NCBI GenBank assembly: GCA_013203185.1
Contig: JABMOS010000095.1
Coordinates: forward strand, 1 to 52,221
Length of the DNA stretch: 52,221 bases
From: Fidelibacterota bacterium
GTDB lineage: Bacteria > Fidelibacterota > UBA8477 > JABMPR01
Direction: 5' to 3'
The notes beneath the pieces were generated by a model, which was not told where the DNA came from, did no database searches, and saw only the letters and a program-made list of their open reading frames with translations. Both the position numbers and the translations under genes were made by a program. Shown here one piece after another: positions 1-52,221 of this stretch (positions within the stretch are counted from its first letter, which is position 1; each line of letters starts with the position of its first letter).

Positions 1-9
1 ATTAAAATC

Positions 10-170
10 TCTGTGTCTTAGCGTTCTCTGCGAGAGGAAATAAAGTGTTTATGAAGTATTGCCTGTGGAGAAATTGATTATTTTCGCTGAGTCGCAAAGC
101 CGCAAAGCCGCAGAGCTTAAGAGCATTTTTAAATTAATTTCTGTGTCTTAGCGTTCTCTGCGAGAGGAAA
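10..170. repeat. Pair of 31-bp direct repeats (10-40 and 140-170, core ctgtgtcttagcgttctctgcgagaggaaa) flanking an 8-bp tandem array (93-116, cgcaaagc/cgcaaagc/cgcagagc)
   Basis: Both copies are identical by direct reading; the tandem array lies between them and is partly complementary to the ctctgcg core of the direct repeats. Confidence 0.85.
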
Positions 171-194
171 CGAAATGACTAGGAAACATCCACC

Positions 195-1529
195 ATGAAT
201 AATATAAATAAAAAAGTCCACATCATCAGTCTTGGTTGCGTCAAGAATACAGTTGATAGCGAGATTATTGCAGGCGGATTGGAGTCTGCAGGTATCGATC
301 TGGTCGAAGAGGCTAAAGATGCCACTATCATCATCATAAACACTTGTGGGTTTATTGGTGATGCCAAGCAGGAATCCGTAGAAATTATACTGGAAGCTGC
401 CCAGTTCAAGACGGAAGGTAAACTTGAAGAACTTCTCGTAGCAGGCTGTCTATCAGCACGTTACAAGAAAGAACTCACCCGCGAAATGCCTGAAGTTGAC
501 AAGTTTTTCGTAACCGAAGATTTTAGAAATATATTTGAATATATCGCCTCCAAACCCCATCTGGCAGATGATCCTGATCATCGGAGAAAGCTGTTGACAC
601 CTCGTCATTATGCCTATCTCAAGATCAGTGAGGGTTGTGATAATGTCTGTAGTTTTTGCGCCATACCATTGATGCGGGGCAAGCAGCGGAGTCGCGACCC
701 GGAATCGCTTGTTAGCGAGGCACATTCGCTGGTTTCTCGCGGTGTGAAAGAAATGATAGTTATTGGTCAGGATACAACCACCTATGGTTGGGACCTGAGA
801 CCCAAGCGCTACCTCCATGATCTCCTGTCAGAATTGGACCAGGTTGAAGGTCTGGAATGGATTCGTTTACACTATGCACACCCTTCCCATTTTTCCAGGA
901 AGCTTATTCCAGTCTTTAAAAATGCCAGACGGTTACTGCCTTACCTGGATATTCCTGTTCAACATGCCTCTACAAATATGCTGACATCAATGAAGCGGGG
1001 ATTAGATGCTGATGGATTAAGAAGACTGTTGCTTGAGCTGCGACAGGAGATCCCACACCTTAAATTGAGAACCTCAGTCATCGTCGGCTTCCCTGGTGAA
1101 ACCGAAGAAGATTTTGAAACCCTCCTAAATTTCCTGGAGGAAATCCAGTTCGATCGCCTCGGTGTTTTCACCTATTCAGAAGAGGAAGACACCAGTGGTG
1201 CCGATCTTGAGGATGATGTTTCCCATGAAGTGAAGGTTGCACGTATGGATGCGGTGATGGATCTCCAGCATAGCATTTCATTCAATAAAAACCAGGAACT
1301 CATTGGACAGGAACTAGATATCATCATTGACGCTCCTGACCCTGATGTTGAAGGCCAAATGCTGGGTCGTTCCATCTGGGATGCACCTGATATTGACCAA
1401 CAAGTGTTCGTAACTGGTGTGTATGAGCCAGGTACTGTGGTAAAATTGAAGATTGAAGACGCTGGCGCCTATGAGCTATACGCATCTGCTCTAGACAGCA
1501 CCTTTATTCCACTGGGCACTATTAACTAA
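195..1529 (+). CDS. rimO: Ribosomal protein uS12 methylthiotransferase RimO (radical SAM)
   Basis: N-terminal ISLGCVKNTVDSE, radical SAM motif SEGCDNVCSFCAIPLMRGKQRSR, IDIPVQHAS-like segment (YLDIPVQHAS), C-terminal TRAM-like region; 444 aa. Confidence 0.95.
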   Translation: MNNINKKVHIISLGCVKNTVDSEIIAGGLESAGIDLVEEAKDATIIIINTCGFIGDAKQESVEIILEAAQFKTEGKLEELLVAGCLSARYKKELTREMPEVDKFFVTEDFRNIFEYIASKPHLADDPDHRRKLLTPRHYAYLKISEGCDNVCSFCAIPLMRGKQRSRDPESLVSEAHSLVSRGVKEMIVIGQDTTTYGWDLRPKRYLHDLLSELDQVEGLEWIRLHYAHPSHFSRKLIPVFKNARRLLPYLDIPVQHASTNMLTSMKRGLDADGLRRLLLELRQEIPHLKLRTSVIVGFPGETEEDFETLLNFLEEIQFDRLGVFTYSEEEDTSGADLEDDVSHEVKVARMDAVMDLQHSISFNKNQELIGQELDIIIDAPDPDVEGQMLGRSIWDAPDIDQQVFVTGVYEPGTVVKLKIEDAGAYELYASALDSTFIPLGTIN

Positions 1530-1627
1530 ATCCGTAAATCGCATTCCGAATGTGATAATTCATGCTGGCATAAGTATGTGGAAATGCTTATATCTCAGCA
1601 ACTTTCAACACATAATCAGGAGACGAT

Positions 1628-4354
1628 TTGACCGATAAAAAATCCAAAGTAATATATTTAATCGATGGTTCGGCCCTGGTCTATAGATCACATTTTGCAT
1701 TTATCAGGAACCCATTGATCAACTCCAAGGGGCAGTTGGTGAGTGCCATATTTGGTTTCATGAATGCCATGCTGAGACTTATGACTCGCGAGAATCCAGA
1801 ATATTTGGCTGTGGTTATGGATACCAAAGAGAAGACCTTTCGACACAAACAATATCCGGATTACAAGGCCACCCGTGAAAAGATGCCTGACGAGCTGGCA
1901 GCCCAATTGCCTGTCATAGATGATATTGTCACCAAACTCAATATACCTTATTTGAAACGTGAAGGTTTTGAAGCAGATGATATAATAGGAACTCTCTCGA
2001 AACTTGCGGCTGAGCAGGGCTTTGATGTGAGGGTCCTATCAGGTGATAAAGACTTTGCCCAACTGGTTAATGACCAGGTGCACGTGGTTAACCCCAAGGA
2101 CAACAAGTCCTGGACTCCAGCATATGTTGAAGAAAAATGGGGCGTACCGCCAGAAAAGATCATCGATTTGCTGGGACTCATGGGAGATGCCTCTGATAAT
2201 GTGCCTGGTGTGCCTGGTGTCGGTCCTAAAACTGCTGTGAAGCTGATTCAGGAGCATGGGACCATGCTCGAGCTATACGAAAAGTTGGATGATGTGAAAA
2301 ATCCAAAATTGAAGCTCAAGCTGGAAGAGAATAGAGAAAAGGCAATGTTGTCTCGTGAATTGGTCACCATTAAAACCGATATGGATGATATGCCCAGTTG
2401 GGAAGAAATTCGCATTGAATCCATGGATATAGATGCTGCTCGGAGTGTTTTTCAGGAATTTGAACTCTTTAACCTCATGAAGCCCCTGGATGAGGTTCGT
2501 GCCCTTTATTCAACAGGTGATGTGCCTGCTCGGGAGGAAAGATCTCGGACTTATACTGTGGTTAAACACATCCCTGAACTGATAGAACTTGTGGAAACCC
2601 TGAAGACCAAGGAAATGGTCGCCTTCGATTTGGAAACTACCAGTCTGGATGTGCTCACTACAGAGATTGTTGGACTATCTTTTGCCTGGGAGGCCAATAG
2701 TGCAGTCTACATAGCTGTGAAATATCCCAATCCACCAGATGGATGCTTTACTGCAGAGGATATCCATATTGTATTGAGGGAGCTTAAGCCTTTCTGGGAT
2801 TCTGAGACCATCAAAAAAACGGGTCACAATCTCAAATTCGATTTATCCGTCCTGAAAAGTTATGGGATTGAGGTAGCCGGGGTTGGTTTTGATTCACAAA
2901 TCGCTGGGTACCTAGTGAATCCAGGTGGACGTGGCTATGGGATGAATGACCTCAGTGTCCAGTATTTGGGCATTGATCCCATCCATATCGAAGCATTAAT
3001 AGGCAAGGGTAAAGATCAAATTACCATGGATTTGGTTAGTCTGGATGTCATCAGTGAATATGCAGCTGAAGATGCAGACATCTCCTACCAACTCTATGAC
3101 ATTCTCGCTGAAAAAATTGAGACGGATAATCTTAGTTCAGTTCTCAACGACATAGATCTACCCCTAATCCCAGTCCTCATGGATATGGAGCGTGAAGGGA
3201 CTTTTGTTGATGCCAAAATCTTGAATGATATGTCAGAAAGTCTGGGACTGGAGCTGGTTAGACTTGAGAAGGCAATATTCGAAGAAGCCGGGGAAGAGTT
3301 TAATGTGGCATCTCCCCGCCAGGTAGCTGAGATTCTTTTTGAGAAAAAGGGAATCAAGCCCATCCGCAAGACCAAAACTGGGTACTCCACTGATGTGAAT
3401 GTCCTCCAAATACTAGCCAAGGAACATGCCATCCCACGCTACATGCTGGATTATAGGCAAGTTGCCAAACTAAAATCCACTTATACTGACACATTACCTT
3501 TGCTGATTCATGAGAAAACAGGTAGAATTCATTCCAATTTTAACCAGACTATTGCTGCCACAGGCCGCTTGAGTTCCACCAATCCTAATTTCCAGAACAT
3601 ACCAGTTCGCACTGAATTGGGCAGGGATATCCGTAAGGCTTTTAAAGCTCAGTCCCAGGGTTGGAAAATTCTAGCAGCTGATTATTCACAAATAGAACTC
3701 AGGCTAATGGCCCAGTACTCAAAGGATGAACGTCTCATTGAAGCCTTTAAAAATGGTGAAGACATCCATACTGCCACAGCCGCCCATGTCTTTGGTACAG
3801 ACCTTTTTGGGGTGTCAGCTGATCAACGTCGCCGCGCCAAGGTTGTGAATTTTGGGATCATGTATGGTGCGGGTCCGTTTAGAATGTCCAATGAGCTGGA
3901 AATTAGCAGGGGAGAAGCTGCTGAATTGATCAGTGATTACTTTAACACCTATCCTGGCATTCGAAATTATCTGGATGAAACCATCGAGTTCGCCCGTGAG
4001 AATAAATTTGTTCAGACTCTCTTCGGCAGAAAGCGACCCGTCCCTGATATTGATGCTTCAAATCGTATGAGTAGGGAGGGAGCAGAACGAATCGCTACCA
4101 ATATGCCTATCCAGGGAACTGCAGCTGACATCATCAAATTGGCTATGATTCAGGTGCACAAGCGACTTAAGGCTGAGGGATTGAAGAGCAAGATGATCCT
4201 CCAGGTTCATGATGAACTGGTATTTGAAGTTCCAGAGGATGAAATTGAAGCGCTTACCCCCCTGGTTAAAGAGACCATGGAGCATACTGTTGACCTGGAC
4301 ATTCCCCTCACCGTTGATATTGGGATAGGGGACAATTGGTTGGAAGCACATTAG
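1628..4354 (+). CDS. polA: DNA polymerase I (5'-3' exonuclease, 3'-5' exonuclease and polymerase domains); TTG start
   Basis: LIDGSALVYRSHFAF, GDKDFAQLV, DNVPGVPGVGPKTA; intact exonuclease motif VAFDLETTSLD; polymerase motifs ADYSQIELRLMA, RRRAKVVNFGIMYG, LQVHDELVFEV. Confidence 0.97.
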   Translation: MTDKKSKVIYLIDGSALVYRSHFAFIRNPLINSKGQLVSAIFGFMNAMLRLMTRENPEYLAVVMDTKEKTFRHKQYPDYKATREKMPDELAAQLPVIDDIVTKLNIPYLKREGFEADDIIGTLSKLAAEQGFDVRVLSGDKDFAQLVNDQVHVVNPKDNKSWTPAYVEEKWGVPPEKIIDLLGLMGDASDNVPGVPGVGPKTAVKLIQEHGTMLELYEKLDDVKNPKLKLKLEENREKAMLSRELVTIKTDMDDMPSWEEIRIESMDIDAARSVFQEFELFNLMKPLDEVRALYSTGDVPAREERSRTYTVVKHIPELIELVETLKTKEMVAFDLETTSLDVLTTEIVGLSFAWEANSAVYIAVKYPNPPDGCFTAEDIHIVLRELKPFWDSETIKKTGHNLKFDLSVLKSYGIEVAGVGFDSQIAGYLVNPGGRGYGMNDLSVQYLGIDPIHIEALIGKGKDQITMDLVSLDVISEYAAEDADISYQLYDILAEKIETDNLSSVLNDIDLPLIPVLMDMEREGTFVDAKILNDMSESLGLELVRLEKAIFEEAGEEFNVASPRQVAEILFEKKGIKPIRKTKTGYSTDVNVLQILAKEHAIPRYMLDYRQVAKLKSTYTDTLPLLIHEKTGRIHSNFNQTIAATGRLSSTNPNFQNIPVRTELGRDIRKAFKAQSQGWKILAADYSQIELRLMAQYSKDERLIEAFKNGEDIHTATAAHVFGTDLFGVSADQRRRAKVVNFGIMYGAGPFRMSNELEISRGEAAELISDYFNTYPGIRNYLDETIEFARENKFVQTLFGRKRPVPDIDASNRMSREGAERIATNMPIQGTAADIIKLAMIQVHKRLKAEGLKSKMILQVHDELVFEVPEDEIEALTPLVKETMEHTVDLDIPLTVDIGIGDNWLEAH

Positions 4355-4616
4355 ATCTTATCTGAAACAATTACCCATAAAGCCCCAATTAACTAGTTAA
4401 TAAATATTCCGAATTAACTAACTCGCATTATATTTTGGGCACATGTTATTTGTTTAATCAATTTGGTGATTCATTAAGTGGTCCTGAACCAGGATTGTTT
4501 AATTGAAATATGTTGCACGCTGCTGCTTCGGTCTAGATGTCTGGATCTTGTTTTCAGGGGGCAATAATTTAGTAGAAATGATTTATATGAGACATTCTGT
4601 TGATGGAGGATCTGTC

Positions 4617-5624
4617 ATGAAGAGGTTGACCATAATCACTCTTGCTGTATGCTTGCTGGTACAGGTTGGTTTTGCTCAGAGCAAGTTGGGTCAAACAGGG
4701 GCACAGTTCTTAAGTGTGGGTTCAGATGCCTGGGCAGGCGGTATGGCTGGAGCCATGACCGTTGTAGAAATGGCTAGTGCATCTCTTTTGTTTAATCCAG
4801 CAGGTATGGCGCGCATGGATTCTCGCATAAGTGTTACCGCCAGCCAGAATCAGTGGATCGCTGATATTAACCACAATCTTTTTACTGTGGCCATTCGGCC
4901 AGCAGATGGCAAATATGGAGTTCTGGGTGCCTCCTTGATCTCAGTTGATTATGGCGAGCTGCAGGGGACCATGGTTTGGGACAATGCGAAAGGTTATATA
5001 GATACTGAGTTGCTCACGCCTTCGTCCTATGCATTAGGTGTAGGATATGCAGCTGTTCTCAATGATAAATTCTCAGTAGGTGGTCAGTTAAAATATATTG
5101 GTCTGGATTATAGTCGCAGTGTCTACCCTGATATTAACGAGAATGCTGACACGGTGAAGAGCCACATTGCCTATGCCAGTGCTTTTGACTTTGGGACCCT
5201 GTTCAGGACGGGCTGGCACAGTCTGGCATTTGGTATGTCCATGCGAAACTTTTCCAATGAAGTAAGGTTTGAGAAAGAGGCTTTTCAGCTACCCCTCACT
5301 TTTAGTATCGGTATTGGTATGGATGTTTTTGATCTGGTCCGCCAGCGTATGGGAAATCAGCAACTTATGGTCACCCTGGATGCTCAACATTATCGATCTA
5401 GCCCGGAACAGATTCTTATGGGCATCGAGTATAGGCCATTGTCCGCTCTGGCATTAAGGGCTGGCTTATATACCAGCGAGGATGAGAATTCAGGGTCATT
5501 TGATGAAAATGATCTCAGTTTCGGTTTCGGTATCAATCAATTCGGTCTGGCATTGGATTATGCCTATACACCCATGGGTGTGTGGAATGAGGTTCATCGC
5601 ATTTCTGCACGGTTCTCATTCTAA
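4617..5624 (+). CDS. PorV/PorQ-like outer-membrane beta-barrel protein (cassette A)
   Basis: The track ORF starts at 4503, but ATG 4617 follows a ggagg RBS and begins a signal peptide (MKRLTIITLAVCLLVQVGFAQ). GAQFLSVGSDAWAGGMAGAMT...LLFNPAGMA is typical of PorV-like proteins; C-terminal Phe. Confidence 0.85.
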   Translation: MKRLTIITLAVCLLVQVGFAQSKLGQTGAQFLSVGSDAWAGGMAGAMTVVEMASASLLFNPAGMARMDSRISVTASQNQWIADINHNLFTVAIRPADGKYGVLGASLISVDYGELQGTMVWDNAKGYIDTELLTPSSYALGVGYAAVLNDKFSVGGQLKYIGLDYSRSVYPDINENADTVKSHIAYASAFDFGTLFRTGWHSLAFGMSMRNFSNEVRFEKEAFQLPLTFSIGIGMDVFDLVRQRMGNQQLMVTLDAQHYRSSPEQILMGIEYRPLSALALRAGLYTSEDENSGSFDENDLSFGFGINQFGLALDYAYTPMGVWNEVHRISARFSF

Positions 5625-5641
5625 GGCTGGGGGAGAATATC

Positions 5642-8600
5642 ATGATGACATTAAGAAAAATCTGGACCCTGATCGTATTGGCAATTTCGCTTTCAATCGT
5701 GTTTGCCGGTCAAACTGGAAAAATCTCAGGAAAGATCATTGATGCTGAAACGGATGAGGCTTTGCCAGGAGTCAATATAATCATTAATGAATTGGGTGTT
5801 GGCGCTTCTTCAAGTATCGATGGCTCCTATTTTATCATTAATATAAAACCTGGAATCTATACCGTTCGCTTTTCCATGATTGGTTATGCTCCAGTCACCA
5901 CCGAAAACGTTCTGGTGGCAATGGATCAAACCACTCAAATCGATCTTTCTATGACGACTGAGAATCTCACCATGGATGAAATTCGCGTTGTTGCCACAAG
6001 ACCTGCTGTTGTGAAGGATTTATCTGGATCACAATTATATGTGAACAAGGCCACTATCGAAGCTATGCCTGTGGATAATATTAGCAGTGTGGTTGGCCTT
6101 CAGGCAGGTGTTGAAGGGGTTTCTATCAGAGGAAGTGGAAGTTCACAAACCGCCTTCATCGTAGATGGATTTCAAATGAATGATGGCCGTTCAAACAGCC
6201 CTAATGTGACACTTTCACTAAGTTCAGTCAAGGAAATACAAGTCCAGGCAGGTGGTTTCAATGCTGAATATGGGAATGTCAGATCCGGTGTCATCAATGT
6301 TGTTACTGCAGAAGGATCTCCTGATAAATATTCAGGTACACTCACCTATTACTACCAGCCAGCAGCGCCCAAAAATTATGGCATTTCGCCCTATGATCGT
6401 GATTCCTATTTTCTGAGACCTTATCTCGATGACGCCGTTGCCTGGAAGGGTACCAAGGGTGAAACCTTTGTGGATGAGAATGGCAACCATGAATGGGATT
6501 CAGGTGAGTCGTTTGAGGACTTCAATGGCGATGGCACCTGGACGGGATGGAGCCTCAGTGAACAGGATCAATATACATTTTTCGAAGGGTGGAATGCCAT
6601 TTCACTGAGATCGCTTGAGAATGATGATCCATCAGATGATTTAACCCCTATGGAAGCACAGAGAGAATTTGTCTGGAAGCATCGGAGAACTGGATTTTTA
6701 ACAGATCCGGACCACACACTTGATTTTGGTTTTGGGGGACCTGTACCTGGTTTCAAGAATGGTAGCAAATTAAGGTTTTATCTTAGTCATCGCAGCTCCA
6801 ACACTGCATTTGTGGTTCCACTCTCAAGGGATAATTATGCAGCCAGCACAACGCGATTAAAGGTAAATTCTGATATCAACAATCAGATGAAATTAACGCT
6901 TTCTCTTCAGTATTCTGTTGATGAATCTGTCAGTCCCTACTCATGGACCACAACGCCTACAGGATCCGTTCTAAGTGGGGTCTGGGAGGTTGCGAATCTA
7001 GTATCTGGTGGCAGCGATGTGCTTTTTATGCCTGACTACTATAGTCCTTCCGACCTGTATAAGACAAATATTGGCCTCAAGTTTAACCACATGGTCAATC
7101 AGAATAGCTTTTACGATGTGGTCTATCAGTATTTACATAGTAAGTACTGGACATTCGAAACTGAATTACGAGATACTTCCCTTACAGAGATATCGACTGG
7201 AATTTGGCGCGATGAAGCACCTTTCGGTTATAATGCTGGGGAATGGATGAATCTGGGAAGAGATAGCAGTATCATTCAGACACATTCATTGAAAGTGGAC
7301 TATACCAACCAGGTCAATACAACGAACCAGCTTAAAACAGGCGTCATTATTAAATACACGGATCTGAACATTCGCTCATTCACGGAGAGTGACAAGGACA
7401 CCTGGTCAAGGACACAGGTCTACGATAGGGGACCATTCAGTATCGCAGCTTATGTTCAGGATAAACTGGAATACGAGGGCTTTATTGCCAATGTGGGTCT
7501 ACGCGCTGAATACAACGATCCCAATGCTCCAGTTTATGCAATCAGCGATTATGCTCAGCAGTATGCAGCAGGATTTGGTCAAGATATTGAAGATGATGCC
7601 CCAACTGAAGCTTCCAAAGCCTTCTGGACATTGAGTCCCAGATTGGGTGTTTCTCACCCCATTACAAACAAATCAAAATTGTATTTCAATTATGGCCATT
7701 TTCATTCTACGCCTAGTTCAACCTATCGCTATCGTCTCCAGCGAGAATTTAATGGTCAAGTCACCTCCATTGGAAACCCCAATCTTGAATTGGAGCGGAC
7801 CATCGCCTATGAGTTGGGGTATTCACACAGTATTTTTGAAGATTACCTCATAAATATAGCGACATATTACAAAGATGTATCTAATCAGAGTAGTTGGGTA
7901 CGTTACACCAGTTTTTATGGTCAGACCAACTACCTCAGGGCCGAAAATGATAATTATGAAGATATACGTGGCATTGAACTGACCCTTGAAAAGATCAGGG
8001 GTGATTGGTTTAGCGGGTTTATCAATTACACATACATCGCACAGTCATCCGGGTATTTTGGATCACAAGTCTATCATGAAGATCCAGGTCGTCAATTTGA
8101 ACTGGATAAGGAAAATCCACAGGATAGCCGAAGTATACCAAGACCCTATGCTCGTATGAATCTCGCTTTTCATACCCCAGGTAATTTTGGACCGAAAATC
8201 GCAGGTTTCTACCCCCTGAAGAATTGGAATATGAGTGTGCTGGGAAGTTATAAGGCAGGTTCTTCAACAGAGATTGAAGTCGAAGGCAAATCGGAGCGAT
8301 TTTACCTCTCCTGGGTTGATTACTATAATTTCAATGCAAAACTATCCAGAGTTTTCGAATCGGAGATGGGAGATGTTGAGTTTTTCATGGATATCAGCAA
8401 TCTCCTGGATACGAAGCGGTTAAGCTCAACTGGATTCTCAGATTCTCGAGATAGTCGAGACTATTACAATTCATTAAGACTTCCCTGGGAGGAAGGCACT
8501 AACAAGGGCAATGATCTCAGGGGTGAATATCGCGAATGGGATGTTGAATATAGGGAGTTTGTGACTGTTGAAGCTCTCACCGATATGCAGGGTACTCCAG

Positions 8601-8800
8601 CCTCTCATCAGATCTATTGGGAAAGCTCATCAGATACCTACTTTGAGTGGGATGATGATACCAATGATTGGTCCACAATGAGTCAGTCGACCATTGACAT
8701 GCTTGTTGAGGATAAAGCCTACATCGATATGCCCAATATCCGCTCTATGACTTTTTTAACGCCCCGCCAGATCACACTTGGCATAAGAATCAAGTTTTGA
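5642..8800 (+). CDS. TonB-dependent receptor with N-terminal carboxypeptidase-regulatory-like domain (cassette A)
   Basis: GKISGKIIDAETDEALPGVNIIINELGVGASSSIDGSYFI; plug motif FNAEYGNVRSGVINVVT; 1052 aa barrel ending in IRIKF. Confidence 0.92.
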   Translation: MMTLRKIWTLIVLAISLSIVFAGQTGKISGKIIDAETDEALPGVNIIINELGVGASSSIDGSYFIINIKPGIYTVRFSMIGYAPVTTENVLVAMDQTTQIDLSMTTENLTMDEIRVVATRPAVVKDLSGSQLYVNKATIEAMPVDNISSVVGLQAGVEGVSIRGSGSSQTAFIVDGFQMNDGRSNSPNVTLSLSSVKEIQVQAGGFNAEYGNVRSGVINVVTAEGSPDKYSGTLTYYYQPAAPKNYGISPYDRDSYFLRPYLDDAVAWKGTKGETFVDENGNHEWDSGESFEDFNGDGTWTGWSLSEQDQYTFFEGWNAISLRSLENDDPSDDLTPMEAQREFVWKHRRTGFLTDPDHTLDFGFGGPVPGFKNGSKLRFYLSHRSSNTAFVVPLSRDNYAASTTRLKVNSDINNQMKLTLSLQYSVDESVSPYSWTTTPTGSVLSGVWEVANLVSGGSDVLFMPDYYSPSDLYKTNIGLKFNHMVNQNSFYDVVYQYLHSKYWTFETELRDTSLTEISTGIWRDEAPFGYNAGEWMNLGRDSSIIQTHSLKVDYTNQVNTTNQLKTGVIIKYTDLNIRSFTESDKDTWSRTQVYDRGPFSIAAYVQDKLEYEGFIANVGLRAEYNDPNAPVYAISDYAQQYAAGFGQDIEDDAPTEASKAFWTLSPRLGVSHPITNKSKLYFNYGHFHSTPSSTYRYRLQREFNGQVTSIGNPNLELERTIAYELGYSHSIFEDYLINIATYYKDVSNQSSWVRYTSFYGQTNYLRAENDNYEDIRGIELTLEKIRGDWFSGFINYTYIAQSSGYFGSQVYHEDPGRQFELDKENPQDSRSIPRPYARMNLAFHTPGNFGPKIAGFYPLKNWNMSVLGSYKAGSSTEIEVEGKSERFYLSWVDYYNFNAKLSRVFESEMGDVEFFMDISNLLDTKRLSSTGFSDSRDSRDYYNSLRLPWEEGTNKGNDLRGEYREWDVEYREFVTVEALTDMQGTPASHQIYWESSSDTYFEWDDDTNDWSTMSQSTIDMLVEDKAYIDMPNIRSMTFLTPRQITLGIRIKF

Positions 8801-8811
8801 GGATCTGAATC

Positions 8812-10932
8812 ATGAAAAAGCTAAGTACACTAATACTTGTCATCGGATTCATTGTTGCCTCCCTTCAAGCCCAAATTGCTGGAACAGAGAAGCGTTATAT
8901 CCGTGTTGGAAGTCTACAATCACACTTTAGTGCCTATGGTTCCGAGAGGGCCTGGACAGGAGTCTATTATGAAGGATTACGCTGGCCGGCTCAATATTCT
9001 TTTCAAGACAACTCAGTTATTAAAAGAGCATGGGTGGCCTGTGAAGATTTTGTAAACGAAGAAGGTGTCCAATTTTCCAATTTTGCCACCTACTTCTACC
9101 AGGGAGATGAAGGAATATCCCTGTTTCCCATGGCGCTTTATCAGACTGGAAGTTTTCTGCCTCCCACAGTTGTGGTGGATGGTCAGGACCTGACTTCTAT
9201 TCATGCTTCAGAGATTGATACGCTGGTACCTGATCAGATTCCAGATCGCATCATCAGGAATGTTGTAAATACATCTATGGGGTTGACGCAGGAGCGAACC
9301 ATATACGCTTTTAGCCAACAGTACCATGACAACTACTTCATCAAGGTATTTACCTTTACCAATACAGGCAACACAGACTGGGATGAGGAGATTGAACTCA
9401 CAGATTCTCTCCGGGGGGTACGTATTGGCTGGGGGACTAGATATAGTCTGGGAAGAGAGGGTGTATCAAATGTTGATGGTGCCCAGTCCTATGGTAAACA
9501 TAGTTGGGTAACCCGCAGGGGGGAGACCTACCCACAGAACCATCTGGAAGAGATCACAGAAGCAGACCCGGTCAAAGATTGGATTCGGGCTGGATTCTCC
9601 TGGTTAGGACAATCCAATGATATTACCTGGGATAATATTGGTGCCCCGGCACTGGCCACCAATGGGAGACTTACTTCACCTCATCATACTGGTTCAGCGG
9701 TACTGCATGTGGATGTGAGTGCAAATGATCCCAGCGATGATGTGAATCAACCTGTATTTCTGGGATGGCATGCAGGGGATACGTATCCCAGCGTTGGCTA
9801 TCAACGAGAGCAGGATATTCCAGGAATGGCTGCAGTTTATAGCATGCTCAGCGGAAATCCCCATGGTGGGCCCACAAATGGTGGCTCAACGCGCATGGAT
9901 GAAGAGAATCTTGAATCCATCACTCATCGTATAGATCCTTACACCGTCCATGGCGATGGCGGTGGAACCAATGTGATGATGACCTACGGACCCTTTGATC
10001 TGGCACACGGTGAAAGCGTGGTACTCATAGAGGCTGAAGGAATCAATGGTCTGGGAAGGGATTTGTGCGAGGAGGTAGGAGTAAGATGGCTGGAGGCCTA
10101 TAAAGATCCAGCCGATACGGGTCCTTTCAACCTTCCTGATGGTAGCACCACTACTGATAAGGACGTTTACAAGAATACCTGGGTATACACGGGAAAAGAT
10201 TCTATCATGAAAACCTTCGGTCGCGCCCTGCGTAATTTTGATAGTGGGTTTGATATTCCTCAACCCCCTCAGCCACCCACCTATTTCAATGTGGAATCAG
10301 GAGGTGATAAGATTTCCCTGAGTTGGTTATACAGTCCATCTGAAGAGGATCCAAATTTTGGTGGCTACAGACTGTATAGAGGAATCGGTAGTGCAGATAC
10401 AACCCATGAGGAGATCTTTGCCTGTGGCTATGGTACTGAGAACCCCACACTTGTTTATGAATATGATGATTTGAGCCCATCTAGAGGGCAATCCTATTAC
10501 TACTATATTGTCGCCTTTAATGATGGAAGCAACAATCAAACTGACCTCAATCCAAAGGGACCATTGCACAGTAGCCGATACTATACTCAGACCACACAAC
10601 CAGCCACCCTACAGAGACAGGCTGGATTGTCTCTGGATGATATTCGGATTGTACCAAATCCTTTTAATATTAGAAGAAGCGGTACCAAATTGGACTTTGT
10701 GAGAGAGCCAAACATGCTGGGATTTCTGGATATCCCGGGTCAGTGTACCATCCGCATATACACCGAGAGGGGAGATCTGGTCAAAACCATCGAGCATACC
10801 AATGGAACGGGTGATGAGTATTGGAGGCAAGTAACCGATCACAGACAAACAATTGTTAGCGGTGTATACCTGGCACACTTTGAATTGCCAGATGGGAGAT
10901 CGACATACAGGAAATTTCTCGTTATCAGGTAG
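8812..10932 (+). CDS. Secreted cassette partner protein with FN3-like domain and variant C-terminal tail (cassette A)
   Basis: Signal peptide MKKLSTLILVIGFIVASLQAQ; FN3-like PPTYFNVESGGDKISLSWLYSP...YRLYRG; tail DIRIVPNPFNIRR...IPGQCTIRIYTERGDLVKTIEH...SGVYLAHFELPDGRSTYRKFLVIR. Similar along its length to 14278-16491. Confidence 0.75.
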   Translation: MKKLSTLILVIGFIVASLQAQIAGTEKRYIRVGSLQSHFSAYGSERAWTGVYYEGLRWPAQYSFQDNSVIKRAWVACEDFVNEEGVQFSNFATYFYQGDEGISLFPMALYQTGSFLPPTVVVDGQDLTSIHASEIDTLVPDQIPDRIIRNVVNTSMGLTQERTIYAFSQQYHDNYFIKVFTFTNTGNTDWDEEIELTDSLRGVRIGWGTRYSLGREGVSNVDGAQSYGKHSWVTRRGETYPQNHLEEITEADPVKDWIRAGFSWLGQSNDITWDNIGAPALATNGRLTSPHHTGSAVLHVDVSANDPSDDVNQPVFLGWHAGDTYPSVGYQREQDIPGMAAVYSMLSGNPHGGPTNGGSTRMDEENLESITHRIDPYTVHGDGGGTNVMMTYGPFDLAHGESVVLIEAEGINGLGRDLCEEVGVRWLEAYKDPADTGPFNLPDGSTTTDKDVYKNTWVYTGKDSIMKTFGRALRNFDSGFDIPQPPQPPTYFNVESGGDKISLSWLYSPSEEDPNFGGYRLYRGIGSADTTHEEIFACGYGTENPTLVYEYDDLSPSRGQSYYYYIVAFNDGSNNQTDLNPKGPLHSSRYYTQTTQPATLQRQAGLSLDDIRIVPNPFNIRRSGTKLDFVREPNMLGFLDIPGQCTIRIYTERGDLVKTIEHTNGTGDEYWRQVTDHRQTIVSGVYLAHFELPDGRSTYRKFLVIR

Positions 10933-11093
10933 ATCCGTAGTGAGAAAATGAAGTTAATAAAGTTTATGTATTAACTGATTGTCGGTTATATTTACGGCAA
11001 GAAATTAGTTAGGGAAAATTTTTTGAGTTCCGCTTTAATGTTGACGAATTGGAAAATTTGTGTTCAAAAGCATTATAAATCGAGGATTAGGAA

Positions 11094-14000
11094 ATGAAGA
11101 AGCTGTATAGCCTGTTGCTCATGTGTTTATTAAGCACAGCAATATTTGCATCAACTACAGGTAAGATCTCTGGTGTTGTCACTGATACTGAATCAGGGGA
11201 GGTCCTGATAGGTGTGAACGTCATCATTAGCGAACTAGGCGTGGGAGCTGCCACGGATATGGATGGTTACTTCGCCATTCTCAATGTGCCACCGGGATCC
11301 TTTAGTCTTTCGGCTAACTACATCGGATATGGGACGGTCACCTATAGTGATGTTGAAGTGAGGATTGATCTAACCACTACCCAGAATTTTAAGCTTTCTT
11401 CACTTGCCCTTGAAGGGGAAGTAGTGGTCATTGAAGCCACAAAGCCTGTGGTCCAAAGGGACGTAGCCTCGAGTCAACGGAATGTATCTGCAAGTGAGAT
11501 AGTTGACATGCCTGTGAATAGTGTCAGCGATGTTGTGGGTCTTCAGGCAGGTGTTGAAGGTCTGTCGATTCGAGCTGGTGGCGCAGACGAGATGGTTCTC
11601 ATGATGGATGGCATCACTCTAAAAGACGATAGAACAGGTGAGCCTGTTACTGGTATTTCCTTGAGTTCTGTAAAAGAAGTCATGATTCAATCGGGTGGTT
11701 TTAATGCAGAATATGGCGATTTGCAGGCCGGTCTTATCAATGTGGTTACCCGCGAGGGAAGTAAGGATAAGTATTCATTTTCACTCTCCTATAGATATAG
11801 TCCACCTGCCCCCAAACATTTTGGCATGTCTATGTTTGACGAAGATGCCTATTTTATGCGACCCTATCTGGACGATGATGTTGCCTGGACAGGTACCGAC
11901 AATGGTGCCTGGGATGAGTATACACAATCTCAATATCCAACCTTTAGTGGCTGGAATACCGTTTCGGAACAACTCCTTTCAAATGAAGATCCCACAGACG
12001 ATTTAACTCCTGCAGGTGCCAAGCGGTTGTTTGAATGGCAAGCCCGACGTGAGGGTAATATAACCAAACCTGACTATAAGTTTGATATGGGTATCGGTGG
12101 TCCGGTGCCTCTTATTGGAAAGGCTCTGGGAAATATGCGGTTCTTCGCATCCTACAATGGCAAGCAGAATATGTATCTGGTGCCTCTGTCCCAGGATGGT
12201 TACAGGGACTGGATCGGAAATTTGAAGTTAACATCTGATATCAGCACAAAAATAAAACTGTCAATCAACGCCTTTGCAAAAAATATAACCGCTTCCACAT
12301 CGAGTGGTTCTGGACAACCCGACTATTTCTCCAGTGTTTGGGGAGTAGCCAACATCTTCAGCACAAATTCACAGCAATCATGGAAGCTTTTGTATCCTGA
12401 CTATTATTGTTCGACAGAAATTAATACCCGTATGGTGTCTGGAAAGTTAACTCATCTCCTCAATACAAATTCCTATTATGAAGGAATTCTGGAGTATTCC
12501 CAAACCGCTTATAACACTAATCCTGGTCCCCGACGCGAATCCACACTATATGATTTATTTCCCGGTACTGAAGAATTTCTCACAGATGAAGGTCCCTTTG
12601 GTTTTGATGATGGAACCTCAGAGTCAGTTGCTGGAATATTCTCTATGGGCTTGAAGAGCAATGCCCGGGATACATCAACAACTTCACGCATTAAAGCCAG
12701 ATTTGATTACACCAACCAAATTGATAAGCATAATCAGATCAAGAGTGGTGCCCAGTTCGAATATATTAATTATGACATGAATTATGGTGCCATAAATCCA
12801 GTGCTCCCTGTTGGACGCCCATTTAGCACCTGGCAAAGAAGTCCATACCAGTTCGACGTTTATGTTCAGGATAAGCTTGAGTTTGAAGGATGGATTGCAA
12901 CACTGGGTCTCCGTGGTGAATACTTTGATCCAAATACAGATTGGTATGATGTAGATGTCTATGACCCTTCCTTTTATTCATCCAGCTATGATCCAGCAAC
13001 TGAAGATGCAATACCCACCAGGGCAGCCAAGGGTACATTCACTTTGCTACCCAGACTTGGTATTTCTCACCCCATAACGGTCAATTCAAAGCTGTATTTC
13101 AACTATGGTCATATGCGCCAAAAATTTAATGCAGATGAATTGTTTGGTGTTCGGCGATATACTGACAGGAGTATAGCCTCAATTGGAGATCCTGAATTGC
13201 CACCTGAAAAGACAGTCGCCTATGAAATTGGGTATGACCAGTCTCTTTTTGACCAATACTTGATCCATCTTTCTGGCTACTACAAAGACAAATCTGATCA
13301 GTCCAATACGGTTGGCTATAAGAGTAATGCAGTGGACTATGACAGATACGACAACATTTTTTACGAGGACATTCGAGGGTTTGAATTTGAACTTCGGAAG
13401 AACAGGGGTGACTGGATCACTGGGTTTGGAAATTACACGTATTCAATTCGGACTTATGGTAATTTTGGTGTGCGTAATTACAACCTTAATCCTGCAGATC
13501 AGCGTGAAGAGGAAAATACCTATCGTCCTCAAGGCAAACCACTGCCACAGCCTCGTTTAAGCTTCAATGTTTCCTTGCATACTCCTAGATATTTTGGTCC
13601 CGTAATAGGTAGCGGGAAGCTCCTGGCAAATTGGCATCTGGCTTTCACTGGGAATTGGAAGGCTGGTGCTTATTCCAGCTATGGAAATGTTCCAGGAATT
13701 ATTAATAATGTCCGCTGGAAAGACACCTACAATGTCAACTCAAAACTTTCCAAAACTTTTCACATGGGTGATATTGATTTGACCTTCCTGGCTGAGGCAT
13801 TTAACCTCTTCAATTTCAAGCATTTCTCTACTGCAGGAATGGCCACAGGTCAAAACTATGATGATTACAAGAATTCACTTCATTTCAAAGAGGCAGTCTA
13901 TGACGAATTAGGCTTTAACCATATTAGTGGCGATGATCGATATGGCGACTATAGACCTGAAGATATTGATTATCAGCCTCTTGATTATCAGAATTCAGCT

Positions 14001-14237
14001 TACTTCGATGATGGTAGCCCTAGAGGGGGAAAAGAAGGAGTGTACTATTGGACTGAGCAGGAAAATATGTACATGAGCTACTCGGCTGCTGATGGAAATT
14101 GGACATCAGTGGATGATGGGACAATTCAAAAGGTCCTTGATGATAAAGCGTATATCTCAAATCCCCCAAATCAATCCCTGATGTTCCTTTCACCACGGGA
14201 TATTTTTGTTGGTATTAAACTGGCTTATAATTTCTAA
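11094..14237 (+). CDS. TonB-dependent receptor with N-terminal carboxypeptidase-regulatory-like domain (cassette B)
   Basis: GKISGVVTDTESGEVLIGVNVIISELGVGAATDMDGYFAI; FNAEYGDLQAGLINVVT; 1047 aa, clear paralogue of 5642-8800. Confidence 0.92.
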   Translation: MKKLYSLLLMCLLSTAIFASTTGKISGVVTDTESGEVLIGVNVIISELGVGAATDMDGYFAILNVPPGSFSLSANYIGYGTVTYSDVEVRIDLTTTQNFKLSSLALEGEVVVIEATKPVVQRDVASSQRNVSASEIVDMPVNSVSDVVGLQAGVEGLSIRAGGADEMVLMMDGITLKDDRTGEPVTGISLSSVKEVMIQSGGFNAEYGDLQAGLINVVTREGSKDKYSFSLSYRYSPPAPKHFGMSMFDEDAYFMRPYLDDDVAWTGTDNGAWDEYTQSQYPTFSGWNTVSEQLLSNEDPTDDLTPAGAKRLFEWQARREGNITKPDYKFDMGIGGPVPLIGKALGNMRFFASYNGKQNMYLVPLSQDGYRDWIGNLKLTSDISTKIKLSINAFAKNITASTSSGSGQPDYFSSVWGVANIFSTNSQQSWKLLYPDYYCSTEINTRMVSGKLTHLLNTNSYYEGILEYSQTAYNTNPGPRRESTLYDLFPGTEEFLTDEGPFGFDDGTSESVAGIFSMGLKSNARDTSTTSRIKARFDYTNQIDKHNQIKSGAQFEYINYDMNYGAINPVLPVGRPFSTWQRSPYQFDVYVQDKLEFEGWIATLGLRGEYFDPNTDWYDVDVYDPSFYSSSYDPATEDAIPTRAAKGTFTLLPRLGISHPITVNSKLYFNYGHMRQKFNADELFGVRRYTDRSIASIGDPELPPEKTVAYEIGYDQSLFDQYLIHLSGYYKDKSDQSNTVGYKSNAVDYDRYDNIFYEDIRGFEFELRKNRGDWITGFGNYTYSIRTYGNFGVRNYNLNPADQREEENTYRPQGKPLPQPRLSFNVSLHTPRYFGPVIGSGKLLANWHLAFTGNWKAGAYSSYGNVPGIINNVRWKDTYNVNSKLSKTFHMGDIDLTFLAEAFNLFNFKHFSTAGMATGQNYDDYKNSLHFKEAVYDELGFNHISGDDRYGDYRPEDIDYQPLDYQNSAYFDDGSPRGGKEGVYYWTEQENMYMSYSAADGNWTSVDDGTIQKVLDDKAYISNPPNQSLMFLSPRDIFVGIKLAYNF

Positions 14238-14277
14238 TTCAATGACTTGCGTAAATAGCATTATTCAAGGGAATAGT

Positions 14278-16491
14278 ATGAAACAAACACTTTCAAGAAC
14301 CAGAATCAGAAAACTATCAAGCTGGTTTGCATTTCTTCTGATCTTTGCCTTTATCAGCTCAACTCATGCAGCAGAATGGCGGTGGATAAAGATTGGTAGC
14401 TTGCATAATTTTTATCAGGCTATTGGATCTGAACCTGAAGAAGATGTCGGTGCTGAACAACAGTTTGGTATGCGCTGGAATGCATTTTATGATCACCAGG
14501 ACATGCAGGCAGCCAAGGGGATGTGGATTGCCGTTGCCAACTATGAAGATCCCCTTGCCAACACAACCTTTAACTATAAGATTGCTCATTGTGGACCTCG
14601 TCCGCGCCCAGAGATTTCAGCCAATGAATTCATGCCCACGGCTTTTGGCATGACTGGAAGATTTGCTGCGCCCACAATCATTGTCGATGGCGAGCTAGCT
14701 TCTGACCTTGATTGGGATGATGTTGTGGATGATGGTGGGTTTGATATTAATCAGAGAGCAGACCGCCAAATATATAACTCCGTAAATACCTCAACTGGAA
14801 TATCATTTGATAGAAATGTTTATGCATTCAGTCAGCAGTATTATGACAACTTTTTTATCTATGAGTACACTTTTGTAAACACAGGTGCTGTGAGCCAGGA
14901 TGAATCAATTTCGCATAGCAATACCTTGGAAGGTGTGTATTTCCACTGGCAATTTAGAAATGCTGTAGCTGGTGAAGGAACGGTAGAAGGATCAGTAATT
15001 GATTACCGGGGGCGACGGGGGTGGGGAACGCCTCAGAATTGTCGTTGGGGTATGAATACTATGAACGATGTTATTGGTGAGAATCCTGATAACCCAACGA
15101 CCACATCAATGTTTTCCGATGAATTGGGAGAAATGGGTATTGATGAATATGATATAGATGGTGAAATTATGCGTGCCTTTTATTCCTGGCATGGTCGTCA
15201 TTCCACCTTGAATTATGACAATATTGGCTCTCCAAATATTCAGGGTTACCAGGCAGACGGATTGATGGGCGCTTCTCAGTTTATGGGATCTGTCGTGCTT
15301 CACGCTGACACATCACCACAGAATAGTTTTGATGATATCTATCAACCGACGACGACTCGAAAAATTGAATCCAATGACCCTGAAACAGTGAGCAATGATC
15401 AATTCAGCAGCTCTCGTATGGAACGAGGCTATACCCAATTTGTAGCAGCTGGTCATGAACCGCTGAGTCAAGCTGAGCAGGTGAAATCCCAGGGACAATT
15501 TCCTGATCAATTCTCAACTGCGGGTGGGTATTCACAGACCTGGTCATTTGGACCCTATACCATGGCACCTGGTGACACAGTGCGCATCGTCGTGGCAGAG
15601 GGTGTGGCAGGTTTAAGTCGTGCCATGAATCAAAGAATTGGGAATAATTGGTACAAATTTGTAGCTGACGGTCAGCAACTTGATGTTGAAATGCCTGATG
15701 GAAGTCCTGTCAAGCTTACCAGTGAGGCCATAGCCAACGACTATAAGAATGCTTGGGTATACTCAGGTAGGGATAGTCTCATGGAAACCTTCAGGAGAGC
15801 TCGATTCTTATATAAAAATGGGCTGGATATGGGCAGTATGACACCACCTGAGCCACCTGCAGCTTTCGAGGTGACTTCCCAGGGCAATAGGATCTATCTC
15901 ACATGGGCAGACAATGCACCAAATTCAAGTTCAAATTTTGAGGGGTATAAAATATTCAGAGCAAAGGGTCAATTTGACTCCACATACTACGAGATCGCTG
16001 ATCTGAATGAAACGGATGGTTCTCTAGCACATGAATTCTCTGACATGACCGCCGAGCGGGGGCAATTATATTTCTATTATATCATCTCTTATGATGATGG
16101 GTCGACAAATGTTCTGGAGCCCAATATTCCACTCCATAGTAGCCCATTCTTCACCAGAACCAACAAGGGCGCATCCATGTTGAAGCCACCTGCTGAGGGG
16201 ATTGATGATATTATTATTGTTCCTAACCCCTATGTGATTGCAAACAACCAATTGCAATATATTGGTGAGCAAAACAGCATCAAATTTTGGAATTTACCTG
16301 CGGCATGTGAAATAAATATTTTTACAGAGCGCGGGGATAAGATATATACCTATGATCATGTGGGTAGTGGCGTTGCCACCTGGAATCTTCTGACAACCTC
16401 GAAGCAGATGATAGTCAGTGGTGTCTATATCGTGGTGTTTGAGACACCAGATGGTGATAAATCGATCAAAAAATTTGTAGTCATTCGCTAA
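14278..16491 (+). CDS. Secreted cassette partner protein with FN3-like domain and variant C-terminal tail (cassette B)
   Basis: In-frame ATG 14278 (MKQTLSRTRIRKLSSWFAFLLIFAFISSTHAAEW) gives a signal peptide, unlike the 14206 start in the track. Tail DIIIVPNPYVI...LPAACEINIFTERGDKIYTYDH...SGVYIVVFETPDGDKSIKKFVVIR. Confidence 0.75.
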   Translation: MKQTLSRTRIRKLSSWFAFLLIFAFISSTHAAEWRWIKIGSLHNFYQAIGSEPEEDVGAEQQFGMRWNAFYDHQDMQAAKGMWIAVANYEDPLANTTFNYKIAHCGPRPRPEISANEFMPTAFGMTGRFAAPTIIVDGELASDLDWDDVVDDGGFDINQRADRQIYNSVNTSTGISFDRNVYAFSQQYYDNFFIYEYTFVNTGAVSQDESISHSNTLEGVYFHWQFRNAVAGEGTVEGSVIDYRGRRGWGTPQNCRWGMNTMNDVIGENPDNPTTTSMFSDELGEMGIDEYDIDGEIMRAFYSWHGRHSTLNYDNIGSPNIQGYQADGLMGASQFMGSVVLHADTSPQNSFDDIYQPTTTRKIESNDPETVSNDQFSSSRMERGYTQFVAAGHEPLSQAEQVKSQGQFPDQFSTAGGYSQTWSFGPYTMAPGDTVRIVVAEGVAGLSRAMNQRIGNNWYKFVADGQQLDVEMPDGSPVKLTSEAIANDYKNAWVYSGRDSLMETFRRARFLYKNGLDMGSMTPPEPPAAFEVTSQGNRIYLTWADNAPNSSSNFEGYKIFRAKGQFDSTYYEIADLNETDGSLAHEFSDMTAERGQLYFYYIISYDDGSTNVLEPNIPLHSSPFFTRTNKGASMLKPPAEGIDDIIIVPNPYVIANNQLQYIGEQNSIKFWNLPAACEINIFTERGDKIYTYDHVGSGVATWNLLTTSKQMIVSGVYIVVFETPDGDKSIKKFVVIR

Positions 16492-16523
16492 GGGTAAATA
16501 AGCCCAACGGAGGATTTATTAAA

Positions 16524-17183
16524 ATGATGAAGTGGAAACAATTATTTAAAGTCACGGTTGCCTTGCTGGTGGTGAGTCTTGTTTTTATTACTTGCGAAGA
16601 GTTTGAGGAGGAAGATTACAATCTTTCGGCAATAGATGCAGCAGCAGTAAGCGCCATGGCCGATACCAATGAAGTTGGTCTATCATTGAAAAGTGCCGCT
16701 TTCTTCGCTGATGGGACAACTCTAGGGATACTACTTTCAGGCGGTGGAATTGATACAGTGATTATGGGTGTGGATACCAGTGTGGCCATCCAGCATATTG
16801 ATATCTATAGTGCCCTCGTGACAGCCAGTACTGAACCTCTCGTGGTTAATGATACTGTTTATGCGACAATCCTTTCTGCTGATAGTCTTTCATTCCGACT
16901 ACTCTCAGTTCCTTCTGCAGGAACATATGTGTTCTATCTAAATCATCATGCCGCTCCTAGTGTATTTCATGAAGTGTCTGGGGCAATGGAACTAGCCGGT
17001 GTGCCCTCTGAAGTGATGACCCCTGAACTTGTAGCTAGCCTGTATAACCCGGATAATCTGAATCCCACGATCAAGGGGAGGTATGAGTTTGAGCTTGCTG
17101 CAGGAACCTATCTTTTTGAGATGGCCCGAATGGAATCCACAACGAGTAGTAATATTCGCGTCGTCCTGATGCGTGAGCAATAA
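16524..17183 (+). CDS. Small predicted lipoprotein, unknown function
   Basis: N-terminal hydrophobic segment ending in lipobox-like LVFITC followed by an acidic EEFEEEDYN run; 219 aa. Confidence 0.65.
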   Translation: MMKWKQLFKVTVALLVVSLVFITCEEFEEEDYNLSAIDAAAVSAMADTNEVGLSLKSAAFFADGTTLGILLSGGGIDTVIMGVDTSVAIQHIDIYSALVTASTEPLVVNDTVYATILSADSLSFRLLSVPSAGTYVFYLNHHAAPSVFHEVSGAMELAGVPSEVMTPELVASLYNPDNLNPTIKGRYEFELAAGTYLFEMARMESTTSSNIRVVLMREQ

Positions 17184-17213
17184 AAAAGACCTATCGCTAA
17201 GGGATTTGATAAT

Positions 17214-18224
17214 ATGAAGATTAAAAAACTAACAATCTGCATGGCGTTGCTTCTCACGAGTACCGCTTTTGCAGACCAAGAGTTTACGAAGCTCGCCCAA
17301 ACGGGTTTCCAATTTTTGAGTGTCGTTTCAGATGCCCGCGGTGCTGCCCTGGCTGGGGCCATGACAACCACCCCATATGGATCTGGATCACTCTTTTTTA
17401 ATCCGGCTGGTATGGCCGAGATGCAAGGTGCCGTTGATGTCATGGCAAGCAAAAATACCTGGATTGCCGATATCAATCATACGACTATGAGCGTTGCCTT
17501 TAATCCGGCCAATAACAAGTATGGAGTTTTTGGACTTTCTATCCAATCAGTAAGTTATGGTGATATGCAGGGTACTATGGTGTGGGGACACGATCCCGGT
17601 TGGATTGAAACACACACTATTTCACCTTCTGCCTTGGCCATTGGTGCAGGTTATGCTATTCAATTATCAGATAGATTCTCAGTGGGTGGACAGGCCAAAT
17701 ATGCGACGCAGCAGCTGGGGAAGGGCGTTGTTGAAGTTCATCCAGAGAGTACACTTGAAGATGATAGTTTAGGGGTCCAGAAATTTTCAACATCCGCAGT
17801 TGCATTCGACTTTGGGACCCTTTTCAAAACAGGCTTCAAGGGCATAGCATTTGGCATGAATGTGCGAAACTTTTCCAATGAAATAGCATTTTTGAAGGAA
17901 AATTTCCAGCTTCCCCTGACATTCACCATGGGGCTTTCAATGGACCTGATCGATCTGATCCCTAATTTTTCTGACGCACATTCGCTCATGATGAGTGTCG
18001 ATGCCGTTCATCCACGATCATATCCTGAATATATCAATCTGGGTATGGAGTATAAACTTTTGGACATGCTTTATCTCAGATATGGTTTTATGCACAATAG
18101 AGACGAAAGAGCCTCTGCATTTGGTTTTGGGGTCTCTCGTTTTGGTCTTGGTGTTGATTATGCATATATACCTTTCGGAATTCTGGATGAAGTCCAGATG
18201 ATAACTGTAAGATTTACATATTAG
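17214..18224 (+). CDS. PorV/PorQ-like outer-membrane beta-barrel protein (cassette B)
   Basis: QTGFQFLSVVSDARGAALAGAMTTTPYGSGSLFFNPAGMAEM; paralogue of 4617-5624. Confidence 0.85.
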   Translation: MKIKKLTICMALLLTSTAFADQEFTKLAQTGFQFLSVVSDARGAALAGAMTTTPYGSGSLFFNPAGMAEMQGAVDVMASKNTWIADINHTTMSVAFNPANNKYGVFGLSIQSVSYGDMQGTMVWGHDPGWIETHTISPSALAIGAGYAIQLSDRFSVGGQAKYATQQLGKGVVEVHPESTLEDDSLGVQKFSTSAVAFDFGTLFKTGFKGIAFGMNVRNFSNEIAFLKENFQLPLTFTMGLSMDLIDLIPNFSDAHSLMMSVDAVHPRSYPEYINLGMEYKLLDMLYLRYGFMHNRDERASAFGFGVSRFGLGVDYAYIPFGILDEVQMITVRFTY

Positions 18225-18262
18225 ACAAATGATCCGTGTGTAGGATTTGGAGAATTAAGTTT

Positions 18263-19537
18263 ATGAAAACACAGAATTATTTTAGTTGCTTACTTATTGG
18301 CCTTATTCTCATTGGGGGTATTGGCTGTGAATATGATGACTATCCAGATCCAATCTGGGATCCAGACGACGCAGGTGGTCCTACACCGGTGATCACAGCA
18401 ATGGATCCACCTGATGTGGCCTATGATGGTCTCACGGTGGTAACCATTAGTGGCGAAAATTTCTCACCCACATTCTCAGAGAATCAGATCACCTTCAATG
18501 GCGTTTCTGCCAGCATAAGCGCAGAGTTATCCACTGAAGCTGAACTGGTTGTGACAATGCCCATTATCATTAGCGACGCCTCTTTAAATGCCATTGATGG
18601 TGTCCAGGTCATGGTTGCGGTCCAGGGTTCGTATGCTGGGGCTGTTTACGACCAGGATTTTCGTGTGGAACGCGCCGTTATCGAATGGGGTAGCTTCATC
18701 GGGGAGAAACCTGAAAAACTTCCCAACGCGGTTGCTGTTGATGCAGATGAGAATGTTTTTGTCGCAGCAGGCGATAAGATAATTTACAAGATAGATACCC
18801 TCGGTACGCGTACAGAATTTGGTACAGGCTTAAGTACCACAACCAATGACATGAAGGTGGGTCCAGGTGGAGCCGTCTATTTTGCCAGAAACAATCCCTT
18901 CATATATCGTGTTGATGTCGCAGGTGGTGCCGCGGATCGATGGCATCGTGTGGGTTCAAAAATAGCTTGTTTTGACTTTAATGCAGACCAGAACATCTAT
19001 TGTGGTGGTAAAAATGATTCCCTGTATTTCGTTGATGTCGCAGCTGAGACCAACCGCGGAATTGCATTGGCAGAAGATTATAGCTATTCAGCCCTGAGGG
19101 TCTACGATGGTTATGTCTACATTGCAGGTACCTATGAGGGAACCGATGGAGCAGTCACAGTGATTCAAGGGATCTGGAGACATGAAATCCTGGCTGATGA
19201 TGAACTAGGTTCACGGGAGTTGGTTTATGATTGGGCTGGTGCAGAATATTCAGCTAACCAGGATATTATCAGCATGGTTGTTGACGCTGACGGACTGTTC
19301 TACTTAGGACTAAGTGAAGGATCTGGTCCCGCCATCATTACCGTTGATTTTGCCACACAGGCTGTTGAAACATTCTATGATGCTGTACTAACAGCACCTG
19401 CCACAAGTTTAGCCTGGGGTAATAGTAATTTTATTTATTGCGTAAGGACAATGGTTGCATCAACTGATGGGTTGCCAACTGGATCGTTTCGCATTGCACA
19501 ATCGTTAACAGGTGCTCTATATTACGGGCGCAATTAG
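18263..19537 (+). CDS. Lipoprotein with IPT/TIG domain and beta-propeller-like (NHL-like) repeats
   Basis: In-frame ATG 18263; lipobox LIGGIGC; TIG-like TPVITAMDPPDVAYDGLTVVTISGENFSPTFSENQITFNG; repeated VDADENVFVAAGDKIYKI-like blades. Confidence 0.7.
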   Translation: MKTQNYFSCLLIGLILIGGIGCEYDDYPDPIWDPDDAGGPTPVITAMDPPDVAYDGLTVVTISGENFSPTFSENQITFNGVSASISAELSTEAELVVTMPIIISDASLNAIDGVQVMVAVQGSYAGAVYDQDFRVERAVIEWGSFIGEKPEKLPNAVAVDADENVFVAAGDKIIYKIDTLGTRTEFGTGLSTTTNDMKVGPGGAVYFARNNPFIYRVDVAGGAADRWHRVGSKIACFDFNADQNIYCGGKNDSLYFVDVAAETNRGIALAEDYSYSALRVYDGYVYIAGTYEGTDGAVTVIQGIWRHEILADDELGSRELVYDWAGAEYSANQDIISMVVDADGLFYLGLSEGSGPAIITVDFATQAVETFYDAVLTAPATSLAWGNSNFIYCVRTMVASTDGLPTGSFRIAQSLTGALYYGRN

Positions 19538-19607
19538 CAATAAAATAACAACTCAAATCATGGGCGAAGCACAAATGTGTTCCGCTATACAAAACAGGAG
19601 GTATTTC

Positions 19608-20885
19608 ATGAAGAGAACGTTAATGGTGATGTTAATCTTATGCCTAGTGACATTTGCTGGCTATGGACAGGAATGGGGTTGGACCGGAAGTCCCGGTGCT
19701 GACACATTAAGATCCTACGGCCATGGTGTCGCCATCGATGGCGAAGGTAAACTCTGGTATAATTCATACTATTGGTCAGAGACTGTAGAAGTCGACACAG
19801 GTGCAAGAAACTGTTTAGCCATCTATATCTTTAATGCAGATGGTACAGAGGCTAGTTTTTCACCTATCACTATGCTCACGGTAGATGGCGTTACCGATAC
19901 GTTATGGCCTGGATCCAACAAAGGTCTACGTACTGACATAAACGGAGATATTGTTTATGCTGAGAGCTATTCCTTTTATCGCATTAACCACTTGAATGGT
20001 GAGGCAACTGCAAAACTTGTTACTCCCGATTCTTCATCTGTATGTGCTGCCGCCTTCACAGATGCTGGTGAGATGATAGTTAATCATGTGCTCCCAGGTA
20101 TGGGTATTGAGATCTATGATGCTGATTGGGAATTAATTGATGAAGCCGTTCCTGGCGAGATGCAAAATTCTTATTCCAGGGTTGCTGAAGTAGCAAAAGA
20201 TGGATCAGCAATCTATTACAACGGTTTTACCAATGGAGTTGGTTTCGTCCGCTTTAATAGTGATTCTGATATCTATGGTGACTTCACGTCCTCTATAGAC
20301 ACACTCGCTCTTGGCTTATCCGTTGAATCTACCGCCTGGCAGCCAGTTACTGGCTATCTATGGGGTGGAAATACTGGTGGCGCTGGCTGGACCAATGCTG
20401 CGCATTATGCTTTTGATGCTGCAGGTGATTTTACCACTGCCGTTGATAGTATTCTTATGCCAGCTTCTGTAGTAGATCTGGGAATTAAACCTCGTGGCAT
20501 CGCTTTTACTGATGATGGCATGACGGCCTATGTGACTTTCTTCAACACTTGGGATTCAAATGCAATCTACAAGTTTGAAAAAGGCGGAGTAGGCGTGTGG
20601 GAACATACTGGTACGATGATTACTGGCTATGCACTTAAAGCCAACTACCCAAATCCTTTCAACCCAAGCACCAAGCTTGATGTTGTCTTAAAGGATGGTG
20701 GTGTAGCTGATCTTCGCATCTATGATATGCGTGGAGCCGAAGTTGCTGTCTTGAATAACAGCTATCTATCAGCTGGCGAGCATACATTCACTTTTGATGC
20801 ATCACAGTTTGCAGCTGGTGTGTATATCGCTAAATTTACTGCCAATGGAGCCATGTATACTCAAACCATGACTCTGGTTAAGTAA
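19608..20885 (+). CDS. Secreted protein with canonical type IX secretion C-terminal sorting domain
   Basis: ATG 19608 after caggagg RBS; signal peptide MKRTLMVMLILCLVTFAGYGQ; tail LKANYPNPFNPSTKLDVVLKDGGVADLRIYDMRGAEVAVL...AGVYIAKFTANGAMYTQTMTLVK. Confidence 0.8.
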   Translation: MKRTLMVMLILCLVTFAGYGQEWGWTGSPGADTLRSYGHGVAIDGEGKLWYNSYYWSETVEVDTGARNCLAIYIFNADGTEASFSPITMLTVDGVTDTLWPGSNKGLRTDINGDIVYAESYSFYRINHLNGEATAKLVTPDSSSVCAAAFTDAGEMIVNHVLPGMGIEIYDADWELIDEAVPGEMQNSYSRVAEVAKDGSAIYYNGFTNGVGFVRFNSDSDIYGDFTSSIDTLALGLSVESTAWQPVTGYLWGGNTGGAGWTNAAHYAFDAAGDFTTAVDSILMPASVVDLGIKPRGIAFTDDGMTAYVTFFNTWDSNAIYKFEKGGVGVWEHTGTMITGYALKANYPNPFNPSTKLDVVLKDGGVADLRIYDMRGAEVAVLNNSYLSAGEHTFTFDASQFAAGVYIAKFTANGAMYTQTMTLVK

Positions 20886-20907
20886 ATAGTCGTTATTGTT
20901 TAAGGAA

Positions 20908-20935
20908 GGGGCTGTTCATTCAGCCCCTTTTTTTT
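20908..20935 (+). terminator. Rho-independent terminator
   Basis: ggggctg-ttcatt-cagcccc stem (20908-20914/20921-20927) followed by a run of 8 or more T. Confidence 0.9.
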
Positions 20936-20986
20936 CCTTATTTTTAAGTACCACATTTTTTCATTCCCATTGACTTACATTGATGG

Positions 20987-23900
20987 GTGAAAAAAATGGA
21001 GTCCCATATGAAGAAAATATTATACACAATTTTAACCCTTTTATTTGTCTCTCAGCAGGTGATGGCTCAGCCCACCAATGATGAGTGGCGGTCAACCTGG
21101 GTAATCACCTGGGAGCATATTAATGCTGGGAGTACAGTTGCCCAAAATCAGGCCCGCGTCAGAGAAATTTTAGATAATCATGTCGAAGCCAACATGAATG
21201 CCGTGCTATGGCAAGCTCGTCAGGGCGGGACAGCCTATTATAATTCATCATTTGAGCCATGGGGGTATTACGCAGGGGGTTCTTATCCAGGATATGATCC
21301 ATTGGCATATGCTATTGAACAAGCACACATGCGAGGACTGGAACTACATGCCTGGTTCAACACGTTTCAGGCAGCATCCACAGCTCCTGGAACACCAGCT
21401 GGCGACCACCCAGAATGGGTTTGCCGGGATGAGTCAGATATTCCCATGCCTTCCAGTAGGGCATTGTCTCCAGGAATGCCTGAAGTGCGAGATTATCTGG
21501 TTGATGTAGCCATGGAAATTGTAAATAATTATGATGTTGATGGGATTCATCTCGATTATGTGCGCTGGAACGAATACAGCGATTTACTTATGAGGCAGCA
21601 ACAGCTTGATCCTGTTGCCGAGATCAGTCAGCTTGATCAAGTCCCGGATCCGGCCATGATTAACTTACTTGACCCACAGAGCGGTCGCTATCTATACGAT
21701 ATTGATCATCCTTACAGTGGTGGGATACCTACCGGGTATGAAAGCTGGCCAGAGTTCTGGAGATCTTCAGTTACCAGCCTGGTTGAAGCCCTACACGATT
21801 CTATTCAGACTCAGAAACCCTACGTACGTCTATCAGTGGCAGCTCTGGGAAAATACAATTGGTCCGGTTGGAATGGATATAATGTGGTCTATCAAGACGC
21901 TGCCAAATGGTTTAATGATGGCAGTATTGACCAACTCACACCTATGCATTATCACTGGTTGACTTCACAATCATTTGTGGGCATGCTCCAAGGAAACTGT
22001 CCTGATTGCTGGAGCGCCTATATTCAGCCTGGAATAGAAGCTGGACGTCTCTATACAGCAGGTCCTGGTTCATATTTGCTTGACGATAATTGGGGTAATC
22101 ATACAAGTATTGTCAATGCGGTCAGAACTATAGATTGGGTTGATGGCTTCCAGTTTTTCTCATACGGCAGTTGGAAAGATTTTGATTATTTCGATAATGC
22201 CGGGGCCGGATTCTTTGCAAAAAAGACCAAGGTGCGCGATACGGGGCTCATCGTAGATGAAACACCAGGTACACCTACTATTGGTCTAACTCAGCTGGAT
22301 GACTTGAATATTCAGTTGGATGTTGCACCCCCAGCCGCCTTATCCCAGGATCAATGGTTTGTTGTTTATCGTGACGCTCTGAATAGCATTGATCAGGATC
22401 AATCGACCATTGTTGATATTCATTTTGGGCAGGATAGTTATACTATCGTCGATGCGTTTGATGGAAATCAAGATCATAATGCTGAATATTATTATGGTGC
22501 TACTATGCTGGATAGATACTGGAATGAATCCCTCACCTCCAATATTGTCGTATCAGCTCCATTGCCCTCATATGCACCACAAGTTGCTGACATTCTACCC
22601 ATGGACGGAGATACTATTAGTGTGGTGGATATTATTGATATCAATTTTAGCAAGACCATGGATATAGCAAGTGTAGACTCCTCTATAGTTTTCACACCGG
22701 GAATCACCATGGAGGATTATCTCTGGAGTTCAGGTGATAAAAGGTTGAGACTTTATGTAGCTGGTAATTATGATTTTGGTACGACCTATACCATGACCAT
22801 TGGTGCATCTGCCATGGATATTAATGGTGTTCAACTTGATGGAAATGGGGATGGTGTTGCTGGAGATGCTTACTCTACTAGCTATTCTACACATAGTGTC
22901 GATTTAACTGGTCCTGAAATCAGGTCAATGTATCCTGACCCAGTCGCTGGTGCAGATTCATTTGATGTCATGGGGGTTCTCAGTTTCAGATTCAATGAAT
23001 TATTGAATCCTGCCACTGTGAATGAAAACACTGTCACTTTGTTTATGGGCGAAGAACAGATTGAAATTGACGCAGTTCATTCAGCTAATGCGTTTAGATC
23101 CATTATTGATGTTCGCGCTGAAGATCCGTTGGTGGGCGGGGAGACTTACTCGCTTCATATTAATACAGCCATTACGGATACGGCTGGGAATAGTATGGCT
23201 GAAGCGGTGAGCGTGAACTTTGTGACTCAATTAAATCATTACACCGAGTCCATTCTCATAGATGATTTGCGAGGAAACCTGGGAACATGGGCTGCACCTG
23301 GATATAGCGGTACCACAGCAGGTATTCTCGTTTCTCTCACAGAATTTGACTATACAAACCAGGTTTACTTGCCGGCGTCCTATGCCTATTCCTCAAGGAA
23401 GAAATCAGCTTATCTGAAATATGCCTGGGATCCTGAATATGATGGGGGCTCCGGTCCCTATATGATCAGGGAATATCTTTCTGGTGGTGCAGCCCGGGAT
23501 GTCGTCTTTGACAATTCCTATATCTTACAGTGCTTCGTTTATGGCGATGCCAGCGGAAATTTGCTGCGGTTCGCCCTGGATGAAAAAATAGGTGCAACCT
23601 GGCCCAACCATGAGGTGTCCATCTATCATGTTGTGGATTGGGAAGGCTGGAGACTTCTGGAATGGGATTTGAGCGATCCAGAACAGGTGGGAAGTTGGAT
23701 TGGAAACGAAGTCATGGACGGAAGCGGGTATCGCATTGATAGTTTTCAACTATCCTATGATGAAGAATCAGGTGATGCTTCTGGTCAAATTCATTTTGAT
23801 GAACTCCGCGCTGTAAAAAAGATGGGAGGTGTTTCAATAGATCAGTTAGCAGAAACGCAATTGCCATCTAAAGTCAGTCTATATCAGAACTATCCCAACC

Positions 23901-24130
23901 CCTTCAATCCTGAGACCGTGATCAGTTTTGACTTGCCTTCGAGTATGCAAACCCAGATTTCTGTTTTTGATATTCGAGGTCGTGAACTGGAAATACTGGT
24001 GAATGATCATTTACCTTCTGGACAGCATTCGCTTCACTTTAATGGGAGTGAGTATGCTGCAGGCGTTTATATGGTAGTCCTGGAAACAGAATTGGGTACC
24101 CAGGCAAAAAGGATGCTATTGTTGAAGTAG
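20987..24130 (+). CDS. Secreted glycosyl-hydrolase-like GHL10/DUF187 family protein with Ig-like domain and canonical T9SS tail
   Basis: EWRSTWVITWEHINAG...VLWQARQGGTAYYNSSFEPW...GLELHAWFNTFQA...VDGIHLDYVRW are GHL10 motifs; Big_5-like PQVADILPMDGDTISVVDIIDINFSKTMD; tail YQNYPNPFNPETVISFDLPSS...KRMLLLK. Confidence 0.82.
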   Translation: MKKMESHMKKILYTILTLLFVSQQVMAQPTNDEWRSTWVITWEHINAGSTVAQNQARVREILDNHVEANMNAVLWQARQGGTAYYNSSFEPWGYYAGGSYPGYDPLAYAIEQAHMRGLELHAWFNTFQAASTAPGTPAGDHPEWVCRDESDIPMPSSRALSPGMPEVRDYLVDVAMEIVNNYDVDGIHLDYVRWNEYSDLLMRQQQLDPVAEISQLDQVPDPAMINLLDPQSGRYLYDIDHPYSGGIPTGYESWPEFWRSSVTSLVEALHDSIQTQKPYVRLSVAALGKYNWSGWNGYNVVYQDAAKWFNDGSIDQLTPMHYHWLTSQSFVGMLQGNCPDCWSAYIQPGIEAGRLYTAGPGSYLLDDNWGNHTSIVNAVRTIDWVDGFQFFSYGSWKDFDYFDNAGAGFFAKKTKVRDTGLIVDETPGTPTIGLTQLDDLNIQLDVAPPAALSQDQWFVVYRDALNSIDQDQSTIVDIHFGQDSYTIVDAFDGNQDHNAEYYYGATMLDRYWNESLTSNIVVSAPLPSYAPQVADILPMDGDTISVVDIIDINFSKTMDIASVDSSIVFTPGITMEDYLWSSGDKRLRLYVAGNYDFGTTYTMTIGASAMDINGVQLDGNGDGVAGDAYSTSYSTHSVDLTGPEIRSMYPDPVAGADSFDVMGVLSFRFNELLNPATVNENTVTLFMGEEQIEIDAVHSANAFRSIIDVRAEDPLVGGETYSLHINTAITDTAGNSMAEAVSVNFVTQLNHYTESILIDDLRGNLGTWAAPGYSGTTAGILVSLTEFDYTNQVYLPASYAYSSRKKSAYLKYAWDPEYDGGSGPYMIREYLSGGAARDVVFDNSYILQCFVYGDASGNLLRFALDEKIGATWPNHEVSIYHVVDWEGWRLLEWDLSDPEQVGSWIGNEVMDGSGYRIDSFQLSYDEESGDASGQIHFDELRAVKKMGGVSIDQLAETQLPSKVSLYQNYPNPFNPETVISFDLPSSMQTQISVFDIRGRELEILVNDHLPSGQHSLHFNGSEYAAGVYMVVLETELGTQAKRMLLLK

Positions 24131-24155
24131 GAATTTGATTATAAATTCATATAAG

Positions 24156-24190
24156 AAAAGCACCTGAATTCGTTCAGGTGCTTTTTTTTA
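24156..24190. terminator. Bidirectional rho-independent terminator between convergent genes
   Basis: aaaagcacctgaa-ttcg-ttcaggtgctttt, a 13-bp perfect stem, with T run on the + strand and A/T flank on the other side; lies between stop 24130 (+) and stop 24200 (-). Confidence 0.9.
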
Positions 24191-24199
24191 ATAAATCAT

Positions 24200-25714
24200 C
24201 TAGAGTAAAAGAAAATAAGCAGCTGTGAAGATTAATCCACCTGACAGAGATCCAGCCACATTAACCCAATCATTATCAAGCCACAGCAATCCTGAGATAT
24301 GCTTGGTTTCCTCGTGACAATGGCTAACTCTTTCAGTAGCCTTGCCGCAAACGTCACATTGAAATTTAGCCTGGATACTGGCACCAAGAATACTATCCAT
24401 AATACTACCTAGAAATCCGGCACAGATTATCATTACAATGAGTATCAGGTCCCACTGTATAAACCCCATGAATGCAGCTATGGAAACAATTATCCCAGCA
24501 CCTACCACACCACCTAAAGTTCCCAATAATGAAATCCCTCCGGAGAAGCCCTTAGGGACCCTTTTCCAGGTAAGAATGTTCAGGGGTAGGGAATTGCTAA
24601 AACTACCGATCTCTGTTTCCCAGGTATCAGCCGTCGCACTTGCCAGAGAGGCCAGAAACGCCCAGTAAAGCCAATCTGACGAGAAACTGGTAAGATACCA
24701 AACAATTGTGAATATGAGCGGAATACCGCCATTTGCATAGACTTGTACGATGTCACGTTGTGAACCCTTGGAAGAGATGATGTCCTTCTTGGATGGTCTA
24801 TCTGCAATTTTTGAAAGGATACTGGACAAAACGAAAAAACCAATAAGGGGCAGCATGGTATGCCAACTTCCCATGCCAAACATAAAAACACCAAGGAGGA
24901 AGGCACCCAAGCCGCCACTCACACTTAATGCTTTTAGTTTGTAGGCTCCATATCCAAGTATCATGGATACTGCAAACCAACCGCCCATATCTGCAAGCAT
25001 GCCTGAATTCATGGATGACAGATACAAATCCATCCCCAGCGCTGCAGTTAGCGTAAGGGTCAAATTGTCGCTCCCGCGCTTTGACACAGCTTCACCAACT
25101 GTGGAAACAGCTGCCGTGAAGAAGGCCATGGTAATCAAATGGTGGAGGGGTAGAGGCTGATTATTCATGATTTTCGAGTAGATGGGGAAGGCGCCTATCA
25201 CAACCAGCAAAGTCATTAAAAAGAAGGCAATACTCCCAGGCCAACTTTTTTTATCATGCCATAAGATAAATTTACGATTTGAATTTGCTCGCTCACCTAC
25301 AACAGTTGCCGCTGTATCCGAGAGGGCAAGAATGAGCATGGCAACCACGAACAAAACAATATTTCGTTCCCAGAACATGATAACCAGCAAAGTGAAGGCT
25401 ATTGGGAAATAGACGGTCCCGAAGGACACACGCTCAGTTGTGTGCATGCCTTTGAAACTGTCCTTTTTGAGAGCGACATAGTTGAGTATGGTAAAGATGA
25501 CCCCCAGTAAAATGACAGGTGTGCTGGATATAAGAAAGAAGGGTGCCAGGGATACAAGAATTCCAACCATCACATGGACAAATTTCCTGGAAAGCTCAGG
25601 AGAGAGCTTCAATACTTTTCTGGCGATTTCTGCCAGCCCGATAAAAAACATGATGATGGAGAAGAAGACGAGAAATGCAATCCATTGATTGGGGAGATCA
25701 AAGAAAATGGGCAC
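24200..25714 (-). CDS. Fusion of a VTE5-like (phytol/dolichol kinase-type) N-terminal domain and a DUF92 (VTE6/TMEM19-like) C-terminal domain; GTG start
   Basis: N-term SRKFVHVMVGI, DTAATVVGE, KSWPGSIAFF; C-term SATADTWETEIGSFS, ILTWKRVPKGFSGGISLLGTLGG, GSIMDSILGASIQ, WLDNDWVN; many predicted TM segments. Confidence 0.8.
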   Translation of the reverse strand: MPIFFDLPNQWIAFLVFFSIIMFFIGLAEIARKVLKLSPELSRKFVHVMVGILVSLAPFFLISSTPVILLGVIFTILNYVALKKDSFKGMHTTERVSFGTVYFPIAFTLLVIMFWERNIVLFVVAMLILALSDTAATVVGERANSNRKFILWHDKKSWPGSIAFFLMTLLVVIGAFPIYSKIMNNQPLPLHHLITMAFFTAAVSTVGEAVSKRGSDNLTLTLTAALGMDLYLSSMNSGMLADMGGWFAVSMILGYGAYKLKALSVSGGLGAFLLGVFMFGMGSWHTMLPLIGFFVLSSILSKIADRPSKKDIISSKGSQRDIVQVYANGGIPLIFTIVWYLTSFSSDWLYWAFLASLASATADTWETEIGSFSNSLPLNILTWKRVPKGFSGGISLLGTLGGVVGAGIIVSIAAFMGFIQWDLILIVMIICAGFLGSIMDSILGASIQAKFQCDVCGKATERVSHCHEETKHISGLLWLDNDWVNVAGSLSGGLIFTAAYFLLL

Positions 25715-25832
25715 GAGGGGTTCCTTTCATGATTGCTGATTCTCCACTATTCTAACCCTGGTCCTTGTGGGAGCCAAGATAAAAGAATCGCTAGGCACAA
25801 TCGAGTGAGGGATCAATTTTAAAAAAATAGTC

Positions 25833-25864
25833 AAAAAAAAGGGCCTCCCGAAGGAGACCCTTTT
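25833..25864 (-). terminator. Rho-independent terminator with C(UUCG)G tetraloop for the minus-strand FG-GAP gene
   Basis: On the minus strand: aaaagggtctcc-ttcg-ggaggcccttttttttga (one G-U wobble), just downstream of stop 25884. Confidence 0.9.
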
Positions 25865-25883
25865 GTAAAACTAGACTCTCAAA

Positions 25884-28727
25884 TTATTTAATGAGGGTCA
25901 TCTTAGCTGTTTTGGACAGGTGTCCAGAACGAAGCTCATAGATATAGACACCAGCTGCAGCAGGTGTTCCAGCTGCTGTGATGCTATTCCATGTGATACT
26001 ATGTGTACCAGGACCGTATGATGCGTCACTGGCTAAACGAACAACTTCTTGTCCCAGCATGTTGTAAACGATGATGTTAATATTGTCCTTTGCTAGCGGC
26101 AATGTAAACTCAATCGTTGTGCTTGGGTTGAAGGGGTTGGGATAGTTTTGCTCAAGTTTGTAATCATCTGGTGTGATGATTGTCCACTTTTCTTCTACAC
26201 CAACTGCACCACCGAGCTCAGTAACTGAGAATGTGTAACCCATTGGATTGCCAACACTATAAGGTGGTTCAAGAAAACCCTGAACAAGTTCAGAACGTCC
26301 ATCACCATCAAGATCGTCAGCAAAATCTAGTCCAAAACCACCCATGGTTTCGGTCCAGTTAGCTACAACAGCTTCATCCCAGCCAGTTCCATTATAGGAC
26401 CACTGCAAGATGCGAGCATGGCTATAGTCAACAGCATAGAGTTCATCTACGCCATCGCCATCACTATCTCCACCAGTCAGATCCCAAGGGGCACCATGGT
26501 GGGAGAGAATTTCCACACCATTTTCAAAGGTGATATCAGCAACATCATCACCACCTCTGACCTGCCATACCCAACCGAGTGAGTACTGAGGACCATAGAG
26601 CTCATCAATTCCATCACCATCGATGTCAGTAACATATGTTGAACCATATACTACATCATCAGAACCTGAGGAATCAATCATGGTTGAACTCTGAATAGCA
26701 TAATCATCTGTACCTAGTGACTCAACAACGAGAAGTGTGTTGTTATTCCAAGATAGGAAACATACTTCCTTGTCGCCATCGCCATCAAGATCGGTCACAT
26801 TTGGCTGACCATATCCAGGTGATCCGCCCCATTCAGGAGCATCCTTGTTGGAAACCCATTCAGGAACCAGTGAATAAAAACCTGATGCGAAGGTGCCGTC
26901 AACATGAGCAATCATATGGATGTCATAGGTCGAGCCAGTGTTACCATTATTAGAAATCATAACTTCCTGCTGACCGTCACCATCAGGATCGCCAACGTTG
27001 ATTGTACGATCGCCGTAATATCTGTCAACCACAACACCATCAACCATTACTGGCATGACATATTGGGTATAGTTATCACTTCCTACAACACCATCCCATT
27101 CCCAGACATTGAGACCGTTACCGGCTTCAGCAGCATCACGAAAACTCATAAAGATGATTTCGCCAACGCCATTATTATCCAGATCACCTGTAATAACAAA
27201 ACGGACATTAGAACCATAAGTCGTTGAATCAACGGTTAGGGTATTTCTCCATTCCAGAGTATTATCACCTGTGACTTCATAGATATGAAGACCATGAACG
27301 GTGTAATCTGTTACTAAGACCTCTTGCATTCCATCACCATCAAGATCACTACCAGCAGTTACACCACGGGTTTGAAATCCAGGTGTGACAGGATTTACAG
27401 AGGAAGTATCAGCAACAATTGGGCTAGTCTCGACACCAGGTGCCCAGTTCCAACCGTCGTGCTCGAATACCTGAGCGAGAGTTGCTTCAGTTGTCACAGC
27501 AATAAACTCATCCAGACCATCATAATCAAAATCGCCTAGAACAACATCCTGCCATGAGGCAACATCAGTTGCAATGTAGTATGGTGTCCATGAAGCAGCA
27601 GAGAAGACATCTCCAACGCCATCATATTCTAGATCAATAATGGCAGAGGAATCGCGGTCAGTAATGATATAGTCAGCACCATCTGCAGGACCCCACCAGA
27701 TATCAGTGTTTCCTAGTTTTGCACCACCGAATTGCCATACATTATCAGTATCCTCGAAGATTATATGAATATCAGTCTCGAGGTCAAAATCAGCCAGATC
27801 ATCGCCTATTTCATAGACGTAAACGTTTCCATTTGTCGATGCCAGGTAGATTTCAGTGTATCCATCACCGTTGAGATCAGCTGCTTCCACTGAACGCTGA
27901 GATCCACCGTCATCGGGAGTAATATCATCTGTGAAGAGGATAAGCTCATAATCATCAACGCCAAGGACATCATAAAATGCGATGGCATTATAGTCCCATT
28001 CGACAAAAGCAAAATTGTTGGTACCATTATTATCAAAATCACCAATAACACCACCATAATTTGAGTAACTCATGCTTTGGTCAATATATTCCACAATCCA
28101 GTTTGGAAATGCAAAAGTGGAATTTGTATCCAGACTCATGACCATAACAAAATCAGTACCGCCACCATCTGATATAAGTAATTCATCGATACCATCATTA
28201 TCAAGATCACCTGCCATCAGAGTTTTTGCATCAGTTCCACTTTCTGAAACGAGCCCGGCTAGTTCTTCAGGATCAAGACTGCCTACGAGATTAAAATTCA
28301 TATCCGTTGAGCTTGTATCATACTCAAAAATGAAAACTGAGTTATAGTCGGTGTTGCCTTTTCCAGCAATCAGAAGCTCTGGAATTCCGTCACCATCCAA
28401 ATCAGATGTTTGATCAGCAACATCTCTTGAATAAATAACATCTGCAATGACGTAGGTCCAAACATTCTCGAAACTATCATCGCCGTTATTTTCATACATG
28501 ATGACCGTAATACCGCCGGCATCAGTAACACCTACAAACTCAGGGTATCCATCGCCATCGAAATCAAATGGACCAGCTGCAGCCCAATAGACATCACCAG
28601 CAGTAGGATGGGTTTCAGACCACCCCTCTGTATAAGCATTCATACCATTTTCACCTGCCATGGCAAAAACTGTAAATGCGAGTAGTAGTACTAGGGTGAT
28701 CGACCATCTTGGTAAATTCATTCCCAT
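25884..28727 (-). CDS. Secreted FG-GAP/VCBS-repeat protein with canonical T9SS C-terminal tail
   Basis: Many DxDGDGxxEx repeats (e.g. DLDGDGIPELLIAG, DLNGDGYTEIYLAS); tail LEQNYPNPFNPSTTIEFTLPLAKDNINIIVYNMLGQEV...AKMTLIK; RBS taaggagg upstream of ATG. Confidence 0.88.
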   Translation of the reverse strand: MGMNLPRWSITLVLLLAFTVFAMAGENGMNAYTEGWSETHPTAGDVYWAAAGPFDFDGDGYPEFVGVTDAGGITVIMYENNGDDSFENVWTYVIADVIYSRDVADQTSDLDGDGIPELLIAGKGNTDYNSVFIFEYDTSSTDMNFNLVGSLDPEELAGLVSESGTDAKTLMAGDLDNDGIDELLISDGGGTDFVMVMSLDTNSTFAFPNWIVEYIDQSMSYSNYGGVIGDFDNNGTNNFAFVEWDYNAIAFYDVLGVDDYELILFTDDITPDDGGSQRSVEAADLNGDGYTEIYLASTNGNVYVYEIGDDLADFDLETDIHIIFEDTDNVWQFGGAKLGNTDIWWGPADGADYIITDRDSSAIIDLEYDGVGDVFSAASWTPYYIATDVASWQDVVLGDFDYDGLDEFIAVTTEATLAQVFEHDGWNWAPGVETSPIVADTSSVNPVTPGFQTRGVTAGSDLDGDGMQEVLVTDYTVHGLHIYEVTGDNTLEWRNTLTVDSTTYGSNVRFVITGDLDNNGVGEIIFMSFRDAAEAGNGLNVWEWDGVVGSDNYTQYVMPVMVDGVVVDRYYGDRTINVGDPDGDGQQEVMISNNGNTGSTYDIHMIAHVDGTFASGFYSLVPEWVSNKDAPEWGGSPGYGQPNVTDLDGDGDKEVCFLSWNNNTLLVVESLGTDDYAIQSSTMIDSSGSDDVVYGSTYVTDIDGDGIDELYGPQYSLGWVWQVRGGDDVADITFENGVEILSHHGAPWDLTGGDSDGDGVDELYAVDYSHARILQWSYNGTGWDEAVVANWTETMGGFGLDFADDLDGDGRSELVQGFLEPPYSVGNPMGYTFSVTELGGAVGVEEKWTIITPDDYKLEQNYPNPFNPSTTIEFTLPLAKDNINIIVYNMLGQEVVRLASDASYGPGTHSITWNSITAAGTPAAAGVYIYELRSGHLSKTAKMTLIK

Positions 28728-28782
28728 TTTGTCCTCCTTAGTTAATTGACTCTTTTATCTCTCAAATAAATTAAAATAAATC

Positions 28783-28803
28783 GACACAATAAATTATTGT
28801 GTC
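28783..28803. promoter_or_regulatory. 21-bp perfect palindrome, candidate operator in a divergent intergenic region
   Basis: gacacaataa-a-ttattgtgtc; 10-bp arms with 1-nt centre. Confidence 0.55.
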
Positions 28804-28857
28804 CACTCATTTGTAGATTAACTGAAAGTGCCGTAAATCTAGAGATCGTTGCAAAGG

Positions 28858-28886
28858 TTGACAAGCAAAAACCTCACTTTTATCAT
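28858..28886 (+). promoter_or_regulatory. Predicted sigma70-type promoter (upstream of two)
   Basis: TTGACA - 17 bp - TATCAT. Confidence 0.6.
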
Positions 28887-28922
28887 AGTTAGTTAATATT
28901 AGTGTTAAACTAACTAAGATGG

Positions 28923-28951
28923 TTGACTTGACTTAACCGGACGACTATAAT
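28923..28951 (+). promoter_or_regulatory. Predicted sigma70-type promoter (downstream of two), about 50 bp before the TBDR start
   Basis: TTGACT - 17 bp - TATAAT. Confidence 0.7.
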
Positions 28952-29003
28952 AGTGGATTACAGAACTTTACTATTAGTAATGAAATAGAACCAGGGAGTG
29001 TAT

Positions 29004-32000
29004 ATGAGTTCAATGCTGGTAAAACTTCACAGAACTATTATTGGTGTATTTATATTTGTTTTAATGACTAACCATCTATTTGCCGGAACTACTGGGAAAA
29101 TTTCTGGCCGTGTGACAGATGCAGAAACCGGTGAAGGCTTACCCGGAGTAAATGTTATCCTTGAAAATACAGGTATGGGTGCCTCTACAGATATAGATGG
29201 AATCTATTTTATTATTAATGTGCCTGTGGGAATATTCTCTGTCCGGGCCGAGATGATCGGCTATAACTCAAGTATTATGACGGAAGTCTCAGTCAGAGGC
29301 GACTTAACCACAGAAGTTGATTTTCCCATGACTATCCAGGTGCTGGAATCCGATCAAGAAGTGATCGTGGTTGCCGAGCGCCCCATGGTTCAAAAAGATT
29401 TAACCTCAGGTCGTTCCATCGTCAGCGCAGCAGAAATTTCAGAAATGCCAGTTGAGTCCCTTGCAGGTGTTATTGGGACAAAAGCAGGAATTGTGGCTGG
29501 AGCAGATGGTTCCATGCATATTCGAGGTGGTCGATCCAGTGAAGTGACCTATATGATTGATGGTGTCCCTGTCACCAATCTCTCTTCAGGAGGTCTGGCA
29601 GTTGGTCTTGAAAACAGTGCTGTTCAGGAACTACAGATTTTGAGTGGTACGTTTAACGCCGAGTATGGGCAGGCCATGTCAGGTATTATCAATATTGTGA
29701 CCAAAGAGGGTGGTGAAAAATACCAGGGTAATATCAGTGCCTACATGGGTGACTATTATACAGAGAATACACGATATTTCGAGCACGCAGACGAGTTTGA
29801 TCCCAGTAATATTAAAAATCTGGAGCTCAGCCTATCGGGTCCTGTTCCAGGATTTGGAAAGAAATTAACCTTTTTCGCCAATGGACGAGCTTACAATTAT
29901 GGAGGTCTCTATCGAGGCGTACGAGAGCATTCTCCAAACGATGTCAACTATCTCACTTCCAAAGCTGTTGAAGAATTACGGGATTCTCCCTGGGGTCGGG
30001 CGGGATTATTGAATTTTGCAGAACCTTTCACCGATCTAGATGCCGATGGTAAGCTGGCACCCGGCAGTGAGTCCTATTTTGATTTTGACGGGAATGGACA
30101 GTTTACAGTAGGGGAGCCCTTCCGGGATGTCAATGGAAATGGTCGTTATGATCATAACATCGACTTTAATCAGAACGGATTCATCGATAATGAAGATTGG
30201 GAATTTATAGATCTTAATGGAGATGGCGTACTTAACGGAGATCCCTTTGTAGACGCCAACTTTAATGGCGTTCTTGATGGTGAACCCTATATCGATTTTA
30301 ATGGCAATCAAATGTGGGATAGTGGTGCCACAGGGGATTCCAGTATTGTCCGTCTGAATACTTCCTCCAGGGTCAATGGAATGCTCAAGTTGACATGGAA
30401 GATCAATCCAAAGTTAAAACTTAATGCAAGTATTATTCACAACATTGCCCAGTCACAAAGCTATAGTCAGGGATATAAATACAATCCCGATGGTCGACCT
30501 ACAAATGAGTCTACTTCCACATCGATTATATTGGACCTAAGACATTCACTTAATGCGAGGATGTTCTATAACATTAAAGGATCCTATTACCAGACCACAG
30601 CCAAGACTTACTATATTGATGTCGATCCCACTAAGTTGAGTGAGGATAAATCCCTGGTATTTAACAATGTGAGTGATTGGGCTGATTTCATTGACGATGC
30701 CGCTGCAGATGATGCAGCTGGAATCGGAATGGGGAGTTTTTATGGCTCAGTGCAAGATTCTTTATTGATTTTAAAAAGCGATATGGTCATCTCTTTTCAT
30801 GATAGTTTGATAGTTGGTGGCGTGACCATGTACGCAGAAAATATTTTTGGTAGCAATTCATTTTCAATCGGTGTCACCAATACATGGGAATCTACTGCTG
30901 GACCATCCTGGGTGGAAACACTTAGCGACCCTTCAATAATCGACTGGATTCAACAGATTAAATTCGATTTTGTCATCAACGACCTAAAAAAGGCATACTT
31001 TTTACCAAACGAAATTTCAGAACAACCTGATAACGAGTATTTGGCTGGAGGTCACAGCCATTCCTTCTCAGAACGTATCAATCGAACCTATCTTATGAGT
31101 GCTGATCTTACCTGGCAAATGAACAATACACACCAGGTGAAAGCTGGTGTTGGCTTTAAAACCCATACCATGGAATACAAGGCCTACACTGTTTTTGTTC
31201 AGGAAAATCTGGACTGGATTCCAACCATTAAAACGACTGAATCCAGTTTCTCCAATGATTCTTACGACAATTGGCTTACAGATGCAGTATCCAAGCTTTC
31301 ACTGGACACACGCAACCCACGAGAAGCATATGTTTATCTTCAGGATAAGATTGAATTGAAGGATATGATTGTTAATCTCGGATTACGTTATGACTATTTC
31401 AATCCGAATTATTTTGTGCCTAGTGACTACAGAGATCCAGAAAATCCCACCTACTGGCTCTATACGCTGGCCAATCCAGAGACTGCTAACCTGGACACCT
31501 TTTTCCAATTCTCTGGCGAGGTAACGGCTTTCGATGAAATTCTTGATACCCTGGATGCCAATGGAGAGCCCTGGAAAGAGTACAACGACTTTTATGTAGA
31601 TACAGAACCGGTACATCAGATATCACCTAGAATTGGTGTTGCTTATCCTATTACGGATAAAGGAATTATCCACTTTAGTTATGGTCACTTTTTCCAGATC
31701 CCCACATTTAGTTACCTCTATGCCAACCCGGAGATGGAAATCAGTACAGCCAGTAATGAATCAATTCTGGGCAATGCCAACTTGAAACCTCAAAAGACGG
31801 TTACTTACGAGATTGGCTTGCAGCAGGAACTGACTTCGGATCTTGGGATTGAAATCATTGCTTTTTATAAGGATTTTTCAGGATTATTGAGTTCTGATCA
31901 ATACGAGAAGTACAATACAGTAAAATATATTGTTTATTCAAATCGCGATTATGGGGACACAAAAGGTATCACCTTCTCAATTAATAAGCGGCGCTCAGGT

Positions 32001-32555
32001 TTACTCTCTGCTTCAGCTGACTATACGTACCTCGTAGCCCAGGGAAATGCCTCCAACCCCTTGGCCTTGTTTTATGCAAACCAAAGTGATCCACCAGCCG
32101 AAGTCGTCAAGCAGGTTATTCCTCTGGACTGGGATCAAACCCATACTATTAATGTCAATATCTCTTTATCTCAGCCACGTAAGTGGGGTATTTCAATCCT
32201 TACCAAATATGGATCTGGCTTGCCATACACGCCGACATATCAGGGCTCCTCATTAGATGCCGCCAATTCTGATCGTCGTCCCGATTTTTTCAATGTTGAT
32301 ATCAATATGCACAAAGATGTTGTATTCGCAGGTCTCCATTGGACAGTTTTTGCCAAGATTTATAATGCTCTCAACATCCAGAACGAGAGAAGCGTATTCT
32401 CAGATACTGGCCGAGCCACATATTCTCTCATCCCGACCTATACGCCGGATCGTGGGAATATTTATGGCCGACATTCCCTTGCCGATTGGTTAACTAGACC
32501 TAATTATTTTAGTAGTCCTCGACAGTTTCGTGTCGGTTTCTCAACAAGTTTCTAG
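29004..32555 (+). CDS. TonB-dependent receptor with carboxypeptidase-regulatory-like domain and Asp-rich EF-hand-like insert (cassette C)
   Basis: GKISGRVTDAETGEGLPGVNVILENTGMGASTDIDGIYFI; FNAEYGQAMSGIINIVTKEGG; insert DLDADGKL...DFDGNGQF...DVNGNGRYD...DLNGDGVLNGD. ATG at 29004 (track start 28998 is GTG). Confidence 0.92.
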   Translation: MSSMLVKLHRTIIGVFIFVLMTNHLFAGTTGKISGRVTDAETGEGLPGVNVILENTGMGASTDIDGIYFIINVPVGIFSVRAEMIGYNSSIMTEVSVRGDLTTEVDFPMTIQVLESDQEVIVVAERPMVQKDLTSGRSIVSAAEISEMPVESLAGVIGTKAGIVAGADGSMHIRGGRSSEVTYMIDGVPVTNLSSGGLAVGLENSAVQELQILSGTFNAEYGQAMSGIINIVTKEGGEKYQGNISAYMGDYYTENTRYFEHADEFDPSNIKNLELSLSGPVPGFGKKLTFFANGRAYNYGGLYRGVREHSPNDVNYLTSKAVEELRDSPWGRAGLLNFAEPFTDLDADGKLAPGSESYFDFDGNGQFTVGEPFRDVNGNGRYDHNIDFNQNGFIDNEDWEFIDLNGDGVLNGDPFVDANFNGVLDGEPYIDFNGNQMWDSGATGDSSIVRLNTSSRVNGMLKLTWKINPKLKLNASIIHNIAQSQSYSQGYKYNPDGRPTNESTSTSIILDLRHSLNARMFYNIKGSYYQTTAKTYYIDVDPTKLSEDKSLVFNNVSDWADFIDDAAADDAAGIGMGSFYGSVQDSLLILKSDMVISFHDSLIVGGVTMYAENIFGSNSFSIGVTNTWESTAGPSWVETLSDPSIIDWIQQIKFDFVINDLKKAYFLPNEISEQPDNEYLAGGHSHSFSERINRTYLMSADLTWQMNNTHQVKAGVGFKTHTMEYKAYTVFVQENLDWIPTIKTTESSFSNDSYDNWLTDAVSKLSLDTRNPREAYVYLQDKIELKDMIVNLGLRYDYFNPNYFVPSDYRDPENPTYWLYTLANPETANLDTFFQFSGEVTAFDEILDTLDANGEPWKEYNDFYVDTEPVHQISPRIGVAYPITDKGIIHFSYGHFFQIPTFSYLYANPEMEISTASNESILGNANLKPQKTVTYEIGLQQELTSDLGIEIIAFYKDFSGLLSSDQYEKYNTVKYIVYSNRDYGDTKGITFSINKRRSGLLSASADYTYLVAQGNASNPLALFYANQSDPPAEVVKQVIPLDWDQTHTINVNISLSQPRKWGISILTKYGSGLPYTPTYQGSSLDAANSDRRPDFFNVDINMHKDVVFAGLHWTVFAKIYNALNIQNERSVFSDTGRATYSLIPTYTPDRGNIYGRHSLADWLTRPNYFSSPRQFRVGFSTSF

Positions 32556-32568
32556 GAAGGTGTTAAAT

Positions 32569-35500
32569 ATGAAGAAGAATATGACCCTATTGCTCGCCTT
32601 CATCACCTTCATGGGTGTGTTGAATGCAGGACCAACTACCAATAATCCAGTCCCCGCCAATAAGCAGGATCGTGCGGCCTGGTTGAAATATTATAATACT
32701 CTGGATAGACAGGCTCATTTATCAAAGGCTTCTGCCCTCAGTGATCGCAAGGCTGGGACTCACAATGGAAACCGAGTCAGAACACTATTTTACAATTATG
32801 GATCTATCGGTCGACCCAATACAGAGCCATCCATGGAATGGCCTATTGGTTCAGGACGTGGCTATGCCTTTGAGTTTGGTGTAGTTGCTGGTGCCAGGAT
32901 TACAACGTTCGGCGGTCAAAGTGACATTATCGTCAGTGATGGTCTTACGGTTGCTGGCGTGCGCTATGACAACAGCGGTTTTGACAATAATCCAGGGGAT
33001 TGGCAACCTTTACCCGGTTTTCATGATCCCTTTCAATCCTCCATTGCCATGAGTGATGCAATTGACGAAAACAGGGACAATAAACCCGATTCATGGCCTG
33101 GCAACTGGTACAATACAGCTTTTCAAGATTATATGTGGCCTGGTGAGTATGGTGTTGGTGTCACTACAGCTGACCAGGAATCCTACTACGTCATGGACGA
33201 TTTTTATATCAAGAGTCACAATACATACTGGCCCCAGCAGGGATGGTCAGATTCGCTAAGGGGTGATGAATTCTATCCCGGATTTCCCGCCGATACCGTA
33301 CGGGGAGGCTTAGGGCTCCAGGTTGAATCTCGTGGCTACCAATGGATAGCAACCCGAGCACAAAATGTGATTTTCTTTGTATATGAACTGAAGAATGTTG
33401 GTTTGGATACTCTGGATAACCTGTATTTCGGGATGTATGGAGATCCCCATGTTGGTGGTGCCTCTGACTATAGTGATGATGATGCATATTTTGATACCTT
33501 CATCGATATTGTATATGGTTGGGATGACGATGCCATTGGTGATCCAGTGTTTGGAACCACATTGCCTGGATTTTTTGGCTACAAATTTTTGGAATCCCCA
33601 GGCGAACCTCGAGACGGTATCGATAATGATGCTGACGGCATGATCGATGAGTCCATGCAAGATGGAATTGACAATGATGGTGACTGGGAAATCTATTCTG
33701 ATTGGAATCTCAGCGGTGAATGGGACGAGGGTGAACCTGTAAACGATGACCTGGGATCCGATGGTGTAGGGCCTGAAGACCCGCAATATGTAGGACCTGA
33801 CGCCGATGGGAGCGAAACGAACGGCATGCCTGATCCTGGCGAACCAAATTTTGACGAGAAGGATCTCGATGAGGCTGACCAGATCGGTTTAACCGGGTTT
33901 ATTGTTGATTCCTATTCCAATAGTACTGAAACGGAAGATTATTATTATTCCAGTCGGCTCACAGCACCCATAGACACATCCGCTTTTCAGCAGAACGCTG
34001 ACAATATCTTTATGTATAGCTCAGGCCCGATTAAAATGGCACCAAATGATGTACGTCGTTTTTCAATAGCCATGCTTTATGGGTATAATTCAAATGCGGC
34101 TACGGGTGAGACACTCTATGAAGATCCTCACAATGTGCGTGATTTGTATGCAACTGCAGCTATTATGCAGGAGATTTATGATGCTGGATATCGCTTTGTT
34201 AAGCCACCAAATAAACCCCGGCTAACTGCAGTCCCTGGCGATGGTCAGGTTACACTGTACTGGGATGAAGGAGCTGAAAAGTCTCGGGATCCACTCTATG
34301 GTAAGGACTTTGAAGGATATGCCATTTACAGGGCCACCGATTTTGGCTTTAATGAATCACTGGTAATCACGGATACCTATGGTAGTCCATATCTTTGGAA
34401 TCCAATTGCAAAATTTGATTTGAAAAACCACATATCAGGTCCCCATCCTACTGAGCAAATAAAAAACTCAGGTCTGCACTTTGATATGGGTCGAAATAGT
34501 GGATTGGTCCACAGCTTTGTGGATAAAAATCTGGTCAACGGGCAGCGTTACTTCTACGCAATTTGTGCCTATGATTCAGGATCGGCTATAGATACGATCC
34601 CTCCAACAGAGACCTCTAAGACAATCCAGGAGGACTTTGCTGGCAATGTTTCACTGGATGTAAATACGGCGATGGTTACGCCTCAGGCTCCTTCAGTTGG
34701 GTTTATTGCTCCAGAAATAATTGACATCAGCGATCCAGGAACACCTGGTACTGGAAGGGTTGAATTCACTATCATTGATCCCACTCTGGTTCCTGATAAC
34801 CGCATATTGGAAGTGCGCTTTGTTGATTCTGGGATGGACTTAGTTGACAATGATGGTGATTGGGAGAGTTATACGGACACGGAAATTCTCCGTAATAACG
34901 GCGTCTATGTGGATATGATCGTTCCTCCCAGTGGTGACACTTTAAGCTATTCAAGCAGCTCGACAGATATGGTGTTGGTGAAGGGCGAAGTGGGTAACAT
35001 CTTTGATTACAATGGTTTTCAATGGAAAATTAAAACATGGATAGAGGGCCCAAGCCTCTCCACAGATACAGTGTATATCTATCCAGATGCCTTTGTCATC
35101 ACACCTACCCTGGACATATGGGATCCTGCTGTTGATGGCAGCGTCAATGATGATGTTGGTTCTGACGGCTGTTCAGACGAATATGAAGATGGAAGCGGGG
35201 GATGTTCTGAACTCGTTGTAGCCTTGCCCGGGTCGGATCCGAATGGTGATAATTGGAACCCTCTGACCAATTCGACAGGTACAGAGGCCAATGGCATACC
35301 GGACGCTGGTGAACCCGATATAGATATGAATGACTTTCAGGAGTTGGTGCGGGAAACGCAGTCCTTTTCAGTTGTGGATGTTACGGACCCTCTGAGTGAA
35401 ATAATGATTATGGACAATCAGCTTGGAATTCATGGTGAGGATTTTAATCAAATAAGTAACGGACTTCAGGTATTTGTTGAGAATGACACGCTGACCCTTG

Positions 35501-37314
35501 ATGACGATCGGATTGGCTGGTCCAGCGGAGATTGCATCTGGCGACCTGCGGCCCGTGTCTATACAAGTGGTACCAATGGAATTGCGATTCCTTTGGACTA
35601 TCGACTCGAATTTTTTGATACTGTGGTGGATACATCTCTTCGTTTAGGTGTTTGGACTCGAACCCAATTTCCCATGGCTTATAGTGTAACCGAGATGCAA
35701 ACCGGTCGCAGAAGTAACGTTATTGTGGCAAGCAATGTGGATTCAAGTATTCAAGCTACCAGCAAAATCACACCATTTTATTATTCCAATGAAGCGCGGA
35801 CAGGAACTGAAATTGGTGTTGATCTTCTGCCTACCTGGGAATTTTCATTCACCTCTCCTCTAGGAAAAGTTGAGAGCATTTTACCCTTGTCCAATGGTGT
35901 GATGATCGGGACATCACTTAGAGGTGTTGCTGTATACAACCAGGATAGCCAAGGCTGGAAATTCTGGACAAATATAAGTTCTGGTGGTGGATTGATCTCA
36001 GATGTCGCCATTAAAGATATTATTTACCACGAAGGCCATTATTGGGTCGCTACATCGCATGGTGTTTCCCTGTATGATGGTGAGATATGGAAGCATAATC
36101 AACGTCTTGAAGTCATCTTTGATGAGTGGGAAGAGGATAAATCTGCTACACTGGAAGAACCACAGGCAACCAAGAGTTATGCTGCTTGTACTGCCCTGGA
36201 TGTTGACAGTGAGGGCTCAGTATGGATTGCAACAGGTGAACACGGCCTTATAAGAGTTAACACACGTGGTACCTATCTCACCAGTTATGATGATCAGATA
36301 GACTTTATTACCGGCCCTGATTCTCTTTCAGAATATCTGGAAACACTTCTGGATACTGAAGTAAACGATCTCAAGGTGATTGACAATATGGTTTGGATTG
36401 GAACCGACAAGGGTCTTGTAGCCTATGATTATATCGACTCTGTTTGGACCCATTATCCCAAGGATAATGTCAATGGGCTTTTGAATGATGATATCTATGC
36501 TATCGACCAATTACCTGAATCATTAGGTGGAAATCTCATCCTGGGTACAGCAAAGGGTGTTGCCTTCATGGTCAATGATGCATTTACCGTTTATTTCAAA
36601 TCAGATTCCACACTACCAGATAACAAAGTTTACAGTCTGGCCTACAAGAGTGATTCTGAATATTTTCTTGGTACCGGTTCAGGCTACGCTGTCATGAACC
36701 TCTCCAATGCCAGCAGCGACTTTAGCTCAGGAATTGAGTTTGAGCAATTTGAGGCAAGTTGGGGCAATGAAACCATTTACACTGATAAGAATATTAAAGC
36801 CATCGCCTTTTCAAATGGTTTTGGCTACTTTGGAACTGAGCACGGTCTGGAACAACGGATTTCTGAAAATGAATGGAATACCTTTGGACCACAACCAGGT
36901 GATATCCTGAATATTTTTACGAAGAAACAATTCAGTAGTATCGACAGCCACATCTATGAAACTTCTGCTGCAAAGGAAGCTGCTGAAAAAGTAATCAATA
37001 ACCTGGATGCAGTTGCAGTGGTTCCCAATCCATATGTTGCCACAGCTATCTGGGAGCAGAAACCTTATCTTCAGTCAGGCAGGGGGGAGCGTAAGATATA
37101 CTTTATAAACCTTCCATCAGTCTGTACCATTCGTATTTATACAATGGCAGGTGAGCTGGTTAAGAAATTAGAACACAATGAATCCTTTTTCAATGGGGCT
37201 GAACCGTGGGATCTCCTTAACCTGGATAATCTGGAGGTCGCCTATGGTGTTTACATATACCATATTGAAACCGATAACGCAGAAACCATCGGCAAATTTG
37301 CCGTGATTAAATAA
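32569..37314 (+). CDS. Very large secreted cassette partner with FN3-like, Asp-rich modules, two-component-regulator-type propeller repeats and variant C-terminal tail (cassette C)
   Basis: ATG 32569 with signal peptide MKKNMTLLLAFITFMGVLNAG; PNKPRLTAVPGDGQVTLYWDEGAE; propeller repeats WVATSHGVSLYDGEIWKH, VWIGTDKGLVAYDYIDSVWTHY; tail VVPNPYVAT...FINLPSVCTIRIYTMAGELVKKLEH...KFAVIK. Confidence 0.82.
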   Translation: MKKNMTLLLAFITFMGVLNAGPTTNNPVPANKQDRAAWLKYYNTLDRQAHLSKASALSDRKAGTHNGNRVRTLFYNYGSIGRPNTEPSMEWPIGSGRGYAFEFGVVAGARITTFGGQSDIIVSDGLTVAGVRYDNSGFDNNPGDWQPLPGFHDPFQSSIAMSDAIDENRDNKPDSWPGNWYNTAFQDYMWPGEYGVGVTTADQESYYVMDDFYIKSHNTYWPQQGWSDSLRGDEFYPGFPADTVRGGLGLQVESRGYQWIATRAQNVIFFVYELKNVGLDTLDNLYFGMYGDPHVGGASDYSDDDAYFDTFIDIVYGWDDDAIGDPVFGTTLPGFFGYKFLESPGEPRDGIDNDADGMIDESMQDGIDNDGDWEIYSDWNLSGEWDEGEPVNDDLGSDGVGPEDPQYVGPDADGSETNGMPDPGEPNFDEKDLDEADQIGLTGFIVDSYSNSTETEDYYYSSRLTAPIDTSAFQQNADNIFMYSSGPIKMAPNDVRRFSIAMLYGYNSNAATGETLYEDPHNVRDLYATAAIMQEIYDAGYRFVKPPNKPRLTAVPGDGQVTLYWDEGAEKSRDPLYGKDFEGYAIYRATDFGFNESLVITDTYGSPYLWNPIAKFDLKNHISGPHPTEQIKNSGLHFDMGRNSGLVHSFVDKNLVNGQRYFYAICAYDSGSAIDTIPPTETSKTIQEDFAGNVSLDVNTAMVTPQAPSVGFIAPEIIDISDPGTPGTGRVEFTIIDPTLVPDNRILEVRFVDSGMDLVDNDGDWESYTDTEILRNNGVYVDMIVPPSGDTLSYSSSSTDMVLVKGEVGNIFDYNGFQWKIKTWIEGPSLSTDTVYIYPDAFVITPTLDIWDPAVDGSVNDDVGSDGCSDEYEDGSGGCSELVVALPGSDPNGDNWNPLTNSTGTEANGIPDAGEPDIDMNDFQELVRETQSFSVVDVTDPLSEIMIMDNQLGIHGEDFNQISNGLQVFVENDTLTLDDDRIGWSSGDCIWRPAARVYTSGTNGIAIPLDYRLEFFDTVVDTSLRLGVWTRTQFPMAYSVTEMQTGRRSNVIVASNVDSSIQATSKITPFYYSNEARTGTEIGVDLLPTWEFSFTSPLGKVESILPLSNGVMIGTSLRGVAVYNQDSQGWKFWTNISSGGGLISDVAIKDIIYHEGHYWVATSHGVSLYDGEIWKHNQRLEVIFDEWEEDKSATLEEPQATKSYAACTALDVDSEGSVWIATGEHGLIRVNTRGTYLTSYDDQIDFITGPDSLSEYLETLLDTEVNDLKVIDNMVWIGTDKGLVAYDYIDSVWTHYPKDNVNGLLNDDIYAIDQLPESLGGNLILGTAKGVAFMVNDAFTVYFKSDSTLPDNKVYSLAYKSDSEYFLGTGSGYAVMNLSNASSDFSSGIEFEQFEASWGNETIYTDKNIKAIAFSNGFGYFGTEHGLEQRISENEWNTFGPQPGDILNIFTKKQFSSIDSHIYETSAAKEAAEKVINNLDAVAVVPNPYVATAIWEQKPYLQSGRGERKIYFINLPSVCTIRIYTMAGELVKKLEHNESFFNGAEPWDLLNLDNLEVAYGVYIYHIETDNAETIGKFAVIK

Positions 37315-37325
37315 GGAGATTGACC

Positions 37326-38366
37326 ATGAGAAAAATAATGATCATGCTCCTTGTTATTACAGTATCAATGAGCTTCGGACAGTACAAGGGTGGGACGACA
37401 GCGGCACAATTTCTAAAAATCGGCATTGGCAGTCGTGCAACAGGTATGGGTGAGGCGTATGTGGCCATGAGTCAGGACGCTTCTGGGCTCTATTGGAACC
37501 CTGCTGGAATTGCTCAATCTGGTGGCGGTGAAATCATGTTTCAGCGCAACAACTGGATTGCTGATGTATCAATTAACTATATGGGAGTCATTTTCCCGCT
37601 CTATGGCATCGGAACTGTGGGTATGAGCATAACTTCACTCACCATGGATGACATGAAAGTCAGGACTGAGTTAGAGCCAAATGGTACTGGTGAGGAGTTT
37701 ACAGCCAGTGATCTGGCCCTGCAAGTTAGCGTTGCACGTGCGCTAACTGATCGATTCTCCATTGGGTTTAATACTAAATTCATCCAACAGAGTATCTGGC
37801 ATAGCACAGCTTCAGCCATGGCCATAGATGTTGGGACCCTATTTAGAACCCAATTCAACGATATGCGTTTGGGTATGAGCATCTCTAATTATGGTGCCAC
37901 AATGACCATGTCTGGACGTGATGCACTGGAACGCTATGATCCAGCTCCTGGATTCGAAGGTAATAATGATGCAATCCCTGTTGACTATGCCATGGATAGT
38001 TGGGATTTACCCCTGATTTTTAGAGTGGGAGTCGCCATGGATGTCATTGATATTGGTGTTACTAAAGTCACCCTGGCGCTGGATGCCATACATCCAAATG
38101 ACAATTATGAGTCTATTAATATTGGCTCAGAGCTAAGCATTCTAGATAAATACTTTCTGCGAGCAGGATGGAAATCTCCCTTTGTGGAAACCAACACGTC
38201 TCTGGCTTCTGCAGATACGGAATCCCGGGAAGAAGGCTTTACTTTTGGAGCAGGTTTTGATCTCCCCATATTCGGATCGGCTTCAGGATTTCGATTTGAC
38301 TATGCCTATGCAGATTTCGGTCGCTTGCAGAACGTACAACGCTTTAACATCAGTTTGTATTTTTAA
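37326..38366 (+). CDS. PorV/PorQ-like outer-membrane beta-barrel protein (cassette C)
   Basis: KGGTTAAQFLKIGIGSRATGMGEAYVAMSQDASGLYWNPAGIA; RBS aaggag; ATG 37326. Confidence 0.88.
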   Translation: MRKIMIMLLVITVSMSFGQYKGGTTAAQFLKIGIGSRATGMGEAYVAMSQDASGLYWNPAGIAQSGGGEIMFQRNNWIADVSINYMGVIFPLYGIGTVGMSITSLTMDDMKVRTELEPNGTGEEFTASDLALQVSVARALTDRFSIGFNTKFIQQSIWHSTASAMAIDVGTLFRTQFNDMRLGMSISNYGATMTMSGRDALERYDPAPGFEGNNDAIPVDYAMDSWDLPLIFRVGVAMDVIDIGVTKVTLALDAIHPNDNYESINIGSELSILDKYFLRAGWKSPFVETNTSLASADTESREEGFTFGAGFDLPIFGSASGFRFDYAYADFGRLQNVQRFNISLYF

Positions 38367-38400
38367 TGCTGGATGTTTAGCATAGAGAAATGTAGTATTC

Positions 38401-38444
38401 AGGGCGCTCTTCCGCAAGGCAGGTGTTTTTCGGAAGAGCGCCCT
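38401..38444. repeat. 14-bp perfect inverted repeat (stem-loop) between cassettes C and D
   Basis: agggcgctcttccg (38401-38414) / cggaagagcgccct (38431-38444), 16-nt loop; no T tract follows on the + strand. Confidence 0.85.
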
Positions 38445-38492
38445 TGCCACAATAAAATATGGTTTAAGCTTAATAATTAAGGCGGGGCTGGT

Positions 38493-41400
38493 ATGAAAAA
38501 GCTAAGTCGTTTCATTCTGATTTTTTTAATTGGATCTCATTTTCTCTATTCTGGTACTTCTGGAAAATTAACAGGGCGTGTTTTAGATGGGAGTACCGGT
38601 GAACCCCTCATCGGTGTCAATGTATTTCTACCTTCCACTGGACAGGGTGCAGCTAGCGATATAGATGGCAATTATCTCATTCTCAATATTCCTCCAGGTG
38701 AATATAATTTGCATTGTTCCATGATAGGCTATTCTGAGCAGGTCGTTGAAAGCATACGCATTATGGTGGATCTCACCACAACTCAGGATGTGGAGATGAC
38801 ATTGAGCATCATCGAAGGGGATGTGGTCACAGTGACTGCAGATAGATCGATGATTCAGGCCGATATCACCCATGCCCAGGCCAATATCAGCTCAGCCGAG
38901 CTGGAAGCAATGCCTGTGGAATCCTTTCAGGCAGCAGTCTCCCTCCAGGCTGGTGTGGTAGTAGATGCAGGTGGTGGAATCCACATTCGTGGTGGACGGT
39001 CTTCTGAGGTTGCCTACCTCATTGATGGAATTCCCGTGACCAACTCTTATGGCCAGAATATGGGTGTCGGCATTGAAAATAATGCCATTCAGGAACTTCA
39101 GGTCATTTCCGGAACATTTAACGCAGAATATGGACAAGCTATGTCTGGTATTATCAATATTGTCACCAAAGATGGTAGTCTGGACAAATACGCAGGGCAA
39201 TTGAGCTATCGTTTTGGAAGGTACATTTCGACAGACCCTGAAATTTATATGGGATTAATACCAGGGGATATCGAATTAAAAGATGATTTGAATATCTCAA
39301 AAGTTGACATATTTGGATTCGACTCCAAAACCTTTACACCACAGGGCCGTCAGGATATACAATGGAGTCTCAGCGGGCCTGTTCCTGGACTTTCAAAAAA
39401 GACATCCTTTTTCACATCAGGTCGGTATGAAGATCTAGCTGGCCGTTTATACGGCGTCAGACGCTTCAAAACGGATTCATTCTCCTGGGATAGTGACAAT
39501 TCCATCGCCGTTGAAAATGGAGAGTTTTTCTCTGATTTCATTGATTATGGCGCTGATGGTTGTCCTGACGAATATGAAGATGGTGAAGGTGGCTGCTCAA
39601 ATACGCCACTGAATCTTGGCCCTGATCCCAATGGGGACAATTGGGATTTTCATCTCAACCCAAATGGGGGAGAAGGAAATCAGGTTAGAAATGCTGGCGA
39701 GGTGGGGAATGGAACATGGGATGGTGGGGATAGATTGTATTCTGTAGATCCAGATATTTTCATGGATCAGTCAACTGGGAGGTGGTACCGAGATACCAAC
39801 GGAAATGGCAGGTACGATTCTGACCTTGATGATCGGGTATCCAATCCCGAGTTAGCCTATGAAGATCTGGATGGCAATGGCCGTCTCAGTGGCGAATACT
39901 ATATCGACGGTGATGGGAATGGTGAGTGGACGAATAACAGAGGAGATAATGCTGTGGTGCCTCTCTATAATTCTACGAGCCTGAACTTGCAAGGCAAAGT
40001 AACCCATTTGTTTTCCCAGAGTTTGAAATTGTCCTTAAATGTCCTTTATGGGAGCAGCAGGACCTATAACAGCAACGCAATTGGTTGGAAATACACGCCT
40101 GATGGACGCGCGACTTCCTATGGAAATAATATGAATATTGGACTGGTATTACAGCACACTTTAAGCCCTGAAGCTTACTACTCGATCAAGGCGTCCATTC
40201 TTGGAAATTTTGGGCGTTCCTATTACAAAGATATCTATGATGTAAATTGGAATTCTCTCTTTCTCTCCAATATGTTTCGAGGCTCTGATTTTAATATGCC
40301 GGAACCACCCGACTATCTTGCAGAATCCCTGGACAACTATGAGAATGACAATAACATTCTGAGTGCATCTACAGGACAGAAATTCAATTTGGGAGGTATC
40401 TCCAAATACCATCTCTATCGCATCACCAGAACACAATTGCTAAAGTTTGATATGACCAATCAGATCAATAATATGCACCAAATTCAGGCTGGTTCTGAAT
40501 TCAAATATACCAGTATCTTTCGTAGGGATTTCTCCATACTTTACGATCCTGCAGAAGGATACTACACGCCTGAAATTCAAACACCGGATCAAACAGAGAC
40601 TACAACGAATTATAGCGAAATGGTCAAAAATCCATATGAATTCGCCTTCTATTTCCAGGACAAAATAGAAGTTGCCGACATGATTGTGAATGCTGGTGTG
40701 CGCTATGAAATATTTGAGCCAGATGGGCATACCTTGAACGATGTTGCTGACCCAAATCCTTATGCTCCCTTAAAATTAATCAACAGGTTTCATGACCTGG
40801 ATGGAGATGGATTGATCACCGAGGCTGAAGCCGTATCCTCAAATGCCAAAACCTATGATGATCGGCTGGAGTACTGGTTTAAGGATGCTTCCAAAAAGTA
40901 CCAGTTCAGCCCACGTCTGGCTATTGCGTATCCGATCACTGATAAAGGCGTTCTGCATTTTTCTTACGGTCATTTTTTCCAGATTCCCAGCTTTACCTAT
41001 TTATATATAAATCCTGATTTTGAAGTCCCTGTCGGTGGAGCTGTTGCATCAGCTACCATGGGAAATGCAGATCTAGAACCCCAGAAAACCGTCCAATACG
41101 AAGTGGGTTTTCAACAACAGTTTGGAGAGAATATAGGGGTTGATGTGACTGGTTTCTATAAGGATATCAGTAACCTGCTAGGATCTGAGATTCTAACAAC
41201 CTACACCAGCGAAGTCTACGGACGCTATATAAATCGAGACTATGGAAACGTCAAGGGGTTGACCATATCCCTGAACAAACGTTATTCAAATGGATTTTCT
41301 GCAAACCTGGATTACACATATAGTGTGGCTGAGGGAAATGCTTCTGATCCTCAGTCCGTATTCTGGGATGCCCAAAACAATCGTGAATCAGAAAAACAAC

Positions 41401-41840
41401 TGGTCTATCTGGATTGGGATCAACGCCACACTCTCAATGGAACGGTCCTATTCAAATTGCCTTACAAGGTAAATCTTAGCTTTATTGGAGAATACGGGTC
41501 GGGTTTACCCTACACTCCTGCAAATCCAGGACTTGCTGGCGGTGGATTTGAAAACAGTGCCCGGCGTCCCAAGCAAATCAACCTTGATATGCGCATCACA
41601 AAATCTCTCATGTTTGCAGGCAGAGAGTTGAGTTTCTCCGCCAATATCTATAATCTTCTGGATATTCGAAATGAGGTGACTGTTTATACTGACACAGGTA
41701 GATCCGGTTACTCTTTGATTCCAACTTACACAGCAGAGGACCTAAATTGGAGGTATAACACACTGAGTGAATATTTGAATCGCCCAGGTAATTATTCATC
41801 GCCACGCCAGATTCGTGTTGGCATTTCAACCTCACTGTGA
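38493..41840 (+). CDS. TonB-dependent receptor with carboxypeptidase-regulatory-like domain and Cys/Asp-rich insert (cassette D)
   Basis: GKLTGRVLDGSTGEPLIGVNVFLPSTGQGAASDIDGNYLI; FNAEYGQAMSGIINIVTKDGS; 1115 aa, paralogue of 29004-32555. Confidence 0.92.
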   Translation: MKKLSRFILIFLIGSHFLYSGTSGKLTGRVLDGSTGEPLIGVNVFLPSTGQGAASDIDGNYLILNIPPGEYNLHCSMIGYSEQVVESIRIMVDLTTTQDVEMTLSIIEGDVVTVTADRSMIQADITHAQANISSAELEAMPVESFQAAVSLQAGVVVDAGGGIHIRGGRSSEVAYLIDGIPVTNSYGQNMGVGIENNAIQELQVISGTFNAEYGQAMSGIINIVTKDGSLDKYAGQLSYRFGRYISTDPEIYMGLIPGDIELKDDLNISKVDIFGFDSKTFTPQGRQDIQWSLSGPVPGLSKKTSFFTSGRYEDLAGRLYGVRRFKTDSFSWDSDNSIAVENGEFFSDFIDYGADGCPDEYEDGEGGCSNTPLNLGPDPNGDNWDFHLNPNGGEGNQVRNAGEVGNGTWDGGDRLYSVDPDIFMDQSTGRWYRDTNGNGRYDSDLDDRVSNPELAYEDLDGNGRLSGEYYIDGDGNGEWTNNRGDNAVVPLYNSTSLNLQGKVTHLFSQSLKLSLNVLYGSSRTYNSNAIGWKYTPDGRATSYGNNMNIGLVLQHTLSPEAYYSIKASILGNFGRSYYKDIYDVNWNSLFLSNMFRGSDFNMPEPPDYLAESLDNYENDNNILSASTGQKFNLGGISKYHLYRITRTQLLKFDMTNQINNMHQIQAGSEFKYTSIFRRDFSILYDPAEGYYTPEIQTPDQTETTTNYSEMVKNPYEFAFYFQDKIEVADMIVNAGVRYEIFEPDGHTLNDVADPNPYAPLKLINRFHDLDGDGLITEAEAVSSNAKTYDDRLEYWFKDASKKYQFSPRLAIAYPITDKGVLHFSYGHFFQIPSFTYLYINPDFEVPVGGAVASATMGNADLEPQKTVQYEVGFQQQFGENIGVDVTGFYKDISNLLGSEILTTYTSEVYGRYINRDYGNVKGLTISLNKRYSNGFSANLDYTYSVAEGNASDPQSVFWDAQNNRESEKQLVYLDWDQRHTLNGTVLFKLPYKVNLSFIGEYGSGLPYTPANPGLAGGGFENSARRPKQINLDMRITKSLMFAGRELSFSANIYNLLDIRNEVTVYTDTGRSGYSLIPTYTAEDLNWRYNTLSEYLNRPGNYSSPRQIRVGISTSL

Positions 41841-41854
41841 GATAGGACGATTCT

Positions 41855-44800
41855 ATGAAATTCAGAAATATTATTATAACGACCATATCTCTTTTAGTGG
41901 CTAGTCCTTCAATTCTGAGTGCAGCCAGCCCAAGCAAAAGTGATTTTGCCAATCAGAAACATCTGAGAAAAAATGCTGCGCTTGGTGCAGATGATAATAA
42001 TCATGCTGGCCGTCGTATCGGTATTCACAGCGGAAATAAAATCTTCACCCGGTTCACAAATTACGGCGGTATTGCAGATTACACCGTGCCGGGGAGATTT
42101 GATAGTGGCATTTATCCTATTGGAAGTGGACGATCATACCTGGCTGAATTTTCACCCATTGTGGCAGCGGAAACAGCAAATGCTAAAAGTGGTGCCCCTG
42201 CCCATATAATCAGCGAAGGAACGCCTGTAATTGCAGATAAACCTTCTGGTTCAAATTACCTCTGGCAATTCGAACCTATACTTGGGTATGCAAACAACAA
42301 TGATTCGCTAATCGCAATGAGCGATGATTCTCTCTCATGGCCGGATAGTTGGGCCGATCTCCCGTCTGATTGGGACGGAACCTGGGCTGGTCAATATGGC
42401 AAGTATAGTCGGGCCGATCAAGAAAGCTACTTCCACATGGATGATTTTAACAATGACGAATTTAGCCATTATCCAATCCTTGTGGATCCGGAAGTTCATT
42501 TTTGTGAAATTGTAGAGATTGATGACTCTGATTCCAATGACTATGGAATATTAACAGATATGACGACCTCATTCGCAGGTCTTGTGCGAGATGTTGATCG
42601 TGCTACTGCATTGTCATCCAGGGATGGTAGACGCCCTGATGTAATAAGAATACTCGATGATGATGAAAATATGAACAATGATAAATGGTACGAGATTGAA
42701 TCAATCTTAAATGACAACCAAATTTTAGTAAAAGCTTTTCTAAATGGAGCAGCGCCCTTGCCTGCTGGTAGCGAATATCTCATATACGATGGCTTTAAAC
42801 GAGGCGTGGGAGTGGATGTGGCAGCACGAGGGTATCAATGGGCACACCCAGCAGCCGAAGATATTTTAATTTTCACCTACTGGATTCGGAATATCAGTTC
42901 CTGGGATTACCAGAAATTTATTTTTGGCATGTATGGTGATGCTGATGTTGGTGACGCTAGTCCTGTTTCTGAACATCATCATGACGATGCCTGGTTTGAT
43001 ACAATGAATGATATTGTGTATCAATGGGATACTGATTTGTGGTCCCAAAATCATGGTGGCTATGTACCGGCATATTTTGGGTGGAAATATCTGGAATCTC
43101 CTGGAAATCCCCTTGATGGATTGGACAATGATGAAGATGGCATGATCGATGAGCGCCAGGATGATGGGATTGATAATGATGGTGATTGGGATCCCTATCT
43201 TGATGATACTGGTTCTGATGGCATAGGACCCAATTTTGGTGAATACTCTGGTCCAGATAGTGATGGTACTGAGGGGAATGGTGTCCCCGATGCTGGAGAG
43301 CCAAATTTTGAATATACCGATAATGATGAATCAGATCAGATCGGGCTCACAAGTTTTACCGCTGGCCCTTGGCCTGGTATTGACCTGACCAGAGATGGTG
43401 ACTCGTGGGACAAGTTGACGCCAGGATCATTCACCAATATTTTACAGAATGTAGATTTGACATTTATGTATGGGTCAGCCTATTTTGAACTACCTCAACA
43501 AGAGGAGCGCAAATTCGCCGTAGCCCTCATTTTTGGAAACGATTATGAAGACATCCTCCGGAATTCAAAAACGATGCAACAAATTTACGATAGCGATTAT
43601 AATTTTGCTAAACCGCCAAATCTGCCCAGTGTCACTGTGGTTCCAGGAGATGGCGCTGTGACCCTATACTGGGATGATAAAGCCGAATATAGCGTCGATC
43701 CTATTTATGGAATGGATTTCGAAGGTTATCGTATTTATCGTGCCACAGATCCTGCGTTCAACGAAGTGTGGAATATTACCGATACCTATGGCAATCAGAC
43801 TTTTAACAAACCCATAGCTCAGTTTGATGTTATTGATGGGCTCGTTGGACCACATCCCTATGGTCTCAACGGAATCCATCTGGATATGGGAACGGACACT
43901 GGCTTGAGACATTCCTGGACGGATACAACCGTAGTGAATGGACAAAGATACTATTATGCTGTGGTCTCGTATGACTTCGGCTATGACTATGATTTTTATG
44001 AGAGGGGTATATCCAACATTGATCTTCGACCACCCATCACACCCTCAGAGTGTACCAAGCGGATTGAAATCAATGCCTCAGGAAATGCAGTTGATTTTGC
44101 CATTAATACGGTAGAAGTAACACCCAATGCTCCAGCCATGGCATACATCGCTCCGGAAATTATTGCCGATGCCACTACCACCCTAGGAACTGGAAAACTG
44201 GAGGTGGAGGTTGTTGACCCCTCGAAGATTAAAAATAATGACCAATATCAGATTAGCTTTCGTGATTGGTCAGAGGATGGGATTGACAATGATGGGGACT
44301 GGCGTACGTGGACTGATGATTCGACACGAATCACTTTGAGCTCAACTTTGGATATGTTGATCGCACCAAATGCAGATACCCTTGATGTCAATCTTCCAGG
44401 TTCCCATGTGGTGAATGGGATAACTGCCACAACAACTCGTTTCTCTTTTAACGCGTTTGTATTCTTTACCACCTTTGTTGATACAGAAACAGTTTCTACG
44501 CCCGACACGACATATTTAAGGCATTTTGTTGAGATCCCCGATACCAGCTTTATTCTGCCACCTACCGTGGGAATTTGGGACGGTTGGGAACCACTTTATA
44601 GTGATGTGGGTTCAGATGGCTGCGATGATGCCTTTGAAACGGGTAATCCCAATAATCCCTGTTCAGAGCTTGCCTTGAATCTAGGGGGAGATCCCAATAA
44701 CGATAATTGGAATCCCGATACAAACCCAAATGGAACCCAGGCCAATGCCAAGCCTGACTTGGGTGAGCCAAACTTCGAGACCAACGATGTGGACGAACTG

Positions 44801-46669
44801 TCTCGCAAAACGACCTCGTTTCAATTGGATAACTTGACCACAGGGCAGGTGTTGCTCCGTGATCAAACAGATTTCAGTGGTGAGAACAGAGGCGTTGTCA
44901 CTGAGGGAATCCGGGTAAATGTGAGCAATGATGAAGTTGCTTTGTTAGAGGGTGAATCTGGTTGGATGACCCCTGGATTGAACTTCATAACATATATTAC
45001 ACCAGAAAAATATAATACTCTGGGATATAAATCTGTGCCCTTTGACTATCTTTTAACCATCGATTCCCAGGTTACTGATACTTCAATAAACAATAAACCA
45101 GTTACTTACCATCTGGAAGATTTGACCAATCAAAAACCCGTGGATTTCGTTCTTTCCACCACAATAAATGATACGCTTCTACGCTCTGGATCTTTAATGT
45201 ATCCAATTATTGAAGCAAGCGGTGAGAGATACGTAACGTGGAGATTCAATCATCGTAGCAAGGTGGGCGATATAAATGCAATTACCCAATGGGATGATTT
45301 GGTCATATTTGCTACGGCCAGTAGTGGTATTGGTGTGTATGATGGTAGTACTTGGACAAATCTGACCATGGAAACTGGTCTCATTTCGAATACCATCTAT
45401 GCACTTGAATTTAGTCAGGCTGGGAACCTTATGGTAGGAACAGCCGGTGGTCTCAATGTGCATTCAGACTATGGCTGGCAAACCTATGCAATTGACCTGG
45501 ATCCTGTCGGATTCAATGCAGAAGAAGTCAAGTATGACTGGCTCAGTTTTGAAGATATTCTTGAAGACTCTGAGGGCATTTTATGGTCAATCTCAAACAA
45601 AGGATTGTTTCGTTGGGACTGGCATCGAACCAGCATCGCTCATATCTGGTCCGAAAATGCCATTACAACAATGGATTTCCAGGCAGATACTTTCGCCACA
45701 TTTGAGAGCGATACTCTCATGACAGGAATAATTCAAAACGAATCCATCGATTTATTGGATCTAGGCTCTGGTACAATCGTAGTCGGAACAAAATCTGATG
45801 GATTAGAATTTTTTAACTCTTCTACGAGTTCATTTTGGTATCTGAATGAAGATAACTCAGACTTACCAGATGATAAAATTCTATCTATGTTTCATAAAGG
45901 TGATAGCCTCTACATAGGAACGCAGCAGGGTCTTGCCATCTACGATTTAGTGGACAGTCTGGTGGTCTATGCCAATAAGGATAGTCTCCTGGATAGGAAA
46001 ATCGTTGAAGTATTTGTGGGGTCAGACAGCCGGATACATGTCTCGACTAGGAATGGTTACAACGTCATTGATTTCTCCATCACTGAGGGTTCTCAGTATA
46101 TGGCTTACACAAACACAAATGTGCCTGCCTTTGGAACGAAGAAGGTACAATCAGTTCTCCAGTTAGAGGATGGAACCATCTGGGTGGGCAGTGATTTATC
46201 TGTAGCTCGTTTTAAGGACGATACGTGGCAAAATTGGGAGCCTAAGGCAGGCGATCAGCTTATTGTCAAGTCGCGTAAGCCATTCTCAGCCAACGATGTG
46301 CTGAATTTCACAGTCACTGGTGCAAATATTGATGTCGATGCTCCTTCAAGCCTCCTTGAAGATATCTCAGTCGTACCAAATCCCTATGTGGTGACAGCAT
46401 CCTGGGAACCTCAACACCTGTTTGATTCCGGTCGAGGTATTCGCAAGATTGATTTTATTAATCTGCCGCCAGAATGTACAATCAGTATTTATACCATCAG
46501 TGGTAAGTTTGTCAATTCCATTGAGCATAATTCTGAAATTTGGGATGGAGCTGAATCCTGGAATCTCCTCTCACGAGATGGATTGGAAATTGCCTATGGC
46601 ATTTATCTATACCATATAGATGCTCCAGGTATTGGCAGTCATGTTAGCAAATTTGCTGTGATTAAGTAG
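41855..46669 (+). CDS. Very large secreted cassette partner, paralogue of 32569-37314 (cassette D)
   Basis: PNLPSVTVVPGDGAVTLYWDDKAE; propeller repeats IGVYDGSTWTNL, GTQQGLAIYDLVDS, IWVGSDLSVARFKDDTWQNW; tail VVPNPYVVTASWE...FINLPPECTISIYTISGKFVNSIEH...KFAVIK. Confidence 0.82.
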   Translation: MKFRNIIITTISLLVASPSILSAASPSKSDFANQKHLRKNAALGADDNNHAGRRIGIHSGNKIFTRFTNYGGIADYTVPGRFDSGIYPIGSGRSYLAEFSPIVAAETANAKSGAPAHIISEGTPVIADKPSGSNYLWQFEPILGYANNNDSLIAMSDDSLSWPDSWADLPSDWDGTWAGQYGKYSRADQESYFHMDDFNNDEFSHYPILVDPEVHFCEIVEIDDSDSNDYGILTDMTTSFAGLVRDVDRATALSSRDGRRPDVIRILDDDENMNNDKWYEIESILNDNQILVKAFLNGAAPLPAGSEYLIYDGFKRGVGVDVAARGYQWAHPAAEDILIFTYWIRNISSWDYQKFIFGMYGDADVGDASPVSEHHHDDAWFDTMNDIVYQWDTDLWSQNHGGYVPAYFGWKYLESPGNPLDGLDNDEDGMIDERQDDGIDNDGDWDPYLDDTGSDGIGPNFGEYSGPDSDGTEGNGVPDAGEPNFEYTDNDESDQIGLTSFTAGPWPGIDLTRDGDSWDKLTPGSFTNILQNVDLTFMYGSAYFELPQQEERKFAVALIFGNDYEDILRNSKTMQQIYDSDYNFAKPPNLPSVTVVPGDGAVTLYWDDKAEYSVDPIYGMDFEGYRIYRATDPAFNEVWNITDTYGNQTFNKPIAQFDVIDGLVGPHPYGLNGIHLDMGTDTGLRHSWTDTTVVNGQRYYYAVVSYDFGYDYDFYERGISNIDLRPPITPSECTKRIEINASGNAVDFAINTVEVTPNAPAMAYIAPEIIADATTTLGTGKLEVEVVDPSKIKNNDQYQISFRDWSEDGIDNDGDWRTWTDDSTRITLSSTLDMLIAPNADTLDVNLPGSHVVNGITATTTRFSFNAFVFFTTFVDTETVSTPDTTYLRHFVEIPDTSFILPPTVGIWDGWEPLYSDVGSDGCDDAFETGNPNNPCSELALNLGGDPNNDNWNPDTNPNGTQANAKPDLGEPNFETNDVDELSRKTTSFQLDNLTTGQVLLRDQTDFSGENRGVVTEGIRVNVSNDEVALLEGESGWMTPGLNFITYITPEKYNTLGYKSVPFDYLLTIDSQVTDTSINNKPVTYHLEDLTNQKPVDFVLSTTINDTLLRSGSLMYPIIEASGERYVTWRFNHRSKVGDINAITQWDDLVIFATASSGIGVYDGSTWTNLTMETGLISNTIYALEFSQAGNLMVGTAGGLNVHSDYGWQTYAIDLDPVGFNAEEVKYDWLSFEDILEDSEGILWSISNKGLFRWDWHRTSIAHIWSENAITTMDFQADTFATFESDTLMTGIIQNESIDLLDLGSGTIVVGTKSDGLEFFNSSTSSFWYLNEDNSDLPDDKILSMFHKGDSLYIGTQQGLAIYDLVDSLVVYANKDSLLDRKIVEVFVGSDSRIHVSTRNGYNVIDFSITEGSQYMAYTNTNVPAFGTKKVQSVLQLEDGTIWVGSDLSVARFKDDTWQNWEPKAGDQLIVKSRKPFSANDVLNFTVTGANIDVDAPSSLLEDISVVPNPYVVTASWEPQHLFDSGRGIRKIDFINLPPECTISIYTISGKFVNSIEHNSEIWDGAESWNLLSRDGLEIAYGIYLYHIDAPGIGSHVSKFAVIK

Positions 46670-46678
46670 GAGGTTGAT

Positions 46679-47719
46679 ATGAAACTATCAAGAAATACAA
46701 TTCGTATAGCTATCATCTTCCTGGTATTGGCTTCCACCACCCAGGCAGTCTCTAAAAGAGGTACCACTGCTGCTTCCTTCCTGGAAATTGGGATTGGAGC
46801 CAGGGGAACGGCTATGGGGAATGCCTATGTAGCTGTCGTGGACGATGTCAATTCTCTATACTGGAATCCAGGTGGACTAGCCCTCATGAAAAAGAGCGAG
46901 GTTAGTTTTATTCAGACCAACTGGCTGGCAGGTATCAGCTTTAATAATGTTTCTGGAGCCTTCCCCATGGGGAATCTGGGAACTGTTGGCTTCGCGCTTA
47001 CCAGCATAGCTATCGAAGAAATGGATGTGACTACCGTAGATCAACCTGACGGTACTGGAGAACGCTTTGGGGCTTCAGATTTATCTGCGACTCTGGGGTG
47101 GGGTAGAAAATTCACAGATCGATTCTCTTTTGGCGCAAACGTGAAATATATCGAAGAGCGCATATGGCATATGAAAGCCAGCTCGGTTGCAGTAGATTTG
47201 GGAACCACTTTTAAAACCCAGTTCAGGGATCTGAAAGTTGGAATGAGTGTTTCTAACTTTGGTGGCAAAATGCAGCTAAAGGGAGACGATACACTCATCG
47301 AAGTTGATGTCGCTCCTGATCAAGAAGGCAACAACTCACGTATCAATGCCCATCTGGATACTGATTACTGGTCCCTGCCTCTGACTTTTAGAGTTGGATT
47401 GGCTGCCGATGTATTGAGAATTCCACATGGAAAACTGACCCTGGCTGTTGATGCCGCCCATCCCAATAACTATTCCGAAAGTATCAGTGTTGGGGGAGAA
47501 TTCAACCTCATGGATTTGGCATTCCTAAGAGCGGGTCAGACTTTTTATCTTGATGATGTGGATGAAGACGGAAACGCCCTCGCTCCAGAAGGTTTCAGTG
47601 TAGGTGGGGGTGTAAACCTTCTCATAGCCCGAAACCTGCGCTTTAAACTGGATCTAGCATATGGCGATTGGGGAATACTCAGTGATACTCGTCGTTTCAG
47701 TTTAAGTTTGGAATTTTAA
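46679..47719 (+). CDS. PorV/PorQ-like outer-membrane beta-barrel protein (cassette D)
   Basis: KRGTTAASFLEIGIGARGTAMGNAYVAVVDDVNSLYWNPGGLA; RBS taggagg; C-terminal LSLEF. Confidence 0.88.
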   Translation: MKLSRNTIRIAIIFLVLASTTQAVSKRGTTAASFLEIGIGARGTAMGNAYVAVVDDVNSLYWNPGGLALMKKSEVSFIQTNWLAGISFNNVSGAFPMGNLGTVGFALTSIAIEEMDVTTVDQPDGTGERFGASDLSATLGWGRKFTDRFSFGANVKYIEERIWHMKASSVAVDLGTTFKTQFRDLKVGMSVSNFGGKMQLKGDDTLIEVDVAPDQEGNNSRINAHLDTDYWSLPLTFRVGLAADVLRIPHGKLTLAVDAAHPNNYSESISVGGEFNLMDLAFLRAGQTFYLDDVDEDGNALAPEGFSVGGGVNLLIARNLRFKLDLAYGDWGILSDTRRFSLSLEF

Positions 47720-47771
47720 CCCGGAGTTTTCATCTTTTGACTGTACATTGTTGAAAGAAAGAAGGAAGTCA

Positions 47772-48923
47772 ATGAAGGTAATTAAAACGTCCGTTTTAGC
47801 TGTTCTCATATTGCTCGTGGGATCCATATCTGCATCACAGGTTGATCAATTAATCGAAATCAATGATGCAGCTGAATCCTGGATTTCATTAAATGGACGA
47901 CCTTTGTATTATACTTCAAGTAAATCTCAGTATATGGTTGATAATCAATCGATTAGAGAAATGACTACCTATAGTCAAAAGGCAAAAATAAGTGTATCAC
48001 CAGATGGGGATTATCGCTTGATTTCAATGCTTCAAGATCTAGGCGAAATTAAAAATGGGAAGCGACACTCCGATTATTTTATCCTCGATGATCAAAACGA
48101 TTTGCAGTATACAGTAAATCTTGGCACCGATTCTGATCTCAAACCGCTTGTTGCTGCGATTTCTGATAATGGCGTCCTGGCCCTAGTCGATCCTGTCAAG
48201 GCATTGATATATTTCTATACCGCAGGTAACCTTGTCGCTGAAGGTCAGCTATTCAAGGATGATGGTGAGATGAGTTTGGAACGCAATGTTCTCATGCAAT
48301 GGGTTGGGGATAAATGCTACATTCTGCTTGAACGTCCAGGGTTTAATGGGGGACCTGCTGGAAAGTCTCTATTTATCAGTATCAAATCAGACGGCCGGGG
48401 CCAGAAAACTTCCTATTTGCCATTCACTTATCTCCAGGATTTTGTGTTTCAGAAACAACGCTTTTTTGCCAGTGGATATGACTATTCTCCTGCTGTAAAA
48501 GAGATGAAACCCTTGATCATTGAGCTGTCTGCTGAAGGAGAAGTACTTTGGAATAATGAAAATTATGGACATGAACTATTTTTATCCCCCAATGGCTTAT
48601 ATCTGGCAGCTTTGAGTAGCCATGAATTTATCCAGGTATTTGAATTAGGTCCCCAGCGGGTCCAGAAAGTCAATTTTCCCAATGCCAATAAAGTATGTTT
48701 GGGTCTTTCGGTCAATAACCGTGGTGAAGTGGCGGTCATCCGAGTTTCCGCTGATTTCTTTGCCAAGCGAAATACCCACTTCTCCCAGATCTTTTTTCCC
48801 CAGACGGGAAATTCAACTGATATTCAGATAGACCCTCGTTATCCCCGGTTATTCAAGATTGATACTAACGGAGACCGCTTTTTTATCGGTACGAACTATG
48901 AATGGCTAGAAGTCAGCCCGTAA
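47772..48923 (+). CDS. Secreted protein of unknown function, possibly beta-propeller
   Basis: ATG 47772 begins signal peptide MKVIKTSVLAVLILLVGSISAS; repeated LxxISDNGxLALV / LSxNGLYLAALSS-like segments. Confidence 0.6.
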   Translation: MKVIKTSVLAVLILLVGSISASQVDQLIEINDAAESWISLNGRPLYYTSSKSQYMVDNQSIREMTTYSQKAKISVSPDGDYRLISMLQDLGEIKNGKRHSDYFILDDQNDLQYTVNLGTDSDLKPLVAAISDNGVLALVDPVKALIYFYTAGNLVAEGQLFKDDGEMSLERNVLMQWVGDKCYILLERPGFNGGPAGKSLFISIKSDGRGQKTSYLPFTYLQDFVFQKQRFFASGYDYSPAVKEMKPLIIELSAEGEVLWNNENYGHELFLSPNGLYLAALSSHEFIQVFELGPQRVQKVNFPNANKVCLGLSVNNRGEVAVIRVSADFFAKRNTHFSQIFFPQTGNSTDIQIDPRYPRLFKIDTNGDRFFIGTNYEWLEVSP

Positions 48924-51064
48924 TGCAAAGACTCTTCATCCTTTTCTGGCTGCCTTTAGGGTTGTTTGCTCAGATTAATAATTTTTCATGGCCTTTGGCA
49001 CCCATGGATCAGCAACATCGCATATCCGCAACCTTTGATGAATGTCGTGAAAACCGGGATCATTTTCATAATGGGACTGACATGCCACTTGCTCCAGGGG
49101 AGAATGCTCTCAGTATCATGGCGGGAACCGTTACTGGCATCGGTTCAGATTGGATCAGAGTTGAAGATTTTGCCTATGTCCATGTTATTCCCCTGGCCAC
49201 CCTGCATGTTGGTAATACAGTTGCTCAGGGGGCAGTGGTGGGTCATACCGATAGTTATGCCCATATCCACCTTAATTATGGAGGAGGGGCAAGTGGTCAT
49301 CCAACTGGGAACCCACTTTTACCTGGTAAAATCACGCCTTTCGTGGATCCCTACCACCCCCGCTCACCACTTATTCAGTTCGTCATGGATGAGAGCTCCA
49401 ACGCCTTCTCAAACAATACCCTGAGTGGCCGTGTAGATATTATCGCCCAGGCCGCAGATACAACCGATCTCCAGTCCAGTATTGATATGAATAATGGTAT
49501 CTATACCATTGGCTGGGCGCTCCATTCGGCAGATAGGTCTGAGATATTACAAGGACCTCATTTTTGGTTCGAGGCTGACGAATTGTATTCCAATTCAAAT
49601 ATTAATCGGGTTTATGCAAATGGTTCCTCCACCAGTATTTATCGGTACATTGTGACCAATCGCGTCACTTCAAATAATTATCTGGATTGTGATCTTTACG
49701 ATCCAGGTCCATATGTTATATCGGTGATGAGCTCTGATACCAGGGATAATTGGGATACGACCTACGTGAATGTTTATCTCAGTGATGTGGATTTACTACC
49801 ACCAGGCCAGCCAGACCTCAGGTACATAGGTCCAGATGCCAGTGGTAATCTTCACCTTGAATGGGAAGCACCTGATGATGCAGATCTGGCTGGATATATC
49901 CTTGAGTTCTCATACGACGGGGTGAACTGGAGCTCCAATCATGGTCCAGATATCTTGACTGCTGACATGACAAGCTTTGAGGTCGTGGGATTCCCTCAAC
50001 ACACCTACTTGCAGCTCCGCATGAAAGCTGTGGATACTGCAGCCATACCAAATCATAGCGGGTATTCAGATACATATAGCGTTCGTCTTAATAGCGATGC
50101 TTCAACCATACTGGTTGTTGATGGCTTTGATCGGACGAATGGATCATGGACCGGCAGCCAACACAATTTTGCTACCTATTATGCTGAAGCTATTGTGAAT
50201 AGTGGGTCCTCTGCAGGCATAAGCACAGTAAGCAACGAATGGGTGACATCCACGCAAGATATTCACGATTATTCTTCAGTCTTTTGGTTTGTAGGCGATG
50301 ATAGCAGGACTGATGAAACCTTCAGCACCAGTGAACAAAGCGTGATCTCAACCTATCTAGATGGGGGTGGTTATTTATTTACTTCAGGAGCTGAAATAGG
50401 ATACGATTTAAGTGCCGGTTCCACCTCTGATGTTGATTTCCTGTCCCAGGTTTTACATGTAGGCTATGCTGGTGATGATGGGAATCATGCCTCGGTTGAG
50501 GGTGTGGGACCCTACTTTTCAGGATTGGACTTTAATTATGGCACTTTTCCTTACATTGAAGACTGGCCAGATCATTTTTCGCCTGCCTCAGGGGGTGAAA
50601 TTGCACTTCAGTATGGTAATGGCCTGAATGCTGCCATTGGTTATCGGGATGAGGTTTCAGGAACCTTTGTATTGGGTCTGGCTTTTGAGACCATTGACAC
50701 CGAAGCTCACAGATCTCAATTGGTGGGCAGGATACTTGGATTCTTTGCAGGATCAACAGGGCTCAACGATATCTTGATCCCTGAGGAAATGTCAATTCAA
50801 AGGGTTTATCCCAATCCCTTTAATGCTTCCATAAATATTGAGTACACCCTGGATGAATCGGTTCCAAGTCGAATTGTCATTTATGATATTCACGGTGGAG
50901 TGATCCTGGATCAAGCATTGAGAAATACTACCCCTGGGACCTATACATGGACTTGGGATGCCAAAAATAGAACTGGACAAAGCATGCCCAGTGGTGCTTA
51001 CTTTGTGCAATTAATTCAAAGTGAAACGCACAGTGCAACACGCAAGATTGTCTTAATCAAATAG
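48923..51064 (+). CDS. Secreted M23/LytM-like peptidase-type domain with FN3-like region and canonical T9SS tail
   Basis: ATG 48923 overlaps the upstream stop (TAATG) and begins MQRLFILFWLPLGLFAQ. HFHNGTDMPLAPGENALSIMAGTVTGIG and AHIHLNYGG fit LytM HxxxD/HxH. Tail RVYPNPFNASINIEYTLDES...KIVLIK. Confidence 0.72.
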   Translation: MQRLFILFWLPLGLFAQINNFSWPLAPMDQQHRISATFDECRENRDHFHNGTDMPLAPGENALSIMAGTVTGIGSDWIRVEDFAYVHVIPLATLHVGNTVAQGAVVGHTDSYAHIHLNYGGGASGHPTGNPLLPGKITPFVDPYHPRSPLIQFVMDESSNAFSNNTLSGRVDIIAQAADTTDLQSSIDMNNGIYTIGWALHSADRSEILQGPHFWFEADELYSNSNINRVYANGSSTSIYRYIVTNRVTSNNYLDCDLYDPGPYVISVMSSDTRDNWDTTYVNVYLSDVDLLPPGQPDLRYIGPDASGNLHLEWEAPDDADLAGYILEFSYDGVNWSSNHGPDILTADMTSFEVVGFPQHTYLQLRMKAVDTAAIPNHSGYSDTYSVRLNSDASTILVVDGFDRTNGSWTGSQHNFATYYAEAIVNSGSSAGISTVSNEWVTSTQDIHDYSSVFWFVGDDSRTDETFSTSEQSVISTYLDGGGYLFTSGAEIGYDLSAGSTSDVDFLSQVLHVGYAGDDGNHASVEGVGPYFSGLDFNYGTFPYIEDWPDHFSPASGGEIALQYGNGLNAAIGYRDEVSGTFVLGLAFETIDTEAHRSQLVGRILGFFAGSTGLNDILIPEEMSIQRVYPNPFNASINIEYTLDESVPSRIVIYDIHGGVILDQALRNTTPGTYTWTWDAKNRTGQSMPSGAYFVQLIQSETHSATRKIVLIK

Positions 51065-51071
51065 GTGCAGT

Positions 51072-52221
51072 TTGAGAAGACAGTATTTACTATTCTTGTT
51101 TGGATTATTGCAAATGGCACAGGCTGATGTTCTCCACATTCTACCCTATACCCAGTGGACTTTTAGTACACCTCTAGAGCAAGTTATTTATAGATCCAAC
51201 ACTTCAGGATTTCCCATCATGTACACTGTGGCAGAGAATAAGATTTCTTATTTCGATAGTCTGGGAAATAATGTTATGGATATGGATCGTACTCCAGAGG
51301 ATATATTCAAGATAAATAAGGACCACTCTTACTTTATGTTGATTCAGCAAAATGAATCAAACGATATCTCTAAGGCTCAAAGGCTCTATTCATTTCAAGT
51401 CTATGATTTTCAAGGAAATCCAGAATATACTTTGGTCCATGGCATCCCAGTGGGCGAGGGACGACTCAATTCACAATTAACCAACCAGGGCAGCATTCTT
51501 CTCACCCAGGAGGATAAGCCATGGATACTTGAATTGAGCAATGAGGATACATTGTTATACCTGGAAAACGTCGTGCCAGGGGATCAAGAAGATGGTAAGA
51601 TTAAACTATTAGTGGATCAACTTGCCAATCGAAATGAATTCGTTAGTGCGTCCACATACACCAAGAGGGGGGAGAGTGACTCACCTTCAAAAATTGATCT
51701 CCACCTCTGGCATCATGACAAGCTTATAAGTGATCCTGTAAATATCCCTGGCAGGCTGGTTGGTCTTGAATCCATTCCTGGAACTGACTATTATTTTCTT
51801 GAGATTCACGATGGCTATGAATCCAGGCTTACCCTTTTTGATAGGGATAGGGTGGTGGGCAATTTTCCCTGGATGACCTGGGATATTAGATCCCTGGGGG
51901 CCAAAGCCGCTTTTGTTATCTCAGAGAGTGATTTGAATGTTGTAAATCTTGGGGATGCTTCAATTATTTCAAGCTACCATCCCATCGATATGAGCACAAT
52001 TAGTGATGCTGAATATCTCCACAATTGGGGTCTGTTTCTTTACATACGCTATGAGCCCTATTTTACGGAGGATGGGGTGCAGGCTTATCGAAAATTTGAG
52101 CTTGAGGGCGTGAGTAAAACCGGTCAGATCGCCCACCGTAGCTCATTTGGGAGCTGGACAACTACATTACCAAAATTATCTCAAATTGGGAAAGATCTAT
52201 TTGCAATTCATATGCACAATG
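51072..52221 (+). CDS. Truncated CDS running off the window end; secreted protein of unknown function (absent from the ORF track)
   Basis: TTG at 51072 opens LRRQYLLFLFGLLQMAQADVLHILPYTQWTFSTPLEQVIYRSNTSG...; no stop found in this frame to 52221; N-terminus is signal-peptide-like. Confidence 0.7.
   Translation, partial: MRRQYLLFLFGLLQMAQADVLHILPYTQWTFSTPLEQVIYRSNTSGFPIMYTVAENKISYFDSLGNNVMDMDRTPEDIFKINKDHSYFMLIQQNESNDISKAQRLYSFQVYDFQGNPEYTLVHGIPVGEGRLNSQLTNQGSILLTQEDKPWILELSNEDTLLYLENVVPGDQEDGKIKLLVDQLANRNEFVSASTYTKRGESDSPSKIDLHLWHHDKLISDPVNIPGRLVGLESIPGTDYYFLEIHDGYESRLTLFDRDRVVGNFPWMTWDIRSLGAKAAFVISESDLNVVNLGDASIISSYHPIDMSTISDAEYLHNWGLFLYIRYEPYFTEDGVQAYRKFELEGVSKTGQIAHRSSFGSWTTTLPKLSQIGKDLFAIHMHN

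Follow-up and report, generated by a model that had tools for sequence, protein, structure and literature searches.

A Cys/Asp module shared by a TonB-dependent receptor, its large neighbouring surface proteins and SprA in Candidatus Neomarinimicrobiota

Does a protein module shared by a TonB-dependent receptor (TBDR) and by the large surface proteins encoded at its side reflect matched interaction surfaces, or the shuffling of a module among genes? An earlier note had raised both readings for a stretch of 52,221 nucleotides (hereafter, the window), in which it described a Cys/Asp module on one receptor and on two partner proteins. The window is contig C84 of a Candidatus Neomarinimicrobiota assembly of 3.07 Mb in 155 contigs, which is 82% complete.

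Two cassettes of the window, C and D, are arranged head to tail on the forward strand, and each of them encodes a receptor, a partner and a PorV-family protein. Cassette C starts with receptor C (28998..32555), a TBDR without the module according to Pfam and alignment, and continues with partner C (32530..37314), a large surface protein with propeller repeats (Reg_prop) that is a T9SS type A cargo, as deduced from the sorting domain in its last 110 residues (TIGR04183, 24.7 bits versus a cut-off of 23), and with a PorV/PorQ-family outer-membrane protein (37320..38366; NF033709, 201 bits versus a cut-off of 90). In cassette D, receptor D (38493..41840) contains a CarboxypepD_reg N-domain (PF13715), a plug (PF07715, E 2.6e-10) and a barrel (PF00593, E 1.4e-26), the last two above cut-off, which identify it as a TBDR. 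Likewise, Foldseek comparisons of its model retrieved TonB-dependent transporters including FepA and PhuR (best E 1e-20), with XusA-XusB and BtuB-BtuG among the matches; it is not a SusC/RagA protein, reaching 78.6 bits with TIGR04056 versus a cut-off of 368.25. It is followed by partner D (41855..46669; Reg_prop), a paralogue of partner C whose C-terminus is under the TIGR04183 cut-off of 23 (17.3 bits) and by eye resembles that of partner C, and by a second PorV/PorQ-family protein (46679..47719; NF033709, 208 bits versus a cut-off of 90).

Cassettes that pair a TBDR with a large surface protein, mostly next to a PorV-like gene, are found repeatedly: there are four in the window (4503-18224 and 28998-47719), related ones on contigs C88 and C61 and at loci L041 (5310-13318) and L042 (531-6743), and several partner paralogues per genome of the genus. 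The gene at 47748-48923 of the window follows the last cassette in those genomes of the genus where that end is sequenced, and a diverged version of it occupies the same place in the sister family.

The three peptides quoted in the earlier note are present, in frame, in the long open reading frames of receptor D, partner C and partner D. They belong to a module of about 51–55 residues with the pattern GxDGCxDxxExG-C-DPNxDNW-NGxxxN-GE and a usual Cys spacing of C-x10-C. In receptor D it spans 39543..39701 (core 39549-39701), with Cys357 at 39561-39563 and Cys368 at 39594-39596; in partner C, 35158..35313, with Cys881 at 35170-35172 and Cys892 at 35203-35205; and in partner D, 44609..44767, with Cys923 at 44621-44623 and Cys936 at 44660-44662, here spaced C-x12-C. 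The stretch originally delimited in receptor D, 39541-39945, does cover the module and a large part of the remaining loop, but its first nucleotide is out of frame and its translation contains stops. Both partners also carry a Cys-less sister copy in their N-terminal half, at 33748..33894 in partner C (DLGSDGVGP...PDADGSETNGMPDPGEPNFDEKD, from alignment to the Cys copy) and at 43205..43351 in partner D, and further partner paralogues, encoded on contigs C88 and C61, have Cys-less frames as well.

Alignment confirmed the similarity at both levels: the partner modules are 59% and 51% identical to a 51-residue query from receptor D, and the DNA of the copies is 60–65% identical, a value low enough to indicate that they are old. 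Local alignment scores stand far above those of shuffles of the same 51 residues (z = 19.7 for partner C and 13.8 for partner D), there is no similarity between the module and receptor C (z = -0.6), and receptor D with the module region cut out shows none to either partner. The sharing is thus real, confined to the module and not an effect of composition. Searching this 82% complete genome with the same query, as had been suggested, returned only the three places already described (E 1.3e-31, 6.8e-12 and 7.7e-8). Both Cys are invariant in all 39 complete cassette copies, together with acidic and glycine positions, and the cassette profile contains 16 invariant columns in order, including the two Cys. 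Asp/Asn make up 27–28% of the module and of the remainder of its loop, versus 14% of the barrel, and within the genus the module is more conserved than the loop after it (identity 0.74 versus 0.64) and less conserved than the barrel.

The same trio of modules is found in 10 of the 19 genomes of the genus and, at about 50–55% protein identity, in three genomes from a second family of the order, with the trio split over contigs or partly missing in G014 and G020. An orthologue of receptor D (77–84% identity) exists in 10 of the 19 genus genomes, and all ten orthologues contain the module. Two further genomes, G003 and G017, keep receptor C, porin C and partner C, the latter with an intact module; they lack cassette D at that place, and an orthologue of receptor D was not found in them. 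In both (L055 5938-8335 and L056 13517-15870) the porin gene of cassette C directly adjoins the gene that elsewhere follows that of cassette D, for which reason cassette D looks like a unit that was gained or lost. The remaining seven genomes have no module and no close orthologue of partner C or receptor D, and six of them contain distant paralogues of both. Receptor C is devoid of the module in every genome seen, and at locus L089, from another family, a partner with the Cys module adjoins a receptor without it.

The copies of the module are homologous and cluster largely by protein, not by genome, with higher identity within classes (0.67–0.71) than between them (0.54–0.58). Modules of a receptor and a partner from the same genome are not more alike than those from different genomes (permutation p = 0.93, 0.53 and 0.17), and each copy has been inherited vertically, without concerted evolution. 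In a wider tree, the modules of both cassettes group together (support 95/73), apart from those of SprA, the esterases and other proteins, and a single clade of receptor D copies (100/95) nests among the partner copies, in trees of 55–64 columns where the nesting depends on rooting. These groupings, together with a similarity that ends at the limits of the module, bear out the suggestion of module shuffling. Most likely they reflect one old event in which receptor D acquired the module from a partner gene, at a time when the two families of the order had not yet diverged; as the tree has few columns, we infer this direction.

Beyond this operon, a profile search gave matches in 188 of the 245 genomes of the phylum. 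Among the matches listed outside this order, most are open reading frames of about 2030–2140 residues, the size of SprA, and two of them were identified as SprA with TIGR04189 (650 and 729 bits). From 72 loci across GTDB genomes, 43 are SprA by similarity, including examples from Latescibacterota and Zixibacteria, 11 are receptor D, two are partner C and one is another partner; nine are esterase-like proteins, mainly of Myxococcota/delta-proteobacteria, of which three were checked by Pfam and the rest were assigned by module and length, and six are other large proteins, two with T9SS tails. The cassette module follows the order of the SprA-type module (DxGxDG, Cys pair, DPNxDN, NGTExN), and profile comparisons relate it both to that of SprA (hhalign, E 2.4e-16 over 49 columns) and to that of the esterases (E 3.8e-24 over 56 columns). 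The Cys pair is present in 28 of 28 SprA modules, a count biased by the retrieval of these loci with a Cys-containing pattern or with DPNxDNW, and hence not a frequency. As to viruses, none of 21 pattern matches was confirmed as a viral contig. The earlier note had itself named a wide occurrence on unrelated secreted proteins without TBDR linkage as the finding that would speak against its reading; the module is indeed widespread on SprA, in three phyla, and on esterase-like proteins. Its presence on SprA and on unrelated secreted enzymes points to a portable building block of surfaces instead of a lock and key between receptor and partner.

Several single loci add to this picture. The esterase-like proteins at L079, L082, L087, L094, L101, L103 and L114 (Myxococcota/delta-proteobacteria) show the full module and a second DxGLD frame, and L096 shows a Cys-less form. 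A 623-residue open reading frame of another family (L058 14678-16546) terminates in a tandem array of several module copies and related frames, and at L092 (6690-10554) the gene of a 1000-residue protein with the module immediately precedes the start of a TBDR gene. In SprA of the genus itself, the place of the module is taken by a Cys-less frame, EDLGIDG...INGTEGN. This SprA (L179 and other loci) contains neither the Cys pair nor DPNxDNW, both of which occur in SprA of other families in the phylum; in this genus, the Cys form is found on the receptor and the partners instead of SprA. The recurrence of Cys-less frames in partners and SprA suggests that the Cys pair and DPNxDNW were elaborated on a general acidic surface frame. 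Our literature search on the T9SS of this phylum found the phylum named only once.

Structure models place the module tentatively. The AlphaFold model of receptor D has a mean pLDDT of 56.7, with most of the loop and the module under 50, and the strand order of this low-confidence model puts the module between strands 304-316 and 493-506, within a long loop of residues 317-492 (39441..39968) that is probably the second extracellular loop if the topology is that of a canonical TBDR. In a partner fragment (mean pLDDT 61.8, and about 70–79 over the first half of the module) it sits between beta-rich segments, with moderate model confidence, and a fold search with this fragment gave only weak FnIII-like matches. 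Searches of solved structures yielded no convincing match with a profile without SprA rows (best E 0.044, a designed protein) and only F. johnsoniae SprA, with E about 1, when those rows were included.

We consider it reasonably probable that this is a portable, disulfide-pinned and probably Ca2+-binding extracellular module of about 55 residues, which was copied once into the loop of receptor D and works as a local stabiliser. An acidic frame (DxGxDG ... DPNxDNW ... NGTExN ... GE) would be pinned by the two Cys, most probably joined by a disulfide within the module; this is the natural pairing because most receptor D orthologues have no other Cys beyond the signal peptide and the N-terminal domain. 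The Asp/Asn loops probably bind Ca2+. Such modules would be inserted in surface-exposed stretches of secreted and outer-membrane proteins, in this phylum and a few others, and a single copying event would have brought one from the partner gene into the long, putatively extracellular loop of the neighbouring receptor D, with vertical inheritance thereafter. Its job is most likely local, holding a long, acidic and exposed loop rigid and resistant to proteases. Against a generic module stands the confinement of the copies of this genome to one operon, which a purely generic module would not require.

Matched interaction surfaces would in turn mean that the modules of receptor D and partner D, and perhaps that of partner C, dock on each other, for example via shared Ca2+, so that the partner, exported by the T9SS, stays as a lid on its receptor. 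The genes of the three proteins are neighbours and have been inherited as a set, and every receptor D orthologue in which this region is sequenced has the module, as does its partner D. TonB-dependent transporters with surface lids are well established, and two such systems, XusA-XusB and BtuB-BtuG, appeared in our fold search. However, the module is not on both members of each receptor-partner pair: partner C has it and receptor C does not, partner C retains it in G003 and G017 where receptor D is missing, and the partner at L089 carries it next to a module-free receptor. Receptor and partner modules do not covary within genomes either, and their counterparts are spread over SprA and esterases. 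These objections bear mainly on the C pair and less on the D pair, and altogether we regard docking as unlikely.

A role in the capture of ligands or metals, with acidic, Ca2+-loaded loops at the mouth of the receptor binding substrate or ions and the partner copies doing likewise, seems to us rather improbable. The position of the loop at the receptor mouth, as its predicted topology would have it, and the acidic DxNxDG-type repeats of receptors A and C agree with it; SprA, a protein channel, and the esterase-like proteins carry the module too, which argues against a transport-substrate role. In receptor C, the loop that corresponds to the module loop has DxDxDG-type acidic repeats in its stead, which again suggest that receptors of this kind commonly bear acidic loops that may bind Ca2+; many DxDxDG and DxNGNG repeats were observed around residues 330-450.

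It is very unlikely, in our view, that the module is a homotypic, Ca2+-dependent docking tag shared by SprA, cargo and certain TBDRs, by which exported cargo would be handed to, and kept at, the receptor; its scope would be the receptor D-partner D pair, or SprA and cargo in families whose SprA has the Cys module. In Flavobacterium, the SprA cap contacts the sorting domains of cargo (PMC10994853), so that a role of the module at the translocon is conceivable. A term search of PMC10994853 and PMC7463736 found no mention of calcium in SprA.

Bonds between proteins, which would link receptor and partner covalently, have a precedent in the T9SS/gliding machinery of Flavobacterium, where inter-protein disulfides join SprF to GldK and PorG to GldK (PMC12635249). 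Those bonds use Cys of periplasmic C-tails, such as Cys324/Cys326 of SprF (PMC12635249), in this genome partner C would find no Cys on receptor C with which to pair, and the joint conservation of both Cys at a nearly fixed spacing in every protein class indicates an internal bond, so that we give the covalent link hardly any probability. Gene conversion still going on among the three genes, which would keep their modules alike, has next to none. Neighbouring genes with similar segments, such as these, are open to conversion; we rejected it since copies from one genome are not more alike than those from different genomes, group by protein and share only 60–65% DNA identity. Equally negligible is convergence of independent Asp/Asn/Gly-rich loops by chance, in a region of biased composition, and a composition artefact was rejected in view of scores 14–20 standard deviations above same-composition shuffles, 16 invariant ordered columns and the hhalign values above.

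In all, the element looks like one that is uncatalogued but of a fairly ordinary kind. This recognisable surface module, for which there is no Pfam match, is a mark of SprA in much of a phylum, and it is found again on T9SS cargo, on one receptor lineage and on secreted esterase-like proteins of other phyla. The cassettes provide, in addition, a well-sampled example of the movement of a module from one gene to its neighbour within a receptor operon. For receptor-partner specificity, a shared module is evidence of little weight. With a family model, these proteins could be annotated better, and it could be tested directly whether sharing a module implies contact.

Among the nearest known systems is the SprA/Sov translocon of the T9SS (TIGR04189, PF14349; PDB 6H3I/6H3J), which in Neomarinimicrobiota contains DxGLDGCxDEYEDGWGGC...DPNGDNW...NGTEGN, often preceding a TEDLN-type motif. 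The receptor and the partners share only this module with SprA and are not SprA themselves, and in most SprA modules the stretch from the Cys pair to DPNGDNW contains a longer insert. In F. johnsoniae SprA, residues 1087-1154 (DVGLDGLPSSRE...DPAGDDYTYYLN...NGTEGN) occupy the corresponding place with a marginal score; like SprA of this genus, and unlike the cassette modules, this stretch has no Cys pair. The esterase-like proteins (PF00756) of Myxococcota/delta-proteobacteria contain the same module at full length, but differ from the receptor and the partners in having no TBDR domain and no match to a sorting tail. Thrombospondin type 3, EF-hand and dockerin repeats have Asp/Asn/Gly-rich loops, some with disulfides. 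The module resembles them in such loops, whereas Pfam models of Ca2+-binding repeats, these included, match none of 12 module sequences at E ≤10, in a scan where most weak matches are lost to HMMER filters. Finally, the layout of a TBDR beside a large surface protein is like that of SusC/SusD-type transporters with a surface lid, with the difference that the place of the SusD lipoprotein is here taken by a T9SS cargo-like protein of 1600 residues, adjoined by a PorV-family gene.
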